A stretch of 64,000 nucleotides of DNA, taken from the IMG/VR virus record IMGVR_UViG_3300046092_000062, positions 249,866 through 313,865 of that record, one strand, 5' to 3'. The position numbers and the translations under genes were made by a program. The notes below the pieces were generated by a model. It did not search any database. It was not told the DNA's origin and saw nothing but the letters and a program-made list of their open reading frames with translations. Below, piece after piece: positions 1 through 64,000 of the stretch. The number at the start of each line of letters is the position of its first letter. Position 1 is the first letter of the stretch. The DNA is from a virus.

Positions 1-582
1 TACCGTTTGCTTAGTAAGCACGGTAACAAAAATCTAGGTACTTTCCCAACTAAAGCTGCCGCACAAAAGCACGAACGTGAAGTGCAGTACTTTAAACATG
101 CAGACGAAGGTATGGAAGAAGCATACGACCACAATGCCCCATTTAATGCAGCAGACTTCAATCGTCACATGGAACAACTAAGAGCACGTGAAGAACTACG
201 CAAGACTGATCCAATGAAAGCATTGGTTGGTGACTTGATTGACAAAGAACACGAGAAAGAACGCCTAGCTAAACGCAAACCAGCAGATGATAGCTCATTG
301 GATATCAACGATCCACGTCATCCTGGCTGGGGTGCATTGCATAACCCATTGGGCGAAGACGCAGCAGGTGTAGGCGTTGTTAGCAACAGCAAAGATCCAC
401 GTTACGTAATGGCTACTATGGGCGATCAAAATGACGTTGATGCCAGCACATTGCCTAAAATGATGAAAGCGTATGGTCTAACCCGCAAGTTACCTAAGCA
501 CAAGGTCAAAGAAGCAGAGCAGTTATTAAATCGTTTAACACAGTTACAAGAGCAGTTAGCAACACTAAAGGCTAGAAAATGA
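1..582 (+). CDS. T4-like phage conserved protein, C-terminal part (5' end outside window)
   Basis: The reading frame is open from base 1, so the gene starts upstream of the window; the TTG at position 7 is internal, not a start. The visible 193 residues are charged and largely helical, with a Gly-Thr-Phe-Pro-Thr-Lys segment followed by a basic helix near the beginning. I recall this segment from C-terminal ends of larger T4-like phage proteins, but I cannot name the product. The stop overlaps the next start as ATGA. The position beside putative prohead proteins suggests a virion-related role, which is inference only. Confidence 0.6.
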   Translation, partial: YRLLSKHGNKNLGTFPTKAAAQKHEREVQYFKHADEGMEEAYDHNAPFNAADFNRHMEQLRAREELRKTDPMKALVGDLIDKEHEKERLAKRKPADDSSLDINDPRHPGWGALHNPLGEDAAGVGVVSNSKDPRYVMATMGDQNDVDASTLPKMMKAYGLTRKLPKHKVKEAEQLLNRLTQLQEQLATLKARK

Positions 583-848
583 ACCACACTTGCATTGACG
601 TAGACGTTTGGTGCAAGTGGGACACAACTCCGCCAGCATACAGAGTCTACGTTGATGATCAACTGCTAACGGAGCGCACGTTTATTTGGGAAACCAGTAG
701 ACACTATATCCGTGAGCACATTGAAGTTTATTTAGACAATGGTTGGCACGAATTACGCATTGAAAAATGTAGCGACACTAACGCACAATTTATCACTAAC
801 AACGTTGCAGTAAACGGACAAGGTGCAGGCCTCAAGTTTATTGTGTAA
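579..848 (+). CDS. Small hypothetical protein, 89 aa
   Basis: The ATG overlaps the previous stop (ATGA), so the two are translationally coupled. The protein is soluble, with alternating aromatic and polar residues suggesting a beta-rich fold (several Tyr/Trp/Val strands around residues 10-60). I do not recognise a family. It is the last gene before a short leader (849-874) in front of the next gene. Confidence 0.6.
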   Translation: MNHTCIDVDVWCKWDTTPPAYRVYVDDQLLTERTFIWETSRHYIREHIEVYLDNGWHELRIEKCSDTNAQFITNNVAVNGQGAGLKFIV

Positions 849-849
849 C

Positions 850-855
850 TAAATA
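850..855 (+). promoter_or_regulatory. Candidate T4-type late promoter element (TAAATA)
   Basis: TAAATA lies 20 bases before the ATG at 875, followed by the ribosome site AGGAAA. T4 late promoters have TATAAATA about 10 bases before the transcript start. The match here is partial (two mismatches over eight bases). The same core occurs before the genes at 11465, 35006 and 42984. Weak single-site evidence. Confidence 0.25.
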
Positions 856-874
856 TAATATACAGGAAATTCGC

Positions 875-1954
875 ATGAAGACAACAGATTTTATCACAGA
901 ACACAACGCATTTATTGCTCAAGACGCAAGCGAAATGCACACAGACCACGAAGTACAAATGGCCCGTGCTGACTGCTACCACGCAGCAGACTACGCTATC
1001 AAGCTACACAAGATTCTAGCGCAAGCTAACGATAATGGCAACATTGAGGGCTGGGTAAGCGAAAAGATTACTCTAGCCAATGATTATTTGCGTACTGTAT
1101 ACGAATACCTAAGCTACGAAGACCAAGAAGTTGACCTACATGCAATGCCTACATTTGCATTAGAATCAGCAGAGGCTCAATTGCAAGCTGCATTGGAAGA
1201 AGGTTACTCAATGGCTGATGTACAGCGTGACGCAGAAGCTAATGCACGTAAGTCAGTGGACAGAATGACTGCTCCACAAGAGAAGACTCCGTTTATGGCG
1301 CAAGTGGGCAAGAAGATTGTTGGCGGCGTAGCTGGTGCAGTTAAAGGCGCATATAAAGGCTTCACTGGACAAGTAAACGAAATTAACCCTCACAACTACG
1401 ATAGCGACGAAGATTACTACAATGCACTAAATGCTCCAGCGAAGCCTAAATACCGCAGTACTTCGAGTCCCGGCGTAAACCCAGACGACGAAGCATACTT
1501 CCGTGAAATCTTCCGTAAGAATCGCGAAGCCGCTGCTAGAGCACAACAAGAAAAAGATCAAGGCGTAACCGAAGGCGTTGCAGAAACCATGACAATGGAT
1601 GATGCCATGAAAGTGTTGCGCCACTACGGAGCAGGTCACTTTAAAACAACCAGCAATGAATTGCATTTTTATAAAAACGGCCAACCGTTTAGCGTTGACT
1701 TAACATTGGGTGCCGATAGTATAAGAACTGTAAGTTTGAGTCAATTGAATCAAGCCGCTCGTCAACTAAAAGGACAGGGGTTAGCCGAAGACAAGCAAAC
1801 AGTTAGTGAAATGACTGCTGGTGGCACAGGTGCTGGCGGTTTTGCAACAGGTGCAGCAGGTGGTACAGGTAAGCCAGGAACCGGTGTTCCTAAGCGTGTA
1901 AAGAATGTTGCAAAACGTTTAACTCCTAAGATTGGTACAGGAATCTACAAATGA
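875..1954 (+). CDS. Putative virion-internal protein with T4-like capsid-targeting N-terminus, 359 aa
   Basis: The protein opens with Met-Lys-Thr-Thr-Asp-Phe-Ile-Thr-Glu, very close to the ten-residue capsid-targeting sequence of T4 internal proteins, which the prohead protease removes after Glu. Residues 10-130 are acidic and helical. Around 145-170 there is a Gly/Ala-rich segment (VGGVAGAVKGAYKG) that could associate with membrane. Residues 230-238 read GVTEGVAET and 302-306 GLAED, sites of the kind cut by T4 gp21-type proteases. The C-terminus (residues 315-345) is Gly-rich low complexity. The ribosome site AGGAAA precedes ATG 875. Stop and next start overlap (ATGA). I infer a packaged or scaffold protein; the enzymatic role, if any, is unknown. 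Confidence 0.5.
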   Translation: MKTTDFITEHNAFIAQDASEMHTDHEVQMARADCYHAADYAIKLHKILAQANDNGNIEGWVSEKITLANDYLRTVYEYLSYEDQEVDLHAMPTFALESAEAQLQAALEEGYSMADVQRDAEANARKSVDRMTAPQEKTPFMAQVGKKIVGGVAGAVKGAYKGFTGQVNEINPHNYDSDEDYYNALNAPAKPKYRSTSSPGVNPDDEAYFREIFRKNREAAARAQQEKDQGVTEGVAETMTMDDAMKVLRHYGAGHFKTTSNELHFYKNGQPFSVDLTLGADSIRTVSLSQLNQAARQLKGQGLAEDKQTVSEMTAGGTGAGGFATGAAGGTGKPGTGVPKRVKNVAKRLTPKIGTGIYK

Positions 1955-4491
1955 GCGATATGCGTAAACTACTAGAGTCAATGAATAAGTTCGCCGGAGA
2001 GCCAGAACAAAAACCTGGTGACCAAGTTCGCGGAACAGAAAAAGCCACTAAACGTAAAGACGGTAAGCATCCATTTGCTGGTCGTCTAGTAGGCGCAGCA
2101 GAAAGCAAGAACATGCTTGCTGACCTAGAAAAAGAGCTAACCGAGAACGCAGGTAAGCATTCACTTGCAGAAGAGTTTGCGCAGTATAAAAAGCAACTAG
2201 ACGAATTCGCACCCAATGATGGCGGCGGTAGTCGTAAGTTTATTCCGTGGCCCGAGTTTATTGAGCAAGTAAAACAAATTGTAGGCAAAGACTTTGCAGT
2301 TAAAGAAAAGGTTATTAAGTCTACTATTCAAGATAGATTTATCCCACACGATCCAATGGAATTTGGTCCAACAATGCTTTACTCATACTATGAAGCCAGA
2401 TTAGGCCGCAACAAAGGTGCAGTTAGCACACGCGGCTCAATTCAAATTGGTAAGTATTTTGGCAACAGCGATTACTTTAAGTCAAACAATCCCGAACTTG
2501 CAAATCAACTGTTAACATCATTTAGTTTACTAAAAGGTCATCCTTTTGAACGCCACTTTGACTTAACGTTTGACAACATCTACAAGGTTGCCAACATCAT
2601 TATGGGCAATACACAGGGTGCATACCAAATGCCACAGCAACAAGGTGTGGCAGAAGGTCAACTAAACGAATATCTAGTAAAAGCCGGCATGCCTGTTGAG
2701 GATGTGCTAACACTAAACCTATTCCAAGACTTTGATCCAGTAGAAGGTGCTGCCGCACAGATCCCAGAGTTTGCCAACAGCAGACAATGGAAACAAGTTA
2801 TGCGTAAGTATGCACCTATTGCTAACATGCTAGAGAAAAAGCTATTAGCACAAAAGCGTCCATTAACAGATGCTGAAGCAGAAGCAGTTGAACAAACCTG
2901 GTATGATGGTTCTGATGCTTACGACGATTGCGAAATTGAATATCTAGTAAACATCTATGATCAACAGATTGATACACTAGAAGCATTGCTAGCAGGCAAC
3001 CTAACTGACGAAGAGTTTGGCGAAGGTGTGGCGGAAGACGAATCTCAACCAACCAAGTATCGTGCAACAGTTGAGTATGGTCCTACTGCGGCAGATGCAC
3101 ATTTCGTTACAGTGACAGCAAGTTCAACAGAAGAAGCAGAAGCTAAAGTTGCAGCATGGTGTAAGAAGAAGGGTGTTCGTAACCCAATGATTACTATCAA
3201 CGGCGCCGACAGACCAATGGACGAAGGTGAAGAAGAAGCGTTACAGTACGCAACTCAAGCTCACGCTGGTCAAACTAGAGCAGGCGGTGATCCTTACATC
3301 ACACACCCAATGCGTGTTGCTGACCACATTAGACAATATAAACAATCGCACAATCTTGAAGCACTGATCAGTGCTGCATACTTGCACGATACAATCGAAG
3401 ATACAGATACTACACACGAAATCCTACATGACTTGTTTGGTGGACTAGTTGCTAGTTTAGTTCAAGAGCTAACAAGTGATCCAGAACAGATTAAGCAGAT
3501 GGGCAAAGCTCAGTACCTAGCACACAAGATGGCTGCAATGAGCAGCTACGGTCTTGTAATTAAACTTGCTGACAGATTAGACAACGTTAAAGACATTACT
3601 ACTGCTAGAACTCCTCAGTGGAGAGCAAAGTATAAAGCCGAAACAGAGCACATTCTTAACTTCATTGAAAAGAACCGTGTGTTGACTGGCACGCATCGCA
3701 AGCTAATTGGTCTTATTCGTAACAAGATTGGCGAATTAGTTGAGCCACAGGTACAAGAAAACTACAGCGACGAAGCGCAGCCTATTCAAAACGACACAGC
3801 CGTTGAAGCATATGGTTATGCCTACAACAAACGTGACCAACGTGTTATGTGGCGCAAGGAATTCAGCAGTCAAGAAGCAGCATACAAGTGGGCTGACAGC
3901 AAGAACGCCACAGTAATAGGTATTCGTCCAGCAGCGCAAGCAATGGAAGAAGGTGCAAATCCAACTGACACAGTTACAATGGATATTCCATTGATGATTC
4001 GCTTGTTTGAATATGCTCGCGAAGACGCCAAGACTGATATGGATCTACACAATGTTGCTGAACGTTTGATTAAATTAAGCGCAGGCGGTCAAACATTGAC
4101 TATGGACAACTACAACGATATTTGCCCAGATCAAGAAACAGTCGACGAAGATGTTCCTGCACCTGTCGCTACCGCGGGTGGCGTAGCTGGTGCAACTCAG
4201 CCATCGACCCAAACTCCGGCTGCTACACCTAATCCAGCACAAGCTGCATTAGCCAAACAAAACCAAGCCAAGCTACAACAAAACTTAGCTAATTTGAAGA
4301 GTGCTGGCGTGCAAATTGATCCTGCTAAAGCAGCACAAACATTCCAGAAGACTGATACTGGCGCCCCAATGAACGCAATGGATAAAGACACTATTGCTAA
4401 GATGGCTCCTGCTATTGGTAATGTTATGTCAAACCCATCAACTGCTACCCAACTAAATACACTAATAAAGAAGGCCGGCGGCGGAGTATAA
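1951..4491 (+). CDS. Modular polyprotein with RelA/SpoT-type (p)ppGpp hydrolase HD domain, 846 aa
   Basis: Residues about 430-598 match the hydrolase domain of RelA/SpoT and Mesh1 enzymes: H438 in AHAGQTR, H452 in ITHPMRV, H479-D480 with E483-D484 in the HDTIED block, and D541 in LADRLDN. All metal-binding and catalytic positions I can align are present. The family hydrolyses (p)ppGpp to GDP/GTP plus pyrophosphate. No synthetase domain is seen. The rest is modular: an N-terminal leader (LLES, possible cleavage), a region around 90-220 of unknown fold, GVAEG at 232-236, GVAED at 359-363, and an Ala/Gln/Pro-rich tail from about 730. The sites look like prohead-protease cuts separating modules. 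Starts by ATGA overlap. The hydrolase fold call is strong; virion packaging is inference. Confidence 0.75.
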   Translation: MSDMRKLLESMNKFAGEPEQKPGDQVRGTEKATKRKDGKHPFAGRLVGAAESKNMLADLEKELTENAGKHSLAEEFAQYKKQLDEFAPNDGGGSRKFIPWPEFIEQVKQIVGKDFAVKEKVIKSTIQDRFIPHDPMEFGPTMLYSYYEARLGRNKGAVSTRGSIQIGKYFGNSDYFKSNNPELANQLLTSFSLLKGHPFERHFDLTFDNIYKVANIIMGNTQGAYQMPQQQGVAEGQLNEYLVKAGMPVEDVLTLNLFQDFDPVEGAAAQIPEFANSRQWKQVMRKYAPIANMLEKKLLAQKRPLTDAEAEAVEQTWYDGSDAYDDCEIEYLVNIYDQQIDTLEALLAGNLTDEEFGEGVAEDESQPTKYRATVEYGPTAADAHFVTVTASSTEEAEAKVAAWCKKKGVRNPMITINGADRPMDEGEEEALQYATQAHAGQTRAGGDPYITHPMRVADHIRQYKQSHNLEALISAAYLHDTIEDTDTTHEILHDLFGGLVASLVQELTSDPEQIKQMGKAQYLAHKMAAMSSYGLVIKLADRLDNVKDITTARTPQWRAKYKAETEHILNFIEKNRVLTGTHRKLIGLIRNKIGELVEPQVQENYSDEAQPIQNDTAVEAYGYAYNKRDQRVMWRKEFSSQEAAYKWADSKNATVIGIRPAAQAMEEGANPTDTVTMDIPLMIRLFEYAREDAKTDMDLHNVAERLIKLSAGGQTLTMDNYNDICPDQETVDEDVPAPVATAGGVAGATQPSTQTPAATPNPAQAALAKQNQAKLQQNLANLKSAGVQIDPAKAAQTFQKTDTGAPMNAMDKDTIAKMAPAIGNVMSNPSTATQLNTLIKKAGGGV

Positions 4492-4492
4492 C

Positions 4493-5758
4493 ATGTTTTT
4501 AAATCAGATATTTGAAGGTAAAAGTAACCAAAGTATAGCAGAGGCTATACCTTATGCGCTAAGTGCTGCAAACGCCAATGCCGAGTACGAACGTACTAGA
4601 ACTTTTGTGCCTCGTGGTTACAAAGGTCGCGTAGACTTAGATGTCAGCGACCAAGAAGAATATACTGAAGTTGCAAATGCTTTAAAAAATGCTGCTAAAC
4701 AGGCAGGCCAGCATATTGAGTGCGGGTTAAGTGGTAATCAAATGAGTGTGTTCTCTAAGACTATGGGCACAGATGAGTTAGATGAATTCATTGATGCCAA
4801 TCTTGACAGCTTATCTGAGGGTTGGAAAGACACTGCTACATTACTTGGCGCTCCAGTTGTTGCTGGCGCATTAGCAGTCGGCGCTCAACATTTTGATGAC
4901 CAAAAACCACATGTTCAAGTTGGTGGACAAAATGCCATGGTTGTGCAATATGATTCTAGTCGTATTCCTGACAATGCTATGGTATTAAAAGGTGCAGATG
5001 GTAAGATGTATCGTGTATGGCAACAGTCGGGCAAGGGCATGAACAAGATGACACTAGCGGCTCCTGCTGAAGTTAAAGAAGGTATCTTTGATCGCTTTAA
5101 GAAGAAAGCACCGGAACCAGAGATGGTTGACCCGGGAAACTACCCACGTGGTAGAGCAGACGTTGATCAATGGATGACAGACACAGTTGAATACTACAAA
5201 GTCAAATACCCTGACTCATTGTTTAAATTGTTCTGCCCAAGCTATAAGGATTACCTACCGGTGAGAGTGCGTGTAGGTACATCTGAACAAGTTATGTCTC
5301 AACACATGGGCACATACAAACAATTACGTGATGCTAATCCAGAAGCCAAGAAGCTAGCAAGACAGCGTTATACAGAATACGAGAAGTATCCAAGTGGCCC
5401 AAGCGATGACTACACTAATAAAGTAGCCGAAGGTGCAGACGAGCGCAAGCACAATGCACTATGGGCACAGATCACTGACTATGAAAAGCGTCAAGCTAAA
5501 GCAGGACGCTATGGACGTGACACTCAAGCACAGCACTTCAAACAAATGGCAGATCAGCTACGTGCTAAATTGCCAACTAGCGACAATCCAATTAACGAAT
5601 TGTCCAACGAGAAGTTAGCACAGTATAAAACAGCCGCAGCCGCTGATGCAAGCGCATCTGACAAGCGTGGCGAATACGATCGTGGTAACAAGCGATTTAG
5701 TGGCATAGTTAAAGCAACTAACAAACAATTTGCCAACGATGCCAAAAAGCACAGATAA
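4493..5758 (+). CDS. Putative virion-internal or structural protein, 421 aa
   Basis: The start is one base after the previous stop. The N-terminus (MFLNQIFEG) and the SIAEA at 14-18 resemble a capsid-targeting peptide and a prohead-protease site. There are further E-G sites at 109-110 (LSEG), 196-197 (VKEG) and 313-314 (VAEG). Residues about 113-132 form one hydrophobic Ala/Gly/Val segment that could be a membrane helix. The C-terminal third is very basic and helical (many Lys/Arg, tandem Ala), compatible with DNA contact. No known enzyme motif is visible. Its stop lies inside the start of the next gene. Likely made and processed with its neighbours. Confidence 0.5.
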   Translation: MFLNQIFEGKSNQSIAEAIPYALSAANANAEYERTRTFVPRGYKGRVDLDVSDQEEYTEVANALKNAAKQAGQHIECGLSGNQMSVFSKTMGTDELDEFIDANLDSLSEGWKDTATLLGAPVVAGALAVGAQHFDDQKPHVQVGGQNAMVVQYDSSRIPDNAMVLKGADGKMYRVWQQSGKGMNKMTLAAPAEVKEGIFDRFKKKAPEPEMVDPGNYPRGRADVDQWMTDTVEYYKVKYPDSLFKLFCPSYKDYLPVRVRVGTSEQVMSQHMGTYKQLRDANPEAKKLARQRYTEYEKYPSGPSDDYTNKVAEGADERKHNALWAQITDYEKRQAKAGRYGRDTQAQHFKQMADQLRAKLPTSDNPINELSNEKLAQYKTAAAADASASDKRGEYDRGNKRFSGIVKATNKQFANDAKKHR

Positions 5759-6830
5759 AGCGACTTCGGGATTTGTACATGCGATAGCAAAGTTTTTGCC
5801 TATCGCTGTTCGCATCCTTGAGATTGAAAAGCTACCTAAGATTGTTCCAGTGTTGGTAATGCCAGGTAACGACGAGCAAGGTAGCTTTGGTGCATATAAT
5901 GATGCAACACAAACTATCTACATTGCAATCGAACACCGTCACCCAATTGATATTCTACGTACCCTAGCACACGAGCTAGTACATTGGCGCCAACGCGAAG
6001 AAGATCGGTTGCCACCTGGCGCAGGTGCAACAGGCAGTCCAGAAGAAAATGAAGCAAACGCAATGGCCGGAGTTGTCTTGCGTGAGTTTGGTAAGAAGTA
6101 CCCTAAGTTCTTTAACGAGCCTGCTATTATCAAAGAAGACTTTGAATACGTACAAAACAACATTGCTTATCACGACACCCTAAATTCTGCTGCATGGAAG
6201 AATGATAGCCTACGTCCAGAAGTTAAATTAAAGCTAATGCAGATTGCTAAGGTGTTTGTAGACTACTTGGAAATACCTGACTTTAAGGTGCTAGATATCG
6301 TCTTAACTGGCAGTATGTGTAACTATAACTACACGAAATACAGCGATTTTGACCTTCATATTGTCACCCGCTACTCTGACCTACAGTGCGACGATATTGC
6401 CGCGGCGTTTTATCGTGCTAAAAAACAAATATGGAATGATGCACACGATGTAACCATTCGTGGTTACGATGTAGAACTATACGTAGAGGATTCTGAAGAG
6501 CCGCCAGTTAGTGCCGGTGTTTACAGTATCCTAAATGATCGCTGGATTAACGAACCCAAGTATGAACCGCCTAGCATTGATGACTCTGCGGTTAACCACA
6601 AAGTACACGACCTAATTAAACAAATTGACACAGCACTGTCTACCGCCGATGATTCAGCAGACATACAGCGCATTACAGATAAGATCCGCAAGATGCGCAG
6701 AAGTGGACTAGACCAATACGGCGAGTTTGGTGTAGAGAACTTGGCCTACAAAGTTTTGCGCAACCTCGGATATATTGATAAATTAATAAAAGCACACCTT
6801 CACAAGCAAGACGACGAATTGAGCTTGTGA
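5739..6830 (+). CDS. HExxH metallopeptidase fused to a nucleotidyltransferase domain, 363 aa
   Basis: I take ATG 5739 as the start, overlapping the previous stop by 20 bases; a TTG at 5730 is the alternative. Residues 78-82 are HELVH inside LAHELVHWRQ, a zincin zinc-binding helix, followed about 25 residues later by an ENEANA segment that could supply the third ligand Glu. Residues about 190-250 carry the polymerase-beta-type nucleotidyltransferase signature: TGSM (190-193), SDFDLH (202-207, two catalytic Asp) and a later VEL (245-247, third carboxylate). A possible cleavage-like IKED lies between the domains near residue 132. Both active sites look complete. The C-terminal 80 residues are helical and charged. 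Target of either activity is unknown. Last gene of the left operon. Confidence 0.65.
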   Translation: MPKSTDKATSGFVHAIAKFLPIAVRILEIEKLPKIVPVLVMPGNDEQGSFGAYNDATQTIYIAIEHRHPIDILRTLAHELVHWRQREEDRLPPGAGATGSPEENEANAMAGVVLREFGKKYPKFFNEPAIIKEDFEYVQNNIAYHDTLNSAAWKNDSLRPEVKLKLMQIAKVFVDYLEIPDFKVLDIVLTGSMCNYNYTKYSDFDLHIVTRYSDLQCDDIAAAFYRAKKQIWNDAHDVTIRGYDVELYVEDSEEPPVSAGVYSILNDRWINEPKYEPPSIDDSAVNHKVHDLIKQIDTALSTADDSADIQRITDKIRKMRRSGLDQYGEFGVENLAYKVLRNLGYIDKLIKAHLHKQDDELSL

Positions 6831-6840
6831 AGAAACCCAA

Positions 6841-6954
6841 CCTACCTTAGGTCCGTTGATGTCAACGGTTAGGAGCTCTGCTCCAGGCGTCACAGGGGCG
6901 GCTGCTGCCCCAGCAACGAGCTACGCCAGGCTCTTGCTAAAGTGAGCACTTTTT
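6841..6954 (+). other. GC-rich multi-hairpin non-coding element, ending in a weak terminator-like stem
   Basis: The gap between the genes ending at 6830 and starting at 7016 is unusually GC-rich and folds on paper into successive stems: CCGTTG/CAACGG (6853-6868), GGAGC/GCTCC (6872-6884), GGGGC/GCCCC (6895-6911), with GGCGT (6886-6890) able to pair ACGCC (6923-6927) around the third stem. AAAGT/ACTTT (6939-6952) with a short T run could end transcription of the left operon. It does not look like a tRNA. Whether it is an RNA gene, a terminator region or a processing site is open. Confidence 0.4.
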
Positions 6955-6964
6955 CCAATATCCG

Positions 6965-6993
6965 TTGCTTTTGCAAATAAGTAACTGTACAAT
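6965..6993 (+). promoter_or_regulatory. Sigma-70-type promoter
   Basis: TTGCTT at 6965-6970 and TACAAT at 6988-6993 are separated by 17 bases. The predicted transcript start near 7000 leaves a leader of about 16 bases with AGGAG before ATG 7016. It would drive the replication block from the gene at 7016 onward. Confidence 0.6.
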
Positions 6994-7015
6994 ATGTTTT
7001 TCAACAGGAGATTAT

Positions 7016-7291
7016 ATGGATAACGACAACGGATATAACCGCAGCTTCAACGGTGATGCAAAAATCAAATTGCTTCAGCTGGTTAACGAAGGTATGCAGG
7101 TCATGAATGAAGTTGAGACTTTGAACGAAGGCCTTAATGACACAATCAAAGCTATCGCAGAAGAACTGGAAATCAAACCAGCTATCCTTAAGAAGGCAGT
7201 ACGCATTGCATACAAGGCTAAACTTGGTGAGACCAATCGTGATCACGATGAGCTTAACACAATCCTTGAAACTGTGGGCAAAACCCTTTGA
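7016..7291 (+). CDS. Small hypothetical protein, 91 aa, first gene after a promoter
   Basis: ATG 7016 is chosen because AGGAG sits 7 bases before it; the frame is also open upstream to a TTG at 6965, but that lies in the promoter. The protein has a short Asn/Asp/Gly N-terminus and then an acidic helix-rich body with a basic helix near residues 60-80 (KPAILKKAVRIAYKAK). That arrangement is seen in small nucleic-acid-binding phage proteins, but I do not recognise the family. The C-terminal stop overlaps the next start (TTGA). Confidence 0.6.
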   Translation: MDNDNGYNRSFNGDAKIKLLQLVNEGMQVMNEVETLNEGLNDTIKAIAEELEIKPAILKKAVRIAYKAKLGETNRDHDELNTILETVGKTL

Positions 7292-7575
7292 ACGTTGTTA
7301 TTGACATTTGGAAATGGATTAAGGCCGACTTTAGAGCTTGGCCTTTTCGTTTCTGCTTAGAAGTAGCAGCGTGGATAGCTAGCATTGGGTGTTCAATCAC
7401 TATGATGCTAACTGTTCCTACCCCACCCTTCCTAATACTGTACCCACTGTTTATTACTCAGTGCGCTATTTTTGGTTGGAGTGCGTGGTCTAGAGGTAGC
7501 TTTGGAATGTTAGCTAACTATGTGTTATTAGTAAGTATTGACAGTGTTGCATTGTTTAGGTTAGTCACAATGTAA
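7288..7575 (+). CDS. Small membrane protein, about 95 aa, TTG start
   Basis: The frame has no ATG near its beginning; the likely start is TTG 7288, overlapping the preceding stop. Three hydrophobic stretches are visible (about residues 22-42, 46-66 and 74-94), so it is an inner-membrane protein with three helices. No family recognised. It ends about 65 bases before the next gene. Confidence 0.5.
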   Translation: MNVVIDIWKWIKADFRAWPFRFCLEVAAWIASIGCSITMMLTVPTPPFLILYPLFITQCAIFGWSAWSRGSFGMLANYVLLVSIDSVALFRLVTM

Positions 7576-7639
7576 CGGAATCGCCCACCTTACGGGCATG
7601 TAGAGTATGTGTGAGCTCAAAATTACACTAGGAGAAAAT

Positions 7640-7813
7640 ATGAGTAATAGAACGTGGTTTGAAGAACCGGGCGAGCCTATCGCCCCATGCGAAGATTGTC
7701 CCGACCCAGGTAATTGCTGCCTGACACGATGCGGGATCCAAGAATACCTTAAAGAAGATACAGCAGATATTCGTGGCGAAACCGATGAACAGCTTCGAGG
7801 AGACTGCGAATGA
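7640..7813 (+). CDS. Cys-rich small protein, 57 aa
   Basis: ATG 7640 has a good ribosome site (AGGAGAA). An in-frame ATG at 7607 would extend the protein by 11 residues but lacks one. Residues 17-31 contain five cysteines (CEDCPDPGNCCLTRC), suggesting metal binding or a small zinc-knuckle. It overlaps the polymerase start by ATGA, so it is coupled to polymerase translation. Confidence 0.55.
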   Translation: MSNRTWFEEPGEPIAPCEDCPDPGNCCLTRCGIQEYLKEDTADIRGETDEQLRGDCE

Positions 7814-10479
7814 GTTATGTTGACGCAATCTTTGACAGAGCAAAAGACAAGATCCATGTAGTAGAACGAGTTAACGGCGAACGTGTTTTTCGTGAATACC
7901 CAGCCGAGTATATGTTTTATTACGACGATCCACGCGGCAAGTTTCGCACCATCTACGACACACCGGTGTCTAGATTCAGTACTCGCAACAACAAAGAGTA
8001 CCAGAAAGAGCTACGCATCAACAGCGACAAGAGACTTTGGGAAAGCGATATTAACCCAATCTTTCGTTGCCTTGAAAGCAACTACTTAGGCGCTAACTCA
8101 CCTAAGCTACAAACAGCCTTTTTCGACATTGAGGTCGACTTTGATCCAGTACGCGGTTACAGTCGACCTGAAGATCCCTTTAACCCAATTACAGCTATCT
8201 CAGTGTACCTAGACTGGTTAGACAAGATGGTTACTCTAGTAGTACCACCTAAGACCTATAGCTGGGAAACTGCACAAGAGATTTGCAATCGCTTTGAAAA
8301 CTGCTATCTGTTTGAAAAAGAAAAGGACATGCTAGACACGTTCCTTGACTTGATTGAAGACGCAGACATCCTAAGTGGTTGGAACAGTGAAGGTTTCGAT
8401 ATTCCCTATACCACAATGCGTATTACTAAGGTGTTGAGTAAAGACGACACACGTAGACTGTGCCTGTGGGGACAAATGCCAAAGCAGCGTATGTTTGAAC
8501 GCTTTGGTGCAGAACAACTAACCTTTGACTTGTTGGGTCGTGTGCATTTGGACTATATGCAACTGTACCGCAAGTACACATATGAAGAACGACACAGTTA
8601 TAGTTTGGACGCCATTGGCGAATACGAACTAGATGAGCGTAAGACAGCCTACGAAGGCACGTTGGACCAATTGTACAACAAAGACTTTCCTACGTTTATT
8701 GAATATAACAGACAAGATACCATGTTGTTAGCAAAGCTAGACAAGAAACTACGTTTCCTAGATCTTGCTAACGAACTTGCACACGACAACACCGTGTTGT
8801 TACAGACCACAATGGGTGCGGTAGCTGTGACGGAGCAGGCGATTATTAACGAAGCTCACGCAAGAGGTATGATTGTTCCTAATAGAAAGAGTCGAGATGA
8901 TCAAGGTGAAACACAAGCGGCAGGTGCCTACGTTGCTTACCCCAAAAAGGGAGTACACAACTACATCGGAGCGATTGACATTAACTCGCTCTACCCCTCG
9001 GCTATTCGAGCCCTTAACATGGGCCCAGAAACAATCGTCGGGCAACTGCGAACCACAATGACCGACAAGTATATTGCAGACAAAATGGCCGCAGGGTCTA
9101 GTTTTGCAGATGCTTGGGAAAACATGTTTGGTACACTAGAGTATCAAGCAGTAATGGAAGGCAAGCCCGGTACAGAGATTACAATCGACTGGGAAGGTGG
9201 CGGAGAAACTGTACACAGTGCAGCGGATGTGTGGAAGATTATCTTCGAAGGTAATCAACCTTGGACTATCAGTGCCAACGGTACAATTTTTAAATATGAC
9301 ATGAAGGGTATTATTCCCGGACTGCTAGAAAGATGGTATGCCGAACGAAAAGAAATGCAAGCTAAAAAGAAGACCGCAACGACTCCTGAGGACACAGCGT
9401 TCTGGGACAAGCGACAGCTCGTCAAAAAAATTAACCTCAATAGCTTATATGGCGCCATCCTCAATGCAGGGTGTCGCTTCTTCGATCAGCGCATTGGTCA
9501 GAGCACAACGCTTACTGGCCGGATTATCGCCAAGCATATGGACGCGACAGTCAACGAAGCGATTACTGGCAAATATGACCACGTTGGTGACTCGGTTATC
9601 TACGGTGACACAGACTCGGTATACTTTAGTGCGTGGCCTGCCATTAAAGCGGAAGTAGAAGCAGGTACTATGGAGTGGAACAAGGACATCTGCGTTCAAC
9701 TCTATGATACCATTGCGGATGGAGTTAACGATAGCTTTCCAGAATTCATGGAACGTGCATGTCACTGTCCCCGAGAAATGGGTGCTATCATTAAAGGTGG
9801 TCGTGAACTAGTTGCATACAAAGGTTTGTTTATCAAGAAGAAACGTTATGCAGTGCTAATTTACGATTTGGAAAACAAGCGATTGGATACAGATGGTAAG
9901 CCAGGCAAAGTTAAGGCCATGGGTCTTGACTTGAAGCGTAGTGATACACCTAAGATTGTGCAAGACTTCCTGAGCGAGATTTTGCTTGATGTGTTGACTA
10001 GCGAAGGTGACGATGTACGCCAAGTTGTTATTGACAAGGTGCGTAACTTTAAACTAGAGTTTGCTGCAAAGCCAGCTTGGGAAAAGGGCACACCTAAACG
10101 TGTAAACAACTTGACCAAGTACACTGCGGCAGAAGTTGCACAAGGCAAAGCCAACATGCCAGGACACGTTCGTGCTGCAATGAACTGGAACAGCCTAAAG
10201 CGTATGCACGGTGACAACTACTCAACAGGCATTGTTGACGGTATGAAGACTATTGTATGTAAGCTAAAGGATAATCCATTAGGTTATACCAGCGTTGGTT
10301 ACCCAACTGACGAAGCACACATTCCGCAATGGTTCAAGGACTTGCCGTTTGACCAAGACCTAATGGAAACTACTATTGTAGACCAAAAGGTTGAGAACTT
10401 GTTGGGAGTATTGGAGTGGAAGATCTCCGAGAGCACCGACATTAAAACAACGTTTGATAGTTTGTTTAGCTGGGAATAA
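7810..10479 (+). CDS. 43: Family B DNA polymerase (T4 gp43-like), 889 aa
   Basis: Replicative DNA polymerase with 3'-5' proofreading. Exonuclease motifs: FFDIEVDFD with D106 and E108, NSEGFDIPY (Exo II) and YNRQDTMLLAKLD (Exo III). Polymerase motifs: DINSLYPS with D390 (motif A), KKINLNSLYG (motif B) and YGDTDSVYF with D600 and D602 (motif C). Everything required for activity is present, and the length agrees with T4 gp43 (898 aa). The sliding clamp gene lies two genes downstream. The C-terminus should hold the clamp-binding tail. Between about 8.8 and 9.65 kb the codon choice shifts (more CGA, CTC, TCG) relative to the flanks. Confidence 0.97.
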   Translation: MSYVDAIFDRAKDKIHVVERVNGERVFREYPAEYMFYYDDPRGKFRTIYDTPVSRFSTRNNKEYQKELRINSDKRLWESDINPIFRCLESNYLGANSPKLQTAFFDIEVDFDPVRGYSRPEDPFNPITAISVYLDWLDKMVTLVVPPKTYSWETAQEICNRFENCYLFEKEKDMLDTFLDLIEDADILSGWNSEGFDIPYTTMRITKVLSKDDTRRLCLWGQMPKQRMFERFGAEQLTFDLLGRVHLDYMQLYRKYTYEERHSYSLDAIGEYELDERKTAYEGTLDQLYNKDFPTFIEYNRQDTMLLAKLDKKLRFLDLANELAHDNTVLLQTTMGAVAVTEQAIINEAHARGMIVPNRKSRDDQGETQAAGAYVAYPKKGVHNYIGAIDINSLYPSAIRALNMGPETIVGQLRTTMTDKYIADKMAAGSSFADAWENMFGTLEYQAVMEGKPGTEITIDWEGGGETVHSAADVWKIIFEGNQPWTISANGTIFKYDMKGIIPGLLERWYAERKEMQAKKKTATTPEDTAFWDKRQLVKKINLNSLYGAILNAGCRFFDQRIGQSTTLTGRIIAKHMDATVNEAITGKYDHVGDSVIYGDTDSVYFSAWPAIKAEVEAGTMEWNKDICVQLYDTIADGVNDSFPEFMERACHCPREMGAIIKGGRELVAYKGLFIKKKRYAVLIYDLENKRLDTDGKPGKVKAMGLDLKRSDTPKIVQDFLSEILLDVLTSEGDDVRQVVIDKVRNFKLEFAAKPAWEKGTPKRVNNLTKYTAAEVAQGKANMPGHVRAAMNWNSLKRMHGDNYSTGIVDGMKTIVCKLKDNPLGYTSVGYPTDEAHIPQWFKDLPFDQDLMETTIVDQKVENLLGVLEWKISESTDIKTTFDSLFSWE

Positions 10480-10482
10480 CCC

Positions 10483-11418
10483 ATGACTATGAAACTACAC
10501 GATGTTGTAGAGCTACAGCAAGCTCTTGTGGACTTAGTGCCTACCAAAGGCATCGAACACGAGATTGATGCTATAGTGGGCAATATTGATCTAATCAAGG
10601 GAAAGTACACAGAAGACTATGCCTACAGATTAGATCAATTGCAAACTAGCCTACGAGAAATTAAGGCTAGTTTGCATAAGCCGTTGGCTCTAGTAGACGA
10701 CATTAAAGATATTGTTGGACAAGACCTAACTGATGCTACTGCTAAGTTTGATGCAGTTGATTATCAAGATGAATTGCGTTATGCCAATGCAGAACGTATA
10801 CGTCAAGTACGTCAACTGTATGTGCCAAATGGTGCAGACGAAATTGTTACTAGGGCTATTGACTTATATGTTGATTGGCGCTATCCTGGATTGGAAATTG
10901 GTTGCCGTGACGGTCATTGGACCAAGTATCTAGTAAGTTGCGATCCATTGTACATTACAGATGTGTTCCAGGAATTTTTGGATAGCACCTCTAGTAACTA
11001 CCCTGAAGAGTACCAACAACGGTTGCGCCCATACTTGATCGAAAATCAAAATCTATCCATGCTACCACAGAATCAATTTGGTTTTGTGTTTAGCTGGAAC
11101 TTCTTTAACTACCTGACGTTAGCTAACATTAAACATTACCTAACACAAGTACTCACTCTGCTTCGGCCAGGTGGAACATTTATGTTCAGTTACAACAATG
11201 CAGATTTAGCAGCGGGTGCAGCGTATGCTGACAGCTACTTTATGAGCTATGCACCTAAGCATCTTCTAATTCCCATTTGCGAAGAACTTGGGTATGAAGT
11301 AATTGGTACAACTGATATTGAACCGGCAGTAAGTTGGTTAGAGATCAGAAAACCTGGCACACTTAAAATGATTAAAGCTCATCAAGTTTTAGGTGAAATA
11401 AAATACGTTAACCCTTGA
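10483..11418 (+). CDS. Class I SAM-dependent methyltransferase with N-terminal coiled coil, 311 aa
   Basis: Residues 1-110 are helical with coiled-coil character. From about 140 the Rossmann methyltransferase fold is seen: LEIGCRDGHW (motif I, SAM binding), FGFVFSWNFFNYL (motif IV region), and LLRPGGTFMFSYN (post-motif strand typical of methyltransferases of the UbiE/type 11 group). The substrate is unknown. It sits between polymerase and clamp genes, three bases after the polymerase stop. The same arrangement of a coiled coil plus methyltransferase is common for phage sugar or virion modifying enzymes (family knowledge, general). Confidence 0.7.
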   Translation: MTMKLHDVVELQQALVDLVPTKGIEHEIDAIVGNIDLIKGKYTEDYAYRLDQLQTSLREIKASLHKPLALVDDIKDIVGQDLTDATAKFDAVDYQDELRYANAERIRQVRQLYVPNGADEIVTRAIDLYVDWRYPGLEIGCRDGHWTKYLVSCDPLYITDVFQEFLDSTSSNYPEEYQQRLRPYLIENQNLSMLPQNQFGFVFSWNFFNYLTLANIKHYLTQVLTLLRPGGTFMFSYNNADLAAGAAYADSYFMSYAPKHLLIPICEELGYEVIGTTDIEPAVSWLEIRKPGTLKMIKAHQVLGEIKYVNP

Positions 11419-11425
11419 TATTTTC

Positions 11426-11431
11426 TAAATA
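11426..11431 (+). promoter_or_regulatory. Candidate T4-type late promoter element (TAAATA) before the clamp gene
   Basis: TCTAAATA (11424-11431) differs from the T4 late consensus TATAAATA at one base and lies 33 bases before ATG 11465, in the only gap of this block. A ribosome site GGAGA follows at 11456-11460. Weak evidence from one short motif. Confidence 0.3.
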
Positions 11432-11464
11432 TATCTATATACTACACATTACATTGGAGAACAC

Positions 11465-12199
11465 ATGCAAGACAATCTAAAAGACATCGTACAGCACACA
11501 TTTGGACTAGGTTCAATTGAGTTGGTTAAAGTGACCGGCACTGCAAGCGAAACAGTCCTAAACACAATCGCCGAAGACCGTTCGGTTATTGTTGAGGCTA
11601 AATTTAAAAACCCAGTACCAGAATTTGTTGGTACGTTTGGTATGCCTAACTTGGGCAAACTAAAAACAATCCTTAACATCGAAGTATATCGCGACGATGC
11701 TAAGTTGAGCATTAACACACAGCAAAACTCTGCAGGCGAAACTGTTCCAGCTGGTATCCACTTTGAAAACAAAGATGGCGACTTTAAGAACGACTATCGC
11801 TTCATGAGTGCAGAAGTTGTTAACGACAAACTCAAAGCAGTCAAGTTCAAAGGCGTTCGTTGGGGTGTTGACGTAGTTCCTACTATTGCTAGCATCCAGC
11901 GTATGCGCTTCATGGCTAGTGCTAACAGTGAAGAAACTACGTTTACTGCTAAAACAGAAAACGGAGCACTCAAGTTCTTCTTTGGTGACTCGTCAAGTCA
12001 CGCAGGTAACTTTGTTTTTGATAACAACGTTAGTGGCACATTGACTAAGAGTTGGTCTTGGCCAGTAGACGCAGTTATCAGCATCCTTGGATTGCCAGGT
12101 GACAAGACCTTCAAGATCAGCGACGAAGGTGCTGCAATGATTACCGTTGATAGCGGCATTGCTGATTACAGCTACATTATTCCTGCTCAACAAAAGTAA
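11465..12199 (+). CDS. 45: Sliding clamp (T4 gp45-like DNA polymerase processivity factor), 244 aa
   Basis: Length (244 vs 228 in T4) and overall pattern fit phage clamps: two similar beta-rich halves with the NxLKTILNIEVY-type strand near residue 65, and a C-terminal D-SGIADYSYIIPAQ strand. It encircles DNA and tethers the polymerase; in T4 it also couples replication to late transcription. I rely on recognised fold pattern rather than a catalytic motif. The stop and the next start overlap as TAATG. Adjacent to the polymerase in the same operon. Confidence 0.8.
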   Translation: MQDNLKDIVQHTFGLGSIELVKVTGTASETVLNTIAEDRSVIVEAKFKNPVPEFVGTFGMPNLGKLKTILNIEVYRDDAKLSINTQQNSAGETVPAGIHFENKDGDFKNDYRFMSAEVVNDKLKAVKFKGVRWGVDVVPTIASIQRMRFMASANSEETTFTAKTENGALKFFFGDSSSHAGNFVFDNNVSGTLTKSWSWPVDAVISILGLPGDKTFKISDEGAAMITVDSGIADYSYIIPAQQK

Positions 12200-12825
12200 T
12201 GTCTTTAGGTCATCTGATACCTAGAGGATACCGTCCCGGTAGTGGGTTAATATCCCCTACTGGGATTTTCTATCTAAGTATCCCCAAGAATGCCAGCACA
12301 TATATGACCAACTTACTGGTTGCCAATGATTGGCGCCACAATGACGTATACAGTCCCGATATTAAGGAATGTATAGTTGTTCTACGTGATCCAGTTGATC
12401 GTTGGCTTAGCGGCTTTGCAACGTATGCAGCCAGCTGGTTGCTCGGGGAAGGATACGGCAGTGATCACTTTAGGGAAGACTACAATGATCTCACACAGCG
12501 AATCATCTTTGATCAAATTGTATTTGACGACCACACCACCGAACAAGTAAAATACGTTGAGCAACTAGGTGACCGTAAGATTACATTCTTTAAACTCAAT
12601 TACGAGTTAGGAATGAACTTAGAAAGTTTTTTAGATTGCAAGCTAGGTCTAAATAACCCTATAGCAGATAACGCAGGCGAAGACAATTACGATACTAAAA
12701 TGATTGCCAAGCACATGAGATTCAGAGTAGAACAAGATCCAGTTCTACGTGCTAAGATCATTGCGCGATATGCTGCTGACTACGAACTAATTAAAACAGC
12801 AAACTATTACAATGAGCCAAGATAA
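12199..12825 (+). CDS. Sulfotransferase family protein, 208 aa
   Basis: Both PAPS-binding elements of cytosolic and Golgi-type sulfotransferases are visible: IPKNAST with K30 (5'-phosphosulfate loop) and VLRDPVDRWLSGF with R63 and S71 (3'-phosphate binding). The family moves sulfate from PAPS to hydroxyl or amine groups, often of sugars. It overlaps dpdA by 14 bases and follows the clamp directly. A P-loop kinase at 52.0-52.4 kb could be related to PAPS supply, but no ATP sulfurylase is visible here. The acceptor is unknown. Confidence 0.8.
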   Translation: MSLGHLIPRGYRPGSGLISPTGIFYLSIPKNASTYMTNLLVANDWRHNDVYSPDIKECIVVLRDPVDRWLSGFATYAASWLLGEGYGSDHFREDYNDLTQRIIFDQIVFDDHTTEQVKYVEQLGDRKITFFKLNYELGMNLESFLDCKLGLNNPIADNAGEDNYDTKMIAKHMRFRVEQDPVLRAKIIARYAADYELIKTANYYNEPR

Positions 12826-14506
12826 TTTAACAAGCAAACAAAAAGATTACGCAGTATTCTTGCCAGCTATCAGTGGCTTCTACGGTACGTTTGTGGGCAA
12901 ACAGCGTGTTAACAATGACTATGTCGACCCAGCACGTTTCCCGCAAGGACTAACCGACATGGAGCAGATGAACTGGCTTAACGATCAAAAGGGCTTGTTC
13001 CCGTATAAGTGGAGTCTATATTCAGGTGGACATGCTAACTTGGATCTCACTAAAGAAGATGCAAGCGAAGACATGGTTCGCAAACGTGACCCAAACACTA
13101 TCCTGCTAGGTGACTCGGGAGGATTCCAGATTGCCAAGGGCTTGTGGGAAGGCGAGTGGCGTGATCTTAATAGCCAAGAAGTTAAAGACAAAATGGCCGC
13201 AATGGTAGCACTAGGTGTAGAAGTTAAGCCGGTGCTAGACAAAGCTGGTAACCCTGTTATTGGCAAGAAAGGTCCGAAGACTATCACAATCGACCATGCT
13301 AAAAACTATCAAAACTTAATTGATGCAGCACAAAAGAAACGTGGTGCTGTTCTAACGTGGTTAGATAGTATCAGCAATTACGGCATGGGATTGGATATTC
13401 CAACTTGGGTTATCCATGACAAGAAAGCCAGCGATGCGTGTGGTATTAAAACTCTTGACGAAGCTGTTGCAGCTACAAAGTATAACAACGAATACTTCAT
13501 GGCGCAACGCAAAGGCAAGAACAATGGCGGCGCTAAGTTCCTAAACGTGTTGCAAGGTGACAATCACAACAGTGCCGAAGATTGGTACCAAGTAATGAAA
13601 GAGTACTGTGATCCTGTTAAGTATCCTGATACACACTTTGATGGCTGGGCAATGGGAGGTCAAAACATGTGTGACGTACACTTGATTTTGAAACGTCTAG
13701 TAGCACTACGTTATGACAACTTACTACAAGAGGGCAAGCATGATTGGATGCACTTCTTGGGCACAAGTAAACTAGAGTGGGCTGTGTTGCTTACTGTTAT
13801 CCAGCGAGCTGTGAGAAAATATGTCAATCCTTCTTTTACTATCTCTTTTGATTGCGCTAGCCCTTTTCTTGCAACAGCTAACGGCCAGGTATACTTCGAA
13901 AACGTATTTCCGCACAACGGAAAGTGGAGCTACAGAATGGCTCCAAGTGCAGACGACAAAAAGTACGCCACTGACACACGCAAATGGTCAGACGGAGTGG
14001 TACAAGACGGCATTTACCCACGCTGGGAAGACAGTCCCCTTAGTGACATGTTTAAAATGAAAGATATTTGCATCTACAAGCCAGGCGATCTTAATAAGAT
14101 TGGCAAAGAAGGTGCAACATCATGGGACAGCTTTAGCTACGCATTGCTTATGGGACATAACGTATGGATGCACCTTACTGCGGTACAAGAAGCTAATAGA
14201 CGTTTTGATGCAGGCGAACATCCTGCTATGATGCGATCAGAAAAGCCACTTGCACCTTACTTTGAAGATATTGTCGAAGCTATTTTTGCAGCACCCGATC
14301 GTGAAACAGCAGAAGAGATTATTGAAATGTACGGCGGCCCCAATGGTTACTGGACTGAGATTATTGGCACTCGTGGATTTAAAGGCAAGAAGGCAGTAAG
14401 CGCTCGCCCAATGTTTGATAAACTATTTGACGTAGAAGATCCTGTCAATGACGACGACACTGAATTCAACGAAGCAGCACTAGACAACTTAGAGGATACA
14501 CAATGA
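12812..14506 (+). CDS. dpdA: DpdA-type DNA 7-deazaguanine transglycosylase (TGT superfamily), 564 aa
   Basis: Tri-helical TGT-type barrel features are visible: GDSGGFQ with D101 (base-recognition aspartate block), LTWLDSISN, LNVLQGDN, FDGWAMGG, and ISFDCASP with D347, the nucleophile block corresponding to FDC-x-PTR in tRNA enzymes. The C-terminal zinc site of tRNA-guanine transglycosylases is not seen, which is usual for phage DpdA. Known phage DpdA proteins exchange guanine in DNA for a 7-deazaguanine. FolE, QueD and QueE encoded at 20.1-27.5 kb supply the precursor. In the catalytic region (about 13.80-13.87 kb) synonymous codons become T-rich and a second frame opens. Confidence 0.9.
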   Translation: MSQDNLTSKQKDYAVFLPAISGFYGTFVGKQRVNNDYVDPARFPQGLTDMEQMNWLNDQKGLFPYKWSLYSGGHANLDLTKEDASEDMVRKRDPNTILLGDSGGFQIAKGLWEGEWRDLNSQEVKDKMAAMVALGVEVKPVLDKAGNPVIGKKGPKTITIDHAKNYQNLIDAAQKKRGAVLTWLDSISNYGMGLDIPTWVIHDKKASDACGIKTLDEAVAATKYNNEYFMAQRKGKNNGGAKFLNVLQGDNHNSAEDWYQVMKEYCDPVKYPDTHFDGWAMGGQNMCDVHLILKRLVALRYDNLLQEGKHDWMHFLGTSKLEWAVLLTVIQRAVRKYVNPSFTISFDCASPFLATANGQVYFENVFPHNGKWSYRMAPSADDKKYATDTRKWSDGVVQDGIYPRWEDSPLSDMFKMKDICIYKPGDLNKIGKEGATSWDSFSYALLMGHNVWMHLTAVQEANRRFDAGEHPAMMRSEKPLAPYFEDIVEAIFAAPDRETAEEIIEMYGGPNGYWTEIIGTRGFKGKKAVSARPMFDKLFDVEDPVNDDDTEFNEAALDNLEDTQ

Positions 14507-15006
14507 TCAGAGAAGGACACGAAGAAGTTAGATTCTTTCAAGGCAAGGAAGTAGAGCATACTCCTGCATTTGGAAAACAAACTCTATTTGTAGTGGGCGT
14601 ACAGCCATTAGCAGATATTGCCCTAAACCTACGCGGTGCGGACCATATCTACTTTGGTGCCAACATGAGCTTTCCCAATCCTGCAATAAACGATCCAGTT
14701 TGGAACGATTGGGAAAATATGATTCGACCCTTCTTGGATAAAGGGTACACTTGTACGCTAGATATTGACTCGAAATGTGCAGAAGGATTGCTAGAAAGTT
14801 CTCTGTGCGAGCATCATAACTTCATCCCAATGATTTCGGTGAAACTGCCGTATTTACAACAGCTAGGTTATAATGCTACAATCAAGCTAGATGACAAAGA
14901 CTTTGCAGCAACTAACCCCGGTGTTTGGTGCCACAGTGTTCACAACCTTATGGATCGAAAAGTATTTACTGATTGGTCCAGCTATACGAAAGACGAAACT
15001 TTATGA
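14503..15006 (+). CDS. Conserved phage protein next to dpdA, 167 aa
   Basis: Coupled to dpdA by ATGA. The protein has a strand-rich pattern (TLFVVGVQPL, HIYFGANMSF, CTLDID) that suggests an alpha/beta fold, and three scattered Cys. I do not recognise a catalytic motif. Its tight coupling on both sides suggests it works with the base-exchange enzyme, but that is inferred from position only. Confidence 0.55.
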   Translation: MIREGHEEVRFFQGKEVEHTPAFGKQTLFVVGVQPLADIALNLRGADHIYFGANMSFPNPAINDPVWNDWENMIRPFLDKGYTCTLDIDSKCAEGLLESSLCEHHNFIPMISVKLPYLQQLGYNATIKLDDKDFAATNPGVWCHSVHNLMDRKVFTDWSSYTKDETL

Positions 15007-15188
15007 ACAATCTCAGTAAAGAGCAGTTACGTCTTGTGATTGCAGAAATGCGCCCAGACATCTCAGACAGCGACTTTGAAGCTATGTGGGAAGAAATGCA
15101 AACTGCATGTACTACTCACTACTCAGAAGTAGCAAACGAAGTCATTGACTTACATACCACAACCGACTCACAAGGAATTATTAGATGA
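15003..15188 (+). CDS. Small acidic protein, 61 aa
   Basis: ATG 15003 overlaps the preceding stop (ATGA). The frame opens earlier, to a TTG at 14973, but that would create a longer overlap without a ribosome site. The sequence is helical and acidic. Not recognised. Confidence 0.5.
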   Translation: MNNLSKEQLRLVIAEMRPDISDSDFEAMWEEMQTACTTHYSEVANEVIDLHTTTDSQGIIR

Positions 15189-15634
15189 GCCAACGAGACC
15201 AAGCACTAGCAGATAAGCGTGAGCGTATCATGCAACGTGCAGACCGACAAATTTGGGTAACCTTCAAGAAAGAAGGCATTCACAAATACCCAGCAGCAGC
15301 AACAGACCCAGCACTAGCAACAGGCGACGAATATGATGTTTCGTTCCTTGGCTTGCCACATCGTCATATCTTTCACTTCCGTGTATGGATTGACGTGTTT
15401 CACAATGACCGCGACATCGAGTTTATCCAATTTAAACGTTGGCTTGAAAACTTGTATGCCGGCGGTACGCTAGAGCTCAACTTTAAGAGTTGCGAAATGA
15501 TTGCAGATGATTTGTACACACAAATCAACACAAAGTATCCTGACCGCAGTGTCTGGATTGAAGTTGCCGAAGATGGTGAGAACGGCGCTTTAATTAAATA
15601 TGAATCTCACCGCCCACAACTGATTAGTATCTAA
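15185..15634 (+). CDS. Conserved T4-like phage protein, 149 aa
   Basis: Coupled by ATGA. Residues 50-85 read as a compact conserved core (FLGLPHRHIFHF, DRDIEFIQFKRWL), then SCEMIADDL and VAEDGENG. I believe close relatives exist in T4-like cyanophages but know no function. The His and Asp/Glu pattern could bind metal. Hypothetical. Confidence 0.55.
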   Translation: MSQRDQALADKRERIMQRADRQIWVTFKKEGIHKYPAAATDPALATGDEYDVSFLGLPHRHIFHFRVWIDVFHNDRDIEFIQFKRWLENLYAGGTLELNFKSCEMIADDLYTQINTKYPDRSVWIEVAEDGENGALIKYESHRPQLISI

Positions 15635-15645
15635 GGAAATATAAA

Positions 15646-15909
15646 ATGGCAAACGAACACCTGCAAAAGTACTTGAAGATGAAACCTGAAGTTTCTCGTC
15701 TATTCAATGACCTCGAAGAGTACTTGGCGTTCTGTAAGAAGCAGGGCTACGTCTATGACGAAAGCCACCTCTACAACGAGAAAACACCGTGGGGCGAAAT
15801 GCAGCGAGTTAAAGCTGGCAAGTTCCCTAAGGACAATTGGAGTCCATATCCAAAAGAGCGTCGCGAGTTTAAGCCTCGTGACAAAAACAGCAACTGGAAG
15901 TACCGCTGA
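15646..15909 (+). CDS. Small basic protein, 87 aa
   Basis: AAGGAAA precedes ATG 15646 by 8 bases. The C-terminal third is rich in Lys, Arg and Trp/Tyr (WSPYPKERREFKPRDKN), which suggests nucleic-acid or protein contact. Not recognised. Confidence 0.5.
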   Translation: MANEHLQKYLKMKPEVSRLFNDLEEYLAFCKKQGYVYDESHLYNEKTPWGEMQRVKAGKFPKDNWSPYPKERREFKPRDKNSNWKYR

Positions 15910-15911
15910 TT

Positions 15912-16319
15912 ATGAGCGCCGCAACTGACATGGGCCAAGCAGAGTTTGACCTACAACGGGTCATGGATCTGTTTGACACTGCCCTAACCAGTAAAGATGA
16001 GCGTGTAGTAAACGCCCTTCGCAGTCTGTTGATGATTGTGGCGCTTACCAATCCCGAAGACGCCGATGCTAAAGGTGATATCGGTCCACTACGTGCAATG
16101 GAACGTGATTTAAATTCCATGCACAGTCGTATTCGCAGTCTAGAAGACCAAGTACGCCATATTACTGATGCACTGTCTCAGCACAATACCGCTGCTCAAT
16201 CATATAACTCGTATAACTGGCGACCATCTAACCCTTATGCGAGAGATGTGTGGGGACAGGATAAGAGCAATATCACCATGCGCGATTACTTCACAAAAAT
16301 TAACGGAGGTCCCATTTAA
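15912..16319 (+). CDS. Helical protein with central coiled coil, 135 aa
   Basis: Starts two bases after the previous stop. Residues 55-95 have a heptad pattern typical of a coiled coil (AMERDLNSMHSRIRSLEDQ). The C-terminal part is Asn/Tyr/Arg-rich. The stop overlaps the next start (TAATG), with a strong GGAGG at 16305-16309 that serves the next gene. Not recognised. Confidence 0.5.
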   Translation: MSAATDMGQAEFDLQRVMDLFDTALTSKDERVVNALRSLLMIVALTNPEDADAKGDIGPLRAMERDLNSMHSRIRSLEDQVRHITDALSQHNTAAQSYNSYNWRPSNPYARDVWGQDKSNITMRDYFTKINGGPI

Positions 16320-17497
16320 TGGGTAAGCTATATTACATGGGGTTAGAGAGTTACAAAGCTCGCTACACCCTGCAACTAACAGAATGGAACAAACGTGTCT
16401 TTGATCGCCGTGGCGTTGAAGCAGTATATGTTCCAGGTCTAACACTAGATAACAGTCAAAAGATTGTTACAGGACAAGTACTGGACGCACACGGTCGCAG
16501 CTACTTTGGTATGAGCCAGATTATGAATTTGGTTCGATTAATGCAACAAGGAGCAGTGACTAAAGATGATGTTGTATATTTCGAAGACATGTTCCAACCA
16601 GGAATCGAAAGCCTACCCTACATCCTTAAACAAATCCCAGAGGCGTCGCGCCCAAGAATCTTTGTTCGTTGTCTCGCTCAGTCTATTGACCCTGACGATT
16701 TCGTACATGTTTGGGGAATGGGTGAATTTATGGGTCACTATGAACGCATGGTGGACAGCTTTGTTGATGGTGTGTTGGCCACTAATGAAGAAATGGTAAT
16801 GCACATGAAGATTGCAGGTTGGAAATCACCAATCTACAATATTTCAGGATTGGTGTTTAACACCGAAGAAGTGCAAGAGCGGGTGGGTAACAAGATTACT
16901 CCCTGGAATGAGCGCAAGCCCCGCGTGGTATTCTCTGCACGTTGGGACCAAGAGAAGCAACCAGACTTCTATATGGATGTAATCGAATCATGGCACAAAC
17001 GTCATCCCGGCTCAGGCGTGGAGTTTGCAGTATGCTCGGGTGCAACACTAAAGAGCAACAATGACAGCTACATGAAGCGCACACGTGATATGCAGGCAGC
17101 AGGCTCGTTGACCATTTACGAAGACCTAGAAAAGAATCAGTACTATGACATTGTTAATAACTCTCGTGTTGTTTTTAATTGTGCATTACAAGATTGGGTC
17201 TCCAATACTGTCTCCGAAGCTGACGCTTTGGGATGCAATGTACTTTATCCTGCTTATCGTTCTTTCCCTGAAACTTTTGCAAACGATCATACTCGCATGT
17301 ACGTTCCGTGGAGCATAGATGACGCATTAGACAAGTTGGAAAAACTGTTGCAGAAGCCAAGTGAGAACATGGGCAAGATTAGCGCATGGACTAGTGGCAC
17401 CGCTGATCGCATTGTTGACATTATTGAAGGCAAGGGCGAAAAGTGGTTGCGTATGTCAACTGACTATCGCAAACATACACATGAGTCTAAGTACTAA
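16319..17497 (+). CDS. GT-B fold glycosyltransferase (GT4-like), 392 aa
   Basis: The C-terminal half shows the GT-B nucleotide-sugar domain: RVVFSARWDQEKQPDFYMDVIE, a later GSLTIYEDLEKNQYYDIVNNSRVVFNCA, then the SNTVSEADALGCNVLYP donor-site helix with Glu. The family moves a sugar from a nucleotide donor to an acceptor. A strong GGAGG lies 10 bases before the ATG, the best ribosome site in this region, so it may be well expressed. In phages such enzymes modify DNA bases, host surface sugars or virions. Proximity to dpdA makes modified DNA a possible acceptor (inference). Confidence 0.75.
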   Translation: MGKLYYMGLESYKARYTLQLTEWNKRVFDRRGVEAVYVPGLTLDNSQKIVTGQVLDAHGRSYFGMSQIMNLVRLMQQGAVTKDDVVYFEDMFQPGIESLPYILKQIPEASRPRIFVRCLAQSIDPDDFVHVWGMGEFMGHYERMVDSFVDGVLATNEEMVMHMKIAGWKSPIYNISGLVFNTEEVQERVGNKITPWNERKPRVVFSARWDQEKQPDFYMDVIESWHKRHPGSGVEFAVCSGATLKSNNDSYMKRTRDMQAAGSLTIYEDLEKNQYYDIVNNSRVVFNCALQDWVSNTVSEADALGCNVLYPAYRSFPETFANDHTRMYVPWSIDDALDKLEKLLQKPSENMGKISAWTSGTADRIVDIIEGKGEKWLRMSTDYRKHTHESKY

Positions 17498-17666
17498 ACA
17501 AGAAATTTGGTTAACATTGGCTGGGGAGCAATACCCCAGCCTTAACGAAGACCAACTAAAGGCACTAAGCCTAAAGGCCGCCAGCGAGTGGTACTTGGGC
17601 GGTGACCCAGAGTTGGTCAACTTGTTTGATCAATACGTAATGCTAAAGAACATAAGGGGAGTGTAA
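17481..17666 (+). CDS. Small hypothetical protein, 61 aa
   Basis: ATG 17481 overlaps the end of the glycosyltransferase by 17 bases. The open frame continues upstream to 17361 but lies in that gene. Helical, with no known motif. The stop overlaps the next start (TAATG). Confidence 0.5.
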   Translation: MSLSTKQEIWLTLAGEQYPSLNEDQLKALSLKAASEWYLGGDPELVNLFDQYVMLKNIRGV

Positions 17667-18331
17667 TGGCTAAGTGGAGCATTGAAGCAGAACAGAAGAA
17701 AAGCGCACTAGAAGTTCAACTATGGTTTAAAGACGGCCAAACTATTCGTAAAACCGAAGGCTACCGTTGGGGCACGTTTGTTTGCGAAAGCGATGAGCGG
17801 CCCGATATCGATCTAGTTAACGAAGATAACGATTACCGCGTTGACGACGACGGCAACGACTGGGAGCTAGATAGTCTTAATGATGGTTGTTGGACTGATT
17901 GGGAATTCCCTGATGGTATGCCCAAGGAAGAGCAAGAACGTCTACAAGCACTATGGAACGAACTATGGTACGAAGGTCTTGAAAGCGAAGGATGGAGCCA
18001 AAACGAATGCGAATACTATTTAAATGGCCCATTGCGACTGACTAACGTAGACACTGGTGAAGAATGGTTAGGATCAACTGACCCTGCCACTGTTGTGCAT
18101 ACTATCGAGTTACCTACTGTGGCACCAGAACCATTGCTAACTGATTGGTTCCCTGCTAAAATTAACCCCGTACACAAAGGCATCTACGAATGTGAGATGT
18201 CTGAAGTTGATGCTTGGCCTTATCCAAAACAACTAATGTTGACTTGGACTGGTAAAGCATGGAAAGATGATGGTAAGTCCATTAAAGAAACCGTTAAGCA
18301 ATGGCGCGGCCTTGCTAGCGAACCTAAATAA
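17666..18331 (+). CDS. Acidic Trp-rich protein, 221 aa
   Basis: The protein has about 15 tryptophans and many Asp/Glu, mainly in residues 30-115. Such surfaces may bind basic partners. The two halves (1-135 and 140-221) look separate. The C-terminal half (KGIYECEMSE, LMLTWTGKAW) recalls small phage beta-barrels. No family recognised. Confidence 0.5.
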   Translation: MAKWSIEAEQKKSALEVQLWFKDGQTIRKTEGYRWGTFVCESDERPDIDLVNEDNDYRVDDDGNDWELDSLNDGCWTDWEFPDGMPKEEQERLQALWNELWYEGLESEGWSQNECEYYLNGPLRLTNVDTGEEWLGSTDPATVVHTIELPTVAPEPLLTDWFPAKINPVHKGIYECEMSEVDAWPYPKQLMLTWTGKAWKDDGKSIKETVKQWRGLASEPK

Positions 18332-18351
18332 TCATTAACTAAGGAAATAAA

Positions 18352-18534
18352 ATGACAAATCTACAACCACTATTTGACGCATACTTGGCAGAAAACGAAA
18401 AATTCGAAGCCGGTAACAATGCAGCAGGCACTCGTGCTCGCAAAGCATTGCAAGAACTTGCTAAAGGCGTAAAAGCTCGTCGCAACGAAATTACCGAAAC
18501 TAAGAACGCACGAGCAGAAGCTAAGAAGGCCTAA
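18352..18534 (+). CDS. Histone H1-like (Hc1 family) small protein, 60 aa
   Basis: The core GNNAAGTRARKALQEL followed by a basic helix matches the short bacterial histone-H1-like family (Hc1, PF07432), in which a G-N-x-AAG-x-RARK block is typical. Members are small, basic and thought to bind DNA. Here it lies between the acidic protein and GalE, with AAGGAAA before the ATG. Together with the Lys-rich protein at 28069 it may condense or protect phage DNA (inference). Confidence 0.65.
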   Translation: MTNLQPLFDAYLAENEKFEAGNNAAGTRARKALQELAKGVKARRNEITETKNARAEAKKA

Positions 18535-19518
18535 ATGTCAAAGACCGTTATTGTCACTGGCGGATGTGGGTACATTGGTAGTCACGTTGCACGGGCTTTC
18601 AAACAAGAAGGCTACGCCGTACACATTGTTGACACTGTTTACCGTGAACACACTGTCAAGGACATTGACGGTCATTTGATCAATTGCTTTGCTAGCAAAG
18701 CTGCACTCAGCATGTACATCATGCTGCAACCAGACATTATTGTGCATTGTGCAGGCACTAGTCTAGTTGGTCCAAGCATAACTAATCCAGCAGAGTATTA
18801 CGATAACAACGTTAGTAAGACTATTAAGATGCTGGATGTCTTAAAGGATTTACCAAAGCGTCCCACTATTATGTTTAGTAGTAGCGCCAGCGTGTATGGC
18901 GTCCCTAAAGAATCACCGATAACAATAAACAGCCCCTTACAGCCAATTAGCCCATACGGTTCAACTAAGATGATTGTTGAGCAAGTGCTAAAGGATTACG
19001 GCAGTGCATATGGATTCAACACCATTTGCTTTAGATATTTTAATGCTGCCGGCGCAGCGGCAACTGGTGACTTAGGGCAAGAACCTGATGCAACACATCT
19101 AGTTGCACGTACAGTTGAAGCAAGCCTAAGCGGCAGATTAGTTACTATCAATGGTGACGACTTTGACACACTAGATGGTACCTGCGTTCGTGACTACGTA
19201 CACGTTTGGGATATTGCCGTGGCACACACTAAGGCAGCGGAATTCTTTGCTATCCATTATGGCCCAGACACCATTGCTGGACATCATGTGTTTAACTTAG
19301 GCACTGGTAGCGGGTACAGTAACAAGGAAATTGTTGACTACGTTTACGAAACATACGGATTGACTACAGTCAAGTATGGCCCACGTAGACCCGGCGACCC
19401 AGACTTATTAGTAGCAGATCCATCGGTAGCTAACTCAGTATTGGGATGGTATCCAATTAACAGCAGTATAAAAAACATCATTGATACAGCATATAACTGG
19501 TACAAGAATCGTGTTTGA
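18535..19518 (+). CDS. galE: UDP-glucose 4-epimerase-like (GalE), 327 aa
   Basis: NAD-binding TGGCGYIGSH at the N-terminus, catalytic Y141-x3-K145 (YGSTK), FSSSASVYG, and the GalE signature CFRYFNAAGA followed by GDDFDTLDGTCVRDYVHVWD. Length is close to E. coli GalE (338 aa). It interconverts UDP-hexoses at C4. It starts immediately after the previous stop and overlaps a truncated aminotransferase, a pairing that recurs at 45.6 kb. Confidence 0.85.
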   Translation: MSKTVIVTGGCGYIGSHVARAFKQEGYAVHIVDTVYREHTVKDIDGHLINCFASKAALSMYIMLQPDIIVHCAGTSLVGPSITNPAEYYDNNVSKTIKMLDVLKDLPKRPTIMFSSSASVYGVPKESPITINSPLQPISPYGSTKMIVEQVLKDYGSAYGFNTICFRYFNAAGAAATGDLGQEPDATHLVARTVEASLSGRLVTINGDDFDTLDGTCVRDYVHVWDIAVAHTKAAEFFAIHYGPDTIAGHHVFNLGTGSGYSNKEIVDYVYETYGLTTVKYGPRRPGDPDLLVADPSVANSVLGWYPINSSIKNIIDTAYNWYKNRV

Positions 19519-20116
19519 TAAAATTAAGAAATTTGAACTTGCGCTAGCAGAATTTACTGGCGCACCATATGCAATCATGACCGATTGCTGCACACATGCA
19601 ATTGAACTGTGCCTACGATATGATAAGATCACTGAGTGCTCATTCACTCCTTACACGTATTTGAGCATCCCAATGACAATGCACAAGCTAGGCATCAACT
19701 ATAGCTACTTTCCAGACACGTTACCACATCGTCAACAATGGGTTGGTGAATACAAGTTTGAAGCTACTCGAATTTGGGACAGTGCAAGACGACTAGAAGA
19801 AAACATGTACCGTCCGGGAATGATGCAATGTTTAAGTTTTGGACATACAAAGCCTTTACACATTGGCCGCGGTGGTGCTATACTACTAGACGACAAGTCA
19901 GCATATGATGCGTTAATTTTAATGCGCTATGATGGACGCGACCTAAATATTAAACCATGGGAATCTCAGAAAGAATTCAGAGTTGGGTATCACTATAAAC
20001 CCACGCCAGAAGAAGCAGTACAAGGACTTGCACTACTACAGGGCGTTAAGGTTAATAAACCCAAACCAGTAACAGTTGAGTACCCAGACCTAAGAACAAT
20101 CACTATCAAGGACTAA
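19511..20116 (+). CDS. Truncated DegT/DnrJ-type PLP aminotransferase, 201 aa, GTG start
   Basis: The likely start is GTG 19511, overlapping galE by 8 bases; the frame also opens at TTG 19481. The middle matches the PLP-lysine region of DegT enzymes: SFGHTKPLHIGRGGAILLDD, with the Lys of HTKPL corresponding to the Schiff-base lysine. Full members are 360-400 aa (compare 369 aa at 46533), so the C-terminal half is missing, yet the frame is intact without a frameshift. It may be a minimal active form or a degenerate copy. Substrate would be a nucleotide keto-sugar. Confidence 0.6.
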   Translation: MFDKIKKFELALAEFTGAPYAIMTDCCTHAIELCLRYDKITECSFTPYTYLSIPMTMHKLGINYSYFPDTLPHRQQWVGEYKFEATRIWDSARRLEENMYRPGMMQCLSFGHTKPLHIGRGGAILLDDKSAYDALILMRYDGRDLNIKPWESQKEFRVGYHYKPTPEEAVQGLALLQGVKVNKPKPVTVEYPDLRTITIKD

Positions 20117-20117
20117 A

Positions 20118-20819
20118 ATGACAGATACAAGTAAAAACTTATCACAAGTTATTCGCGACAAGATGCGAGCAGACAACAAACGCTTCTGGGCGGGCGACAA
20201 CATCAGTGAGTATGTTGGCGAAGAAGAAAAAGAATCGTTAATTAGCGAAGCAGCAGAAGCATTTGAAAAAGTACTTGACACACTATTGATTGACCGCGAA
20301 AATGATCCGAACTCAAAAGGCACAGCAAGGCGTCTTGCAAAAATGTACTACAACGAAATTATGGCTGGGCGGTACGATGCAAGCCCTAGCGCAACTGCGT
20401 TTCCCAATGATAGCGATGGCGCATACGACGGAATGTTGGTTGTGCGCAGTGAGCTTAAAAGCATGTGTAGCCACCATCACCAACCTGTTACGGGTGTGGC
20501 TTACATTGGCATTATTGCTGGACAGAAACTCATCGGACTATCGAAGTATACCAGGATTGCACAGTGGTGCGCAAGACGAGGAACACTACAAGAAGAGCTC
20601 TGTATGGACATCGCTCGTGAGATTGAACTTGCAACTGGATCACAAGACGTTGCAGTTTATATTCAGGCTACCCACGGATGTTGTGAGAATCGTGGTATCA
20701 TGGCTCACTCTAGTCTTACTCAGACCACAGTACTACGCGGAGCCTTTAAAGAAGACGCAAGCGTAAAGAAAGAGTTCTTTGACAACATCAAATTGCAACA
20801 AGAGTTTGCACCACGCTAA
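20118..20819 (+). CDS. folE: GTP cyclohydrolase I, 233 aa
   Basis: Converts GTP to dihydroneopterin triphosphate, the first step of both folate and 7-deazaguanine synthesis. Zinc ligands are visible: C117 and H120 in SMCSHHH, and C188 in THGCCENRG. Other hallmark segments present: GLSKYTRIAQWCARR, TLQEEL and the C-terminal SLTQTTVLRG. Length fits the family (about 220 aa). It belongs with QueD and QueE at 25.6-27.5 kb and DpdA at 12.8 kb as one pathway. Confidence 0.93.
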   Translation: MTDTSKNLSQVIRDKMRADNKRFWAGDNISEYVGEEEKESLISEAAEAFEKVLDTLLIDRENDPNSKGTARRLAKMYYNEIMAGRYDASPSATAFPNDSDGAYDGMLVVRSELKSMCSHHHQPVTGVAYIGIIAGQKLIGLSKYTRIAQWCARRGTLQEELCMDIAREIELATGSQDVAVYIQATHGCCENRGIMAHSSLTQTTVLRGAFKEDASVKKEFFDNIKLQQEFAPR

Positions 20820-20828
20820 GGAAACAAC

Positions 20829-21044
20829 ATGAACGCCGCAGACATGACAACAGCACTAATCAATCGTGCAAAGGTATTAAACGAGTTTATGGTCACTACT
20901 GAAGTGCCCAACGACTTTAGATTCAACGGGATGGTGCCATTTGATATGCAAATTAAAGATGGTATTATTTACGCACATGTTTGGGGCGTTGACTTTGACG
21001 AAGCGTGTATGCGTTTAGATCAATTTTTAGACACCTGCAAATAA
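20829..21044 (+). CDS. Small hypothetical protein, 71 aa
   Basis: AAGGAAA precedes the ATG. An N-terminal helix is followed by a strand-rich half (FNGMVPFDMQIKDGIIYAHVWG). Not recognised. It lies between folE and a cupin-like gene. Confidence 0.5.
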   Translation: MNAADMTTALINRAKVLNEFMVTTEVPNDFRFNGMVPFDMQIKDGIIYAHVWGVDFDEACMRLDQFLDTCK

Positions 21045-21052
21045 AGGCAGCT

Positions 21053-21511
21053 ATGAAGCAGTGGATTCTCAACTGGCTTGAAGCACACGGTCGCAAACGT
21101 ATTGTTATGGACCGTGTAAACAATGAACCTTATCTAGAACGTTACTATGTATTCCTTAAAGACCGTGAGAATTTTCCCTTTAACATTTTTCTGCACAAGT
21201 TTCTTAAGTCAGATCCCGATGACGTGCATGATCATCCTTGGAATTACCGAACTCTTATCTTAAAGGGCGGGTACTGGGAATGGCAACCCCAGTTTAACAG
21301 CAAAGGTCACAAAGTTGGTGAGATTGCAACATGGCGCGGTGCCGGATCATTCCGTAGTGCAAAAGCCAACAGCTATCATCGCATCGAGCTTGATCCCAAT
21401 GTGGAATGTTGGACATTGTTTATGCCAGGACGCAAGCGACGCGAATGGGGTTTCCTTAGTAAAGGCACATGGGTACAATGGCAAAAATATCTAGCAACCA
21501 GATCACAATAA
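21053..21511 (+). CDS. Cupin-like (RmlC-type fold) protein, 152 aa
   Basis: ATG 21053 is chosen; the frame is open upstream to a GTG at 21005 inside the previous gene. The core HDHPWNYRTLILKGGYWE, with two His and a later Glu, followed by SYHRIELD and CWTLFMPG, matches the two metal-binding blocks of cupins. Members include sugar epimerases and dioxygenases. It sits between FolE and a Rieske oxygenase, consistent with small-molecule chemistry, but the substrate is unknown. The stop overlaps the next start (TAATG). Confidence 0.65.
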   Translation: MKQWILNWLEAHGRKRIVMDRVNNEPYLERYYVFLKDRENFPFNIFLHKFLKSDPDDVHDHPWNYRTLILKGGYWEWQPQFNSKGHKVGEIATWRGAGSFRSAKANSYHRIELDPNVECWTLFMPGRKRREWGFLSKGTWVQWQKYLATRSQ

Positions 21512-21816
21512 TGAACGGATCCTATCCTGTAGACTTGTTTGAGCTTACCAAAGAAGCAGCCGAGTATCTACGTGCTCGTGGAGCAGTTATTCCAAGTAGA
21601 ACAACGTCGTGGGGCACTGTATCCTATCTAGTGCAGTTTCCAGGGTGCAAGCCTAGTTATACCAACCGCGCCGGCGGCAATACAGGTACTAGAGTATTCT
21701 TTCCAGACGAAGACACTATCCTAATGTTTAGCATAGTATACGGGCACCTAATACAGAATTGTAGAGTCAAGTCTATCATGGACATGATTATCAACGAACG
21801 GATACTTAAACAATGA
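21511..21816 (+). CDS. Hypothetical protein, 101 aa
   Basis: I use ATG 21511, which overlaps the cupin stop (TAATG); upstream ATGs at 21469 and 21478 are in frame but lie inside that gene. A mixed alpha/beta sequence with SYLVQFPGCKPSYTNRAGG and TRVFFPDEDTILMF. Not recognised. The stop overlaps the next start. Confidence 0.5.
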   Translation: MNGSYPVDLFELTKEAAEYLRARGAVIPSRTTSWGTVSYLVQFPGCKPSYTNRAGGNTGTRVFFPDEDTILMFSIVYGHLIQNCRVKSIMDMIINERILKQ

Positions 21817-22151
21817 TTGCACTACCACCAGGATGCACTGTAACCTATGCAGTATGGATTGACGTTAAGGAAATGACCACTGAACTTATCGAGTGGTGCG
21901 AACTAGTTGGTGGCCGTAAGAAAGTCGACAGCTACTACAATCATCGTGGCAACAAAGTCGATACAGAGTACATTGCATTTGGAAAAGCCAAGTGGTGTCA
22001 CTATCATCAAAATGGCAATGGTGGTGTACGCCTACACTTTCACGGCGACGATGCTTCAACTGCGAGCATGTTCTTGCTCAAGTTTATGGACAACGTAACC
22101 GCACACAATTTAAAAGAAGTACAAGATAGAGTAGAACATGGATTTGTTTAA
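21813..22151 (+). CDS. Hypothetical protein, 112 aa
   Basis: Coupled by ATGA; its end overlaps the Rieske gene by 14 bases. It has a His-rich middle (KWCHYHQNG, RLHFHGDD), which could bind metal. Not recognised. Possibly a partner of the Rieske oxygenase, by position only. Confidence 0.5.
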   Translation: MIALPPGCTVTYAVWIDVKEMTTELIEWCELVGGRKKVDSYYNHRGNKVDTEYIAFGKAKWCHYHQNGNGGVRLHFHGDDASTASMFLLKFMDNVTAHNLKEVQDRVEHGFV

Positions 22152-22959
22152 AGGACCAGTGCCGCGACTGTTTGGGCACAAAGATAGTTTAAAAGATAAC
22201 AAGTTTTTTGCATCCAACAAGTTTGTTATTAACCAACAGTTTGAAGCATTTACTAACATCTGTCCGCATCGCGGATTTCCTATTTTGCAGCCATCTGGTG
22301 TAGCAGACAACATGCGCTGCGAGCTACACGGATGGCAATGGAACGATGACGGGACACCTGCTAATAACTCAGCGTGTTTAAAGCCACGTAGGCTCACAGT
22401 AGGCAAAAGCGGGCTGATGTTTATGGACTGGCAAGAACCCTCTGATGCTAAATGGGTTAACGATTTGGCTAATGATTCGTTTACGTATAGTCATAGCACA
22501 CGCCGAACTGGCACCGGTGATTGGAAGTGGCAAATGGAAATGCACGTGGATCTGCTGCACGTTGACAAGATTCATCCTTTGCTAACCAGTTACGTAGATA
22601 TAAACAAACTTCAAACTGAATACGGTAGTGATTGGGTGTGCCAGCACCACGAACACGGATGGTGGTTATTTGTGTATCCATTTACTCATATTGAATGGGA
22701 ACCAGGATGCTTGTACTTTAGTGAAATGGTGCAGACAAACTACGGGTACGAGGTATACATCCATTACTTGTTTAACGAGTCTACTCCGCAGCATGTGCGT
22801 GAAAACTTTATCAAAGTAGCAGAAGTTACATTCGACGAAGACGTGGACGCAGTTAATCGACTATCTCTAAACAATAAATACAGAACACCATCAAAAACTC
22901 TTGACCCACTGGAAGTAGATATTAAGCACTTCTATGATTGGTATAAGGCAAACACATAA
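22138..22959 (+). CDS. Rieske non-heme iron oxygenase (alpha-subunit type), 273 aa
   Basis: The N-terminal Rieske [2Fe-2S] site is complete: C42-x-H44 in ICPHRGF and C61-x2-H64 in RCELHGW. The C-terminal domain has the mononuclear iron motif D138-x2-H141-x4-H146 and a later acidic D233-E-D235 segment that could supply the carboxylate ligand. Such enzymes use O2 and electrons from a reductase to hydroxylate or demethylate a substrate. At 273 aa it is shorter than ring-hydroxylating subunits (about 350-450 aa). No reductase is encoded nearby, so host electron donors would be needed. It directly overlaps the first of three PP-loop genes. Confidence 0.85.
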   Translation: MDLFKGPVPRLFGHKDSLKDNKFFASNKFVINQQFEAFTNICPHRGFPILQPSGVADNMRCELHGWQWNDDGTPANNSACLKPRRLTVGKSGLMFMDWQEPSDAKWVNDLANDSFTYSHSTRRTGTGDWKWQMEMHVDLLHVDKIHPLLTSYVDINKLQTEYGSDWVCQHHEHGWWLFVYPFTHIEWEPGCLYFSEMVQTNYGYEVYIHYLFNESTPQHVRENFIKVAEVTFDEDVDAVNRLSLNNKYRTPSKTLDPLEVDIKHFYDWYKANT

Positions 22960-23852
22960 TGTACTGTAGAAACAATTGGCTCACTTATTCGTTTGGCGGA
23001 AACCCTCGCCGTATTCGCGATGAGGATCTTACTGTACAATTTACTGAGCAAGCAGATAAGATAATTCCTCTAGACGAAGTAGCGCAAGCGACTGCAAAAG
23101 AAATACACTCATTATACCCAGACATTTATGTTGCAATGAGCGGAGGGTGCGATAGCGAGTATGTAGCAAAGAGTTTTAAGGCCGCCGGAGTTCCATTTAA
23201 AGCCATTACAATGACTTGTAAAGGATACCTTGTAATCGGCGAATGGTATACTAAAAAATGGTGCGACGAAAATGATGTTGAACTAATCAAATTCGAAGTT
23301 GATCCGTTTGAATTATTAGAATACGGTAAACGCACTGTGGGAAGAATCAAGGGCATTAGCTGGTTTGGCTCCACTGTTAATTTAGTAGCAAACGAAGTAG
23401 AACGACGAGGGGGTTACTTAGTAACCGGAGCATTGCCATCGTACTACCCTGATCCAAAATTAAGATTAGACAAAGCAGATCCTGAATTTGTTAAAACATT
23501 TCGTGGATTCATGTTTGACGAAAGTGACTTCTACATAGAATTAGTAAACCCAAATAAGCATCCTTGGGCGTTCTTTTACTGGTCGCCCGAAATGTTGGCT
23601 AGTGTGATATACCATTGGGACACTTCTCAGCCAGTAGAGGACAACAAATGGCGCATGTTTAATGTGCTGCCTAGACCAAAACTAACTGGTTGCGAATTCT
23701 TCACGCACAATCATATAGCCAAGACTCTTCCCGAGTACAACAATTATTTCAAATGGACGTATGCTCACCGCTCACTAAAATGGGGCGCGAGAGATTTTGC
23801 ACCTTGCCCTGACAGAGAAGAATTCTTAAAAATATTATGTCGGCCCCAATAA
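22959..23852 (+). CDS. PP-loop (N-type) ATP pyrophosphatase family protein 1, 297 aa
   Basis: The ATP PP-loop AMSGGCDSEYVAK is near residues 58-70. The class adenylates a carboxyl, carbonyl or similar group, as in asparagine synthetase, QueC, and GMP or NAD synthetases. No C-terminal CxxC zinc cluster of QueC is seen, and there is no N-terminal glutaminase domain as in AsnB. A conserved HPWAFFYWSPE segment near residue 203 is shared with the two following genes (HPGAFF). TAATG overlap with the Rieske gene implies co-translation. Confidence 0.7.
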   Translation: MYCRNNWLTYSFGGNPRRIRDEDLTVQFTEQADKIIPLDEVAQATAKEIHSLYPDIYVAMSGGCDSEYVAKSFKAAGVPFKAITMTCKGYLVIGEWYTKKWCDENDVELIKFEVDPFELLEYGKRTVGRIKGISWFGSTVNLVANEVERRGGYLVTGALPSYYPDPKLRLDKADPEFVKTFRGFMFDESDFYIELVNPNKHPWAFFYWSPEMLASVIYHWDTSQPVEDNKWRMFNVLPRPKLTGCEFFTHNHIAKTLPEYNNYFKWTYAHRSLKWGARDFAPCPDREEFLKILCRPQ

Positions 23853-24691
23853 CAATTAGTGCCGGTCATAAGAACTGGTACTCAGTTACTCTAACGCCAT
23901 TGCAGCATCCAGAGACTTCTACAGTCAGTATGAGCTTTGGTCACACAGAAGTCGATGGTACGCTAACTTTCCAAGCTGCGGCCGATTATACTGCAAAGTT
24001 AATTGCGGCTCAATGCTCTAATCTCTATCTAGCAATGAGCGGAGGGCTTGACAGTGAGTTTGTAGCCGAAGTACTTTATCGCAATGGTATTCAATTTACT
24101 CCAATTGTTGCGATAACGCCCGACAACGTAGAAACTCATTGTGCATTGCACTGGTGCAAATTGCATAACTTAGATCCAGTGATACTTACATTTGTTGAAA
24201 ACGATCCTCGACTGATTAGACAGTTTAGATTAATAGCAAAAGAATTAAAACAAGCAACAGGCTTATCTAATATAGTGGCTTACTTAGCAGAGTACGTTAA
24301 AGAACTAGGTGGACAATTATTAGTAGGTGATAGCCCGTTTGGCGGCCCTACTAGCAGTTATTACCAAGCGTCTGGTGAAATATTTGAAATTGATTGGCAC
24401 TCATTTATTACAGAATTTATGCAACCTAATTCACATCCCGGTGCCTTCTTCCAGTACACCCCAGAGTTGTTTTTGGCTATGGCAAAAGAGCTTAATATCA
24501 CTATTAGTGAATCTGCAGGCAAGGCTGAGTTGTATGAAATTCCGTTTAAGCCCAAGGACCCAAACCCGGCTCTTCCTATATCACTAGCAGTTAGTAAACA
24601 GTTAGCAGAATTTGCAGGTGTAGGTATGTATTGTTTCTTCCCGCCGCTTAAATGGCACAAAGACCAATTGATTAAGTTATTGTCAAAATGA
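23837..24691 (+). CDS. PP-loop ATP pyrophosphatase family protein 2, 284 aa
   Basis: Paralogue of the genes on either side: LAMSGGLDSEFVAEVLYRNG (PP-loop about residue 60), then HPGAFFQYTPELFLAMAKEL near 198. It overlaps the previous gene by 16 bases. Protein 3 is much closer to it than protein 1, so a recent tandem duplication is likely. No zinc-binding cysteine cluster. Confidence 0.7.
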   Translation: MSAPITISAGHKNWYSVTLTPLQHPETSTVSMSFGHTEVDGTLTFQAAADYTAKLIAAQCSNLYLAMSGGLDSEFVAEVLYRNGIQFTPIVAITPDNVETHCALHWCKLHNLDPVILTFVENDPRLIRQFRLIAKELKQATGLSNIVAYLAEYVKELGGQLLVGDSPFGGPTSSYYQASGEIFEIDWHSFITEFMQPNSHPGAFFQYTPELFLAMAKELNITISESAGKAELYEIPFKPKDPNPALPISLAVSKQLAEFAGVGMYCFFPPLKWHKDQLIKLLSK

Positions 24692-25536
24692 AAATTGGAC
24701 ACAACGGCTGGGCGTCTATTAACTTAGAAAGAGATAACCTAGTAAACATAACAGCACCCTTTGAATTCACTACTACCGCTGTGCCTGTAGCAATGACATT
24801 CACCAAAGCTGCTGATTACACTGCACAGTTAATTGCAACCAAGTACACTAACCTGCACTTGTGCCTAAGTGGTGGACTTGATAGTGAGTTTGTGGCTAAA
24901 GTGTTGGTTAGAAACAGCATACCATTTACCCCAGTAATAGTGGCTGCTGACTATGTGGATGCAGAAAATTGGTACGCTTACAAATTCTGCCAAGACAATA
25001 AGTTAACTCCGCTGGTATTAGATTTTGCTGGAAAAGAAAAGCATATCGAGTTAGTTAAGATGCTCATTGCACATGCACACAAACATTGCTTACCATTTGA
25101 TAGATCATTGATTGTAAACGTTGTTGCTACCCTACTACCAGAAGCGCATATAATAACGGGATACGGAGATCCTGTACATGTTTCGTCTACGTTTTACGAG
25201 CCAATTGGCCCATTGGTAGAATTAACAGACCACGATTACTTTCTGGACGTAGAATACGGAACTAAACACCCCGGTGCATTTTTTTCGTATACTCCCGAGT
25301 TATTTGCTTCTTTGATTAAGGAGCTTGATATAACCAAAAATAGTCAAATGGCAAAAGCCGAACTGTATGGTATTCTGTGTAGATCAAAAATACAATCATC
25401 CTTTTTTAACTTTTACCATTTACCCGAACTTGAATTTATTATCAAAAAGAGTTTAGACAAATTAGGTAAAAACCCACTACACCAAGCGTTCTTTATAAAT
25501 AGAGATACACTACTCAATCAGTTAAGCGGCCTTTAG
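24688..25536 (+). CDS. PP-loop ATP pyrophosphatase family protein 3, 282 aa
   Basis: LCLSGGLDSEFVAKVLVRNS (PP-loop about residue 59) and HPGAFFSYTPELFASLIKEL near 195. The start overlaps the previous stop (ATGA). The C-terminal part differs from protein 2 (a longer Phe-rich tail), hinting at different partners or substrates. About 60 bases of non-coding sequence then precede QueD. Confidence 0.7.
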   Translation: MKIGHNGWASINLERDNLVNITAPFEFTTTAVPVAMTFTKAADYTAQLIATKYTNLHLCLSGGLDSEFVAKVLVRNSIPFTPVIVAADYVDAENWYAYKFCQDNKLTPLVLDFAGKEKHIELVKMLIAHAHKHCLPFDRSLIVNVVATLLPEAHIITGYGDPVHVSSTFYEPIGPLVELTDHDYFLDVEYGTKHPGAFFSYTPELFASLIKELDITKNSQMAKAELYGILCRSKIQSSFFNFYHLPELEFIIKKSLDKLGKNPLHQAFFINRDTLLNQLSGL

Positions 25537-25597
25537 AGCATCATCCCGCTATACAAATTCTGCTGCCTATGCTACAATTAACATAGGAGAATAAAGC

Positions 25598-26095
25598 ATG
25601 ACACCCGTTCAATACAAATACACCAGTACCAAAGAGTACCACAACGCCTTTCCTGTTGCTTACAGACAATGGCGAGCAGACAGCCACTGCAATCTAATTC
25701 ACGGCTATGCGTTTAGCATGAAGTTCTATTTTGGAACCAATGACCTAGACGTTCGTAACTGGGCTGCTGACTACGGCGGCCTCAAGGAACTGAAGAAAAC
25801 ACTAGAAGATCAATTTGACCATACATTGATTGTGGCACAGGATGATCCAGAAATGGAAACATTCAAATTGCTACAAGAAAAGAACATGGCCAAGATTGTA
25901 GTGTTGCCAGCACTAGGTTGCGAAGCACTAAGCGATATGCTTTACAAGTATGTCAATGGCGTTTACATTCCTGAGATGTGGGGACCAGGTGAAGCGGCAC
26001 GTTTATGGTGCTATCGCGTTGAAGTACGTGAAACACAGAGCAACATGGCGTACCGCGAAGGTCACCGTGAATGGAATGAGGACTTGTTTGCATGA
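25598..26095 (+). CDS. queD: 6-carboxytetrahydropterin synthase (QueD/PTPS family), 165 aa
   Basis: Second step of 7-deazaguanine synthesis (dihydroneopterin triphosphate to carboxytetrahydropterin). The family pattern is visible: VAYRQW, SHCNLIHGYAF, WAADYGGLK, DQFDHTLIV, with a C-terminal VEVRETQSN. Two places differ from the usual zinc ligands: AAHR is AYRQ-like and HGH reads HGY. I believe this HGYA variant recurs in phage and proteobacterial relatives, so it may be a natural subfamily with another ligand set. AGGAGA precedes the ATG. Coupled to the next gene (ATGA). Confidence 0.8.
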   Translation: MTPVQYKYTSTKEYHNAFPVAYRQWRADSHCNLIHGYAFSMKFYFGTNDLDVRNWAADYGGLKELKKTLEDQFDHTLIVAQDDPEMETFKLLQEKNMAKIVVLPALGCEALSDMLYKYVNGVYIPEMWGPGEAARLWCYRVEVRETQSNMAYREGHREWNEDLFA

Positions 26096-26388
26096 GCAAG
26101 CAGGAACAAGAAATCATGGATATTCTGCAAGAAGAATGTGCAGAAGTAATCCAAGCAGTTAGCAAAGCCCGTCGATTTGGCCTAGATAACTCTCACAAGT
26201 CTGGTAAGACACAGCGTCAGAATCTAGAAACAGAAATAGGCGATGTGCTTTGCATGATTGAACTGCTAAATGAGCGTGGAGTAATTGACGCCTCTAGCGT
26301 ACAAGCTGCTATCCTTGCCAAGCGAGAAAAGCTACACCACTGGTCAAATATTTTTAAGGATGACTCATGCACCCCAACATCGAAGTAA
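26092..26388 (+). CDS. MazG-like nucleotide pyrophosphohydrolase, 98 aa
   Basis: Metal-binding pattern EExxE (E14, E15, E18) and ExxD (E48, D51) matches the all-alpha NTP pyrophosphohydrolase (MazG-like) superfamily. These hydrolyse NTPs or dNTPs, sometimes to remove unmodified nucleotides or to alter (p)ppGpp levels. It sits between queD and queE. Overlaps the next gene by 22 bases. Confidence 0.75.
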   Translation: MSKQEQEIMDILQEECAEVIQAVSKARRFGLDNSHKSGKTQRQNLETEIGDVLCMIELLNERGVIDASSVQAAILAKREKLHHWSNIFKDDSCTPTSK

Positions 26389-26585
26389 AAGAATTTACAG
26401 TCAAGGACGAACCTGCGTTCCGTATGCGAGTGCGTATGTGGAAATGCACAAGTCCAGCCGACCTAAATAGCTTAGAGATCGTGCAAGAATGTATGCGCGA
26501 TGGCGAAGTCGACTTTGCTAGCACATACAATTTCCTAATGACAGACGAAGAACTAAAAACACTAGCACAAGGATTGATGAAATAA
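26367..26585 (+). CDS. Small hypothetical protein, 72 aa
   Basis: Helical with a Val/Arg/Met-rich strand near residues 10-28. The start is inside the MazG-like gene's end, and the stop is one base before queE. Its position between pathway genes suggests a linked role, but no motif supports one. Confidence 0.5.
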   Translation: MHPNIEVKEFTVKDEPAFRMRVRMWKCTSPADLNSLEIVQECMRDGEVDFASTYNFLMTDEELKTLAQGLMK

Positions 26586-26586
26586 T

Positions 26587-27459
26587 ATGTTTGGAACAAA
26601 TGAAATTATTGGTAAGAAGTATTTTAAGGATGCTCCGGCAGACAGCTTGTTTGTAACTAGCATGTTCTTTACACTACAAGGCGAAGGTCCTTATGCAGGT
26701 ATGCCCGCATTGTTTATTCGATTGGCTAAGTGTAATCTAGTGTGCAGCTTCTGTGATACATTCTTTGACGACGGTGATTGGATGACGTACGATCAAATCG
26801 AAGGCAAAATGTATGCAGCTATCAACGACTATTGGAACAACCAAGGCAAAGCAACGCCAACATGGGCAAACAATGGGTTAAATAACTATCCCGGTATTGT
26901 GTTGGTAATGACTGGCGGCGAACCTCTCCTGCAGGAGAACATTAGTGCATTTATGACACGTCAACTTGCACATTTCAAGGCAGTTCAGGTCGAAAGTAAC
27001 GGCATTCCTGTTACTGATGTTCCTGCCGGTGTAACGCTAGTGTGTAGCCCTAAATGTGCTGAGAAAGATGGCAAGGCCATCAAGTACTTTGCGCCGTCGG
27101 CAACTATCCTGCAACGTGCAGACTGTTTGAAGTTTGTTATGAGTGCGGATGCAGATAGTCCGTATAACAGCGTACCGCAGTGGGCACATGACTGGAAGGC
27201 AGCAACAGGCAAAGAGATCTATTGCAGCCCGATGAACGTGTACAACAGTTTCCCACAGAAGATCAAATTGCTTCGTGCAGAAAAAGGCAACATCACAATG
27301 GCTGAACGCAGCACAGTTGATGAAGTTATCAGCTTCTGGGAACCGGGCTTGTTGGACTTGAAAGCTAACCAAGCTAACCATGAGTACGCTGCACACTATT
27401 GCATCGAACATGGTTTCAAACTCAACCTGCAAATGCACTTATATGCGAGCCTAGCATAA
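26587..27459 (+). CDS. queE: 7-carboxy-7-deazaguanine synthase (radical SAM), 290 aa
   Basis: C49-x3-C53-x2-C56 (CNLVCSFCDT) is the radical SAM cluster motif in the QueE arrangement, preceded by TLQGEGPYAGMPALFIRLA and followed by VMTGGEPLLQE near residue 110. The enzyme rearranges carboxytetrahydropterin to 7-carboxy-7-deazaguanine. The insertion between the cluster and GGEP (about 40 residues) is longer than in E. coli. QueD and FolE are in the same gene set. No QueC with a zinc cluster was found to convert the product to preQ0. Confidence 0.9.
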   Translation: MFGTNEIIGKKYFKDAPADSLFVTSMFFTLQGEGPYAGMPALFIRLAKCNLVCSFCDTFFDDGDWMTYDQIEGKMYAAINDYWNNQGKATPTWANNGLNNYPGIVLVMTGGEPLLQENISAFMTRQLAHFKAVQVESNGIPVTDVPAGVTLVCSPKCAEKDGKAIKYFAPSATILQRADCLKFVMSADADSPYNSVPQWAHDWKAATGKEIYCSPMNVYNSFPQKIKLLRAEKGNITMAERSTVDEVISFWEPGLLDLKANQANHEYAAHYCIEHGFKLNLQMHLYASLA

Positions 27460-27650
27460 TGACACCATGTGCATGTTTAGGACCACAATGCGGCGAAGCA
27501 CATTGCCCCTGTGTTATGGCTAGTCAAGGACTAGAGCGTAGCGCAGAGTGGCAAGCTCAGAATAGCCCCGAAGCTATTGCTCGAGTTAATGCAGAGCTTA
27601 GAGCAGTATTTGATCAAATATTTGAAAGACAAAATGCAAGAAACACATAA
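27459..27650 (+). CDS. Cys-rich small protein, 63 aa
   Basis: ATG 27459 overlaps the queE stop (TAATG). The N-terminus has five cysteines in 18 residues (CACLGPQCGEAHCPC), suggesting metal binding. The C-terminal half is a helix. Not recognised. Confidence 0.5.
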   Translation: MTPCACLGPQCGEAHCPCVMASQGLERSAEWQAQNSPEAIARVNAELRAVFDQIFERQNARNT

Positions 27651-27837
27651 ACGAACAGTGGTTCGGATGATTACGTATAGACTCACAGCATGGTTATTTA
27701 CTATAATGTGGACATACCTCTTCACCGGCGACTTAGGTAGTGCAACTGGCTTTGCCACAGTATTACATATCTTGTTAAGTGTAGATTATTACATCCACGA
27801 ACGAATTTGGCTTAAAGTCAAATGGGGATTAAAGTAA
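27634..27837 (+). CDS. DUF2061 family membrane protein, 67 aa
   Basis: Two hydrophobic helices (about residues 15-31 and 39-55) and the closing YYIHERIWLKVKWG, which is typical of DUF2061. ATG 27634 overlaps the previous gene by 17 bases; a TTG at 27577 is upstream in frame. A paralogue lies at 52796-52999. Function unknown. Confidence 0.65.
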   Translation: MQETHKRTVVRMITYRLTAWLFTIMWTYLFTGDLGSATGFATVLHILLSVDYYIHERIWLKVKWGLK

Positions 27838-28067
27838 TGTCAGGATTTGATCCAGGTGTGCAAATGTACGATCCGTTCAATGACAGAGCACAGTTTGAAT
27901 ACGTGTTCTCTTTTTGGCCACGTAAGTGTTACAATACAGGACGCTGGATGTTTATGGAAGTGGCCATGCGAGGACGTAGGATTATTACAGGACCGGGAAC
28001 GCCTGTGATTGAAGATCGCTGGTATCACAGACACGAAGCGATCATAATGATGATAAAGGGAATTTAA
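27837..28067 (+). CDS. Small hypothetical protein, 76 aa
   Basis: I take ATG 27837 (TAATG overlap); an in-frame ATG at 27822 would add five residues. Aromatic and Arg-rich, with a HRHEAIIMMIKG tail. No motif recognised. Confidence 0.5.
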   Translation: MSGFDPGVQMYDPFNDRAQFEYVFSFWPRKCYNTGRWMFMEVAMRGRRIITGPGTPVIEDRWYHRHEAIIMMIKGI

Positions 28068-28068
28068 T

Positions 28069-28605
28069 ATGGCAACAAAGAAACCAGTGGCTGCTAAAAA
28101 GGCAGTACCAGCAAAGAAAACAGTGGCTAAGAAGACTGTGGCTAAAAAGACGGTAGCCGAACCTACACCAAAGACAGCAAAGCGTAAACTAAGCGATGCA
28201 ACAATCAATAAAATGACTAAGGCTATGTCTCCTAAGAAGACTCCTGCTAAGAAGCCAGCTGCTCCAGCAAAAGCTAAACTAACAGTTAAAGGCAAGAGTC
28301 CCAAGGAAGTGGCAACCGCAAAGGGCGAGCCGTATGTGACTATCACTAGTGTAGAGCTAGATACTGATAATATCGGTAACGGAGCATTTGAACTAGATTG
28401 GAACGATATCTTTGTTGCCAAATTAGTACGTGCGGGCTACCAAGGCAAGACTGATGCAGACGTTGTTGACAACTGGTTCAAGACTATTTGCCGTAATATT
28501 CTCACAGAAGAATACGAGCAATGGGAAGCTAACCAACCAGAAGAAATGCGACCACGGGTTATTGACCGTCGTGACTTAGGTGGCGGAAAAACAGAGGTAA
28601 GCTAA
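28069..28605 (+). CDS. Lys/Ala-rich histone-like protein, 178 aa
   Basis: Residues 1-90 are a low-complexity Lys-Ala-Pro tail with short repeats of Ala-Lys-Lys-Thr-Val, resembling the tails of bacterial histone-H1-like and eukaryotic H1 proteins. Such tails bind DNA without sequence preference. Residues 95-178 form a folded acidic domain (ITSVELDTDNIG, FVAKLVRAGY, WFKTICRNIL) of unknown family. A role in condensing phage or host DNA is inferred. The repeat also opens a long antisense frame that is an artefact. Confidence 0.55.
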   Translation: MATKKPVAAKKAVPAKKTVAKKTVAKKTVAEPTPKTAKRKLSDATINKMTKAMSPKKTPAKKPAAPAKAKLTVKGKSPKEVATAKGEPYVTITSVELDTDNIGNGAFELDWNDIFVAKLVRAGYQGKTDADVVDNWFKTICRNILTEEYEQWEANQPEEMRPRVIDRRDLGGGKTEVS

Positions 28606-28856
28606 TGGTTTCGCTGCCAATACCCCCAACTATGAAATTCTATCAGCTAGTTAGAATGTCTACCAAGAATGGGCTGAATTTATCAGCTACAGGATCTGTG
28701 CCAGCTGGCAGTACAAACTATGTTGGGGTTGGATTCTATACCACTCAGCAAGAAGCCGAACATAATAGAACAATCGAAACTCTTAAGAGCACAGAAGAAG
28801 GCACTAGCTACTATGTGTTTGAATTAGAGTTTCCTAATCCAGCGCATAAAGAATAA
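28605..28856 (+). CDS. Small hypothetical protein, 83 aa
   Basis: TAATG overlaps on both sides. Reads like a compact alpha/beta domain (FYQLVRMSTKNGL, VGVGFYTTQQEAEHNRTI, YYVFELEF). Not recognised. Confidence 0.5.
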   Translation: MVSLPIPPTMKFYQLVRMSTKNGLNLSATGSVPAGSTNYVGVGFYTTQQEAEHNRTIETLKSTEEGTSYYVFELEFPNPAHKE

Positions 28857-29161
28857 TGCTATCAGTCTACGTTAACGGTGTGGTGCAGTCTGTCCGAGAA
28901 TATACTGCCACTAGTGATCACATTATATTCCCAACAGCTCCGAGTGCTGGGTCCACAGTCACCATCCAATCTAGGTTTCATATTATCGAAACTAAATGCA
29001 ACGGTATCCAGGCAACATTTGACATTGGTGGAGATAGCCGAGCCGATGAATATAACCGATTCAGAGGGTTAACTGACCAGATATGGAAGCATAAAGATAA
29101 CCCAGCAGTCGCCGAAGCAATGAACAGGCTAAATGTTCTAATAGCATTAATAGACGAATGA
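28856..29161 (+). CDS. Small hypothetical protein, 101 aa
   Basis: Begins with a beta-strand segment YVNGVVQ and ends with a helix NPAVAEAMNRLNVLIALIDE. The end resembles that of the protein at 33330-33689 (HPAVADAVNTINEAYEKLKVIVAL), so the two may be related modules. A virion decoration or assembly role is possible but unproven. The stop overlaps the next start. Confidence 0.5.
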   Translation: MLSVYVNGVVQSVREYTATSDHIIFPTAPSAGSTVTIQSRFHIIETKCNGIQATFDIGGDSRADEYNRFRGLTDQIWKHKDNPAVAEAMNRLNVLIALIDE

Positions 29162-29871
29162 TACTGTACGTGAATGGTGACAGCCACAGTGTTGCGGCAG
29201 AAGCGGTGAACCCGGCTGCATTTGCCAACGACGGCCATGCGTATTGGGACACACCAAATCGTCATGGACATAAGGATAACATTGCAGTTAGCTACGGCAA
29301 AAAGATCGCCGAGCAACTTGATTGCAGTTGGATCAACCAAGGCGAGAGTGGCGGCAGCAACGACCGTATCATTCGCACAACAGATATCTTCCTCGAAACC
29401 AGCAACATCAAGGATCTAGTATTACTAATTGGCTGGACTACATGGGAGCGCGAAGAGTGGCTGCACAACAGTGTATACTATCAAATTAGCGCGAGCGGAA
29501 CTGATCATGTGCCACTCGAGTTACGCGACAAATACAAACAATGGGTGATATCTAGAGAGCAGCAATACGCACACAATGAACTAACGTGGCACAAGCGTAT
29601 ATGGGATTATCACCAAAAGCTCAACAGCTTAGGCATTAAGCACTTATTCTTCAACACCTACAGTTACTTTGGGCACGTAAAACTAAACAGTTTACCTAGG
29701 TACGACTGGGGCAACAGTTACATCAACCCGTACGAAGAAAACAGTACATACTTTTATTGGTTAAAGGACAACGGGTATAAGACGGTTAGCGAGCACTCGT
29801 ACCATTATGGCAAGGATGCACATGCCGCCTGGGCTGACTACCTAATACCACATATTCAAGGATTGCAATGA
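29158..29871 (+). CDS. SGNH/GDSL-hydrolase-like protein, 237 aa
   Basis: N-terminal NGDSHS with the candidate nucleophile serine, a block I recall from SGNH esterases, then GESGGSNDR (Gly/Asn block) and a C-terminal KDAHAAW with a His that could complete the catalytic set. Family members remove acyl groups from sugars or lipids. Two further SGNH-like proteins are at 54.4-55.8 kb. It is coupled to the sugar methyltransferase next to it, which suggests a saccharide target (inference). Confidence 0.6.
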   Translation: MILYVNGDSHSVAAEAVNPAAFANDGHAYWDTPNRHGHKDNIAVSYGKKIAEQLDCSWINQGESGGSNDRIIRTTDIFLETSNIKDLVLLIGWTTWEREEWLHNSVYYQISASGTDHVPLELRDKYKQWVISREQQYAHNELTWHKRIWDYHQKLNSLGIKHLFFNTYSYFGHVKLNSLPRYDWGNSYINPYEENSTYFYWLKDNGYKTVSEHSYHYGKDAHAAWADYLIPHIQGLQ

Positions 29872-30962
29872 GAGAACAATTTGCATTATTACCAACTAGA
29901 AACTTAGAAATTGCTCGCAGCGGAATGCCAGTTACACCAACTGGCGCATGGGGCAGAACCACATGCGAATACGACGAAGAGTTTATGTCAAGGCTTGCAG
30001 CCTTTGCTAAATCTCAATCTACATTGCATGACTATGGAGCGATGTGGAACGGGCACTCTGCTAATCATGCAGTGCTAATGAATTACTTGCTTAACGATCA
30101 GTTACGCGATGCACATAACTACCTTAATCACTTTCATGATACACCATTGATGCACGGCATTACTCAAGGTGATTGGTCAGCAAACAATATCCGCAGTGAC
30201 CAAGTTATTGCGCAACAGATTTGCAATCGCATCTGGGACGTACTGCTCGGAGTATGTGAATACCTAGCCATTGTTCCTGTGCAAAATCCCGAACAAGGTC
30301 CAGTTGCATTATCTGTGCCAATTGACACCCTTGCATATCTACTGTCCAACACTGTACCCGGTTACCGGCCCCTAAAGTGGCAAGGGGGTCTGTATGGATT
30401 GAATACTAACATTGGCATTATGGGCGAGCGAGATCTCACTTCTCTTTACCTGGCACATAAGATACACGCACGGTTCCCACCTGCTGATGCAGCTATTATG
30501 GAAATTGGCGGAGGTGGTGGATATATTCCCTACTGGTTGCACTTAATGGGGCATCGCAATATTACTATGGTAGATTTACCCACTATTATCATTTGCCAAG
30601 CATACCAGTTAGCTGCAAACTTAGGTAAAGAGCATTTGCTATTGCCAAATGAATCGGGTACAGCAGACATTCGTTGGCTAACACCAGATCAAATTGCAAC
30701 GGATACTGCCCATTTTGATTGTGTAGTTAACACTGATAGTATGCCCGAAATGGCAATCGAGCATGTGCGTAACTATCTAGACCTTATCAATTCTAGGTCC
30801 AAAACTTTCTTTAGTATCAATCAAGAAACCGAAACTGGCGGTCAACACTCAGTCCATAAGCTAGCAAAAGAATACCAAATGAGTTTAACTGAGCGCAGCT
30901 TATTTTGGTTACGCAGGGGTTATACCGAAGAATGGTATTTTATGCTCAATAATTGGGCGTGA
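29868..30962 (+). CDS. Putative sugar O-methyltransferase, 364 aa
   Basis: MEIGGGGGYIPYWLHLMG is the SAM-binding motif I, near residue 207, followed by ITMVDLPTIIICQAYQLAANLG and HFDCVVNTDSMPEM. The layout (long N-terminal helical region, then this motif) resembles a putative sugar O-methyltransferase family of about 350 aa. It would use SAM to methylate a sugar hydroxyl. ATGA-coupled to the SGNH gene. Confidence 0.65.
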   Translation: MREQFALLPTRNLEIARSGMPVTPTGAWGRTTCEYDEEFMSRLAAFAKSQSTLHDYGAMWNGHSANHAVLMNYLLNDQLRDAHNYLNHFHDTPLMHGITQGDWSANNIRSDQVIAQQICNRIWDVLLGVCEYLAIVPVQNPEQGPVALSVPIDTLAYLLSNTVPGYRPLKWQGGLYGLNTNIGIMGERDLTSLYLAHKIHARFPPADAAIMEIGGGGGYIPYWLHLMGHRNITMVDLPTIIICQAYQLAANLGKEHLLLPNESGTADIRWLTPDQIATDTAHFDCVVNTDSMPEMAIEHVRNYLDLINSRSKTFFSINQETETGGQHSVHKLAKEYQMSLTERSLFWLRRGYTEEWYFMLNNWA

Positions 30963-30968
30963 CACACA

Positions 30969-30997
30969 TTGACGTCATTGGCACAATGTGCTATTAT
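30969..30997 (+). promoter_or_regulatory. Sigma-70-type promoter, possibly giving a leaderless transcript
   Basis: TTGACG (30969-30974) and TATTAT (30992-30997) with a 17-base spacer. The expected start near 31004 falls on the ATG at 31003, so translation would be leaderless or the promoter belongs to a downstream gene. Confidence 0.4.
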
Positions 30998-31002
30998 TAC
31001 AC

Positions 31003-31992
31003 ATGAAATATTTAATCGTAGACACTGCAAACACCTTCTTCCGCGCACGACATGCGGCACATCGACAAGCTGATACATGGGACCGATTGGGTTTTGCAAT
31101 CCACGTTACACTTGCTAGCATTGGCAAAGCGTTCCGTGAACAAAAAGCAGATCACGTTATTATCTGCTTAGAAGGCAAGAGCTGGCGCAAAGGCTTCTAT
31201 ACTCCGTACAAGGCCAATCGTACTGTGGCCCGTGCTGCACTTACTGAAGCCGAGCAAGAAGAAGAAAAACTGTTCTGGGAAAGTTTTGACGAACTTAAAA
31301 CTTTCTTCATTGAGAAAAGCAACTGCACAATCCTGCAACACCCTAACTTGGAAGCTGACGATTTGATTGCAGGCTTTATACAAGCCCATCCAGAAGATCA
31401 ACACACAATCGTCAGCAGTGACAGCGACTTCTACCAGTTACTGTCAGAAAATGTTCAACAATATAACGGGATCAGTGATGAGCTCCACACAATCAAAGGT
31501 ATCTTCGATGCGAAAGGTGCCCCAGTCAAAGATAAGAAAACTAAAGAACCCAAAAAGGTACCGGACCCGAAGTGGATTCTCTTCGAGAAGTGTATGCGCG
31601 GCGACACTAGCGACAACGTCTTCTCGGCCTACCCGGGAGTACGGACCAAGGGTACAAAGAATAAAGTCGGACTCGAGGAAGCGTTTGGGGATCGTGAATC
31701 GAAAGGCTTCGCGTGGAACAATCTAATGTTGCAACGTTGGGTTGACCATAATGGTGCTGAGCACAAGGTTTTGGATGACTACAACCGAAACGTCACGCTC
31801 ATTGACTTGACTGCCCAACCCGACGATGTTAAACTGCAAATTGCAGAAACTATTGCAACTAACAGCGTTCCAAAAGATGTAGCGCAAATTGGTACAAAGT
31901 TTCTTAAATTTTGTGGCAAGTACGAATTGAAACGTATCAGTGACAACTTGCAAAACTACGTAGACTTTCTTTCAAAGGCATATCCAGAATGA
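31003..31992 (+). CDS. 5'-3' exonuclease / flap endonuclease (T4 RNase H-like), 329 aa
   Basis: Metal-binding motifs of the 5'-nuclease (FEN) superfamily: IVDTANTFFRARHAAH, NLEADDLIAG, SSDSDFYQL and RGDTSDNV. This class removes RNA primers and flaps during lagging-strand synthesis. Length fits T4 RNase H (305 aa). ATG 31003 is used; a GTG upstream at 30988 is in frame but lies in the promoter. The codon pattern between about 31.47 and 31.80 kb is less typical than elsewhere in the gene. Confidence 0.85.
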   Translation: MKYLIVDTANTFFRARHAAHRQADTWDRLGFAIHVTLASIGKAFREQKADHVIICLEGKSWRKGFYTPYKANRTVARAALTEAEQEEEKLFWESFDELKTFFIEKSNCTILQHPNLEADDLIAGFIQAHPEDQHTIVSSDSDFYQLLSENVQQYNGISDELHTIKGIFDAKGAPVKDKKTKEPKKVPDPKWILFEKCMRGDTSDNVFSAYPGVRTKGTKNKVGLEEAFGDRESKGFAWNNLMLQRWVDHNGAEHKVLDDYNRNVTLIDLTAQPDDVKLQIAETIATNSVPKDVAQIGTKFLKFCGKYELKRISDNLQNYVDFLSKAYPE

Positions 31993-32531
31993 TTACATTA
32001 AAACAATTCCTTGAAGCAGGACAGTACCGTATTACCGAAGGTAGCGATTTCCAATGGCAATGCTTTGGTCCAAATGCCTACAACCTAGATGTGCAAGTGG
32101 GCGCATGGGACAGCAACAGTGCTTCGATTATTTTTGATCGAGTAACGCAAGAAGTCTACCAAGCTACTTGTTACGATTACAAAAACAACCGTGCTTATCG
32201 ACTATTTGGCAGCGATGACTTTCGTCGTTTGCACACAGCAGAAGCATTAGTACGCAAAGTAGAATATAACCAAGCATGGGACGATGTCCGCTATACAGAG
32301 CTCGAAGTTGAAGAAGACTTCATGGAAAAAATGACTGCTATTATGTCAGGGCAAGAATACGACACAATGGTTAGTATTCCGTTGGACCTTGACCGAGACA
32401 CATTGCACGACTTGATGTTGCGAGCACACGCAAAGAACATTACCTTAAACGAAATGGTTGCAGAAATATTGCAACTGGCAATTGATCATGCAGAAGAAAT
32501 TGTAGAGGGTGCAGATGGATTTCAAGGCTAA
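31989..32531 (+). CDS. Conserved phage protein with capsid-targeting-like N-terminus, 180 aa
   Basis: The N-terminus MITLKQFLEAG fits the T4 internal protein leader pattern (hydrophobic-x-Glu before Ala), and YRITEG follows at 13-18. The body has a strand-rich part and, from about residue 128, a segment VSIPLDLDRDTLHDLM that looks like a ribbon-helix-helix or small helical domain. ATGA-coupled to the 5'-nuclease. Relatives are common in T4-like phages as far as I recall. No function known. Confidence 0.5.
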   Translation: MITLKQFLEAGQYRITEGSDFQWQCFGPNAYNLDVQVGAWDSNSASIIFDRVTQEVYQATCYDYKNNRAYRLFGSDDFRRLHTAEALVRKVEYNQAWDDVRYTELEVEEDFMEKMTAIMSGQEYDTMVSIPLDLDRDTLHDLMLRAHAKNITLNEMVAEILQLAIDHAEEIVEGADGFQG

Positions 32532-32745
32532 AGTAACTGAGCTAGCACTGCAAGCAGGTGGCAGTCATTACCCGAGCGTAAATCGCTCGCAAATGGAGTC
32601 GTATACCAAGCTAGTAATTGCTGAATGTATTTCTGCCCTAACTGAAGGCGAGCGCAGTCACATTTGCACAAACTTTGATCAAAGCCAATATGAAGCTACT
32701 CTTACAGGCGCCGAGTCTGCTATTAATCGGAGATTTGGGCTATGA
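32515..32745 (+). CDS. Small hypothetical protein, 76 aa
   Basis: ATG 32515 overlaps the previous gene by 17 bases (an in-frame GTG at 32509 is possible). Helical, with a LALQAGGSHYP motif near residue 10 that I have seen in other T4-like phage proteins without a function. The stop overlaps the next start. Confidence 0.5.
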   Translation: MDFKAKVTELALQAGGSHYPSVNRSQMESYTKLVIAECISALTEGERSHICTNFDQSQYEATLTGAESAINRRFGL

Positions 32746-32972
32746 CGTTTGTTGAGCACAAATCTACTATCCGTGCCATTAGGCAGGGCGAAAAAGACTT
32801 TATGCTAGTAGATGGGTTTGCTACATACCCCAGGGCAATGGCGCATATCCTGCCCCAATGTCCAAACGACGTTCGAGACATGGTTAATTTTGCACTAGCA
32901 AAAGGCTACCTGCAATTGGTATCACACGTACACGACAACGAATTAATGTGGGAGAAACTAAATCATGATTGA
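32742..32972 (+). CDS. Small hypothetical protein, 76 aa
   Basis: ATGA-coupled; overlaps the following membrane protein by 8 bases. A His-rich C-terminus (LVSHVHDNELMWEKL). Not recognised. Confidence 0.5.
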   Translation: MTFVEHKSTIRAIRQGEKDFMLVDGFATYPRAMAHILPQCPNDVRDMVNFALAKGYLQLVSHVHDNELMWEKLNHD

Positions 32973-33333
32973 AGCTGCACTATTACTACTGGTCTTGTTC
33001 CAACTTAAACACTGGTACATCGACTTTGTTGACCAAGACATGGACGAAGTTAACAGCAAAGGTCATTACGGACAATGGCTAGGCATTCGTCACAGTCTTA
33101 AACACGGGATCGGTACTTACATCGCAGTGGCCTTAGTAGTTGGTGCAGAGTACTGGATCTTCGCTCTAGTTATTGCATTGTTCGACTTTGTGATCCACTA
33201 TCACACAGACTGGGCTAAAATGAACTGGGGCAATAGAGATATTCAAACTCCTGCGTTCTGGGCGCACCTGGGACTTGATCAAATGGTACATCAAGTTACC
33301 TACATACTGTTAGCTTATATGGTGTGTGCATGA
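32965..33333 (+). CDS. DUF3307-like membrane protein, 122 aa
   Basis: Three hydrophobic segments (about 3-13, 50-75 and 105-120) and the pattern of this family: LKHWYIDFVDQDM, FDFVIHYHTDWAK and LGLDQMVHQ, with conserved His/Asp pairs. Inner-membrane protein. Function of the family unknown to me. Confidence 0.65.
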   Translation: MIEAALLLLVLFQLKHWYIDFVDQDMDEVNSKGHYGQWLGIRHSLKHGIGTYIAVALVVGAEYWIFALVIALFDFVIHYHTDWAKMNWGNRDIQTPAFWAHLGLDQMVHQVTYILLAYMVCA

Positions 33334-33689
33334 TTAAGAGTGTATCTGGCGGTAATGGCATTGTAGTAGATAGTGGATACACTACTCTGCCGTTTATCGG
33401 CCAAAATTCAAACAACCCAATGCAAGGTATGCTACGTATTGCAGGCAACGACCTCCAGGTATTCGATGGATCGACTTGGATACATGTAGGCGGAGGTTAC
33501 CCGAGTATTTCATTAAATGGTGTAGCACAGTCTGCCATTAATTGGGCTCAAATGAAGATGGCCGAAGAAGAAAATCTCAAGCAGCTGGCCGCAAAGCATC
33601 CTGCGGTTGCAGATGCAGTAAACACAATCAACGAAGCATACGAAAAACTTAAAGTTATCGTTGCTCTAACAGAGGAAGAAAACAAATGA
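33330..33689 (+). CDS. Small putative virion-associated protein, 119 aa
   Basis: ATG 33330 is preferred over GTG 33324. The first 60 residues are Gly-rich and beta-like (MIKSVSGGNGIVVDSG, FDGSTWIHVGGGY), as in small tail or fibre-associated proteins. The C-terminal helix resembles that of the protein at 28856-29161. ATGA-coupled on the right. The virion role is inference. Confidence 0.45.
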   Translation: MIKSVSGGNGIVVDSGYTTLPFIGQNSNNPMQGMLRIAGNDLQVFDGSTWIHVGGGYPSISLNGVAQSAINWAQMKMAEEENLKQLAAKHPAVADAVNTINEAYEKLKVIVALTEEENK

Positions 33690-33973
33690 AAAGATGGCTA
33701 AGAAATCGACTACACCAATTCCTGTATCCATCAGATGAGATGTCACAGCCCGTTGGCACCGCAACAGCAAAGTATCATTCAGGCAACCGAATTGAAGCTT
33801 CAACTGAAATTCAATTTACAGTGTCAGCAGCACGTGGTGGTCTAATTGTATGTGTTCGCACTTACGACAAGCAACGTGACCGACATGATTTCGTCAATCA
33901 CATTATCCACGACGACGAAGATGTCGCTAAAAATGTTGCAGACATTGTGTCCGTAGAATTGATGAAGGCATAA
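33686..33973 (+). CDS. Small hypothetical protein, 95 aa (paralogue of the next)
   Basis: Shares a pattern with the next gene: IEASTEIQFTVSAARGGLIVCV then HDDEDVAKNVADIVSVELMK. Both have about 95 residues, so they look like a tandem duplication that has diverged. Not recognised. Confidence 0.5.
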   Translation: MKRWLRNRLHQFLYPSDEMSQPVGTATAKYHSGNRIEASTEIQFTVSAARGGLIVCVRTYDKQRDRHDFVNHIIHDDEDVAKNVADIVSVELMKA

Positions 33974-33974
33974 T

Positions 33975-34268
33975 ATGTCAGTAACGCAAGCAAAACTGGC
34001 CACTGCAAATCATGTTACCCTCGGTGGCCCTTACGCCATTTCAGGTGGTATGAGTGGACTAGGTATCGGTGGATCAGATCAAGTGCAACACGAATTCAAT
34101 CACGGTATTGACATTCGAGTTACTCCTGCAAATGGTGGTTATATCGTTAGCATCAGTCCACGAACTGGATACGGGCAAGTACCAGACCTACATATTGTAT
34201 CTCAGGACCAAGACTTGGGTGCAGAAATCGGCAAGATTATTACCCTAACTTGCCTTAAGAAAGAATAA
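33975..34268 (+). CDS. Small hypothetical protein, 97 aa (paralogue of the previous)
   Basis: FNHGIDIRVTPANGGYIVSI and IVSQDQDLGAEIGKIITL align with the neighbouring gene's pattern. Mainly beta in the first half, a helix at the end. A Gly-rich insertion near residue 20 is absent from the paralogue. Confidence 0.5.
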   Translation: MSVTQAKLATANHVTLGGPYAISGGMSGLGIGGSDQVQHEFNHGIDIRVTPANGGYIVSISPRTGYGQVPDLHIVSQDQDLGAEIGKIITLTCLKKE

Positions 34269-34270
34269 GA

Positions 34271-34741
34271 ATGATGACAATCGTAGCAAAGCCAGTGATT
34301 AAAAACAAGTACTGGATCGTGGAAAGCGACGGCACTAAGATTGCCACTATTCAAGCAATTGAAGAGGGCGGTGGGTACGCATACGTGCATGATGATACTC
34401 GCGAGCAATTTGCAAGTATCAAGCTAATTAGCAAAAAGTACAATATTGTATTTGATACCACTAAGCCAACCAAAACAAAGATTACACACGAAGCGTATGG
34501 ATTCCCTTGCTCCAGCAAACCATACAATCAAGTTTGGGATGTTCAACGCAAGCTGCCTATCTATAGCAAAGAGCCTAAGAGCAAGAGTTTGTATTGCGCA
34601 GGGCACTATGCAATCAAATTCAACAACACTTGGATCACAGAGTTTTGCCCCAAGAACATTACAGTTAGTCGCTACGAGCACCACGGGCCATTTGTAACTA
34701 AAACAGAAGCCACTAATAAAATTAAAGAATTAAAAGCATAA
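34271..34741 (+). CDS. Hypothetical protein, 156 aa
   Basis: Starts with two Met codons (34271 and 34274). Residues 60-130 contain aromatic and Lys-rich strands (YGFPCSSKPYNQVWDVQRKLP, SLYCAGHYAIKFNNTWI). Three Cys. I recall similar proteins from T4-like phages without a function. The stop overlaps the next start (TAATG). Confidence 0.5.
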   Translation: MMTIVAKPVIKNKYWIVESDGTKIATIQAIEEGGGYAYVHDDTREQFASIKLISKKYNIVFDTTKPTKTKITHEAYGFPCSSKPYNQVWDVQRKLPIYSKEPKSKSLYCAGHYAIKFNNTWITEFCPKNITVSRYEHHGPFVTKTEATNKIKELKA

Positions 34742-34959
34742 TGGAACAACTATCTCTGGCTATCCGTACATTTAATGATCGGGTAAAACAACTGAACCAA
34801 ACCAATGGCAAGCAAGTGGTCTTGTCTGCACAGGAAGCACGTAGCTTGCACAACGACATCTACGCATTACTTGCAAACGTTGCTGAGTTATCTGCACAAG
34901 GCGGCGCAGTAACAGACGAAGTTATCCAAATTAGTGTTGATGGTGGTGGTTTTAAATAA
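34741..34959 (+). CDS. Small hypothetical protein, 72 aa
   Basis: One long helix with a coiled-coil-like pattern (residues 5-55) and a Gly-rich tail (VDGGGFK). A typical small T4-like phage gene, not assigned. Confidence 0.5.
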   Translation: MEQLSLAIRTFNDRVKQLNQTNGKQVVLSAQEARSLHNDIYALLANVAELSAQGGAVTDEVIQISVDGGGFK

Positions 34960-34978
34960 TATACGTAGATTACTGAGA

Positions 34979-34984
34979 TAAATA
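34979..34984 (+). promoter_or_regulatory. Candidate T4-type late promoter element
   Basis: GATAAATA (34977-34984) matches TATAAATA at seven of eight bases and lies 21 bases before ATG 35006, in the short gap after 34959. It also lies in an inverted repeat (GATAA/TTATC). Confidence 0.35.
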
Positions 34985-35005
34985 TTATTATCAAGGAACT
35001 ATGAA

Positions 35006-35293
35006 ATGTCGAGACCTAAGCCAACAGTACTGTTAGAACACGTTAACAAAACCAACTACAAAAGCGATCAAGTATTAGCCAGCGAAGGCATCTGGGCGGT
35101 ATTCTACGATAGTCAGCCTATCAACTTAAAGACTAGCAATGTTTTGATCTCGTATCCGGGACCGAAATATCGTAAGAACTCTTTTAGTAATCCGGGCCAT
35201 GCAATTAACTTGGCCAAGAAACTAAACACCCTTTTTAAGACAGACAAATTTACAGTAGTTCTATTAAAAGCCGGTGACCAAGTCTACCCGTAA
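35006..35293 (+). CDS. Small conserved T4-like phage protein, 95 aa
   Basis: ATG 35006 with AAGGAA upstream. Alternating strands and helices (VLASEGIWAVFYDSQPINLK, VLISYPGPKYRKNSF). Relatives occur in T4-like phages as far as I recall; no function. The end overlaps the next gene by 20 bases. Confidence 0.5.
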   Translation: MSRPKPTVLLEHVNKTNYKSDQVLASEGIWAVFYDSQPINLKTSNVLISYPGPKYRKNSFSNPGHAINLAKKLNTLFKTDKFTVVLLKAGDQVYP

Positions 35294-35642
35294 TCCGCAA
35301 CACGATTGGTTCGTCAAGGCCGTTGTTGCTGCTGGCCTTGAGGTTAGCATGGTCGGCGATGTCACCAAGCTGTGGTGGCGTAACCCATTGAACCACAGCA
35401 GCCTACGACTAACATCAATTGGTCATACCTGGTTCACCAAGCGTTCTAAATTTCCTTCCCACCAAATTGATCTAGTGACAGGCGTAACTGGCAAGCAGAT
35501 GCTACAGTTAGAGCGTTTGTTTAAAGAACCTTACTTTATCAAATCCAATAAAAGTATTTTCCTCTATGGCGAGAGTGATGCTATAATGTTGCAGCTACAC
35601 GCAGGCAATTTAGGTCAATATTTAGATAACCTGCAAATGTAA
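35274..35642 (+). CDS. Small hypothetical protein, 122 aa, GTG start
   Basis: The best start is GTG 35274, 20 bases inside the previous gene. Basic and aromatic (KLWWRNPLNHSSLRL, HTWFTKRSKFPSH). Likely coupled to the preceding gene. Not recognised. Confidence 0.45.
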   Translation: MTKSTRNPQHDWFVKAVVAAGLEVSMVGDVTKLWWRNPLNHSSLRLTSIGHTWFTKRSKFPSHQIDLVTGVTGKQMLQLERLFKEPYFIKSNKSIFLYGESDAIMLQLHAGNLGQYLDNLQM

Positions 35643-35655
35643 TACTTTAGTGTAA

Positions 35656-35684
35656 TTGACACAATAAGAAATTCCCGTTATAAT
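35656..35684 (+). promoter_or_regulatory. Strong sigma-70-type promoter
   Basis: A perfect TTGACA (35656-35661), a 17-base spacer and a perfect TATAAT (35679-35684). The leader of about 45 bases contains a small GTAATTCG-type stem and ends in AAAAGGAAAA before ATG 35739. First of a series of strong promoters in the 35.6-40.3 kb module. Confidence 0.75.
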
Positions 35685-35738
35685 TCGACTACCTGTTTAA
35701 GTTACAGGTAATTCAATCTCTATAAAAAGGAAAATCTT

Positions 35739-36932
35739 ATGGCAACCGCCGCACCAGTCTCTACTCCTGTGCAACGCACAATCAACCGTGGAGCAAATCC
35801 GTTTGCACCAATGGTCATTCAACAAAATGTAAATATGACGCCCCAAGGCGCAGCAAATATTTACGAGCCGCTCACAGTACGTGGCGCACGGGCTCATACC
35901 AATTCTCATGTGCAGCAAGCACTAAACAATCTTCGCATTCGACTCGGCGGAGAAAAATACACCCACAAACATTTCGGTGAACTGATCTGGGCTAAAATTA
36001 GCGACCTGGACATCAACATCGAGATTCAGCGCGACGAGGATGCAGAACATCAGGCTAACGTGCTTGAACGATTTGATCCACGTATTGCAATGCCTGTGAT
36101 GGCAACCAAACTTGCAAACGGTCGTTATAGTGTGTGGGAAGGTCAACAAACTTCCTGCTTGTACTACCATTTGTATACTGCCGGTTTGATCGACGGCGAC
36201 TTCCTTGTGCAAGTAAAAGCGTTCGACGAAGACATGGAAGTACCGGGCACAGACTTGCAGGGCGAAGCTGTTGGTAACTATGGTTTCCGCCAAATTAACG
36301 GTGGTGGCCGCAAGGGCATTGATGCGTATCACTTGCATCGTAGTCGAGTTAACGGTGTACGTTTATATGCCAGCAACTTTGACGAAGACGTACAAAGCGA
36401 AGCAATCCAGTGTGCAATGGAAAAGAACAACATGTTCCCAGCAAAGGCTAGCGATGCTCGAGGGCAACTTGCAACACCGGGCATGGTAACTTACATTCAT
36501 GGTTTAAACACCATTGCAGGACATGGTACTGACATGAAGTTGTTTAAAAAGTCTATCCAGGACCTGGAGTGGGCGCTTGCGTGGCACAACAAGTACTACC
36601 CTGCTGAAAAGGGTGTAGATGGTGGTTTCATTCTTGCATTTGGTCGGTTGCATCACGCTTCGCGAACTGCTAAGACACCAGTAACATTGACCCCTGCGGT
36701 TGAGCAAGATTTGTACAATCTGTTCCGCTCTGTGTATGGATCTCCCAAGTCCTTTCACAAGGACTGTAAGTCACGCTTGGAAAAGTTCCAAGACGACAAC
36801 GGCTTGGTACGTTCATGGAGCGACGGTTGCTTGACCCCGATCCTGGTAATGGATTACTACAATCCTGCCAAGTTTGCTGGTAAACTGAGCTTGCCACAAG
36901 TGCCCGACAGCCAAAAATACGCAGGGTACTAA
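35739..36932 (+). CDS. ParB-like nuclease-fold protein, 397 aa
   Basis: Residues about 65-135 match the ParB N-terminal (sulfiredoxin-like) fold: KISDLDINIEIQRDEDAEHQANVLERFDP and GRYSVWEGQQTSCLYYHL, where a G-Q-x-x block replaces the common DGQHR. In other phages such domains bind or nick DNA or act on nucleotides; which applies here is unknown. The rest (to 397) is a helical domain without a known motif. A perfect promoter precedes it, so it is a strongly transcribed early gene. Confidence 0.6.
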   Translation: MATAAPVSTPVQRTINRGANPFAPMVIQQNVNMTPQGAANIYEPLTVRGARAHTNSHVQQALNNLRIRLGGEKYTHKHFGELIWAKISDLDINIEIQRDEDAEHQANVLERFDPRIAMPVMATKLANGRYSVWEGQQTSCLYYHLYTAGLIDGDFLVQVKAFDEDMEVPGTDLQGEAVGNYGFRQINGGGRKGIDAYHLHRSRVNGVRLYASNFDEDVQSEAIQCAMEKNNMFPAKASDARGQLATPGMVTYIHGLNTIAGHGTDMKLFKKSIQDLEWALAWHNKYYPAEKGVDGGFILAFGRLHHASRTAKTPVTLTPAVEQDLYNLFRSVYGSPKSFHKDCKSRLEKFQDDNGLVRSWSDGCLTPILVMDYYNPAKFAGKLSLPQVPDSQKYAGY

Positions 36933-36933
36933 A

Positions 36934-37293
36934 ATGACAGCGCCAAAGGTATATTACTTCTATCTTTGGCGTCATCGCTATGTTGATGACGTCACTGAAC
37001 AAATTGTCACCAGGACCTGTCTTGGTATTACAAGCAACCCAGCAAATCGAATTCACGGATACGAAGGACATGTGGGACACCCTGTAAAATTTACAGGATT
37101 GTGGTCGGGCCCAGAACGATTGATCCGCGAAATTGAAGCCAAAATCAAAAGCGATTTCCACAGCTACTTGTTTGTGGGCACAGATAACTATCGTTACGAA
37201 TGGATTGATGAGCGTATCGAGCACCAATCCGTGCATGACTGGGTTATGTGGGAAATCGAAAACAGCTACATCGGAATTACTAAGGTGATCTAA
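36934..37293 (+). CDS. GIY-YIG-like nuclease domain protein, 119 aa
   Basis: A YYFYLWR strand, CLGITSNPANRIHGY and a later IREIEAKIKSDF with Glu, then YEWI, follow the GIY-YIG order (strand, G-I-T, Arg, Glu). It resembles the T5orf172/Mug113-type subgroup. It may cut DNA, but I see only a partial signature, so confidence is moderate. It starts one base after the ParB-like gene's stop. Confidence 0.5.
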   Translation: MTAPKVYYFYLWRHRYVDDVTEQIVTRTCLGITSNPANRIHGYEGHVGHPVKFTGLWSGPERLIREIEAKIKSDFHSYLFVGTDNYRYEWIDERIEHQSVHDWVMWEIENSYIGITKVI

Positions 37294-37749
37294 ATGGAAG
37301 ACGAAGAACTAATTTTTAAACGTTTTGCAGAAGACAAGCAGGATCAAGTGCGAGCATTGGTAAACTATGCCACGCTAATGGGCTTGTCGGGTAAGGATCT
37401 TGTTAGCATCGGTGGCAAGCTAGATCGTATCAAAGCTAGTCGTGAGCGTAAACAACGTACTGCGATTGTACAAGGGTATCAAATCAAGCCCATCGGGAAG
37501 GATGCTAACAAAACCAAAGCCGAACAAGCTCGTGCAGTCAACCGACGATTCAAATTGGAAACTGCCACTGGCGCTTACTACTTTGAACAGCACTACACAG
37601 GCTGGAAGGTTACTAACCCTCGCACCAAAGTGTCTATTAGATATAACAGTGGGTACTACGAATGGGGCCGCGGTGTGATGTATGACGTGCGCGAGCGTTA
37701 CAACTTGCTAATGGACTATCATGAAGGACTGTTACAACTAAACTTCTAA
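37294..37749 (+). CDS. Basic hypothetical protein, 151 aa
   Basis: Begins directly after the previous stop. The middle (residues 40-95) is rich in Lys/Arg (DRIKASRERKQRT, ANKTKAEQARAVNRR), and the end is aromatic. Likely nucleic-acid binding; no family known. A terminator-like hairpin follows at 37769. Confidence 0.5.
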   Translation: MEDEELIFKRFAEDKQDQVRALVNYATLMGLSGKDLVSIGGKLDRIKASRERKQRTAIVQGYQIKPIGKDANKTKAEQARAVNRRFKLETATGAYYFEQHYTGWKVTNPRTKVSIRYNSGYYEWGRGVMYDVRERYNLLMDYHEGLLQLNF

Positions 37750-37768
37750 AACAGAAGTATTAGTTTTG

Positions 37769-37792
37769 GGCTGTTGCGTAATTGCAACAGCC
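37769..37792 (+). terminator. Rho-independent-like hairpin
   Basis: GGCTGTTGC (37769-37777) pairs with GCAACAGCC (37784-37792) around a six-base loop. A strong nine-base stem follows a coding end, but the downstream tract has few T residues, so termination may be partial. Confidence 0.5.
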
Positions 37793-37804
37793 TGTCGTCT
37801 TGAT

Positions 37805-37833
37805 TTGTCCGAAATGACAAATTATGGTATAAT
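37805..37833 (+). promoter_or_regulatory. Sigma-70-type promoter
   Basis: TTGTCC (37805-37810), 17 bases, TATAAT (37828-37833). The block CCGAAATGA..TATAAT.GATACATAGCA is nearly repeated at 38347-38375, so the two promoters are duplicates. AGGAG lies before ATG 37860. Confidence 0.7.
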
Positions 37834-37859
37834 AGATACATAGCAAAACAGGAGTTAGC

Positions 37860-38333
37860 ATGTTTCAAAAGTACACAGACGCACTGGCATTGATGGACGC
37901 CACAATCGCAGTCAACGATGCTGCTATTGCAGCCAATGGTGAGTATAGTACATGGTACTACAGTGATCGTGGCACAGAGATCAGTGCTCCTATTTGTACC
38001 GCATGGGACAATCTGTATACTTTTGTACACGCTAATTTTCCTGCTCCGGTTAGCTTTGGAAATTCTCCTTACGCTGATCCAGACAAAGAAAAGTATGCAG
38101 CGGATGTCAACGAAATGATTGCGATGTTTGGCAAGGATCGCGAGACTTTGGAAGAAGAATTGCGTAAGATTCCTCCTGTAATTGCAGAAGTGGCGTTTCC
38201 AGTGTACATTGCACGTCACCTCTTGCGTGATCAGCAGTTGGCAATTAGCATAAACCGTCTAACTACGTTTGACGAGTTTCATAATCGTTACGGTTACATG
38301 ATCATTGAGGGATCAGACAAGCGCCGCAAATAA
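37860..38333 (+). CDS. Hypothetical protein, 157 aa, C-terminus shared with the MoxR protein
   Basis: Helical N-terminus (DALALMDATIAVNDAAIAANG). The last 20 residues before the charged tail read TTFDEFHNRYGYMII, close to the C-terminus of the MoxR ATPase at 38802 (NFDEFHKRFGKYII). Its own strong promoter and AGGAG suggest high early expression. Possibly a partner or antagonist of the ATPase, sharing an interaction tail. No known family. Confidence 0.55.
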   Translation: MFQKYTDALALMDATIAVNDAAIAANGEYSTWYYSDRGTEISAPICTAWDNLYTFVHANFPAPVSFGNSPYADPDKEKYAADVNEMIAMFGKDRETLEEELRKIPPVIAEVAFPVYIARHLLRDQQLAISINRLTTFDEFHNRYGYMIIEGSDKRRK

Positions 38334-38346
38334 TTGTAGATTTTGG

Positions 38347-38375
38347 TTGACCCGAAATGAAAGATCGGGTATAAT
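38347..38375 (+). promoter_or_regulatory. Sigma-70-type promoter
   Basis: TTGACC (38347-38352), 17 bases, TATAAT (38370-38375). Near-duplicate of the promoter at 37805. AGGAG precedes ATG 38408. Confidence 0.75.
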
Positions 38376-38407
38376 AACTACATAGCAAAGCAAAACAGGA
38401 GTTTTAA

Positions 38408-38611
38408 ATGAGTTTCGAAAAACGTGTTCTTAACAAAGTGTCTGACATTCTGGGCACCGATACACCAGCATCGTTCACTAGCGGTACGTTGTTTGTTGTT
38501 TGCACACCACGTGATGCAGCTATGCTAGAGACTGCATTGCTCGACGTCACTAACGGTGGTGTGATTGTTAGCAAGACTCCTGCAGAGTTTGCGTTTGACT
38601 TTGTTGCTTAA
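38408..38611 (+). CDS. Small hypothetical protein, 67 aa
   Basis: Alternating strands (TLFVVCTPRDAAMLE, GGVIVSKTPAEFAF) in a compact alpha/beta pattern. It has its own promoter and AGGAG. The stop lies inside a small TGTTGC/GCAACA hairpin (38602-38619). Not recognised. Confidence 0.5.
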   Translation: MSFEKRVLNKVSDILGTDTPASFTSGTLFVVCTPRDAAMLETALLDVTNGGVIVSKTPAEFAFDFVA

Positions 38612-38634
38612 TTGCAACACAAGGCAAAAAGAGT

Positions 38635-38663
38635 TTTTCCAATAAAGAAAAGAGTGTTACAAT
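38635..38663 (+). promoter_or_regulatory. Sigma-70-type promoter (weak -35)
   Basis: TTTTCC (38635-38640), 17 bases, TACAAT (38658-38663). It starts a transcript that runs through three small hairpins before the next promoter at 38730. Confidence 0.5.
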
Positions 38664-38671
38664 ACACTCAT

Positions 38672-38750
38672 AGCAAGAAAACAACTTGCTAGCAAAGTTC
38701 AAGGGTGTTGTGTAAAAGCAACACACTATATGACAAGAAAAGACTCTTGT
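38672..38750 (+). other. Hairpin-rich leader or small RNA between two promoters
   Basis: AGCAAG/CTTGCT (38672-38690), GTGTTG/CAACAC (38705-38724) and ACAAG/CTTGT (38733-38750) are three consecutive stems in the leader of the MoxR gene. They could be a regulatory RNA or just the upstream leader. Confidence 0.3.
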
Positions 38751-38758
38751 TGTATAAT
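38730..38758 (+). promoter_or_regulatory. Sigma-70-type promoter of the MoxR gene
   Basis: ATGACA (38730-38735), 17 bases, TATAAT (38753-38758). The leader ends with AAAGGAG before ATG 38802. Confidence 0.65.
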
Positions 38759-38801
38759 AAGTTTTTAATGTGTTAGTTAGTCCATTTCAAAGGAGTTAAA
38801 A

Positions 38802-39902
38802 ATGGCAGTTACCGAGTCCCGTTCAGTCACCCCAGGTGAAGCCCGTAGCCGTGTGTTGCGAGCATTTAAAAACAAACGTCCCGTGTTTATGTGGGGCCCT
38901 CCTGGTATCGGTAAGTCCGAGCTCGTGCAAGAGCTGACTGACGAACTCGGCGGTCACATGATTGACTTGCGTTTGGGCCAGATGGAACCCACTGACATTC
39001 GTGGTATTCCTTTCTTCAACAAAGACAACGGCAAGATGGATTGGGCTCCCCCAATTGACCTGCCAGACGACGAGTTGGCTAGCCAATTCCCTGTGGTTGT
39101 TTTGTTCTTGGACGAAATGAACACTGCTGCTCCTGCTGTTCAAGCTGCTGGCTACCAGCTGATTTTGAACCGTCGCGTGGGTAAGTACGTGTTGCCTGAT
39201 AACGTTGTTATCGTGGCTGCAGGTAACCGCGAAAGCGACAAGGGTGTGAGCTACCGTATGCCAAGCCCATTGGCTAACCGTTTCGTCCACTTGGAAGTGC
39301 GTCCGGACTTCGAGTCTTGGCAGACTTGGGCTGTGGGCAAGAAAGTTCACAAGGACGTTGTGGGTTACTTGTCTTACGCCAAGCAATTCTTGTTTGACTT
39401 TGATCCAAAGTCTTCAAGCCGTGCGTTTGCTACTCCACGTACATGGAGCTTCGTGTCAGACTTCTTGTATGACGAAGAAGCAACTGACGCAGAGTTGATG
39501 GACTTGATCGCAGGTACTGTCGGCGAAGGTGTTGCTGTGCAGTTTATGGCTCACCGCAAGGTTGCTGGACAAATGCCTAACCCAACTGACATCTTGGCCG
39601 GCAAGGTCAAGGAGTTGAAGGTTAAGGAAGTGAGTGCTATGTACTCCCTGACCATTAGCATGTGCTACGAGTTGCAAGACTCGTACAAGAAGTTGGGCAA
39701 GGACAAGATGGCTGACTGGCATGCCCAGGCTGACAACTTCCTGAGCTTTATGATGGCTAACTTCACTACTGAGTTGGTTGTTATGGGTGCTCGAGTTGCG
39801 TTGACAACTTACAACCTGCCAATGGTGCCAGGCAAGATGCCGAACTTTGACGAGTTCCACAAGCGTTTTGGCAAGTACATCATCGCAGCTTCTGGCAAGT
39901 AA
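38802..39902 (+). CDS. MoxR-family AAA+ ATPase, 366 aa
   Basis: Walker A GPPGIGKS (about residues 32-39), Walker B VVVLFLDEMN, and the MoxR-type sensor and GNRESDKG and SPLANRFVHLEV segments are visible. MoxR proteins act as chaperones that insert metal or remodel partner complexes, usually with a VWA-domain protein, and one is encoded at 40304. Codon use differs from the genes further upstream (many TTG, GTG, AAG), as in the VWA gene. A perfect terminator follows. Likely a host-interaction complex (inference). Confidence 0.85.
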   Translation: MAVTESRSVTPGEARSRVLRAFKNKRPVFMWGPPGIGKSELVQELTDELGGHMIDLRLGQMEPTDIRGIPFFNKDNGKMDWAPPIDLPDDELASQFPVVVLFLDEMNTAAPAVQAAGYQLILNRRVGKYVLPDNVVIVAAGNRESDKGVSYRMPSPLANRFVHLEVRPDFESWQTWAVGKKVHKDVVGYLSYAKQFLFDFDPKSSSRAFATPRTWSFVSDFLYDEEATDAELMDLIAGTVGEGVAVQFMAHRKVAGQMPNPTDILAGKVKELKVKEVSAMYSLTISMCYELQDSYKKLGKDKMADWHAQADNFLSFMMANFTTELVVMGARVALTTYNLPMVPGKMPNFDEFHKRFGKYIIAASGK

Positions 39903-39913
39903 TTGCTGTTAAC

Positions 39914-39938
39914 AAAAAGGGGCTTAGGCCCCTTTTTT
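39914..39938 (+). terminator. Rho-independent terminator
   Basis: A stretch of A's, then GGGGC/GCCCC around TTAG (39919-39932), then six T's. A classic intrinsic terminator after the MoxR gene. Confidence 0.9.
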
Positions 39939-39942
39939 CACT

Positions 39943-40239
39943 ATGTCACATACACAATACAGTATAGTTAAGATGGACAAGCGCCATAAAGGGTTTGGCG
40001 TGTTCACCTATTACGTTGATTTCTGGAAAACAAAAGAACACCTGAGAAATCCAAGTGTGATGATGCAGGATTTCAATGCCCGTCGAGTGTGGTGTTGGGA
40101 GAACTTTGGTCCAGGACTAGAGTTGGATTACACTACATGGGGCACAGATGCAAGTTGGGCGTGGTGGCGTGATACTAGTCATATGCAACTTTACTTCGCA
40201 GATGCCAGTTTAAGTGCATACCTACTGTATTGGGACTAA
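39943..40239 (+). CDS. Small hypothetical protein, 98 aa
   Basis: The frame opens at ATG 39943, only five bases after the terminator's T tract and without a ribosome site. ATG 39973 (residue 11) is an alternative start. The protein is unusually rich in Trp (WKTK, VWCWENFG, WAWWRD), suggesting a surface interaction. Expression must come from read-through or an unseen promoter. Confidence 0.5.
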   Translation: MSHTQYSIVKMDKRHKGFGVFTYYVDFWKTKEHLRNPSVMMQDFNARRVWCWENFGPGLELDYTTWGTDASWAWWRDTSHMQLYFADASLSAYLLYWD

Positions 40240-40249
40240 AATGGTCAAC

Positions 40250-40278
40250 TTGACCAATAAAGAAAACAGTGTTATAAT
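40250..40278 (+). promoter_or_regulatory. Sigma-70-type promoter
   Basis: TTGACC (40250-40255), 17 bases, TATAAT (40273-40278), then AAAGGA before ATG 40304. Drives the VWA-domain gene and those behind it. Confidence 0.75.
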
Positions 40279-40303
40279 ACACTTAGTTTAAAAAGGAACA
40301 CAA

Positions 40304-41575
40304 ATGTCTGAATCTACACAAGCAGAAAAGCCAAAAGTTAAAACAGTTACAGATCCCAAAGTGGATGCTGCTGCTCGCGAAAAACTGATTACTGCCCGTA
40401 TTGGCTTGCTGTTGAAGGCTCCCTTCTTTGGCAACTTAGCTACACGCATGGCGCTCACTAACGCAGATGAGTGGTGCGGTACTGCTGCTACTGACGGTCG
40501 CAAGTTCTACTACAACAGCGAGTTCGTGAACAAAATGCCACTCAAGCAAGTTGAGTTCTTGGTAGGTCACGAAGTGCTCCACGCTGTTTACGACCACATG
40601 GGACGCCGAGGCGACCGTGATCCAAAGATCTCTAACATTGCTGCTGACTTCTGTGTCAACGCAGACTTGATCGACCAGAAGGTCGGTGAGAAGATCACTG
40701 TAGTGGGTATGCTGTACGATCCTAAGTACAAAGGCATGAGCATGGAAGAAGTCTACGACGACTTGATGCAAAACGCCAACAAAATGGACATCAGTAAGAT
40801 GTTGAGTCAAGTGTTGGACGAGCATTTGGACGGCGAAGGCGATGACGAAGATGGCGACGGTGATGGCAATAAAGACGGCAATGGTCGTCCTAAGCTGAGT
40901 GCCGCAGAAAAGAAAGCAATCAAAGATGAGCTGAAAGAAGCCATGATTGCTGCTGCACAAGCTGTTGGTGCAGGTAACTTGCCCGCAGGTGTTAAGCGTC
41001 TTGTTAAAGACATGCTGGAGCCACAAATTTCTTGGAAAGAGCTGTTGGAGCAACAAATCCAAAGCACTATCAAGAGTGACTACACCTTTGCACGTCCTGG
41101 CCGTAAGAGCTGGCACATGGATGCTATCTTGCCTGCACAAAAGCCCGGCGAGACCATTGACGTTGTGATTGGTATTGACACTTCTGGTTCTATTACCGAC
41201 CACGACTTGAAGATCTTCTTGAGCGAGATCAAAGGCATTATGGAATCGTACGATGAGTACAAGATCCACGTAATGGGTTGGGATACTCAAGTTCACAACC
41301 ACGCAGACTTTACAAGTGAAAACTTGGAAGACATTGCAGGCTTTGTGCCAGGCGGTGGTGGTGGTACTGATCCAATGTGCGTGTGGGAACGCTTAATCGA
41401 AGAAGGCATTGAGCCTAAGAAGCTGATCATGTTTACTGACTACTGCTTCTTTGGTTGGACTCCAGACAAGGTTGCTAACTACTGCGACACTGTGTGGATT
41501 ATCAAAGGTAACCCAAGTGCCGAGCCCGAGTTTGGTGTGTGGGCACATTACGAAAACGCTGCGAAAGGCAAATGA
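40304..41575 (+). CDS. VWA-like protein with N-terminal metallopeptidase-like domain, 423 aa
   Basis: Residues 89-93 are HEVLH (GHEVLHAVYDHMGRR), a zincin-type motif found in the N-terminal domain of this VWA-like family (DUF2201). The C-terminal VWA domain has a complete MIDAS: D292-T-S294-G-S296 in IGIDTSGSI. An acidic Asp/Gly repeat (residues about 175-195) links the domains. MoxR ATPases typically act on VWA partners, so this is the likely partner of the ATPase at 38802. Codon use resembles that gene. Confidence 0.8.
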   Translation: MSESTQAEKPKVKTVTDPKVDAAAREKLITARIGLLLKAPFFGNLATRMALTNADEWCGTAATDGRKFYYNSEFVNKMPLKQVEFLVGHEVLHAVYDHMGRRGDRDPKISNIAADFCVNADLIDQKVGEKITVVGMLYDPKYKGMSMEEVYDDLMQNANKMDISKMLSQVLDEHLDGEGDDEDGDGDGNKDGNGRPKLSAAEKKAIKDELKEAMIAAAQAVGAGNLPAGVKRLVKDMLEPQISWKELLEQQIQSTIKSDYTFARPGRKSWHMDAILPAQKPGETIDVVIGIDTSGSITDHDLKIFLSEIKGIMESYDEYKIHVMGWDTQVHNHADFTSENLEDIAGFVPGGGGGTDPMCVWERLIEEGIEPKKLIMFTDYCFFGWTPDKVANYCDTVWIIKGNPSAEPEFGVWAHYENAAKGK

Positions 41576-41576
41576 G

Positions 41577-41939
41577 ATGACACAAGCAACTAACACAACC
41601 GAAGTGAGCGAAGATGGTATGTCTGCTGAAAAGTGGGAGGGCATGACCGACGCCGAGAAGGCCAAGTATGCCCGTAGTCAAGAGAATTATCTCAATGCTC
41701 CCGCTGACATGCAAGATGCGATTGATCGCATTATGGAACTCGAGATGCGTCTCGAGGACCTGGCCCGTGCAAGTGAGATTGTTGAGATTACTCGACAATT
41801 TGAATTGTTCGAGGGCTTCCGACGTGAAGCAGAAGCTGCACTAGAAAAGAAAATCACAATCGACCGTCCTATTCCAACAGAGAAGATGAAGATTACCATT
41901 ATCACCAACGACGAAGCTGACGCAAAGGAGAAAGCATAA
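41577..41939 (+). CDS. Acidic helical protein, 120 aa
   Basis: ATG 41577 overlaps the region just after the VWA gene's stop; the frame is open upstream but that is the VWA gene. The middle has coiled-coil character (DAIDRIMELEMRLEDLARASEI). The stop overlaps the next start (TAATG). Not recognised. Confidence 0.5.
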   Translation: MTQATNTTEVSEDGMSAEKWEGMTDAEKAKYARSQENYLNAPADMQDAIDRIMELEMRLEDLARASEIVEITRQFELFEGFRREAEAALEKKITIDRPIPTEKMKITIITNDEADAKEKA

Positions 41940-42631
41940 TGTTTGCAACTGGAATTTATCGAGATGCGGCAGGCATCAATCAAGCAATGGGTCGCGTGTA
42001 TTTTTACATGATGACTGCTGTACTTAACAGTATGATTGTTAGTTTCCTAGTGGGACACAATCATGAACTGATGCAATTCTTTTTCACTGGTGCAATGAAA
42101 TGGGTTGTGTTGTTTGCACCCTTAGTGGCGATTTTCTTTATCACTCCCGCTATTGCTGCTGACCCGCCTGCATCAGTATCAGTTGGACTGCTGCATGTAT
42201 TTGCTGCACTAATGGGATTGAGTATGTCGGCCATCTTTGTAGTCTACTCAATGGGCAGTATCTTTACCGCGTTCATGGGCGCTGCTGTGCTGTTTGGTGT
42301 AATGAGCATTTATGGATACTTTACCAAGAAGGATCTAAGTGGCATGGGACAGATGCTGTTCGTTGCACTCATTGCAATCATTATTGCCAGCTTGATTAAC
42401 ATCTTTATTGGCAGCACTGTAATGCAGATGGTTATTAGTGCTATTGCGATTGTGATCTTTTTGGGATTCACTGCATACGACACTCAGCAAATCCGAGAAG
42501 CAGTTAGTGTTGAGGGCGAAGATACTACTTCTGTAGAAGTACTCGGAGCACTGAATCTGTATCTAGACTTCATTAACTTGTTTGTTAACTTGCTGCAACT
42601 GATTGGTGTTGCCCCGGGCAACGATGACTAA
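41939..42631 (+). CDS. Bax inhibitor-1 family membrane protein (BI-1/YccA-like), 230 aa
   Basis: Six to seven hydrophobic helices and the family signature near the end, FLGFTAYDTQQI, are visible. Bacterial YccA of this family modulates the FtsH protease, and eukaryotic members affect calcium leak and cell death. In a phage it might protect a phage protein or slow host lysis (inference). It follows an AAGGAG ribosome site and overlaps its neighbours by TAATG. Confidence 0.85.
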   Translation: MFATGIYRDAAGINQAMGRVYFYMMTAVLNSMIVSFLVGHNHELMQFFFTGAMKWVVLFAPLVAIFFITPAIAADPPASVSVGLLHVFAALMGLSMSAIFVVYSMGSIFTAFMGAAVLFGVMSIYGYFTKKDLSGMGQMLFVALIAIIIASLINIFIGSTVMQMVISAIAIVIFLGFTAYDTQQIREAVSVEGEDTTSVEVLGALNLYLDFINLFVNLLQLIGVAPGNDD

Positions 42632-42921
42632 TGCTAAAGCATAACGAAGTCAATCCGCTTGCTGTTTTTGGATTGCGAAGGGTAGATCACTGCCCTCCGC
42701 ATTTCACTAAGGTAACGTTTGATCTTGCAACCCAAGAGAAAACGATTACCGATTGGATTTGGGAACACTTAGATGGTCGCTTTTACATAGGCGACTTCTA
42801 CATCGAATCCACTGGTAGCGGAGTTAACATGCAAAAAATGGTTGCATTTGAAAGTCCCGGAGAAGCCAGCTATTTCAGTCTAATACTGGACACCATTAAC
42901 CAGTATCAATCAGACTTCTAA
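42631..42921 (+). CDS. Hypothetical protein, 96 aa
   Basis: Starts on the previous stop (TAATG). Mixed alpha/beta with FGLRRVDHCPPHFTKVTFDLATQEK at the front and GRFYIGDFYIES in the middle. Relatives occur in T4-like phages as I recall. No function. Confidence 0.5.
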   Translation: MLKHNEVNPLAVFGLRRVDHCPPHFTKVTFDLATQEKTITDWIWEHLDGRFYIGDFYIESTGSGVNMQKMVAFESPGEASYFSLILDTINQYQSDF

Positions 42922-42940
42922 GAAATTTTTCGTCTCTGTG

Positions 42941-42978
42941 ATCCTATCGTAAATAACTATAGTTATTACGCATAGGAT
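42941..42978 (+). promoter_or_regulatory. Inverted repeat covering the ribosome site of the next gene
   Basis: ATCCTATCGTAAATAAC (42941-42957) and GTTATTACGCATAGGAT (42962-42978) are near-perfect inverted arms around TATA. The AGGA (42974-42977) in front of ATG 42984 lies in the right arm, so folding would hide it. The left arm contains TAAATA (42950-42955), a late-promoter-like core. Confidence 0.5.
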
Positions 42979-42983
42979 ACACA

Positions 42984-43226
42984 ATGAGTACAGAGCAAAC
43001 CCAAACCCCCGAACAAGTACAACCAGAAGCGCCAAGCCTGCAACTAGCAGACATGGTTTTAATGCTAAAGGTTATTCAAGCCACTGCACAACGCGGTGCA
43101 ATTCGCGCCGAAGAAATGGCCGAAGTTGGTGCATTGCACGATAAGCTAGTTAAGTTCTTAACTGCTACCGGAGCACTACAGCCTGCACCGCAACCACAAC
43201 CCACTGAGGAGAATCAAAATGGCTAA
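42984..43226 (+). CDS. Small hypothetical protein, 80 aa
   Basis: Ala/Gln/Pro-rich at both ends with a central helix (LADMVLMLKVIQATAQRGAIRAEEMAEVG). It overlaps the next gene by 8 bases. Its ribosome site is inside an inverted repeat. Not recognised. Confidence 0.5.
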   Translation: MSTEQTQTPEQVQPEAPSLQLADMVLMLKVIQATAQRGAIRAEEMAEVGALHDKLVKFLTATGALQPAPQPQPTEENQNG

Positions 43227-43917
43227 GCACGTAGGTAAACATAACGATCGGAAAGTAGTTATTCTATTCCGTGAAGTTCCAGACGAAGGACACATGTGTC
43301 TTGTAATTTATAGTGACTTGCTACCACGCATGATCCACGATGACTTGATGCGAGCAGTTGAAGGCGATGCCGGACAATCTGCTAAAGAAATTGCAGAAGT
43401 ATTGCACAGAACATATATGCAAGATGGACGAATCTTATTGTCAGTGTTGCATCAAGAAGGCATGATCAAGAAGGTTCCGTGTAACCAAGTTCTAGTTACT
43501 CCTAACGCAAAATCAAGTGTGCGTTTAGATGAACTAAACAAGATTTTAAATGAAATGGCAATGGGCGAAGGCGCTGTTAAGCGTCTAGCAGAAATTGATG
43601 CCAACAAGGGTATGACCGGCAAGCGTGGACAAGCTGCTGAGGCCCGTGAAGTAGGTATGCCTGCTAATAGCAGAGCAAACGCAGGTGTTGAAGGATCAAT
43701 GAGTGCAGAACAATATGTAGCAGGTGTACTATCTGACGCAGATCTAGCACAACAACGTCTAACTCAAGCAGCTGATATGAAGCGCCAAGCCGAAGCTATG
43801 TTAGCTGAAGCTGCTCGTCTTGAAACAGAAGCAAGCACACTAAACCCTACCGCACCTACTACAAATGGCACAAGAAAAACCACAAAAGCCAAAGCGACCA
43901 AAAAGCAAGCGGCTTAA
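43219..43917 (+). CDS. Hypothetical protein with coiled coil and basic tail, 232 aa
   Basis: N-terminal alpha/beta domain (KVVILFREVPDEGHMCLVIYSDLLP), a helical middle, a coiled coil around residues 175-215 and a Lys/Thr/Ala tail (TTKAKATKKQAA). Perhaps a DNA-associated or scaffold protein. The end overlaps the next gene by 53 bases in another frame, a longer overlap than usual here. Confidence 0.5.
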   Translation: MAKHVGKHNDRKVVILFREVPDEGHMCLVIYSDLLPRMIHDDLMRAVEGDAGQSAKEIAEVLHRTYMQDGRILLSVLHQEGMIKKVPCNQVLVTPNAKSSVRLDELNKILNEMAMGEGAVKRLAEIDANKGMTGKRGQAAEAREVGMPANSRANAGVEGSMSAEQYVAGVLSDADLAQQRLTQAADMKRQAEAMLAEAARLETEASTLNPTAPTTNGTRKTTKAKATKKQAA

Positions 43918-44209
43918 TCTAAGCAGTAAAAAACAGTGGGAGGCCATCCTCAAAGACGTTGAGAAAGAGGATGTGCCCATTGAGATGTTGGAGACAATAG
44001 TAGTGAACCTAACCGATGGAACACAAGTTGTTATTGATATCCAGGAAATGCTTGCCGAAGGGGCCGACCCAGACGCTCTTAGAATTCACCTCGAAGAGCG
44101 ATTGGAGACCCTAGACGACATCATCGATGATGTTGATTTTTACATTAACATCGAGCAAGTGCGCCTCGCAGTGCAACCAGCAACAGATAATCTACTAAAG
44201 AACTTATGA
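43865..44209 (+). CDS. Hypothetical acidic protein, 114 aa
   Basis: A basic N-terminus (KPQKPKRPKSKR) made by the overlap with the previous gene, then an acidic body with VVNLTDGTQVVIDIQEML and DDIIDDVDFYIN. I have the impression of a conserved phage family but cannot name it. ATGA-coupled to DHFR. Confidence 0.5.
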   Translation: MAQEKPQKPKRPKSKRLNLSSKKQWEAILKDVEKEDVPIEMLETIVVNLTDGTQVVIDIQEMLAEGADPDALRIHLEERLETLDDIIDDVDFYINIEQVRLAVQPATDNLLKNL

Positions 44210-44715
44210 TAAACGCCCTTTTTGCCGTAGACCAATACGGCGGAATGGGGTTTAATGGCACACTGCCATGGCCCCACAACTCCGAAGATATGAAACACTT
44301 TAAACGACTTACAGATGGTCATGTAGTCGTAATGGGGCGCACCTCATGGGACGATCCTAAGTTACCTAAACCGTTAACTGGTCGTACAGTATATGTTGCA
44401 ACCACTAAGCCTGTATTTCATGCAGCACAGATCAAAGGCGATCTCAAAGAAGAAATCCTTGCACTAGAAAAACGTCACCCAGACAAAATCATTTGGGTAG
44501 TAGGCGGACCAAACGTATTGGAACAATGCGATGGTATCTTTGACAGAATGTACTTGACTCACATCAAGGGTTCATATAAAATAGATACTAAGATAAACTT
44601 AAAATCTCTGCTAACAGGGTGGAGCCCAGTACGTGCTACATCAGACGCAGCAAACAATTTCACTTACGTAATTTATGAACACCTATTTGGCCGCACTACA
44701 GGAAGTCCTGAATAA
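44206..44715 (+). CDS. folA: Dihydrofolate reductase, 169 aa
   Basis: LPWPHNSEDMKHFKRLTDGHVVVMGRTSWDD carries the DHFR active-site and NADPH-loop pattern, and IIWVVGGPNVL the second nucleotide site. It regenerates tetrahydrofolate used by thymidylate synthase, which overlaps it by 41 bases in another frame. Confidence 0.9.
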   Translation: MINALFAVDQYGGMGFNGTLPWPHNSEDMKHFKRLTDGHVVVMGRTSWDDPKLPKPLTGRTVYVATTKPVFHAAQIKGDLKEEILALEKRHPDKIIWVVGGPNVLEQCDGIFDRMYLTHIKGSYKIDTKINLKSLLTGWSPVRATSDAANNFTYVIYEHLFGRTTGSPE

Positions 44716-45586
44716 AGGGACTGAGAAAACAGATCGTACCGGAACTGGCACTATTAGCCACTTTGGTATGCAGCAACGCTATAACCTAGCAGAATCATTT
44801 CCCGCAGTAACAACAAAGAAGCTAGCTTGGCGCAGCGTAGTATCTGAGTTACTGTGGTTTATTGAAGGATCAGGCGATGAAAGACGACTCGCTGAGATAT
44901 TACATGGAACTCGTGACCCTAGCAAGACAACTATCTGGTCCGGTAACGCTGGAGCTGATTATTGGACTCCTAAAGCAAAGTTCCCAGGAGACCTTGGCAG
45001 AGTATACGGAGTGCAATGGCGCAAATGGCGCACGCCAGTAGAGCACACACAAGAGACATTTAGAGATGACTTTGGCACTACATATAATAGACAGGGTAGT
45101 GTCCATTTCAAAGAAGTCGATCAACTTATGCAACTGATCGACGGTATTAAGCGAGATCCGCACGGACGAAGACATATTATATCAGCATGGAACCCAGGCG
45201 AGTTAGAAGCTATGGCCCTGCCACCGTGCCATATCTTAGCGCAGTTTTACGTATCAGATGGCAAACTAAGTTGCCAAATGTACCAACGAAGTTGTGATAT
45301 GTTTTTAGGCGTACCGTTCAATGTCGCCAGCTATAGTTTGCTTACGCATCTGATAGCCAAAGTGTGCGATTTACAGGTCGGCGAGTTCGTTCACGTGCTA
45401 GGCGATGCACACATATACCTAAATCACGTAGAGCAGGTAAAAGAACAATTGAAGCGTGAACCCTTACCTGCGCCACAACTATGGATCAATCCGGATATTA
45501 AAGATATCACTAAGTTTACAATGGACGATATCAAGTTGATTGGTTACGAAAGCCATGCAGCAATTAAAGCGGAGATGGCAGTATGA
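44675..45586 (+). CDS. thyA: Thymidylate synthase, 303 aa
   Basis: Catalytic-site LPPCHI, the QMYQRSCDMFLGVPFN block and HVLGDAHIYLNH are all visible, and length fits ThyA plus a small insertion around residues 95-145. It makes dTMP from dUMP with methylene-tetrahydrofolate. ATG 44675 lies inside the DHFR gene, making a coupled pair. The end overlaps the next gene (ATGA). Confidence 0.95.
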   Translation: MNTYLAALQEVLNKGTEKTDRTGTGTISHFGMQQRYNLAESFPAVTTKKLAWRSVVSELLWFIEGSGDERRLAEILHGTRDPSKTTIWSGNAGADYWTPKAKFPGDLGRVYGVQWRKWRTPVEHTQETFRDDFGTTYNRQGSVHFKEVDQLMQLIDGIKRDPHGRRHIISAWNPGELEAMALPPCHILAQFYVSDGKLSCQMYQRSCDMFLGVPFNVASYSLLTHLIAKVCDLQVGEFVHVLGDAHIYLNHVEQVKEQLKREPLPAPQLWINPDIKDITKFTMDDIKLIGYESHAAIKAEMAV

Positions 45587-46551
45587 AATTTATCGTAACA
45601 GGTGGCGCAGGCTTTATTGGCCACAATGTAGTTAGACAGTTAGAAGCACAGGGACACGAATGTTTCGTGATTGACAGCGTAACTGACTATGGGTTTGTTA
45701 ACCGAGAAGAACTTGACTACTTGTACAAAAGCCGCAGAAGTCGGATGAAGGCAAGCGTTCATCACTTTGATCTGTGCGACAGAAAAGCAGTCGAAGATTT
45801 CTTTAGAACCTTTGCAGCCAAGTGCGATGCAGTTATTCACCTTGCTAGCTTTCCGAGACAAAAGGTTGTGGGATCTAACCCTGTATGGGGCAGCGAAGTG
45901 ATGGCCACTGCCCTAGTTAACTTACTAGAGATGACAAAGATTAACAAGATTCCCAAGTTTGTTTACATCAGCTCTAGCATGGTCTACGGTGACTTTAAGG
46001 ATGATGTTACTGAGTCGGCTATCTGCAATCCACAAGGCCAATACGGCATTATGAAATATATGGGAGAACACCTTGTTAAAGACTATACTCGTCGTGGCAT
46101 TTTTGATCACGTTATTATACGCCCCTCTGCTGTTTATGGTGAATACGACGTGGAAGACAGAGTCGTTTCCAAGTTTATGCTCTCAGCTATGCGCGGAGAA
46201 ACTCTTAAGGTAAACGGCGCAAACGAAACGCTGGATTTTACATACGTAGAAGATGCTGCTGCCGGAATCGTTGCTGCTACCCTAAGCAAACAAGCTGTTA
46301 ACGGAACATATAACATTACCAAGAGTCATAGCTGTAGTCTACTTCAGGCTGCTAGCCTTGCTATTAAGATTGCAGGCAAAGGCAATGTAGAAGTTCGTGA
46401 CAAGGATGCAGACTTCCCGTCACGTGGTGCATTGAATATTGATGCTGCCCGTAGAGACTTTGAATTTGATCCCAAAGTTGATGTTGAAGAAGGATTCCAG
46501 AAATATCACGACTGGTTTAAATCGAGTCCATTTTGGAAATCAAGAATCTAA
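45583..46551 (+). CDS. NAD-dependent epimerase/dehydratase (extended SDR), 322 aa
   Basis: TGGAGFIGHN (nucleotide binding), ISSSMVYGD and Y-G-I-M-K (YxxxK) near residue 153. The family includes UDP-sugar epimerases and dTDP-glucose dehydratases. The C-terminus has FPSRGALNIDAARRDFEF. It directly precedes a DegT-type aminotransferase, the classic pair that makes amino- or dideoxy-sugars. Confidence 0.8.
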   Translation: MKFIVTGGAGFIGHNVVRQLEAQGHECFVIDSVTDYGFVNREELDYLYKSRRSRMKASVHHFDLCDRKAVEDFFRTFAAKCDAVIHLASFPRQKVVGSNPVWGSEVMATALVNLLEMTKINKIPKFVYISSSMVYGDFKDDVTESAICNPQGQYGIMKYMGEHLVKDYTRRGIFDHVIIRPSAVYGEYDVEDRVVSKFMLSAMRGETLKVNGANETLDFTYVEDAAAGIVAATLSKQAVNGTYNITKSHSCSLLQAASLAIKIAGKGNVEVRDKDADFPSRGALNIDAARRDFEFDPKVDVEEGFQKYHDWFKSSPFWKSRI

Positions 46552-47642
46552 TACCGTTCTTTGGTATTGACCGTCAATACCTGACTATCCGCGACGAGTT
46601 GCTTAACGCAAGCGATGAGGTTTATAGGACTGGTCAGGTACTTGGTGGGCAACAAACATTCAATTTTGAATTGGCTATTGCTGAACGTTGCCAAAGGCGC
46701 TACGCTGTTGCAGTTGGTTCATGCACACAAGGGCTAATCTTCTCTCTAATGGCAGGACCAAAAGCAGGGGAGAAAGTAATGATTCCCACTATCAGCTTTG
46801 CTGCCACAATCAACAGTGTGCTCCTAAGTGGGCACGAACCTGTATTCTGCGACACTGATTACAAAGCACTAATTGATCTCGAAAGCAGCGACTATGCACT
46901 CAAAGGTGCAGGAGTTGGTGCTATCATGTACGCCAACTTGTTTGGCAACACCATTGATTACGATCGCTTTAGAGTCATGACAGAGTTTTTCAATCACGAT
47001 CTGTTTATCCTAGAGGATGCTGCACAGAGCTTTGGTGCAAGTTACAAAGGTATCCCCAGTGGCAAGCTAGGTACTGCAAGTGTGCTGAGTTTTGATCCCA
47101 CTAAGAATCTTCCCAACTACGGGTCAGGCGGGATGATACTCACAGACGATTACGAGTTCTTCTGCAACATAGTAGACCTACGGGACAATGGCAAAACAAG
47201 TGGGCATCAAATTCCTGGAACCAACAGTAGAATGAGCGAAAGCGATTGCGCTCAGATGCTGGTTAAACTCAAGTACTTTGATGCGTGGCAAAAACGTAGA
47301 ACAGCCATTGCAGAGTACTACATTGAGAACCTTGTGTCTTACGTGGATGTGCTACTGCCCAACGAAGATGTTGTTCACGCATGGCACAAGTTTGTTATTC
47401 GCCTAAGTAACAGACACGCATTGATGCAGTATATGCGCGATGCAGGCATCGAAACAAAGATGCACTACGATAAACCACTGTTTGAATTGCCAGTAGGATA
47501 CGAGTATACAGATTATATGAATGAGTTCTTTAGGGAATCAAGTGCATACACACGTGAATGTATGAGCTTGCCTATCTATCCCGAAATGACTGATGCCGAA
47601 GTCGAACACGTAGTTCGCACAATTAAGCAGTTCTTTAGTTAG
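46533..47642 (+). CDS. DegT/DnrJ/EryC1/StrS aminotransferase, 369 aa, TTG start
   Basis: SFDPTKNLPNYGSGGMILTDD contains the PLP lysine of this family, and the early GGQQTFNFELAIAERCQRRYAVAVGS and DAAQSFGASYKG segments also fit. No ATG is near the start; TTG 46533, 19 bases inside the epimerase gene, is the best candidate. It transfers an amino group to a nucleotide keto-sugar. A full-length relative of the truncated gene at 19511. Its stop overlaps the leftward gene's stop (tail to tail). Confidence 0.85.
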   Translation: MEIKNLIPFFGIDRQYLTIRDELLNASDEVYRTGQVLGGQQTFNFELAIAERCQRRYAVAVGSCTQGLIFSLMAGPKAGEKVMIPTISFAATINSVLLSGHEPVFCDTDYKALIDLESSDYALKGAGVGAIMYANLFGNTIDYDRFRVMTEFFNHDLFILEDAAQSFGASYKGIPSGKLGTASVLSFDPTKNLPNYGSGGMILTDDYEFFCNIVDLRDNGKTSGHQIPGTNSRMSESDCAQMLVKLKYFDAWQKRRTAIAEYYIENLVSYVDVLLPNEDVVHAWHKFVIRLSNRHALMQYMRDAGIETKMHYDKPLFELPVGYEYTDYMNEFFRESSAYTRECMSLPIYPEMTDAEVEHVVRTIKQFFS

Positions 47643-48459
47643 CAGGAGCAGTTAATATAAACTGTTTATCGGTTTGTGTTAACTGCCACGTTGGTAATAA
47701 ACGTTTGGCCATTCTAGCATACAACGATTGACGTGACTGTTCGTCTGCTGTGAATGTGAGTGCTGTTACTTTACCTTGGTAACGCTGCAAGAATTCGCGC
47801 ATGATATCAGTAATAGTTGACATTACTTCTGCACTGTTGCCGGTGCCAGTTAGACCAAATTTACCGTAACGGGTGCGCCCACGTTCGGCATTTTTAAATT
47901 CCACTTCCCATGTACCATTCGCCTCTGGATAAGTGTACGCATGGAATTGAAACGGGATCTCGCCAATGTGGAATACTGCTACTGCTTCTTCGCTGCCAGT
48001 AAAACTCCATTTGTAGTCTTTGCCGGGCTCAAATAATTCAGCAAGAGATTGGCCTGCTGCATCTTCGTAATAGCCTTTTTGGCCGTTTGGTAGGATGTGC
48101 TTGGACTGCTTGGATTGGTTCCAAGAACGCCACATTCTTTCGCCGGCATCAGTTTGGTCTGGATGCGGCATGACATCGTTGCCCAACATCTTAGCATACG
48201 CATACATGGTAGTAGCAACGCCTTGATCTCGGTAATTTGGATTTACCCAAGTACTTTGGCTTTTTAATGTGTCGGGATCAAAGTAAAAATTAAACAAAAT
48301 GTCGCCGATTAACTTTTTACCATCGTAGGCTTTAATTGCTAATCCAGCACCCTGGCTAGTCGCAGTATATGTATAGTCGCCGATTTGTTGTGTATGTTTA
48401 AAACGACGATGGGCGATGTCTGGGTTAATAGCTTCTGTGATAATTTCATTGATTCGCAT
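47635..48459 (-). CDS. GNAT-like acetyltransferase with capsid-targeting-like N-terminus, 274 aa
   Basis: The N-terminus MRINEIITEAINPD fits the T4 internal-protein leader (ITE before Ala). Residues about 70-95 carry WVNPNYRDQGVATTMYAYAKMLG, similar to the acetyl-CoA loop (R-x-x-G-x-A) of GNAT enzymes. The C-terminal half is a separate domain of unknown fold. It follows the glycosyltransferase-like gene directly (TGAATG). The GNAT call rests on one motif. Confidence 0.55.
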   Translation of the reverse strand: MRINEIITEAINPDIAHRRFKHTQQIGDYTYTATSQGAGLAIKAYDGKKLIGDILFNFYFDPDTLKSQSTWVNPNYRDQGVATTMYAYAKMLGNDVMPHPDQTDAGERMWRSWNQSKQSKHILPNGQKGYYEDAAGQSLAELFEPGKDYKWSFTGSEEAVAVFHIGEIPFQFHAYTYPEANGTWEVEFKNAERGRTRYGKFGLTGTGNSAEVMSTITDIMREFLQRYQGKVTALTFTADEQSRQSLYARMAKRLLPTWQLTQTDKQFILTAPAN

Positions 48460-50907
48460 TCAGTATTTAGCATCGTAGCGGGCACGTAGCCACGCCCACT
48501 CAAAGCTCAACTGTAGCTTTGCTAAATCACCCTGCACTTCTTCGTAGTATGCAACTGCATCGTTAGCACCGTCTATGCTGTAATTGCTGTAATTGCCCGA
48601 TGCAACCGTGCGCCATGTTTCAAGTCTATGCTCAGTTTCTAGTGTAGGCTGCGTATCCATAAACAATCGCAGCTTTAACACCTCTCTAAATGCTGTGCGC
48701 CATGTGGTCCAAGCGTCTTGGTTATAGTGAGCTACCCCGCTTAAAATAGGCACCGATTCGTGCGGTTGTGACAGTGTAAAGTCAATTCCAGGATCGTTAT
48801 TTGCTAAAACAAGGCTCTTATTGTAGGCAATCATTCCTTGGTGTCCGTACACTAGTCCATTGACGGGATTCTTTGCATTAAAGATGTAATGCTTGGGACC
48901 TTGCCAATAGTCTGGGCGGAACTCCCATATATCCCTGTTACCAAACACTTCTAGCTTGGCAAACACTGCTAGAAACCAATCTGTTGTGCTGGCCTGCGCT
49001 GCCGCTTGATATGCTGCTACACGCCCATTAACTCCACGGATCCATTTTACATCACGATTGCTCATGTACTCAGTATGCTCAAACCATTTCTGTTCGTCTG
49101 GTTCGCCATTGCTGATAAACACAATGTCCAAATCCTTTACTGCCTTCATATTACGCAATCGGGGATGCTCTACTAGATGCGGATAATCGTAAATTTGCGT
49201 TTTGAGATACTTCTTAATATCACGCGGAATCAAGCTGGTACTTTTGTCTGCACCAATGTCAATTGCAACGCGATCTTTTTCAGTCCACAGGCATGTGGTA
49301 TACCCGGTCATGCTAGTGAATTGTTTTTCCTTTGTAAACAAGGCATAGGGTGTAGTGAAGTTGTGATTCTTAATAGCGTTGATTAGATTGTCATGATCGT
49401 AGTGAACTGCTGGGACTGGGTAACGTGTTACTTCGTGCCCTTCTATATAGTTGATCACATTAAACCAATCCAACAACTCCAGTTCAACCATTTGCTTTTT
49501 AAATGACTCAACGTGAATGTAGAATGTGTCGCCACGCTTCTCTGGTGAGAGTGTCCATCTAGATTCATTAGAGAAGCAATGAATCATCTCACGTTGCCAC
49601 GGCTCAGGTTCCCACGTGAAGTCAAAGTCTCTGTAATCGCAAATGCTGTTGAGGATCCACACATACTCAGTGTCTGCGTTTTGCATGATACGCTTAAAGG
49701 TATCAAAATATGTGTTTACAAAACGTGTCTTAACCATGTCCGGATATGTGTTTAACATTGCCGGGTAATCGATTTCGCTTTCCGGATTGCCGTGGTCCAC
49801 AAAATACATGTCGCAGTTGGTGTCGGGCTTTACTACGCTTTGGTCAGACACAAAGTTTAAGCTAGGAAACTCTTCTATACCCTTTGCCCACTCTGTGTGT
49901 CGATTGAATTCCCACTTGTTGATTAGGAATGTGTCACTCCATTTGTTATGCTGACTTGGAAACACATGAGTCATGTACTGTTGCCATGGTTCGGCGTGCC
50001 AGTGGAAGTCAAAATTAGAATAGTCATACTCGCTGCTAACTACCCAAAACTTATTGGTCTTGCTTCGTGTAACACATCGCTTGATTGTGTCCATCATGCT
50101 GTTAGCATAACGAACCTTAGTGACATTGTGTATTTCATTAAGTCTATCATACCGCACCTGTGCTGTAGGGTTGCCTTTATCAACAAAGAAAATGTCCAGC
50201 ACTTGCATTGCAGTTAATTTGTGATAGCCAGGTGTAGGCATAGGTCCTGCAAAGCTAATGTCTGTTGCTCCGGGTACGGTATAAGTTAAGCCAATGCTTT
50301 GTTGATAGTCACTGCCAAAATGATAAACATAAAGTGGATCAAGCGGATTAGGATGCCAACTAAAGTCTACTGTAGACTCGTTAATCTCTTCAGGGATCGC
50401 CCAATGCGTTTTGTCCGCTAATGCAGTAACCGTAAACGCATTACCGAACTTGATGCCAGTTGTATGCAACATGGTGTAGTAAACACCACTGGCACTCTGA
50501 TGCTGACTAGGAAAGTGGTAAGTGTAGTTACCTTCTGTTGTATCCGGATGCCAAGTTAGATCCACCGAGGATGGGTCAATATAATCAGGTATCGTCCAGC
50601 CCGCAGGATAAGGCAATCGTTTAACTGATTGTTCAGTTCTAAAGTGATATTGTTTATGCGCATGGGTGTCTACGTGCGCAAGAAACACATCACCACATCG
50701 TTGATGCTGACTTGGCCACACATGCAAATGACTGTGTTCCCACGGCACAGGACGCCAATTAAAATCGAAGCCTGTGTAATCGTTGCCCCCATAAATATAC
50801 CAGTAGTACCCAGTTTTACACTTGGCCGCTGCTGCTTCTATGCTCGGCGCATATTGCTCAAATGCAAATAGGTTTGGCTTGCGGCCATAATAAAATACGT
50901 CAAACAT
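48460..50907 (-). CDS. Large repeat protein, glycosyltransferase-like, 815 aa
   Basis: A unit pattern F-D-F-x-W-x-P-x-PW...H-x-F-P-S-Q-H...D-x-F is visible in about five to six imperfect copies (near residues 47, 114, 180, 299, 427 and 690), each preceded by a strand-rich segment such as LDIFFVDKGNP or LDIVFISNGEP. These segments resemble the first strand and DXD-region of GT-A glycosyltransferases, so it may be a multi-domain sugar transferase or sugar-binding protein. I cannot confirm catalytic residues. Its ATG overlaps that of the divergent gene at 50906. Confidence 0.5.
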   Translation of the reverse strand: MFDVFYYGRKPNLFAFEQYAPSIEAAAAKCKTGYYWYIYGGNDYTGFDFNWRPVPWEHSHLHVWPSQHQRCGDVFLAHVDTHAHKQYHFRTEQSVKRLPYPAGWTIPDYIDPSSVDLTWHPDTTEGNYTYHFPSQHQSASGVYYTMLHTTGIKFGNAFTVTALADKTHWAIPEEINESTVDFSWHPNPLDPLYVYHFGSDYQQSIGLTYTVPGATDISFAGPMPTPGYHKLTAMQVLDIFFVDKGNPTAQVRYDRLNEIHNVTKVRYANSMMDTIKRCVTRSKTNKFWVVSSEYDYSNFDFHWHAEPWQQYMTHVFPSQHNKWSDTFLINKWEFNRHTEWAKGIEEFPSLNFVSDQSVVKPDTNCDMYFVDHGNPESEIDYPAMLNTYPDMVKTRFVNTYFDTFKRIMQNADTEYVWILNSICDYRDFDFTWEPEPWQREMIHCFSNESRWTLSPEKRGDTFYIHVESFKKQMVELELLDWFNVINYIEGHEVTRYPVPAVHYDHDNLINAIKNHNFTTPYALFTKEKQFTSMTGYTTCLWTEKDRVAIDIGADKSTSLIPRDIKKYLKTQIYDYPHLVEHPRLRNMKAVKDLDIVFISNGEPDEQKWFEHTEYMSNRDVKWIRGVNGRVAAYQAAAQASTTDWFLAVFAKLEVFGNRDIWEFRPDYWQGPKHYIFNAKNPVNGLVYGHQGMIAYNKSLVLANNDPGIDFTLSQPHESVPILSGVAHYNQDAWTTWRTAFREVLKLRLFMDTQPTLETEHRLETWRTVASGNYSNYSIDGANDAVAYYEEVQGDLAKLQLSFEWAWLRARYDAKY

Positions 50908-52024
50908 GTATAATCTTAACAGTCATTACGAAAACATCTATCACTTCTTGTCTACTATTGTAGCACAACCAAGGGTATTATATCTACACCCATTTGGATC
51001 GAGTCAACCGGAAAACATCGAAGTGCTAGCAAAAGACATGAGTCATTTGCCCAATAACGGCGACCCATTGTTTATCTTCTACGATCAAGAACCCATTTAC
51101 GGTGCGTACAATTTTAGGTTATTTGATTACATCAGAGATAACATGAGTGGCCCATTTGTTCTAGTCACTACGGAAAAGGAAAGTAGTGCCGTTGAAGATA
51201 TTCGTACTCGTTACGGATGGGAGGTTGTGTATTACTTTCATCATGTGTTTGCTGCACACGATTGGTTTCGCGGATACAGTTACGATAGCAGATTAACGCT
51301 ACCAGTAGATAGAACAATAAAAAAGAAGTATGTAACATTTAATAGACTCACTAGTAATTCGAGGGTGTATAGAAGTTTGTTGATTAGTGAACTAATCGAA
51401 CGCAATATCCTGAGCAAAGGGCATGTTAGTTATAATGACACCTGCCCAGATGGCGGATCATACGCGGACAACTTATCGTCTGCTGCGTCCAATTGGTTAA
51501 TCTCATGGGATGTAGCGAACAAAGCCATTGCAAATATTTCAACAGCACCATTGCCATTGCGTGTTGACTACAAAGACCGTGATTCAATTCCTAATCATAG
51601 CTTTGTATTAAGTGCAGTACCAGAGACACAGGAGAGTTTTGTGTATGTAGTCACTGAGACTTGCTTCTGGGATCGCAAACATCACCTAACTGAAAAGATA
51701 TTCAAACCTATTGTAAGTCAAATGCCCTTCTTACTTGTCGGGCCTGCTCACAACTTAAAGTATTTACGCGAATACGGATTTGAAACATTTGGCCAATGGT
51801 GGGATGAAAGTTACGACGATATCGAAGACCCTGTGCTGCGACTAAAAGCTGTTGCGGATGTATTAGAAACTATTTGCAAAAAGACAGACAAACAACTAGA
51901 GCGTATGCTTAAAGAAATGCAGGATGTGCTTTCATACAACTATAATCGATTCTACAGCCAAGACTTCCTGGATGCAGCATGGTGCGAACTAACCGATAAT
52001 CTACGATTCGCTATTCCTCTTTAA
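50906..52024 (+). CDS. Glycosyltransferase-like protein, 372 aa
   Basis: The only rightward gene in this region. The end carries a pattern I know from phage exostosin or fucosyltransferase-like proteins: VVTETCFWDRKHHLTEKIFKPI, PFLLVGPAHNLKYLREYGFETFGQWWDESYDD. The family moves sugars. ATG 50906 lies in ACATGT, shared with the start of the leftward gene at 50907. The stop overlaps the stop of the leftward kinase gene. Confidence 0.7.
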   Translation: MYNLNSHYENIYHFLSTIVAQPRVLYLHPFGSSQPENIEVLAKDMSHLPNNGDPLFIFYDQEPIYGAYNFRLFDYIRDNMSGPFVLVTTEKESSAVEDIRTRYGWEVVYYFHHVFAAHDWFRGYSYDSRLTLPVDRTIKKKYVTFNRLTSNSRVYRSLLISELIERNILSKGHVSYNDTCPDGGSYADNLSSAASNWLISWDVANKAIANISTAPLPLRVDYKDRDSIPNHSFVLSAVPETQESFVYVVTETCFWDRKHHLTEKIFKPIVSQMPFLLVGPAHNLKYLREYGFETFGQWWDESYDDIEDPVLRLKAVADVLETICKKTDKQLERMLKEMQDVLSYNYNRFYSQDFLDAAWCELTDNLRFAIPL

Positions 52025-52443
52025 TGCTTCATGTACTTTGCAACTACTTCTGCTAGTTGCTTATGTGTATCATCAAACCAAGTGCTAACATGGTAATCGC
52101 AGTTGATGGGTTTTTCAAACAGTTTATTAGTGTCTTCAAATCTACCTTCATTGATAGTGTCCATCCACACTGTGAACTCAGCATCAAATTCTGCTCTTGC
52201 TGCTTCTGTGGGGCATACAAAATCTGCTACTGCAATCTTACCAGCTTTAACTACACCGTCGGCTAGATACTTCATACGCATTGCCTGCCTCATACGACCT
52301 TCTGGTGTAAAGTCCCAGTCATTGTATTCCTTGCGTACTGCATCTGCGTTAAGCCATACTCCGCCGATTAGATCTGCAAATGGTTTAGCCAATGTGCTCT
52401 TGCCACTTCCCGGCAATCCAAATATCAGTATCTTCTTAGTCAT
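52021..52443 (-). CDS. P-loop kinase (adenylylsulfate-kinase-like), 140 aa
   Basis: Walker A GLPGSGKST at the N-terminus, then a short ADAVRKEYNDWDF segment and VADFVCP, in the order seen in APS kinases and other small nucleotide kinases. Substrate could be APS (linking to the sulfotransferases) or another small molecule. The stop overlaps the + strand gene's stop. ATGA-coupled to the nucleotidyltransferase. Confidence 0.65.
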   Translation of the reverse strand: MTKKILIFGLPGSGKSTLAKPFADLIGGVWLNADAVRKEYNDWDFTPEGRMRQAMRMKYLADGVVKAGKIAVADFVCPTEAARAEFDAEFTVWMDTINEGRFEDTNKLFEKPINCDYHVSTWFDDTHKQLAEVVAKYMKH

Positions 52444-52799
52444 TTTAGACCCATTTCTAATCTAATTTTTGTAGCACTTATGTTATGAATTTGTTCATCA
52501 AAAGTTTCTTTCTCTATTGAGTACCCAACCTCTCGTCCGTATGTGATATTTGTTATATTCGGAACTACTAAGATTTCATATTGACCTGCATACATTGGAT
52601 CTAAGTCTTTCTGTATATTAGCAATCACTTCGTTGAGTGTAAATGGATTGGACTCATTCCATCCCTGACAGTCCCTAATCATAATACACACCTGTCCAGT
52701 TTTAGCAATAGCACGTTCGAACAATGCACGGTGGCCGGCATGCCAGGGCTGCCATCTTCCTAGCATTTGTACCGTCGGTTTCTTCCAATCAAATTTCAT
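52440..52799 (-). CDS. Cytidylyltransferase-like nucleotidyltransferase, 119 aa
   Basis: GRWQPWHAGHRALFERA is the HxGH nucleotide site, and ISATKIRLEM the second site (ISxTxxR). The family joins a nucleotide to a phosphate-bearing group (as in CTP:glycerol-3-phosphate or PPAT-type enzymes). ATG at 52799 is used; a TTG four codons upstream is less likely. ATGA-coupled on both sides. Confidence 0.75.
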   Translation of the reverse strand: MKFDWKKPTVQMLGRWQPWHAGHRALFERAIAKTGQVCIMIRDCQGWNESNPFTLNEVIANIQKDLDPMYAGQYEILVVPNITNITYGREVGYSIEKETFDEQIHNISATKIRLEMGLK

Positions 52800-52999
52800 T
52801 CTCTTCCCCAAATAATTTTGTTCCAGACACGTTCGTGTATAAAATATAACACGGTGTTAATTACTAATTGTGTTGATGCTATTGCTCCGGCTATTTGAAG
52901 GTTGCCGAGTACCAAATACGATATCAATAAAGTTGATGCCGTACCGGTTACTCTCCAACTAATAGTCTTAGCAATGCTTCTACCAGTCGCTTCAGTCAT
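52796..52999 (-). CDS. DUF2061 membrane protein, 67 aa
   Basis: Two hydrophobic helices and YFIHERVWNKIIWG at the end, matching the paralogue at 27634. ATGA-coupled to the carbamoyltransferase and nucleotidyltransferase. Function unknown. Confidence 0.65.
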   Translation of the reverse strand: MTEATGRSIAKTISWRVTGTASTLLISYLVLGNLQIAGAIASTQLVINTVLYFIHERVWNKIIWGRE

Positions 53000-54483
53000 G
53001 AACAGACCTTTACGCCATACAACTGTTCGAATCTATCTGCATCTGCACGATCGTTTACCATTGGTTCCCCACGTATGTTAAGACTTGTGTTTAACAACAT
53101 AGGGCACCCTGTCATCACGTACCATTTTTCGAGCAGCTCTCTAATGCCGCTTCCATCTTTTGGCACTGTCTGTACACGACTAGTTCCGTCAGCGTGAACG
53201 ATAGCAGGAAATAGGTCAGGAACCCTACACCTAGCGACTGACTGCATATACCTACTATGCTCGAACCCACGAGGCATATCAAAGTAAGTATCAGCCAGTT
53301 CTTCCAAAATAACTGGCGCAAAGGGTCTGAATTGTTGTCTACGTTTGATGTCATTTACTTTCTCCTTAATCTCGCTGCCTCTAGGATCTGCAAGCAGGCT
53401 TCTGTTTCCAAGTGCTCTTGGACCGAACTCGGCTCTCCCGGAAGCCACTCCCACAATTTGCCGAGTAAGTAACTCGTCCAGAACGTCGTTAACAGGGTAA
53501 GGGCCAGGAATATTATGCCCGAGATAAGCGTCATGCCAGTTAAGGGCACCCCCATAAGCCAGAGCGGCAGCACCAAGGCTACTGCCAGCATCCCCAGGGT
53601 TAGGCATAATCCATATATTCTCAAAGTAGTTTCCTATACGTGCATTTGCTGCACAGTTTAAAGCGCATCCGCCCATGTATACAAGGTTGTCACTCCACTT
53701 AAATTGCTTTGCGCGAAGCATGACGTTGAGAATCAAATCCTCAGCCAGGTCCTGTGCTGCGGCCGCAATATCCATGTCACTAAAGTTAGACAGGTACTTT
53801 GTACTCATGCCCATGTGCAAGTTTTCTTTAAACTTGATTTCCCATTCGTCGGATACCAAGTCTAGCTTCATTATGTCTTTAGCATATCCGCCACCATAAG
53901 CAGCCATGCCCATTAGAATGTATTCTTCGTCTAGTGGGCGTAGGCCAACGAGCTTAGTAGCTCCAGTATAAAAGAGTCCGATTGAATGTGGGTAATTCTG
54001 TTGCCAAAGTCGCTTATAAGTTGCTTTACCGTTGCTATCATATTCTGCTCCCCAAATTGAGATAGTTTCAAATTCACCAATGGCGTCAATAACAACTACT
54101 GTGGCCTTGTTGAAACTGCTGGTCTGAAATCCCGCTGCTGCATGGCTCAGATGATGATTGTAGTTCTTATAGTACTTTAGATCCCACCACTTGGCATGCC
54201 CAATCTGCTTATGCACAAGTTTCTTAACGCTGAGCTTATCCCACTCGAATCCTTGTCCTGCATAAGCCTGACGCAACTGCTTATATAGAGGACGTTCGTA
54301 ATAAGCCACGGTCTGGATGGGATTGTATTCCTCGAGCTTACGAATAAGTGGACTACAGAAATTAGCATCTGACTTTGACTTACTATATCTTTCGGAATGA
54401 CTGGCGAAAAGGATGTTCCCATCTTCGTCTAATACTGTTGCGGCTGCGTCATGATAACCAGCCGAGATGCCTAATATGTTCAT
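52996..54483 (-). CDS. Carbamoyltransferase (TobZ/NodU family), 495 aa
   Basis: ISAGYHDAAA at the N-terminus, HHLSHAAAGF, GGCALNCAAN, NPGDAGSSLGAA, GRAEFGPRALGNRS and the C-terminal LNTSLNIRGEPMV are all present, so the protein is complete. The family uses carbamoyl phosphate and ATP to carbamoylate sugar or antibiotic hydroxyls; phage members have been proposed to act in DNA hypermodification. The sugar-modifying neighbours fit either role. ATGA overlap with the DUF2061 gene. Confidence 0.9.
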   Translation of the reverse strand: MNILGISAGYHDAAATVLDEDGNILFASHSERYSKSKSDANFCSPLIRKLEEYNPIQTVAYYERPLYKQLRQAYAGQGFEWDKLSVKKLVHKQIGHAKWWDLKYYKNYNHHLSHAAAGFQTSSFNKATVVVIDAIGEFETISIWGAEYDSNGKATYKRLWQQNYPHSIGLFYTGATKLVGLRPLDEEYILMGMAAYGGGYAKDIMKLDLVSDEWEIKFKENLHMGMSTKYLSNFSDMDIAAAAQDLAEDLILNVMLRAKQFKWSDNLVYMGGCALNCAANARIGNYFENIWIMPNPGDAGSSLGAAALAYGGALNWHDAYLGHNIPGPYPVNDVLDELLTRQIVGVASGRAEFGPRALGNRSLLADPRGSEIKEKVNDIKRRQQFRPFAPVILEELADTYFDMPRGFEHSRYMQSVARCRVPDLFPAIVHADGTSRVQTVPKDGSGIRELLEKWYVMTGCPMLLNTSLNIRGEPMVNDRADADRFEQLYGVKVCS

Positions 54484-54994
54484 TTATTTTATCTGCTATT
54501 CTTTGATGACCTAGCTCCAGCGGATGCCCGCCAGGTCCTTTAGGGCAATCGCCCATCCACTCTACCATACTGCCCGGTATCCAATTGCCTACATTGCAAT
54601 TAGGAACATCAAACGTTCTTACGAATACATAAGGTATATTGCGATCACGCAAGTACGCATCTAACATTAACACTTGCGTAAAAAACTTTGTCTTGGCCCA
54701 TTCTTCGTCCCAATCTAAAAATACATGATCGCAAATTGATCCATACTTTCTATGACTACTTGGAGTAAGGTGTTGTCCGTTTACTTCTATCCTATTAGGA
54801 GTAGTCCATGCAATAATTGCATAGGTTGGGTAATGATTCTCCACTGCGACTACAGTAGACTTAATGATTGCATCATTACTGTAGCCTGGCTGAGCTCTAT
54901 TCATAACAGGGCAGTCTAATAACTCTGGCCACGGTTTTTGGCCGTTTGTTAGTTCTTCCCCGTATGTAAAGCTGTCGCCGTTAACAAACATCAT
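54449..54994 (-). CDS. SGNH-hydrolase-like protein, 181 aa
   Basis: GDSFTYGEEL has the candidate nucleophile serine; PGYSND the Gly/Asn block, and GGHPLELGHQRIAD the His block. Likely an esterase or acyltransferase. Overlaps the carbamoyltransferase by 35 bases. Confidence 0.65.
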   Translation of the reverse strand: MMFVNGDSFTYGEELTNGQKPWPELLDCPVMNRAQPGYSNDAIIKSTVVAVENHYPTYAIIAWTTPNRIEVNGQHLTPSSHRKYGSICDHVFLDWDEEWAKTKFFTQVLMLDAYLRDRNIPYVFVRTFDVPNCNVGNWIPGSMVEWMGDCPKGPGGHPLELGHQRIADKINEHIRHLGWLS

Positions 54995-55015
54995 TTGTAT
55001 ATAAATGGATCGCGC

Positions 55016-55840
55016 TTACGCAATTCCTTGAGTTTCTTGCGGTAACGAATTTCCAGACGGATTCTGTTGTACAGACTTTTTAACCAGTTCATTGAATTGT
55101 TCTTTCATTAATAGGGCTGCGTCACTGTGCGCTTGCTCTAGCGGATGTGTGGTACCTATAGGGTATTTATTTTCCTTTGCCCACTGATAGAAACCTCTTG
55201 GGTTGCATGTTTCATTGAACTTAGTTCCTGCAGGAAACCAATACCATTTCAACAAATCAATTTGGTTTACAAGACTCATAATAGTAGGATCGTTTTGGCT
55301 AACGGTGTAGTTATAGATCAAGCTATTGTCTGCACAAGTAAACATGTAGGGAATGCCTTTTACTTGAAGGTAATTTTGAAGGTACACAATTTCTTTAAGA
55401 CTTGAATACACTTCCCAATATTCCGTAGAACCCACGTGTGCGTAGAACGTTCTTGCAAAATCTGCAACACCAGTCGTCTGCGCTCTGCCGATGGTCTCCA
55501 GCTGGGCATCCAGAATAGCCTTATCCTTAGTAACGAATTCTTTTTCAATTTCTCTTGCATCTTGTTTTATCGTCCACGAGTTAATGCTGTACCATGGACT
55601 TTTGCGCTGCTTTGTATCGTATGCAAATCTAAACTCGTAACGACCGGAAAATGTCCAGCTAACGATTACACCAGTTACCCCGCCTTGCTCGCAACGTTCA
55701 ATGGTGGTGCGGGCAATAGCATCGTTGCTATATCCCGGCCATGCAACGCACTCGTCTGCGCCTAACAATGCTGTAAAGGTATTGGCTGGGCTTGCTAGCT
55801 CACTGCCATAAACAAAACTATCGCCTGCTGCTATAATCAT
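55016..55840 (-). CDS. SGNH-hydrolase-like protein, 274 aa
   Basis: GDSFVYGSEL (nucleophile), PGYSNDAIA (Gly/Asn block) and TTHPLEQAH (His block) match the neighbouring SGNH gene, so the two are related (274 versus 181 aa). Each family member acts on ester bonds; the pair may remove or add acyl groups on a surface sugar. The start overlaps the end of the next gene by 23 bases. Confidence 0.65.
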   Translation of the reverse strand: MIIAAGDSFVYGSELASPANTFTALLGADECVAWPGYSNDAIARTTIERCEQGGVTGVIVSWTFSGRYEFRFAYDTKQRKSPWYSINSWTIKQDAREIEKEFVTKDKAILDAQLETIGRAQTTGVADFARTFYAHVGSTEYWEVYSSLKEIVYLQNYLQVKGIPYMFTCADNSLIYNYTVSQNDPTIMSLVNQIDLLKWYWFPAGTKFNETCNPRGFYQWAKENKYPIGTTHPLEQAHSDAALLMKEQFNELVKKSVQQNPSGNSLPQETQGIA

Positions 55841-56921
55841 ATCCAGGCTTTAAACGGTCGATTTGTTGTTGGTAGTAGTCCGGGTCTGTCCAAGTGTAGG
55901 GATATAGGGAGCGTAGTACATTCCCTTGCCCGTCATCTGTAGTGATCCCCTGTATGTCAAGGTATTTAGAGAGGATGGGCCATATGCTGGCGTAATCAGT
56001 TGTGCCAAAACTTTCTTGCAACGAAACTTGGCCCACTGGGTGGTATCCATAGTTATATTGCGTGTCATGTAAGTCGAATCCGTTGCGGACAAGCCAATCC
56101 CTAAATCCTGTAAGCTCTCGGGTGTGCCAAGGATGCGGACCATTAAAGCATACATCTTGTGCCCATTCGATGTCAAACTCCCCGCTATAGTAACGTAGGT
56201 GAGTAATAGCATCACAAGTGGCCTGGTCAATATCGACTCCCGCCTCATCTCTATAGACTTCAAACAGTGTTTTGCCAATTTGTGTCCAATGTAGGTATAC
56301 TTCCCCGAAGCGTCTGTCATATCGAGATTCGTCAAATGTAGTTCTATGTACTGATGGGAATTCATGGCGTGGGCAATTTAAGAATGTTGTAATTTGACTA
56401 GGACGAATCCACTCAGGCTGTGTTGCTTTCTTGCGCTGACTTAACATTAAACTTTCTGCTTCGTGGCACAGCAAGTTTAGTTGACGGATAGCAAACTTTG
56501 TGGTGTAGTCTGCCCGCTTGTAATATTCACTAAGTCCGTTAACAGTGCCTTGCAGTATCTCAAAATGATTGTGCAACTTGTTCATCAAGTCTTGGTTGGG
56601 ATCGAGTGTAATTGGATCACGTAATGTGGTATGAGTATACAGTTCTTCGATATGATAGTCGTCAAAGAAACTGTTAATCTCATTTACTGCCCAAAACAGT
56701 TCTTGGCAAATAAAACGCAAGTCACGTTGGCTATCCGGAAATCCCAAAAAGCAAAAGTTCTTTTCAAGATAGAGATTACGCTGCACTACATCCTGCAATG
56801 CTTCGAACCACAGTTTACCCATTGACGTATCATTCACGTTAATGTAGTAATCTAACGTGTCACTTTTGTCTAACGGGTTTTGTAGTGTTACTGTTACTTT
56901 GTTCAAATTGAATCCCACCAT
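55818..56921 (-). CDS. Hypothetical protein, 367 aa
   Basis: Aromatic- and Asp/Asn-rich, no signal or membrane segment. Residues 1-140 look helical with a short beta start (NKVTVTLQNPLDKSDTLDYYIN); the rest has YHPVGQVSLQESFG and a Tyr-rich C-terminus. It overlaps both neighbours and so belongs to the radical SAM operon. No family recognised. Confidence 0.5.
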   Translation of the reverse strand: MVGFNLNKVTVTLQNPLDKSDTLDYYINVNDTSMGKLWFEALQDVVQRNLYLEKNFCFLGFPDSQRDLRFICQELFWAVNEINSFFDDYHIEELYTHTTLRDPITLDPNQDLMNKLHNHFEILQGTVNGLSEYYKRADYTTKFAIRQLNLLCHEAESLMLSQRKKATQPEWIRPSQITTFLNCPRHEFPSVHRTTFDESRYDRRFGEVYLHWTQIGKTLFEVYRDEAGVDIDQATCDAITHLRYYSGEFDIEWAQDVCFNGPHPWHTRELTGFRDWLVRNGFDLHDTQYNYGYHPVGQVSLQESFGTTDYASIWPILSKYLDIQGITTDDGQGNVLRSLYPYTWTDPDYYQQQIDRLKPGYDYSSRR

Positions 56922-58198
56922 TCTAACACCGCAGGTCTGCCTGCAAGTATATCTCTCATAGTATACTGGTCATTGCGAATTTGTTCAAGTTTTTCGATAC
57001 GAGCTTTGCCACGCTTTAGTCCATCTTGATATTCGTTGGGCCATTGTTCAGCAAATGTGGGTCTAGTTTTCAGCTGGACTAAGATATCCTTTAACGGATC
57101 GTTACTGATTAAGTTAAGTTGTTCGTCTATCCATTCATCAAGCAGATGTCTAGGTAGGGCTAAAGGTGACATAACTATGTCCGGACTGAAACTAAAAATT
57201 ACTTTGGCAAGGATGTCGACGTTGAGTTCTTGGGACAGTCGTTGCATGGATTCGAGCTCGAACATACCTGGCAAAGTGAGTGTAAAGTCGATTCGCATTT
57301 GGCGACGGTGACGTTGGATCGCAATTCCTGCACGGAAGTTTTCAAGCCATCTAGTGTAATCAAGGCCTGTTCTAATGTATTCGCCAATTTTTCCCGTGCC
57401 GTCAAGACTTGCACATATTTGCCAATCCCGTATATTAGCAAGGATATCAGTATAGAGGTTAACACCCCGATAAGTAGTTCGAGAAAGATTTGTATTATAT
57501 CGTGCATAGACATTTTGGCCATCTCCTAGTTCTATGATGCGTTGCATATAGCGCCAGTGTTGTTCATACATGAGTGGTTCTCCGCCAACCCAGTACACTT
57601 CTTCAACACGGTGTTCTTCGACGGCTTGACTAAACTCTGCCTCAATTTCTCTATCTTGAAATTGCTCAATTTGTTTTTTGACTTCAGGTTGCATCCAAGT
57701 ATTCTTTGGATTGGACCAATCTATCATGTTATGCTGTCTTTGCTCTGTCTCCCAACTACTACTTAACATGTCACCACACATACGGCACTTGAAATTACAT
57801 AGATTGGTAAATCTGTAATCCCAACTAACAGGTTTCATTGTAGTGTAGCCTGTTTCGTCCGTTGCATTTATTACAACATTGTAATCGTACTTATGTCCAA
57901 ACATGTGATCAAAATAGCTGCGGTAAACGGAGGTATTCAACAGTTTATCATTACATACTTCACACTCTGGTAGGGTTTCCCCAGCAATCATGCGACGACG
58001 GACCGACCGCATGTGCTCGCTATTCCAGTGTTCTTCCAGAGTTATCGGTATATAACGTCCTGTACCCGCCGAAACGTCGATATACTGTTGAAAATTTTGT
58101 GCAGGTTCGCGACTAGCGCAACACATTCTGCGTTCTGTTTGTGGGCTTAGATACGTATGCACCCAAGGTGCAAGGCACATAGTAGCAGGTTTATTCAT
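56903..58198 (-). CDS. Radical SAM protein with N-terminal twitch domain 1, 431 aa
   Basis: The radical SAM motif is C134-x3-C138-x2-C141 (LCNFKCRMCG), followed by a GGEPL segment (WVGGEPLMYE). Upstream cysteines C8, C26, C27, C79 and C82 are placed as in N-terminal twitch (SPASM-like) domains that hold an extra iron-sulfur cluster. Such enzymes modify peptides, sugars or other small molecules. The start overlaps the next gene by 8 bases. Confidence 0.85.
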   Translation of the reverse strand: MNKPATMCLAPWVHTYLSPQTERRMCCASREPAQNFQQYIDVSAGTGRYIPITLEEHWNSEHMRSVRRRMIAGETLPECEVCNDKLLNTSVYRSYFDHMFGHKYDYNVVINATDETGYTTMKPVSWDYRFTNLCNFKCRMCGDMLSSSWETEQRQHNMIDWSNPKNTWMQPEVKKQIEQFQDREIEAEFSQAVEEHRVEEVYWVGGEPLMYEQHWRYMQRIIELGDGQNVYARYNTNLSRTTYRGVNLYTDILANIRDWQICASLDGTGKIGEYIRTGLDYTRWLENFRAGIAIQRHRRQMRIDFTLTLPGMFELESMQRLSQELNVDILAKVIFSFSPDIVMSPLALPRHLLDEWIDEQLNLISNDPLKDILVQLKTRPTFAEQWPNEYQDGLKRGKARIEKLEQIRNDQYTMRDILAGRPAVLEWWDSI

Positions 58199-59399
58199 AC
58201 CCCATTGCCTTTGCGATTTCTAAGTGAGTTGTTCTAAAGTCTTGCTTGCGGTAGTCATCTGTGCGCTGCATTTGACGCAGGAATTCTGCACCATCGCTAC
58301 CTTGTCCGTTTTGTATAAACTTAACTACGTTGTCGACTTCTTGCTGATAACGACCCGGCCATGCAGTTGATTGCAGTTTAGCAATAACCAGCTCTTGTGC
58401 TGCGGGCGTCATGTATTGTACGCTCATCTGGTTAGGGCTATGTAGCATGTTGAAGTGGATGCTGTTAAACATCTTAGGTGCTGCCCAAGCTAGCAATTCA
58501 TCAATGTAATAAACGTTTTGAATGTTGATTGTAAAGCATAGCTGAGTTGTAATATTCTTCTGCACTCGACGCAATTGATGTGCTGCATCAACTACTTCAT
58601 TTGCTCTATCCCACTTAGCACCGTAGCGCTCATACTCAAAACGATCGCCTACGTTATCGACGCTAAATGCAATATCTACACGACCAAACTCTTTCCAAAG
58701 ATCCACTGCATCCTCAGGCCATTGGGTAGCATTTGTATTGTAGTGAATATCGATACCTTTTGCAAAACCGTTGTCTGCTGCATAACGCAATAGATCAAAG
58801 TGCTCTTGAATTAACCACGGCTCCCCACCAGTAAACTCAAAGTATTTGATATTGGGTAGCATCTCTCTGAGGTTGTCCCAGAACGTTGTGGTCTTACGTG
58901 GCCATGCGCCCTTCTTTAACCACTGGTATGCAATGTGTTGTTTCTTATCTGCACCTGCAGGCATGTAGTTCATTTCTTCTTCTGCCCACTTGCTGCTACT
59001 CCAGCTTCCGCAAATGCGACATTTTAAGTTACAAATGTTGCCTAGCTTTAAGTCAATGAACCACAGCTGATCCGGAGTATCATTGGCCCAGTCTACAAGC
59101 GGGTACAATTCCTTTAGTCGAATCTGGCTGTTGATACGCTTGCTGTTGCGACCAATTTCTTCTTCTTTCCAACAGTCACTACATGTCGCAGGCTTTTCAC
59201 CTGCACGGAATTGTCTACGCAGGTTCTGCATGTATTCGCTCTTGTACACTGTTGCCAAGTCGGTTTCGTTAAGATCGTACTTGACACCGTTTTCGTCTGT
59301 GATTTGCTCTTGTGCAAGACAACATGGGCGTGTGGTTCCCATTGGGCTAGTTTCAATACTAACCCACGGTAGCATACAAATAGTCTTAGGTAGGTGCAT
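58191..59399 (-). CDS. Radical SAM protein with N-terminal twitch domain 2, 402 aa
   Basis: C123-x3-C127-x2-C130 (ICNLKCRICG), then TGGEPWLIQE. The N-terminus has C8, C26-C27 and C73-x2-C76 (CSDCW), in the same order as copy 1. The start overlaps copy 3 by 14 bases. Confidence 0.85.
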   Translation of the reverse strand: MHLPKTICMLPWVSIETSPMGTTRPCCLAQEQITDENGVKYDLNETDLATVYKSEYMQNLRRQFRAGEKPATCSDCWKEEEIGRNSKRINSQIRLKELYPLVDWANDTPDQLWFIDLKLGNICNLKCRICGSWSSSKWAEEEMNYMPAGADKKQHIAYQWLKKGAWPRKTTTFWDNLREMLPNIKYFEFTGGEPWLIQEHFDLLRYAADNGFAKGIDIHYNTNATQWPEDAVDLWKEFGRVDIAFSVDNVGDRFEYERYGAKWDRANEVVDAAHQLRRVQKNITTQLCFTINIQNVYYIDELLAWAAPKMFNSIHFNMLHSPNQMSVQYMTPAAQELVIAKLQSTAWPGRYQQEVDNVVKFIQNGQGSDGAEFLRQMQRTDDYRKQDFRTTHLEIAKAMGYE

Positions 59400-60702
59400 A
59401 TTGTTTCAGCTCGTGTAATTCAGGAAACACATCAAAGAAGTTTTCTTTGCGTACATTGTCAATTAAATCATTGTTCTTAAAGAACTCTGGTAACTGGTCA
59501 GTGCTGTCATTTGCCATCATGAAGTTGATAATGCCTTCGTAACCGCTAGTGGCTCTACTTAGTTTGTCTTGTGGGCGTAGCCAATCTAAATGGCGCTCAA
59601 TTTTTGCTTTAGCCCTATCTTTAAGCACCTGCGGTAACACGTCAACACGATACCGGTGCGGATGCTGTAGGATGTTAATGTTCCAATCCATTGGGCGCAC
59701 TAAACCTAGCTCGCTCCAGTCACGGTGAAAGTCTGCGATATGCAAAACGTTCATCATGCTTACTGTGCTGCTAACATAGAAGTCTACGTTAGGACATACC
59801 TCAATCATACGCTTACGGTTGTCAACTGTTTGTTGCCAATCTTGTCCCTTACGTATGTACTCGCCACGTTCAAAGCTGCCATCTAAACTAGCGCCAACGC
59901 TCACACAGTCAAACAGTTTCCACATTTCAAATACGTCACGACCTTTAAACTTCATTTCGCTAAAGTTAGTGTTATAGATCAGTCGTACATGGAACATCTT
60001 GCGCTTAACCAGTTCGTCAAGCACCTTCCAATGTTCTTCCATAATAAGTGGTTCACCGCCTGCCCAGTAGATTTGTTCAAGGTGCGGAATATGCTCTTGC
60101 ATCTGCTCCCACATATCGCCTTTGTCTTTACCAGCATACATCACTTGTGGGTGTTTTGGATCCCATCCAGCTGCTTTTTCATCTCTATACCAACTACTTG
60201 AAAAGATGCTACCGCAGGTACGGCAGCTAAAGTTGCAAAGGTTGCTAAAGCGAATATCGTAGTAGCGCAATTTAAAGTCATCATATTGTCCATCCTCTTT
60301 TGTATCATCAACTAATCCAATGTGGTGCCCAAAGTTCTTGTTAGCACTTTCACGCATACTAAACAGTTTACTATCTTCTTGCTCATAGCACTTGGTGCAT
60401 TCCTTGCAAGGTTGATTTAGTAACATACGTTTACGCATGTCCTTCATCGGAGCATCGTTCCAAATCTCACGCATGGTTTGCGTTTTAAGATTACCAATTG
60501 GGTGCTCTGGCTCGCTTAGGCAGCAAGGATATGCACGACCATCGGGGAAGGCGTGCATGTGAATCCAAGGAATCATACAGAACTGATCGCTCTTGATTAG
60601 TCGATCAAGTTGATCTGTTCGTAGGTCTTCTTCTTTGATATAAACTGGCTTACGGGCGCCGTAGTTGTAATCTTTATAGTAGTCGTTTAGGTTATCTGCC
60701 AT
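59386..60702 (-). CDS. Radical SAM protein with N-terminal twitch domain 3, 438 aa
   Basis: C156-x3-C160-x2-C163 (LCNFSCRTCG) and AGGEPLIMEE. A 40-residue N-terminal extension precedes C42, C60-C61, and C99, C102, C105. It has the most twitch-like cysteines of the five. A tandem 10-base repeat lies directly in front of its ATG. Confidence 0.85.
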   Translation of the reverse strand: MADNLNDYYKDYNYGARKPVYIKEEDLRTDQLDRLIKSDQFCMIPWIHMHAFPDGRAYPCCLSEPEHPIGNLKTQTMREIWNDAPMKDMRKRMLLNQPCKECTKCYEQEDSKLFSMRESANKNFGHHIGLVDDTKEDGQYDDFKLRYYDIRFSNLCNFSCRTCGSIFSSSWYRDEKAAGWDPKHPQVMYAGKDKGDMWEQMQEHIPHLEQIYWAGGEPLIMEEHWKVLDELVKRKMFHVRLIYNTNFSEMKFKGRDVFEMWKLFDCVSVGASLDGSFERGEYIRKGQDWQQTVDNRKRMIEVCPNVDFYVSSTVSMMNVLHIADFHRDWSELGLVRPMDWNINILQHPHRYRVDVLPQVLKDRAKAKIERHLDWLRPQDKLSRATSGYEGIINFMMANDSTDQLPEFFKNNDLIDNVRKENFFDVFPELHELKQYAPT

Positions 60703-60730
60703 TATAGTGAATTATAGTGAATTATAGTTG
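60701..60730. repeat. Tandem decamer repeat, three copies
   Basis: ATTATAGTGA occurs twice and then ATTATAGTTG once, in the gap between radical SAM copies 3 and 4. On the minus strand each unit contains TATAAT, so the array could act as repeated -10 elements, or simply reflect slippage. Confidence 0.7.
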
Positions 60731-62071
60731 ATTATACCAAGCTGCTAGCTCTGGGAATGTGTTGCAGAAGTCTTTGCCCCTGCGTTGATCGTACTGTGCA
60801 AAGAAGTTTTTAAAGTCCTGTTGTAACACTGATTGCTCTGCTGCGCCTGCATGTGGAGTTATCATCACATCAAGGTAATCAATTAGTCGTTTCAATTGAT
60901 CAATTTCAAATCCATGGCACACGTTGCTATCTTTGTGTGCTTGATAGAAGTTGCTGAGATTTGTTCTGTATTGGGTGCGTAGTTCGTCGGGTAATACCAA
61001 CGGGCTTTGAAAACTTGGGAATCGTAAAATATTTAGCGAAAAGTTAATCGAGTCTTTACCATACTTACGCTTCCATGCCACTACCATCTCAAGGAAGCGG
61101 TCTAAGCTGCTAAGACATAGTGCGTTGACAGTACACATCACATGCAAACCACGGAACTTGCCGCTATCTAACAAACGCTCTACGTTGTTAGTCCAGTCCT
61201 CAAAGTTAATACCATCACGGATGTACTCAGACTGCAAGCCAATGGATTCGTTGCTGGTATACAAGTCAACTTCAACGCCATCAATGGCGCCAAGCAAGCG
61301 ATCGATATCTACTTCCGTGCCTAAGTTACTGTTAATAGCAAGGCGTGTCTTGCTCTTGCCTTTGTTGGTCTTAAACCATTCAATCAGCTTCCACGTTTCG
61401 CCCGACATCAATGGCTCTCCGCCGGTGATGCGTAGTTCCTTTAGTGTTCTGTGGAGATCGCTTTCCCACCACTTGTGAAAGGCGTCCACATAAGGATTAG
61501 CTTGACCGAAGCGATACAGTTGAGAGCTATCATGAGCATGAGTAAAGTGATTTCGTCCGTCACTAACCAATCCGTTATAGGCCCCGTTATTCCTAATGTC
61601 TTTAACCCAAGTGCTGCTAAAAGCAGGATTGCAGTAACTACATGCAAACTGACAAGTGCGGTCGAAAGCAATTTCCAAAGTTTGCAAATCCACATCGGTG
61701 CTGGCTGGGGTACTAAAAGCATAATTTAAATCCTTATCGTCATATATAACTGTTTTGTAAACACGGTCAGACACAGAGTCTTTACCCATGTCTTCAATCT
61801 TCCAGCAGTATTCACAACCTGCAGGACGTTCTCCCTTTTGCATCTGCTCACGTTCCATTTTCTTTTTAGAAGTGTTGTGCAGTGCTTTGGGGTTTGATGA
61901 TAGCTCACTCACATCAATTGCATGTGGCAACGGATGATGGCAGCTAGTGGTTTGACCACTACCTAACCAGATAGTGGCGTTGTACCATTTTGCTCCGCAG
62001 AAGCTTTCGCTCTTAATGTCAATCACTCTGCGTTTGTATTCTAGGTCTGTTTCGTTATTGATTCTGGGCAT
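60722..62071 (-). CDS. Radical SAM protein with N-terminal twitch domain 4, 449 aa
   Basis: C140-x3-C144-x2-C147 (TCQFACSYCNPAFSS) and TGGEPLMSGE. N-terminal C25, C44, C86 and C89 (CEYCWKIED). Copies 4 and 5 share a second sub-pattern (C-x-HHPLPH or C-x-HPPLHK, then PKALHN or PSALHN), so they form a subgroup distinct from copies 1-3. Confidence 0.85.
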   Translation of the reverse strand: MPRINNETDLEYKRRVIDIKSESFCGAKWYNATIWLGSGQTTSCHHPLPHAIDVSELSSNPKALHNTSKKKMEREQMQKGERPAGCEYCWKIEDMGKDSVSDRVYKTVIYDDKDLNYAFSTPASTDVDLQTLEIAFDRTCQFACSYCNPAFSSTWVKDIRNNGAYNGLVSDGRNHFTHAHDSSQLYRFGQANPYVDAFHKWWESDLHRTLKELRITGGEPLMSGETWKLIEWFKTNKGKSKTRLAINSNLGTEVDIDRLLGAIDGVEVDLYTSNESIGLQSEYIRDGINFEDWTNNVERLLDSGKFRGLHVMCTVNALCLSSLDRFLEMVVAWKRKYGKDSINFSLNILRFPSFQSPLVLPDELRTQYRTNLSNFYQAHKDSNVCHGFEIDQLKRLIDYLDVMITPHAGAAEQSVLQQDFKNFFAQYDQRRGKDFCNTFPELAAWYNQL

Positions 62072-63446
62072 GGTACCTACATTCGTCCCAGAACTCTTTC
62101 ATCTCTGGGAATGTTGTTTTAAAGTCTGTTCCGCGTCTTGCATCGTGATGATTAAAGAAGCGATAAAAGTCAGCACGTTGCAGTGTAACATATTCAGGAT
62201 CAAGAGTGCTACCTTCTTTCATCCATTCTATGTCACGAGCCATACGTTGAATCTCGTAATCCTTAAAACCTTGAAATGGTTTGTCTGCTGTTTCTTTGTT
62301 AGCTTCCATCCATTTTAGAATGTCTTCCATACGCTTAACATAGACCCAAGGCATGATCTGAATACTTTGCCAGCTAGGGGTGCGTAGCAAGGGAGTGTCA
62401 AACCAAACACGTTGATAAGTTGTGCTGTGCTGTTTTCGTAAATCCAGAATCCAATCTAGCTGCGCCTGTAAACCAACAATGCTTAAATTATTCATTGTGA
62501 TAATGAATGTGAGACTGTTGCGGTGAGGAATATCAGTTAGGTAACGCTGCACGTTGTTATGAACACGAGATGCTATCATGCCATGTCGAATGTACTCAGC
62601 CTGTTCCATATTGCCTGAGTCCAAACTAACATACTGCATAAAATGCTCAATTTGAGTATTGCACAAACGTTTTACATAATCAAGATACTGATCCATTAAC
62701 TTAGGATCTACGCTGAAGTTACTGGTCACATTCAAATGTAGGTCTGGCTTGGGCATAGCCAGCACATAGTCAAACACCTTGTAAGTGTTCTTGTCCATCA
62801 GCGGCTCGCCACCTGTCATGCGGAAATGTTTAAGTTTAGAGTACAGTTCAGGCCACCACTCCCAAAACGCATCAACGTAGGGATTAGACTCTCTGGCAGG
62901 TATTGGTCGTCTAGCATTAGTGAAGTGAGCCGGATCATTGTGAGGAACAGAGGTAGGAAAAGCACCGTGTCGTTGTACTTCATCAGCCCAACTGCTAGAA
63001 AACTGAGGGGAACAATAACTACACTTAAGGTTACAAGCGTGGTTAAAATTAACTTCAACATAACTTGGAATTGTATCTTCTTGTCCTGTAGAATTTTTGA
63101 TCTCGTCATAGTGTTCTGCTGCCCAAGGCTCTCCGCTTCTGTAATGTCTGTCACTTAGTTGATCATGTGCTTCAATGTTCCAGCAATAGCTACACTCACT
63201 GGGCTTTTCATCCTTTAGCATAATCACACGCTGTTGCTTTTTATGCTCGGTGTTATGTAATGCGCTGGGATTGAGTTTGATTGCTTCTGGATCAATCTTG
63301 TGCAATGGCGGATGGTAGCAACTGTTGTTCAATCCAGTTGGTAAGTGCAGGCTTACTTGTTTCCATTTAGCCAGACAGAGTGCAGGACCTAACTTGGCCT
63401 TCATCTCATCTGCTGCACTCATAAAGTCGCTCTTACCTGTTGTCAT
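62055..63446 (-). CDS. Radical SAM protein with N-terminal twitch domain 5, 463 aa
   Basis: C138-x3-C142-x2-C145 (ACNLKCSYCSPQFSS) and TGGEPLMDKN; N-terminal C24, C43, C85 and C88. Close to copy 4 in layout. It overlaps both neighbours. First radical SAM gene of the operon after the sulfotransferase-like gene. Confidence 0.85.
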   Translation of the reverse strand: MTTGKSDFMSAADEMKAKLGPALCLAKWKQVSLHLPTGLNNSCYHPPLHKIDPEAIKLNPSALHNTEHKKQQRVIMLKDEKPSECSYCWNIEAHDQLSDRHYRSGEPWAAEHYDEIKNSTGQEDTIPSYVEVNFNHACNLKCSYCSPQFSSSWADEVQRHGAFPTSVPHNDPAHFTNARRPIPARESNPYVDAFWEWWPELYSKLKHFRMTGGEPLMDKNTYKVFDYVLAMPKPDLHLNVTSNFSVDPKLMDQYLDYVKRLCNTQIEHFMQYVSLDSGNMEQAEYIRHGMIASRVHNNVQRYLTDIPHRNSLTFIITMNNLSIVGLQAQLDWILDLRKQHSTTYQRVWFDTPLLRTPSWQSIQIMPWVYVKRMEDILKWMEANKETADKPFQGFKDYEIQRMARDIEWMKEGSTLDPEYVTLQRADFYRFFNHHDARRGTDFKTTFPEMKEFWDECRYHAQNQ

Positions 63447-63981
63447 ATGAAAATTTCTCTAACATGTTTTTAACTAATGTGTAATTGGTTACTATCTCTT
63501 GGGGAGGAATTGGGTATTGGTTCTGCTTAAACTTAGTTGTCTTGCGGGACTTGACCATATCTTCGTAATAGACAATTTCATTTGGCGTGATTGCAAAGTC
63601 TAAATATTGTTCCATTAGAAATTGCTCTATGTCGTCTTTAGTTGACTCCCACGGTAACAAGTCTTTGTAGTCATTCCAGTCCGGCGAATGTTTGCTTATG
63701 CTAGCCTGCGTCTGTGCTCTAAATACGCACCAACTTAGATACTGTGCTACTTTGTCTCTGCGGCGTAAATTAACCACATAGTAATCACTTGTCCAACTAA
63801 GGTCTACTGCTAGCGCAATCTTTGCCCAGTTTTGCACAATGCTGCAATACACAAACTTGTCGGCTATATCAGGCAGTTCAGTAACTTCACCTAGTATAAC
63901 TTTTTCAGGCAACTGCGACTCGTTATAAAGCATGTCGCAGGTCATGTGACTGCCACTACGAGCAGTGCCAATGACTATCAT
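63433..63981 (-). CDS. Sulfotransferase-like protein (Stf0-like), 182 aa, possibly extending past the window
   Basis: VIGTARSGSHMTCDML is a P-loop-type 5'-phosphosulfate site, and YVVNLRRRDKVAQYLSW the matching 3'-phosphate site, as in Stf0-type sulfotransferases. ATG at 63981 is chosen; the frame continues to the window edge, so the true start could be upstream. It likely uses PAPS. Confidence 0.65.
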   Translation of the reverse strand: MIVIGTARSGSHMTCDMLYNESQLPEKVILGEVTELPDIADKFVYCSIVQNWAKIALAVDLSWTSDYYVVNLRRRDKVAQYLSWCVFRAQTQASISKHSPDWNDYKDLLPWESTKDDIEQFLMEQYLDFAITPNEIVYYEDMVKSRKTTKFKQNQYPIPPQEIVTNYTLVKNMLEKFSYDNR

Positions 63982-64000
63982 GCCTTTTATTCTCTGCACA

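Follow-up and report, generated by a model that had tools for sequence, protein, structure and literature searches.

What is a predicted alarmone hydrolase doing in the middle of a long phage protein? The window (the whole stretch of DNA analysed here, 64,000 nt) covers positions 249,866-313,865 of the 320,767-bp IMG/VR record IMGVR_UViG_3300046092_000062 and contains, exactly where the first-pass annotation had placed it, an ORF encoding 846 amino acids (1951-4491, plus strand). A gene for a T4-type S77 prohead protease lies at position 862 of the record (E = 5.6e-27), followed by a scaffold-like gene and one for a gp23-type major capsid protein, and the record is therefore assigned to a jumbo T4-like phage. 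The S77 protease is present in 8 related contigs as well; it is missing from the contig of the nearest large relative, probably because that contig stops within gp23.

The reading favored here, to which we assign a probability of roughly 0.6, is that ORF 1951-4491 encodes an alarmone hydrolase that would be packaged in the phage head, released there by the prohead protease, and injected at infection. Within it, we infer late expression, packaging, cleavage, the substrate, and the effect in the host.

A hydrolase domain without a synthetase

The ORF and the residues of its hydrolase domain are placed as follows (positions are those of the window):

1951-4491 (+): modular protein with hydrolase module, 846 aa; its modules recur, reordered, in relatives L010-L027, L043-L045, and L184-L189
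3226-3759 (+): hydrolase module predicted to be freed, G426-E603, 178 aa, with the HD_4 match at 430-568 and an AlphaFold2 model
3304-3306 (+): H452, first metal-binding His, invariant in alignments
3385-3402 (+): H479-D480 and E483-D484, HDxxED motif, invariant in alignments
3571-3573 (+): D541, metal-binding Asp, invariant in alignments
3583-3585 (+): N545, invariant in alignments

The presence of a complete predicted RelA/SpoT-type hydrolase domain without a synthetase, as first read from the letters of the sequence, is confirmed. The Pfam family HD_4 (PF13328) matches residues 430-568 (E = 6.4e-15; 55.7 bits, with a cut-off of 27.2), and PHROG 990 (metal-dependent phosphohydrolase) matches the protein with E = 2.6e-31. 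Among PDB sequences, Mesh1 of Drosophila and of human comes first (3nqw and 3nr1, E about 3e-15), with Rel/SpoT and small alarmone hydrolases (SAHs) next. The metal set consists of H452, H479, D480, and D541, and the catalytic pair of E483/D484 (H479/D480 had been named correctly at first pass); with R443, K538, and N545, these make nine residues that do not vary across 52 aligned phage sequences and 44 bacterial homologues. Wherever dS is measurable, dN/dS of the domain is 0.01-0.14, and it is therefore under purifying selection.

An AlphaFold2 model of residues 423-604, from an alignment of 46 rows without any from named phage records, has a pLDDT of 93.0 and a pTM of 0.89. Structural comparison with Mesh1 had been set beforehand as a check, with another HD fold as the outcome that would count against the assignment; no such fold was seen, and places 1-48 in a Foldseek comparison with the PDB are all Mesh1, Pseudomonas SAH, RelH, Rel, or SpoT. 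The full-length model (mean pLDDT 48, from a shallow alignment) is usable in the hydrolase region only: residues 418-422 have pLDDT below 50, and residues 597-684 are of low confidence and linker-like, in a model that is poor elsewhere too.

The lack of a synthetase half, also part of the original description, extends to the whole record: a search at E ≤ 0.01 gives no match to the RelA_SpoT synthetase domain PF04607 anywhere in its 320,767 bp and detects the domain in 11 of 14 control genomes. There are no TGS/ACT regulatory domains with the hydrolase domain either. These are the properties of SAH/Mesh1 proteins (the HD_4 metal and catalytic set, a fold closest to SAH/Rel, no synthetase or regulatory domains), and not of long RSH proteins with PF04607. 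The likeness to SAHs and Mesh1 (3nqw, 3nr1, 6yvc; PF13328) includes size and the single HD_4 domain, whereas here the domain is embedded in an 846-aa chain or, in its relatives, preceded by a short targeting-like start. Four residues invariant within and particular to the phage clade (K519, Y522, Y561, and R576) also set the phage hydrolases, whose activity is predicted, apart from Mesh1/SAH. For the other modules of the 846-aa protein, a Pfam search gave no above-threshold match; residues 233-363 have a sub-threshold match to a DUF6782 metallopeptidase (E = 0.0012).

Targeting-like N-termini and candidate protease sites

In T4, the capsid-targeting sequence comprises 10 residues, and gp21 cleaves after L/I-X-E (PMC9026906). 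The positive controls T4 IPIII and IPII both start MKTYQEFIAE/A (here and below, a slash within a sequence marks the real or candidate cut). Stand-alone relatives of the window's hydrolase have starts that likewise end in hydrophobic-X-Glu (hXE) just before the enzyme: MRIAELLE/D, MKTFKKFISE/D, MIRFKQYIAE/D, MKSFKQYISE/E, and MQSFKSHLINE/S. In the window protein, the following features are comparable:

1951-1977 (+): capsid-targeting-like N-terminus MSDMRKLLE/S, with an inferred cut after E9 (from the sequence; compare T4 IPIII/IPII and the stand-alone relatives)
2644-2655 (+): GVAE/G linker, residues 232-235, candidate prohead-protease site; a QGVAE linker recurs at the module ends of relatives
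3025-3036 (+): GVAE/D linker, residues 359-362, candidate prohead-protease site (from the sequence)
3217-3225 (+): MDE/G site adjoining the hydrolase module on its 5′ side, residues 423-425; relatives have hXE here, and residues 418-422 have low pLDDT
3751-3759 (+): VQE/N site adjoining the hydrolase module on its 3′ side, residues 601-603 (from the sequence)

The N-termini of the window ORF and its relatives may thus be capsid-targeting signals. Because the motif is loose, the start of the window protein resembles a targeting sequence in form only; the resemblance is clearer in the stand-alone relatives. The motif is also short, with 22 occurrences in the 846-aa protein, some of them within the folded domain, and genome-wide it is not enriched near gene starts (32 vs. 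25 expected, in 169 genes); by itself it therefore identifies nothing.

Just before the enzyme, modular copies read MDE/G, VEE/G, LEE/S, FDE/G, MAE/G, or LDE/S. Of the 45 distinct members of the T4-like clade, 44 have an hXE cut point at -12/-13 from the conserved His, compared with 2 of 12 homologues from other phages (Fisher p = 2e-8) and 14 of 63 bacterial Rel homologues (p = 9e-17); the rows are related and therefore not independent. Alphaproteobacterial Rel proteins commonly have a Glu near -12/-13, mostly without a hydrophobic residue two before it. A Glu one residue off the cut point, at the first helix, is also common in bacterial Rel proteins, and part of the hXE conservation may therefore represent a helix cap.

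On the other side of the module, the relatives read QQGVAE, QDVAE, EVTE, or TVDE. Cuts at MDE425/G and VQE603/N are predicted to free an enzyme of 178 residues, as large as Mesh1.

The neighboring ORFs have similar starts, and a short motif recurs before some of them:

1-582 (+): 3′ end of a third ORF of the same class, starting outside the window at G000:249158 with MFIAEMFTE/AAQ...
849-855 (+): CTAAATA, possible late-promoter element of the cluster, 26 bp before ORF 875
875-1954 (+): upstream ORF of the same class, starting MKTTDFITE/H and holding GVTE/GVAE/; it overlaps the start of 1951-4491
4453-4459 (+): CTAAATA, 40 bp before ORF 4493
4493-5758 (+): downstream ORF of the same class, starting MFLNQIFE/G; its module 'GWKDTATLLGAPVVAGALAVGAQH' recurs in L189

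In the third ORF, a nucleotidyltransferase module (PF01467) is followed by GISE/ and GMEE/ modules. CTAAATA is also found 26 bp before this ORF entering the window from upstream; it lies 11-40 bp before 4 of the 7 genes with a targeting-like start (Fisher p = 1e-4, for genes chosen by eye), a weak indication that it may be a late promoter of the phage. The T4 late promoter TATAAATA was also considered: it is not enriched, with 1 copy in the window vs. 3.1 expected, and has none in L002 or L008.

Relatives and exchange of modules

A scan of IMG/VR gave 112 relatives, of which 80 were kept. They occur in two forms: some stand alone, at about 186 aa, and others are modules within proteins of 372-1,383 aa. 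In a tree, the window copy and other modular copies make up one clade of 13, and the further modular copies are L043 and the pair L044/L045; all of them are nested among stand-alone copies. The starred branches of this tree imply at least three changes. A bacterial origin was sought, and the nearest bacterial proteins, Rel hydrolase domains with 31-43% identity, fall outside the phage clade. In a copy of INPHARED, no isolated phage has a close (>60%) relative, and the group is therefore known from metagenomes only so far. SAH-type proteins without a targeting-like N-terminus occur in a T4-like Vibrio phage (L093) and in BcepSauron.

The same parts are found in different combinations. In L017, one chain combines the hydrolase with the nucleotidyltransferase and linker modules that belong, in the present phage, to the ORF entering the window from upstream. 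On contig G007 the hydrolase has a targeted gene of its own (L028), and the window protein's first module is part of another modular protein (L188). After similar boundaries were collapsed, hXE was found at 20 of 34 module ends (7.4 expected, a count reached by 0 of 2000 random placements) and at 19 of 51 module starts (10.7 expected, reached by 15 of 2000). Control motifs (hxD, hxK, hxQ, and hxS) show no enrichment at module boundaries; a polar-X-Glu control is enriched at module starts as much as hXE is. Judged by sequence comparison, modules are reshuffled between phages and joined by hydrophobic-X-Glu sites, and the 846-aa chain is probably cleaved by the prohead protease. Placement of the domain in a modular and likely virion protein, in line with the original reading of a phage polyprotein, is well supported by the capsid-targeting-like N-termini, the hXE sites, and the T4-type prohead protease in the genome.

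Possible roles and known systems

The favored reading can be put as a sequence of events. The 846-aa product would be a modular internal head protein made late in infection. Its N-terminus and those of its neighbors would bring the chains into the prohead core, as the T4 targeting sequence does; the gp21-type (S77) protease would then cleave after hydrophobic-X-Glu, freeing the modules, including the 178-residue hydrolase G426-E603. The freed hydrolase would stay in the mature head and go into the next host together with the DNA, where, before phage gene expression, it would strip the 3′-pyrophosphate off (p)ppGpp or a related alarmone product, so disarming the stringent response or an alarmone-based defence. 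An enzyme packed into the head and released there could enter the host with the phage DNA: T4 Alt is a precedent for delivery of an enzyme, T4 internal proteins are targeted and cut (PMC9026906), and ejected proteins of SPN3US are processed by the prohead protease (PMC10052503). The effect of losing ppGpp differs from phage to phage: of those tested in Pseudomonas putida, just under half fared better in its absence, and the other half worse (PMC12814882).

For the group as a whole, the chances seem about even that widespread T4-like aquatic phages carry a virion alarmone hydrolase, either by itself as a capsid-targeted internal protein or as one module among others in a reshuffling polyprotein that the prohead protease cuts into separate effectors. 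Mesh1-type enzymes accept several substrates. (p)ppGpp is the presumed one here; candidate alternatives are other 3′-phosphorylated or pyrophosphorylated nucleotides, e.g., NADPH, PAPS, (p)ppApp, or tRNA-CCA-PP.

These bear on other readings. As one possibility, the enzyme might be packaged and released as proposed, but with a physiological substrate other than free (p)ppGpp and an alarmone-type abortive defence as its target: it would remove the pyrophosphate added to the tRNA 3′ end by toxSAS/CapRel-like effectors, or hydrolyse (p)ppApp. The SAH of phage SSU5 undoes the tRNA modification made by FaRel2 (PMC11559606), and the fold matches include 7smg, which hydrolyses (p)ppApp, and MESH1 complexed with PAPS. 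We nevertheless consider this unlikely, as no pocket feature selecting these substrates was found, and the ET pair (564/565), which is Rel-hydrolase-like in the group alignment, suits ppGpp equally.

As a second and rather more doubtful possibility, the hydrolase could be an ordinary intracellular enzyme made during infection, with the hXE motifs due to chance or structure and the long chain remaining uncut. The low information content of hXE would allow this, and other phages, among them the Vibrio phage (L093) and BcepSauron, do have SAH-type proteins without such an N-terminus. Arguments against it are the occurrence of hXE at one place in 44 of 45 clade members, the T4-like targeting sequences that open stand-alone genes, the QGVAE/hXE sequences at the ends of shuffled modules, and the prohead protease encoded in the genome. 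Finally, a packaged Mesh1-like nucleotide phosphatase with a metabolic role, acting on NADPH or PAPS instead of alarmones, seems quite improbable: human Mesh1-NADPH (5vxa) and MESH1-PAPS (9chy) account for fold matches two to four, and the residue following R443 is A in the window protein and K in Mesh1, but bacterial SAH and Rel/SpoT proteins are equally good matches by sequence and fold.

If the favored reading of a head-packaged, protease-released alarmone hydrolase is correct, it would combine elements known from several systems. HD alarmone hydrolases in jumbo phages have been described (Iyer et al., 2021, section 3.4.8; PMC7824862). These HD-alarmone phosphodiesterases (PHROG 990) are also phage SAH-type domains with a proposed anti-alarmone role; that paper places their genes among counter-nucleotide systems, and its passages on them mention no virion targeting, module fusion, or prohead-protease sites. 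The copies in BcepSauron and Vibrio pv27 have no targeting-like start, unlike those of the window clade. T4 IPI-IPIII and Alt share with the window protein a short N-terminal propeptide (a candidate one here) ending in hXE/ and a genome with an S77 protease and gp23 (PMC9026906), but the cargo here is an alarmone-hydrolase-type enzyme, located mid-chain and with candidate sites on both sides. Polyvalent proteins (PMC5512222) are likewise long phage chains of many domains, presumed to be packaged and injected; their effector domains are exchangeable and include alarmone enzymes. The window protein also has several exchangeable domains in one phage chain, but of the signature polyvalent domains (e.g., a built-in metallopeptidase, MuF, or ART) its only trace is the sub-threshold DUF6782 match. 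In polyvalent proteins the alarmone domain is a RelA/SpoT synthetase nucleotidyltransferase, and release is ascribed mainly to built-in peptidase domains (PMC5512222), whereas the window protein has a hydrolase that the prohead protease would set free by cutting at linkers.

The first-pass impression of novelty was therefore too broad with respect to the hydrolase domain. What is apparently unreported is the virion-targeted modular form: a search of the open-access literature turned up neither a hydrolase targeted to the capsid nor effector modules of this type that a prohead protease sets free. The two elements, alarmone hydrolases in jumbo phages and internal proteins with a targeting sequence, had each been described on their own; as far as this literature goes, their combination appears to be new.

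Starvation is common among environmental bacteria, and an arriving phage should meet high (p)ppGpp levels. If the proposal is true, a head-carried enzyme could act before phage transcription, which is impossible for a newly made one, and the phage would deliver an eraser of the stringent response or of an alarmone defence at time zero. A targeting-like start together with hXE flanks would make a simple sequence rule by which further effectors packaged in the heads of T4-like phages could be listed, and what alarmones do during the first minutes of an infection would become directly testable.

C-terminal module and an ORF beside the modular proteins

Window 3763-4488, C-terminal module 'TMDIPLMIRLFEYAREDAKTDMDLHNVAERL' of the 846-aa protein (also in loci L194-L269)
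Window 5730-6830, ORF whose single chain combines a zincin-like HELVH metalloprotease motif and a nucleotidyltransferase (GS...SDFD) segment

The 'TMDIPLMIRLFEYAREDAKTDMDLHNVAERL' module is found in at least 120 IMG/VR loci, and the proteins carrying it frequently start with MDMKKILQALD. The HELVH/nucleotidyltransferase ORF, which adjoins the modular proteins, is another candidate effector.

CTAAATA motif and other genes

Window 849, 4453 and 48470 (-), and locus L002 9942 and 19266: examples of CTAAATA
Window 52996-54483 (-), Nol-like carbamoyltransferase gene
Window 60722-62071 (-), radical-SAM-like gene
G000 (whole record) 209020-209205 and 210593-210673, short gp23-like matches

CTAAATA lies a short distance 5′ of several genes and may be a variant form of TATAAATA, the late promoter of T4; TATAAATA itself is not enriched in the window, L002 or L008. 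The carbamoyltransferase and radical-SAM-like genes, both in a reverse-strand block of the window, perhaps have a role in DNA or surface modification. Both gp23-like matches are distant from the main capsid gene; the related contigs G001 and G002 also have similar short matches.

Enzymes with targeting-like starts

Window 47635-48459 (-), GNAT-like acetyltransferase (PF00583, E=1e-4)
L003:5535-6074 (G000:215401-215940), Fe/Mn superoxide dismutase (PF02777, E=6.6e-22)

The acetyltransferase, with CTAAATA immediately upstream of its gene, begins MRINEIITE|A (bar, inferred protease cut), a targeting-like form as in the modular proteins. The dismutase begins MHSIRNTLTLLE|S, similar to this capsid-targeting form; it is possibly a further packaged enzyme.

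Follow-up and report, generated by a model that had tools for sequence, protein, structure and literature searches.

A Rieske oxygenase and three PP-loop proteins with a possible tailoring role in a phage 7-deazaguanine cluster that lacks QueC

We identify a compact cassette, comprising one gene for a Rieske non-haem iron oxygenase and three genes for PP-loop proteins, between folE and queD/queE in a phage 7-deazaguanine gene cluster. It lies in a 64,000-nucleotide stretch of DNA (the window, in which all coordinates below are given) that covers positions 249,866 to 313,865 of the 320,767-nt (~321-kb) IMG/VR virus record IMGVR_UViG_3300046092_000062. We tentatively read this cassette, with somewhat less than even confidence, as an optional add-on to a 7-deazaguanine DNA-modification cluster devoid of QueC, in which it would tailor 7-carboxy-7-deazaguanine (CDG) by amidation and hydroxylation; our confidence in the description at the level of the genes is high. 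We found no description of an oxygenase combined with three ligase-like enzymes in a deazaguanine cluster.

The preliminary description of this DNA had proposed one Rieske gene followed by three PP-loop genes, and this is the organization that we recover: four intact, overlapping open reading frames on the same (+) strand, coding for the Rieske protein (22138-22959; 273 aa), PP1 (22959-23852; 297 aa), PP2 (23837-24691; 284 aa) and PP3 (24688-25536; 282 aa). The start of the Rieske gene overlaps the gene upstream, and the junctions that follow have stop/start overlaps of, in cassette order, TAATG, 16 nt and ATGA; translational coupling of these genes is plausible from the sequence. All four are kept in two related contigs, 240 and 354 kb long, and dN/dS values of 0.02-0.10 against these contigs indicate that each of them is under purifying selection, with the PP-loop genes being the fastest diverging of the cassette in the same comparison. 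These close relatives also possess a second Rieske gene between queD and mazG. Searches of isolate phages with blastn and tblastn recovered no match to the cassette.

The surrounding genes are likewise on the + strand. Those upstream code for a methyltransferase (10483-11418; PF08242, 3.2e-9), a T-fold-like protein of 149 aa (15185-15634; phrog_17812) and a glycosyltransferase-like protein (16319-17497; PF00534, 7e-5, and PF13524, 6e-5, both below the curated cut-off), which are core neighbors of the DpdA-type gene discussed below, and further for a sugar-nucleotide epimerase-like protein named from its sequence and conserved in the cluster (18535-19518), a short DegT-type aminotransferase-like protein (19481-20116; phrog_3139, 3.5e-5), the GTP cyclohydrolase I FolE (20118-20819; PF01227, 4.9e-40) and a cupin-type protein that matches a 'cysteine dioxygenase' PHROG (21005-21511; phrog_4786, 1.6e-41). 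Downstream are genes for a QueD-like protein of the phage type (25598-26095; PF01242, 1.1e-14; phrog_2389, 5e-35), a MazG-type NTP pyrophosphohydrolase (26092-26388; phrog_4856, 5.3e-22) and a QueE-like radical SAM CDG synthase (26587-27459; phrog_2076, 3.9e-46; TIGR03963, 4.6e-19). CDG, a guanine analogue whose 7-carboxylate is free, is the product of FolE, QueD and QueE. The QueC profile (PF06508) had no match at E<=1 in the 321-kb record and none in the two close relatives; in 13 further cassette-bearing records, no match exceeded the curated cut-off.

DpdA enzymes insert 7-deazaguanines into DNA. On the strength of its motifs and of model and profile comparisons, we take a 564-aa reading frame in the same array (12812-14506, + strand) to code for a divergent guanine transglycosylase of the DpdA/TGT type. 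It carries DSGGFQ and SFDCASPFLATANG, representing both catalytic-aspartate contexts of the tRNA-guanine transglycosylases, and the aspartates in DSGGFQ and SFDCASPF (D101 and D347) are invariant in 10 homologues. Its AF2 model is of low confidence (pLDDT 57); a VIA alignment of this low-confidence model returned TGTs in all 50 listed rows, with a best Z of 9.2 over 262 residues. Using hhalign, the candidate could be aligned to E. coli Tgt at E=0.001, the motifs being colinear and FDC..P...A.NG in register, and weakly to a phage DpdA profile (E=0.006); plain Foldseek was also weak (1j2b at rank 5, E=0.57), and a sequence profile run against the PDB gave nothing useful. The TGT profile PF01702, which may miss divergent phage DpdA, had no match at E<=1 in the record and the two relatives. 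The view that this phage has no DpdA, based on empty searches with PF01702 and the DpdA of phage 9g, is overturned by motif, context and fold. Homologues of the candidate have queE nearby in Pseudomonas phage PA5oct and, in Vibrio phage 2.275.O, genes for queC, queF, folE and queD. That the enzyme acts on DNA we infer from the gene array. The preliminary description did not name a DpdA-type enzyme as a neighbor of the cassette, and we found no paper on a DpdA family of this type, the 2023 NAR work on further 7-deazaguanines lying outside the literature covered.

The Rieske protein, described earlier as complete, bears this out: it is recognized by PF00355 over the cut-off (E=2.3e-9), and the [2Fe-2S] ligands C42/H44/C61/H64 (CxH...CxxH), the 2-His-1-carboxylate iron site D138-H141-H146 (D138xxH141xxxxH146) and D235 are all present in it and invariant across 22 phage Rieske homologues. 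Judged by these residues, it looks like a competent oxygenase. Its nearest solved relative by sequence is the carnitine monooxygenase CntA (6e-15), and the saxitoxin-pathway oxygenases SxtDIOX and SxtT are also among the nearest solved sequences. The metal sites are the same as in these enzymes, but the phage proteins are shorter (~275 aa) and have no reductase nearby. As no ferredoxin (PF00111) was found in the 321-kb record, host electron partners are possible. We found no paper on phage Rieske enzymes, and a role for one in nucleic-acid modification would, to our knowledge, be the first.

The three PP-loop proteins are paralogues with 24-38% identity and have in common the motifs SGG[LC]DSE and HP[GW]AFF, the latter being the HPxAFF motif reported before; across the wider PP-loop family, conservation is limited to the PP-loop itself and some of the second motif. 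PP1 belongs to a divergent clade whose members follow a Rieske gene both here and in a further locus (L004); PP3 is, by sequence comparison, a paralogue of PP2. Structure prediction had been proposed earlier as a check, and, when run on PP2, it gave a confident AF2 model (pLDDT 92.7) with a synthetase fold of the asparagine-synthetase type. The best solved matches of this model in VIA are asparagine, beta-lactam and carbapenam synthetases (Z 13-14 over 240-250 residues), as against Z 9-10 over ~160 residues for NAD synthetase and LarE, which places the predicted fold nearest to the amide-forming synthetases and clearly above the other listed PP-loop enzymes. The SGGxDS loop of class B asparagine synthetases is present; the phage proteins, however, share only 10-15% identity with asparagine synthetase B (synthetase domain) and the beta-lactam/carbapenam synthetases and are devoid of an N-terminal glutaminase-type domain, about 45 residues preceding the PP-loop domain in the PP2 model. 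The absence of a QueC zinc site and of a glutaminase, already remarked upon for the three proteins, holds throughout the family, with neither the zinc motif C(x)8CxxCxxC nor a glutaminase Met-Cys start being found in any of its 87 members. The fold of PP2 together with these two absences therefore suggests that the PP-loop proteins are amide ligases comparable to CmoY. Asparagine-synthetase-type domains adenylate a carboxylate and then pass it to an amine; the predicted fold is thus one of carboxylate-activating ligases, in line with the carboxyl activation that was first proposed for these proteins. A pattern scan of 84,980 bacterial and archaeal genomes yielded no confirmed relative of the family. 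The proteins resemble QueC in being PP-loop ATPases in a FolE/QueD/QueE cluster, but differ in the missing zinc motif, extra N-terminal strands and the asparagine-synthetase-type fold, and an identification as QueC was discarded given the absent zinc motif and the lack of a PF06508 profile match.

Two described systems are pertinent here. CmoY of Synechococcus phage S-B43, an asparagine-synthetase homologue, joins glycine to 5-carboxymethylcytosine (5cxmC) in phage DNA (PMC12783734). Like PP1-PP3, it is a small phage PP-loop protein of the asparagine-synthetase type (271 versus 282-297 aa) encoded beside DNA-modification genes and lacking a glutaminase. However, it is encoded with CmoA/CmoX and is not paired with an oxygenase; phmmer found no match to CmoA or CmoX in the 321-kb record, for which reason we rejected a plain CmoY system, and the hhalign match of the PP-loop family to CmoY (P=9e-4) spans only 78 residues of the PP-loop core. 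The second is the phage 7-deazaguanine pathway with DpdA and QueC/Gat-QueC, as in phage 9g (PMC6884629), where FolE, QueD and QueE are likewise grouped in a single array with a transglycosylase of the TGT fold; the present cluster differs in having no QueC/Gat-QueC, a very divergent DpdA (564 aa, no PF01702 match) and the additional T-fold protein, glycosyltransferase, Rieske and PP-loop genes.

In the mechanism that we propose, FolE, QueD and QueE would produce CDG, and the DpdA-type transglycosylase would swap guanine in DNA for it. With the architecture of the synthetase half of asparagine synthetase and no ammonia-making half, the PP-loop proteins would adenylate the 7-carboxylate of CDG, either before or after its insertion into DNA, and join it to an amine (ammonia, a small amine or an amino acid), a step that would parallel the action of CmoY on carboxymethylcytosine. 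The Rieske enzyme might then hydroxylate the amine part or the conjugate using electrons supplied by the host, and the presence of three ligases suggests successive or alternative amines. The tools support the gene content and its linkage, the folds, the conservation of residues in the active sites and purifying selection. That CDG is the substrate and DNA the final location, which amine is used, in what order the steps run and where hydroxylation takes place are what we infer. The outcome first envisaged for these genes was a further modified base or a small molecule; with a DpdA-type enzyme in the cluster the modified base becomes the leading reading, its target being presumed. Tailoring is favored by the shared array of FolE, QueD, QueE and the TGT-fold DpdA candidate, the missing QueC, the PP2 fold, the low dN/dS, the second Rieske gene of the relatives and the CmoY precedent; the restriction of CmoY similarity to the PP-loop core and the lack of a ferredoxin in the genome count against it.

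To place the cassette in a broader context, we searched a viral collection with the DpdA candidate and recovered at least 572 matching stretches, from which the closest 80 loci (74 distinct) were sampled, a selection that is not random; as most contigs are fragmentary, gene absence is weak evidence outside the long records. Most sampled loci have the order methyltransferase, DpdA, T-fold protein, glycosyltransferase, epimerase, aminotransferase and FolE, with QueD following FolE where the locus extends that far. The T-fold-like protein (phrog_17812) is present in 57/74 and the glycosyltransferase-like gene in 54/74, and QueC in none of the 74. PP-loop genes occupy the interval between FolE and QueD in just one of the 13 sampled loci reaching QueD; since the other 12 have none there, the core array can do without the cassette, making the latter an optional accessory of the DpdA array. 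This weighs against tailoring to the extent that no core step needs the cassette.

Searches with the PP-loop and Rieske families revealed two genomic contexts. In the first, the interval from FolE to QueD holds one to three PP-loop genes, frequently accompanied by Rieske genes. In the second, comprising about 30 distinct loci, Rieske/PP-loop pairs occur elsewhere, often with genes for DesA-type desaturases, ACP, AcpS, FabZ and ketoacyl synthase, and with no Que genes within the surroundings examined (up to 20 kb). Since the Rieske-ligase pair is found with such acyl-type genes, it has no obligatory link to DNA modification itself. Yet, 5 of the 6 records of this second context longer than 150 kb carry the DpdA array elsewhere, and in the stretches read no PP-loop gene lay within that array. 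The occurrence of the cassette in phages free of DNA-modification genes, named earlier as a counter-indication, is hence true only locally, and the expected co-occurrence with DpdA is seen within the cluster here and across those five long records but not in most related DpdA loci. Of 24 Rieske genes drawn from a Rieske-only search, 21 have a PP-loop gene next to them (4.8 expected, maximum 12 in 5000 simulations), and this linkage is a further point for tailoring.

The same second context lends support to the possibility that the Rieske protein and the PP-loop ligases serve to build or modify a small molecule or lipid-like amide unrelated to DNA, with the folE-queD interval serving as a hot spot for cargo. 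Consistent with this, and to the detriment of tailoring, the interval is variable in relatives, with genes that read from sequence as cytidylyltransferase-, kinase-, sulfotransferase- and oxidase-like. We nevertheless hold it to be unlikely, though deserving of attention, given that the cluster of the phage analyzed showed no acyl-chain genes and that PP2 and PP3 form a clade of their own found only inside the deazaguanine cluster, between folE and queD, a confinement that speaks for tailoring. On the tree, PP-loop proteins from the first context group together (3 label changes versus 20 in shuffles).

An improbable alternative has PP2 or PP3 replacing QueC, converting CDG and ammonia to 7-amido-7-deazaguanine and perhaps preQ0, with the Rieske enzyme acting separately. 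The absence of QueC from the record, its relatives and the 13 further cassette-bearing records would fit, as would the ATP-dependent amide chemistry that QueC itself performs on CDG and the fact that loci with a single in-cluster PP-loop gene have either a PP2-like or a PP3-like one. Against this, most relatives lack both QueC and an in-cluster PP-loop gene, which led us to lower the standing of a mandatory replacement, the fold resembles asparagine synthetase more closely than it does the other listed PP-loop enzymes, and a one-step swap leaves three copies unexplained. Decoration of a virion or cell-surface sugar, by a PP-loop sugar amidotransferase and a Rieske sugar/aminosugar oxygenase with the neighboring epimerase-, aminotransferase- and glycosyltransferase-like genes, is more improbable still. 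The presence of these genes in the cluster and a match of PP1 to the sugar amidotransferase WbuX (E=0.04) would favor it, but that match is well under the cut-off, and the sugar genes are part of the core DpdA array, are kept without the cassette and may glycosylate the base instead.

Returning to tailoring of CDG, it is a rather doubtful but attractive extension that the cassette represents a new class of guanine hypermodification, in which the CDG carboxylate is the handle for PP-loop amine ligation and Rieske hydroxylation, the same pair building different amides in other large phages. If true, the carboxylate-handle strategy of cytosine (5cxmC and CmoY) would extend to guanine with an added oxidative step, and deazaguanine clusters without QueC would be accounted for. 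The widespread DpdA array, unrecognized as TGT by Pfam, would enlarge the set of known guanine-replacing phages, and the phage-specific Rieske and PP-loop pair is a concrete target for enzyme searches. Three more PP-loop proteins, larger than those of the cassette, are encoded elsewhere in the genome, and in four loci of the first context a membrane fatty-acid-hydroxylase-type gene lies directly 5' of the PP-loop gene.

Within the deazaguanine cluster, a 149-residue protein belonging to phrog_17812, a family of unknown function (window 15185-15634), is likely to be a missing piece of the pathway: it is found in 57 of the 74 distinct loci among the closest 80 recovered with the DpdA candidate, and it displays invariant histidines and a weak likeness to the T-fold and QueD. 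The QueD of the phage cluster itself (window 25598-26095) retains Cys31, D74-H75 and Glu; judged against the reference residues of E. coli QueD, it and all 10 aligned relatives apparently lack two zinc-binding histidines of the usual three (AYR, HGY). Several deazaguanine clusters on other viral contigs (L029:8734-9297, L134, L136 and L137) additionally carry a phosphoribosyltransferase gene, which hints at a nucleotide-level route; this gene is absent from the cluster of the window phage.

Outside the window, the same virus record codes for three further PP-loop proteins of about 400 residues with the sequence SGGADS (record coordinates 69032-70240, 151137-152324 and 211186-212394), and in other phages such genes adjoin those for TctC-type substrate-binding proteins. 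Near Rieske/PP-loop pairs we also observed a short QueC-like protein of about 205 residues (TIGR00364, E=1e-7; L061-L063, L050 and L074). In some large phages, Rieske and/or PP-loop genes adjoin genes for DesA-type desaturases, ACP, AcpS, FabZ, ketoacyl synthase and GNAT proteins, constituting an apparent phage acyl-chain biosynthetic cluster (contigs L067, L071-L073, L077, L093 and L099).

The minus strand of window 52996-63446 codes for a NodU-type carbamoyltransferase, SGNH-like proteins and, in succession, five paralogues resembling SPASM/twitch radical SAM enzymes.

Follow-up and report, generated by a model that had tools for sequence, protein, structure and literature searches.

A conserved array of five N-terminal-twitch radical SAM genes in uncultured T4-like jumbo phages and its possible role in glycan synthesis

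The window analysed here is a stretch of 64,000 nucleotides (positions 249,866 to 313,865 of IMG/VR virus record IMGVR_UViG_3300046092_000062) from the genome of a T4-like jumbo phage infecting bacteria. The genome contains a gp23-type major capsid gene (PF07068, 1.8e-98; genome positions 2757-3704); a T4 portal model found no match in the genome, and its positive control was silent as well. Five contiguous open reading frames on the minus strand (56903-63446), designated R1 to R5, encode radical SAM proteins, and neighbouring frames either overlap or stand 19 bp apart. These genes and their neighbours are given below, from the highest to the lowest coordinate.

63987-64886, minus strand: GT299, a GT-A-like candidate glycosyltransferase; 3' end (63987-64000) within the window, the rest beyond
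63433-63999, minus strand: putative 'sulfotransferase' (accessory), with a P-loop-like start, GTARSGSH; 6 relatives
62055-63446, minus strand: R5 (463 aa), N-terminal-twitch radical SAM protein, opens the array; NF033640 300.7 bits, 1.7e-89
60722-62071, minus strand: R4 (449 aa), N-terminal-twitch radical SAM protein; NF033640 295.7 bits, 5.7e-88
59386-60702, minus strand: R3 (438 aa), N-terminal-twitch radical SAM protein, nearest the family consensus; NF033640 412.4 bits, 2e-123
58191-59399, minus strand: R2 (402 aa), N-terminal-twitch radical SAM protein; NF033640 335.6 bits, 4.4e-100
56903-58198, minus strand: R1 (431 aa), N-terminal-twitch radical SAM protein, closes the array; NF033640 285.8 bits, 5.7e-85
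55818-56921, minus strand: U367, obligate companion of R1 and candidate new protein family
55016-55840, minus strand: SG274, SGNH/DUF6071-like hydrolase or acyl transferase; weak DUF6071 match
54449-54994, minus strand: SG181, second SGNH/DUF6071-like protein; DUF6071 7e-5, under the cut-off
52996-54483, minus strand: CT, NodU/TobZ/NovN-type O-carbamoyltransferase; PF16861 4.8e-47, PF02543 5.2e-34
52796-52999, minus strand: DUF2061 small membrane protein (accessory); PF09834 7.7e-22
52440-52811, minus strand: cytidylyltransferase-like nucleotidyltransferase (accessory); PF01467 3.1e-4; 17 loci
52021-52443, minus strand: APS-kinase-like P-loop kinase (accessory); PF01583 5.9e-8; 29 loci
50906-52024, plus strand: GT372, candidate glycosyltransferase; motif VTETC..EKIFKPI (20-member alignment)
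48460-50907, minus strand: H815, long protein with a degenerate GT299 copy at its C-terminus (hhalign probability 99.9)
47635-48459, minus strand: GNAT acetyltransferase-like protein (accessory); PF00583 1.2e-4
46533-47642, plus strand (convergent): DegT/StrS-type sugar aminotransferase; PF01041 4.5e-76
45583-46551, plus strand (convergent): NAD-dependent nucleotide-sugar epimerase/dehydratase; PF01370 1.6e-42, PHROG nucleotide-sugar epimerase 3.7e-50

All five array proteins exceeded the curated cut-off of 170 bits for NF033640 (N_Twi_rSAM, NCBIfam), with scores of 285.8 to 412.4 bits and matches spanning nearly the full length, which bears out a preliminary description of the locus as five successive radical SAM genes with N-terminal twitch domains. 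A match to the SPASM domain (PF13186, 2.5e-13) also fell within the N-terminus of R3. As that description had stated, the three-cysteine CxxxCxxC motif of the radical cluster is intact in every copy and a second set of cysteines is present at the N-terminus; an alignment of 38 members defined this second set as exactly four invariant residues (C42, C61, C102, and C105 in R3 numbering). Conservation of the seven cluster cysteines was 0.99 to 1.00 in 138 to 150 orthologues per gene, with all seven retained in R5 (149 orthologues) and values of 0.99 to 1.00 for R4 (141) and 1.00 for R3 (150). R1 was the most conserved copy, showing 66 to 76% identity across a diverse set. A rough dN/dS of 0.025 to 0.127 was obtained for the array genes other than R2, with dS being largely saturated. 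Gene decay was ruled out, the reading frames being free of stop codons and every cluster cysteine being retained. Judged from their sequences, R1 to R5 are almost certainly functional radical enzymes. They share the N-terminal cysteines and the CxxxCxxC motif with NF033640, a subfamily for which we know of no function; the family model, however, carries no context like that found here, namely an operon of fixed order in which five distinct lineages accompany glycan-type genes.

In a phylogeny of the copies, the R4 and R5 clades were sisters, whereas R1 to R3 did not form one clade; of the two subgroups proposed earlier (1-3 and 4-5), only the latter was recovered. Given that the copies are old, co-inherited lineages and that orthologues of all five also occur in marine phage contigs, recent tandem duplication was rejected as the origin of the array. 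For an AlphaFold model of R1, the N-terminal part of which is of low confidence, the closest PDB folds were twitch/SPASM maturases (CteB, SkfB, and SuiB), viperin, and MoaA, with E values above 0.004.

A search for the array in other phages, as put forward in the preliminary description, recovered the order R5-R4-R3-(R2)-R1 in all 84 distinct environmental phage loci and the full set of five genes in 78 of them. R2 was the copy absent in the other 6 loci, and it was also sometimes doubled in relatives. Given that both order and content recur across 84 distinct loci, the array is not a chance arrangement; it is a module conserved across a large group of uncultured phages. A twitch radical gene lay downstream in each of the 65 loci anchored on GT299, R1 lay directly upstream in those anchored on U367 (34/34), and CT followed U367 wherever enough sequence was available (32/32). 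Median gaps between core genes in relatives were -4 to -23 bp. Genes for an epimerase, a UDP-sugar dehydrogenase, DegT, an FkbM methyltransferase, a hexapeptide transferase, and SGNH proteins were found inserted inside the block in relatives, as were 11 more radical SAM clusters between core genes. The gaps of the array cannot hold a precursor peptide gene, and none was found in approximately 100 relatives, so that the reported lack of such a gene holds well beyond this locus.

The operon starts with fibre-type genes just beyond the window, and genes of this type were present upstream in 74 of 74 neighbour-anchored loci. The upstream gene f512 gave matches to virion structural and tail-fibre families in 8 to 9 relatives. 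The fibre-type genes, the status of the array as a conserved module, and the radical SAM-rich phages already in print had all escaped the preliminary description. Upstream, b291 and c281 are two further proteins that share homology; their assignment to GT8 was not supported, with profile comparison to the GT8 proteins of Vibrio phage K566 yielding no alignment. The small upstream proteins d109 and a116 are conserved, with scattered conserved residues and no conserved cysteine, and their sequences do not look like those of core peptides. The core products have no membrane segments, the accessory DUF2061 protein being the only hydrophobic product.

The neighbours had been described as carbamoyl, sulfo, acyl, and nucleotidyl transfer genes. 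Carbamoyl transfer was confirmed, in that CT carries both carbamoyltransferase domains and matched NovN (2.5e-51), TobZ (approximately 1e-30), and GdmN in the PDB; carbamoyltransferases of the NovN/TobZ type act on antibiotic sugars. Nucleotidyl transfer was supported by the PF01467 and APS-kinase-like matches, whereas support for acyl transfer was limited to proteins of the SGNH/DUF6071 and GNAT types (SG274 has GDS at its start and HPLEEAH at its end in a 19-member alignment). The 'sulfo' gene matched no sulfotransferase family in Pfam and no PDB entry, and its role is unproven. The AlphaFold model of GT299 (pLDDT 85.7) had as its top PDB folds almost exclusively GT-A enzymes or sugar nucleotidyltransferases, these matches being weak (E of at least 2.8e-3, TM of approximately 0.35 or less); a DGDN motif occurs in nearly all members, and PF00535 matched the gene weakly (0.0096). 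GT372 had no family or PDB match, and in other phages its relatives are inserted among the core genes of the array. No relative of U367 was found in Pfam, NCBIfam, PHROG, the PDB, or cultured phages; PDB profile searches with U367, GT299, SG274, and GT372 gave nothing meaningful, and GT372, U367, b291, and c281 matched no family of known function. Models for GT8 (PF01501) and GT10 (PF00852) found no match in the genome, the GT10 positive control also being silent.

Homologues on bacterial chromosomes were retrieved with an alignment of R1 to R3; R3 alone gave no matches in the bacterial genome scan, and the five-gene alignment was too diverse as a query. GT2 genes were present among 8 of 100 near genes versus 2 of 100 far genes. 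With so modest an excess over the far-gene control, bacterial operon context was discarded as proof of a glycan function.

Large phages accumulate radical SAM genes, which have appeared in reports since 2010 with no function attached. The T4-related Campylobacter phages CP220 and CPt10 carry a cluster of five, a module said to be interchangeable and probably not essential (PMC2853527). It adjoins an amidinotransferase and two proteins annotated as nucleotide-diphospho-sugar transferases. Those proteins, however, are not of the N_Twi type, giving matches to the radical SAM core only (E of 1e-9 to 1e-4), and the interchangeability of that module contrasts with the fixed order and content of the present one. 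A TARA phage has 12 radical SAM genes (PMC5332604), and pelagimyophage host-recognition clusters contain radical SAM cassettes, with radical SAM and glycosyltransferase genes near tail fibres (PMC7029224). These are marine T4-like phages, and marine relatives of the present block exist, but the accessible text of the two reports gives no function, family, or fixed order. Radical SAM is not mentioned in a survey of 224 jumbo phages (PMC7824862). The cultured T4-like Vibrio phages K566, KVP40, and nt-1 also have N_Twi genes (two over the cut-off and three below in K566, three below in KVP40), although with only approximately 22 to 25% identity to the present genes and with no relative of GT299 or U367. 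The gene order in K566 is N_Twi, GT8, N_Twi, N_Twi, GT4-like, and then convergent N_Twi and GT8, with the glycosyltransferases being recognized by Pfam. The N_Twi genes of K566 and KVP40 are not adjacent to annotated fibre genes.

The preliminary description had suggested radical steps on a nucleotide sugar or a modified base. The nucleotide-sugar half is the best supported, because the array is linked with a GT-A-like gene and, in relatives, has sugar-nucleotide genes interspersed in it, and because N_Twi genes are interleaved with GT8- and GT4-type glycosyltransferases in a cultured Vibrio phage; the base half found no support at the locus. The array probably belongs to a glycan pathway. We see about an even chance that the five genes carry out the radical chemistry in a glycan pathway encoded by the phage, whose product most likely decorates the co-encoded fibre, and for the virion fibre as acceptor the chance falls slightly short of even; both acceptor and chemistry are what we infer. 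Several results speak against this reading: the modest glycosyltransferase signal among bacterial homologues, the peptide maturases among the best fold neighbours of R1, the weak fold matches of GT299, the failure of GT372, U367, b291, and c281 to match a family of known function, and the distance of the N_Twi genes from annotated fibre genes in K566 and KVP40. Adjoining fibre genes do not in themselves make the fibre the acceptor.

In such a pathway, each R enzyme would reduce SAM at the CxxxCxxC cluster, and the resulting 5'-deoxyadenosyl radical would abstract hydrogen from a sugar C-H, with the leftover electron passing to an auxiliary cluster predicted to be held by four cysteines of the N-terminal twitch domain. 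The outcome could be a two-electron oxidation of an alcohol to a ketone, similar to that by BtrN on an aminocyclitol, or, if the hydrogen were handed back, an epimerization. BtrN, the 2-deoxy-scyllo-inosamine dehydrogenase of butirosin synthesis, acts on a sugar-like alcohol and holds its twitch cluster, which serves as oxidant, with four cysteines (PMC6231123, PMC9012708). Its twitch domain is C-terminal, whereas the cysteines and SPASM match are N-terminal here, and the four invariant residues would fit a cluster fully ligated by four cysteines, as in BtrN. The keto-sugars may then be aminated by DegT, and the glycan carbamoylated by CT and acylated by SGNH or GNAT proteins, with the chain begun or lengthened by GT299, possibly helped by b291 and c281. 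The likeliest acceptor would be a fibre-type virion protein from the head of the operon, giving a particle with radical-made sugars. Tentatively, a widespread set of giant, uncultured T4-like phages may glycosylate their own fibres with sugars made by one to seven (here five) N_Twi enzymes and then carbamoylated. We found no demonstration in the literature of sugars built by radical enzymes in a cultured virus, and a search for sugar-acting radical SAM enzymes returned nothing.

The main alternative, which we consider unlikely but worth weighing, is that during infection the same sugar chemistry remodels a glycan on the host surface, either O-antigen or capsule, for instance to block other phages. 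The sugar-nucleotide genes fit it too, and the accessible text of the pelagimyophage survey interprets the glycosyltransferases of the equivalent host-recognition cluster in this way (PMC7029224). O-antigen conversion of the gtrABC type, however, needs a flippase and a polytopic membrane transferase, neither of which is in the core, although host flippases with cytosolic glycosyltransferases could serve; the fibre-type genes upstream in every neighbour-anchored locus also argue against it. Direct modification of a protein, with epimerized or cross-linked residues being introduced, as by RiPP maturases, into the fibre or into some small protein encoded alongside, is improbable. The fold neighbours of R1, the SPASM-like domain, and the conserved d109 and a116 are compatible with it, but CteB, SkfB, and SuiB act on a precursor peptide, for which approximately 100 relatives have no room; d109 and a116 are unlike core peptides, the partner enzymes are of sugar type, and the weak fold matches reflect the generic radical SAM barrel. 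Butirosin logic combines a dehydrogenase, an aminotransferase, and carbamoyl transfer, and a similar logic could supply the infected host with a cofactor or a small, diffusible molecule, as a form of auxiliary metabolism. Such a product has been guessed for the Campylobacter phage modules (PMC2853527), but the core contains no exporter or resistance gene and is strictly linked to fibre-type genes, making it very unlikely. Supplying phage DNA with a modified base or nucleotide is the least likely role. The QueE-type radical SAM gene (approximately 30 kb from the array) and the QueD-like and thymidylate synthase genes of the window speak for it, but they lie outside the module, on the opposite strand and at least 11 kb away; this role was rejected because the module, with its fibre, sugar, carbamoyl, and acyl genes, holds no nucleotide- or DNA-modifying gene.

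The fixed gene order, the linkage to fibre and glycosyltransferase-like genes, and the interleaving in K566 reduce to a single testable question, whether these phages carry glycans made by radical enzymes. If so, N_Twi_rSAM would be a class of sugar-modifying enzymes, the first function for the family, and U367 would be a new protein family of that pathway. A phage virion glycan would then be built by way of radical chemistry, and virion glycans would probably play a part in how abundant environmental phages recognize their hosts.

The IMG/VR virus record comprises 320,767 bases, with the window corresponding to its bases 249866-313865, and the same genome encodes a T4-type major capsid protein (PF07068, 1.8e-98). 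Matches to the T4 gp23 capsid family were present at three sites of the genome (2757-3704, 209020-209205, and 210593-210673), two of them short pieces. All five adjoining radical SAM genes, R1 to R5, scored 285.8-412.4 bits in a profile search with NF033640 ("twitch domain-containing radical SAM protein"; cut-off, 170 bits), whose members we refer to as N_Twi proteins. The five minus-strand ORFs overlap or are separated by 19 bp and are transcribed in the order R5-R4-R3-R2-R1.

Radical SAM genes of the genome
Window 56903-58198, minus strand: R1, NF033640 match
Window 62055-63446, minus strand: R5, NF033640 match
Genome 64889-66172, 110993-112021, and 181266-182234: three additional N_Twi genes above the cut-off, outside the array
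Genome 49207 and 72098 (positions): other radical SAM genes

Scans of IMG/VR with R5 and R1 yielded 355 and 220 relatives, respectively, of which 80 were kept from each. After removal of duplicates, 84 loci spanned the region from GT299, a candidate glycosyltransferase gene 5' of R5, to U367, a companion protein. The order R5-R4-R3-(R2)-R1 was kept in all 84; five orthologues were all present in 78, and 30 contained more than five. Given that these loci had been picked via R1 or R5, we repeated the test with neighbor genes as anchors. At least one N_Twi gene was present in 65/65 GT299-anchored loci with >4 kb downstream (at least three in 56), and fibre-type genes in 74/74 with >5 kb upstream. 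R1 was directly upstream of U367, and a carbamoyltransferase gene downstream, in 34/34 and 32/32 U367-anchored loci, respectively. For GT299, the 80 closest loci out of at least 596 were kept, and the linkage counts therefore apply to close relatives; among marine contigs at greater distance, some carry one to a few N_Twi genes. Phage-like DNA with the same block was also found on contigs filed as bacterial MAGs (Pelagibacter, Verrucomicrobia, Rickettsiales, and others; L185-L188, L200, L215, L218, and L243).

Beyond the window, 5' of R5, lie g360, f512, e331, d109, c281, b291, a116, and GT299. The first three are fibre-type, with relatives of f512 matching virion structural and tail-fibre families; c281, which has a DxD-like motif, and b291 are homologous to each other. 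For the predicted GT299 model (pLDDT 85.7), the best PDB matches were, with few exceptions, GT-A glycosyltransferases or sugar nucleotidyltransferases, at E no better than 2.8e-3, and PF00535 touches the protein weakly. The C-terminus of the downstream-side protein H815 (window 48460-50907) is a GT299 homologue; this copy may be a non-catalytic paralogue, because its DGDN motif is lost, with AVFAKLEV there.

U367 (367 amino acids, window 55818-56921) always directly follows R1 in the loci examined. It represents a conserved family for which comparison with Pfam, NCBIfam, PHROGs, PDB, and cultured phages gave no relative. Its 3' neighbors are proteins of the SGNH/DUF6071 type and a carbamoyltransferase that has NovN and TobZ as close relatives; a nucleotide-sugar epimerase and a DegT sugar aminotransferase are encoded by convergent genes. 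Insertions into the core of related loci include genes for epimerases, UDP-sugar dehydrogenase, DegT, FkbM methyltransferase, hexapeptide transferase, and SGNH proteins, and another 11 inserted clusters have radical SAM domains. Several genes for DUF2061-like small membrane proteins were also observed (genome 70630-71145 and 277442-277702; window 52796-52999), one apparently a tandem double.

In a 121-row tree of N_Twi proteins, R1 formed a single clade (support 100), R4 and R5 were sister groups inside a clade (100) also containing bacterial members, and R2 and R3 were placed in other parts of the family. Of the two subgroups suggested in the preliminary description, that of R4 and R5 thus stands, whereas that of R1 to R3 does not, with R1 joining R4/R5, and not R2/R3, at a weak support of 89. 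The array was assembled long ago from different lineages; these separate lineages, together with the presence of orthologues of all five on marine phage contigs, rule out a recent duplication.

Among 50,697 phage records, relatives of the tested radical proteins were found only in KVP40-kind Vibrio phages, at 22-25% identity, and GT299, U367, and the downstream-side protein GT372 had none. The N_Twi genes of Vibrio phage K566 are interleaved with genes that Pfam recognises as GT8 and GT4-like. A separate module of five radical SAM genes occurs in Campylobacter phage CP220, where it adjoins two annotated nucleotide-diphospho-sugar transferase proteins, but the radical SAM proteins of CP220, unlike R1 to R5, are not N_Twi. 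N_Twi genes also occur on bacterial chromosomes, many of them Bdellovibrionota, with multi-copy arrays on contigs L233, L235, L194, L246, and L251 (mostly Bdellovibrionota) that encode, among others, proteins with 34-50% identity to R1, R4, or R5. Glycosyltransferase family 2 gave a modest signal near bacterial N_Twi genes (8/100 operon neighbors vs. 2/100 distant genes).

An alignment of 38 diverse N_Twi members contained few invariant columns, among them C42, C61, C102, and C105 (R3 numbering) and the CxxxCxxC cysteines. These seven cysteines were 0.99-1.00 conserved across 138-150 orthologues per gene, and orthologue comparison gave a rough dN/dS of 0.025-0.127, with dS mostly saturated and no value for R2; all five genes thus appear to be under constraint. 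The twitch enzyme BtrN performs a two-electron oxidation of an aminocyclitol alcohol, and its auxiliary cluster, ligated by four cysteines, is thought to accept the electron (PMC6231123, PMC9012708). Given that N_Twi proteins likewise have exactly four invariant N-terminal cysteines, we infer that their auxiliary cluster would be a fully ligated redox cluster supporting oxidation-type chemistry.

The setting of R1 to R5 among carbamoyltransferase, aminotransferase, SGNH proteins, and a GT-A-like gene makes sugars their most likely substrates, and the presence of fibre-type genes in the same gene run points to a virion glycan as the most likely product. The main rival is that the module remodels the host surface, as already proposed for similar marine clusters (PMC7029224). 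Direct protein modification by R1 to R5 is less likely, given that the gaps in the array are too small for a precursor peptide gene and that R1 fold matches to peptide maturases were weak.

Window 22138-27459 contains genes for a Rieske-type protein, a QueD-like protein, a QueE-type radical SAM protein (PDB 6nhl, 3.8e-11), and three successive paralogues of ~285 amino acids with an SGG(C/L)DSE PP-loop-like motif, a combination that suggests a 7-deazaguanine pathway in which the PP-loop set is, unusually, threefold.

T4-like phages rich in radical SAM genes have been described before (PMC2853527, PMC5332604, PMC7029224), and the array itself is therefore a variant within a class that is known but unexplained. 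Within the literature searched, the new elements are the invariant gene order, the strict association of the array with fibre-type genes, GT299, U367, and the carbamoyltransferase, the phylogeny of its copies, and a cultured system for testing the sugar hypothesis.
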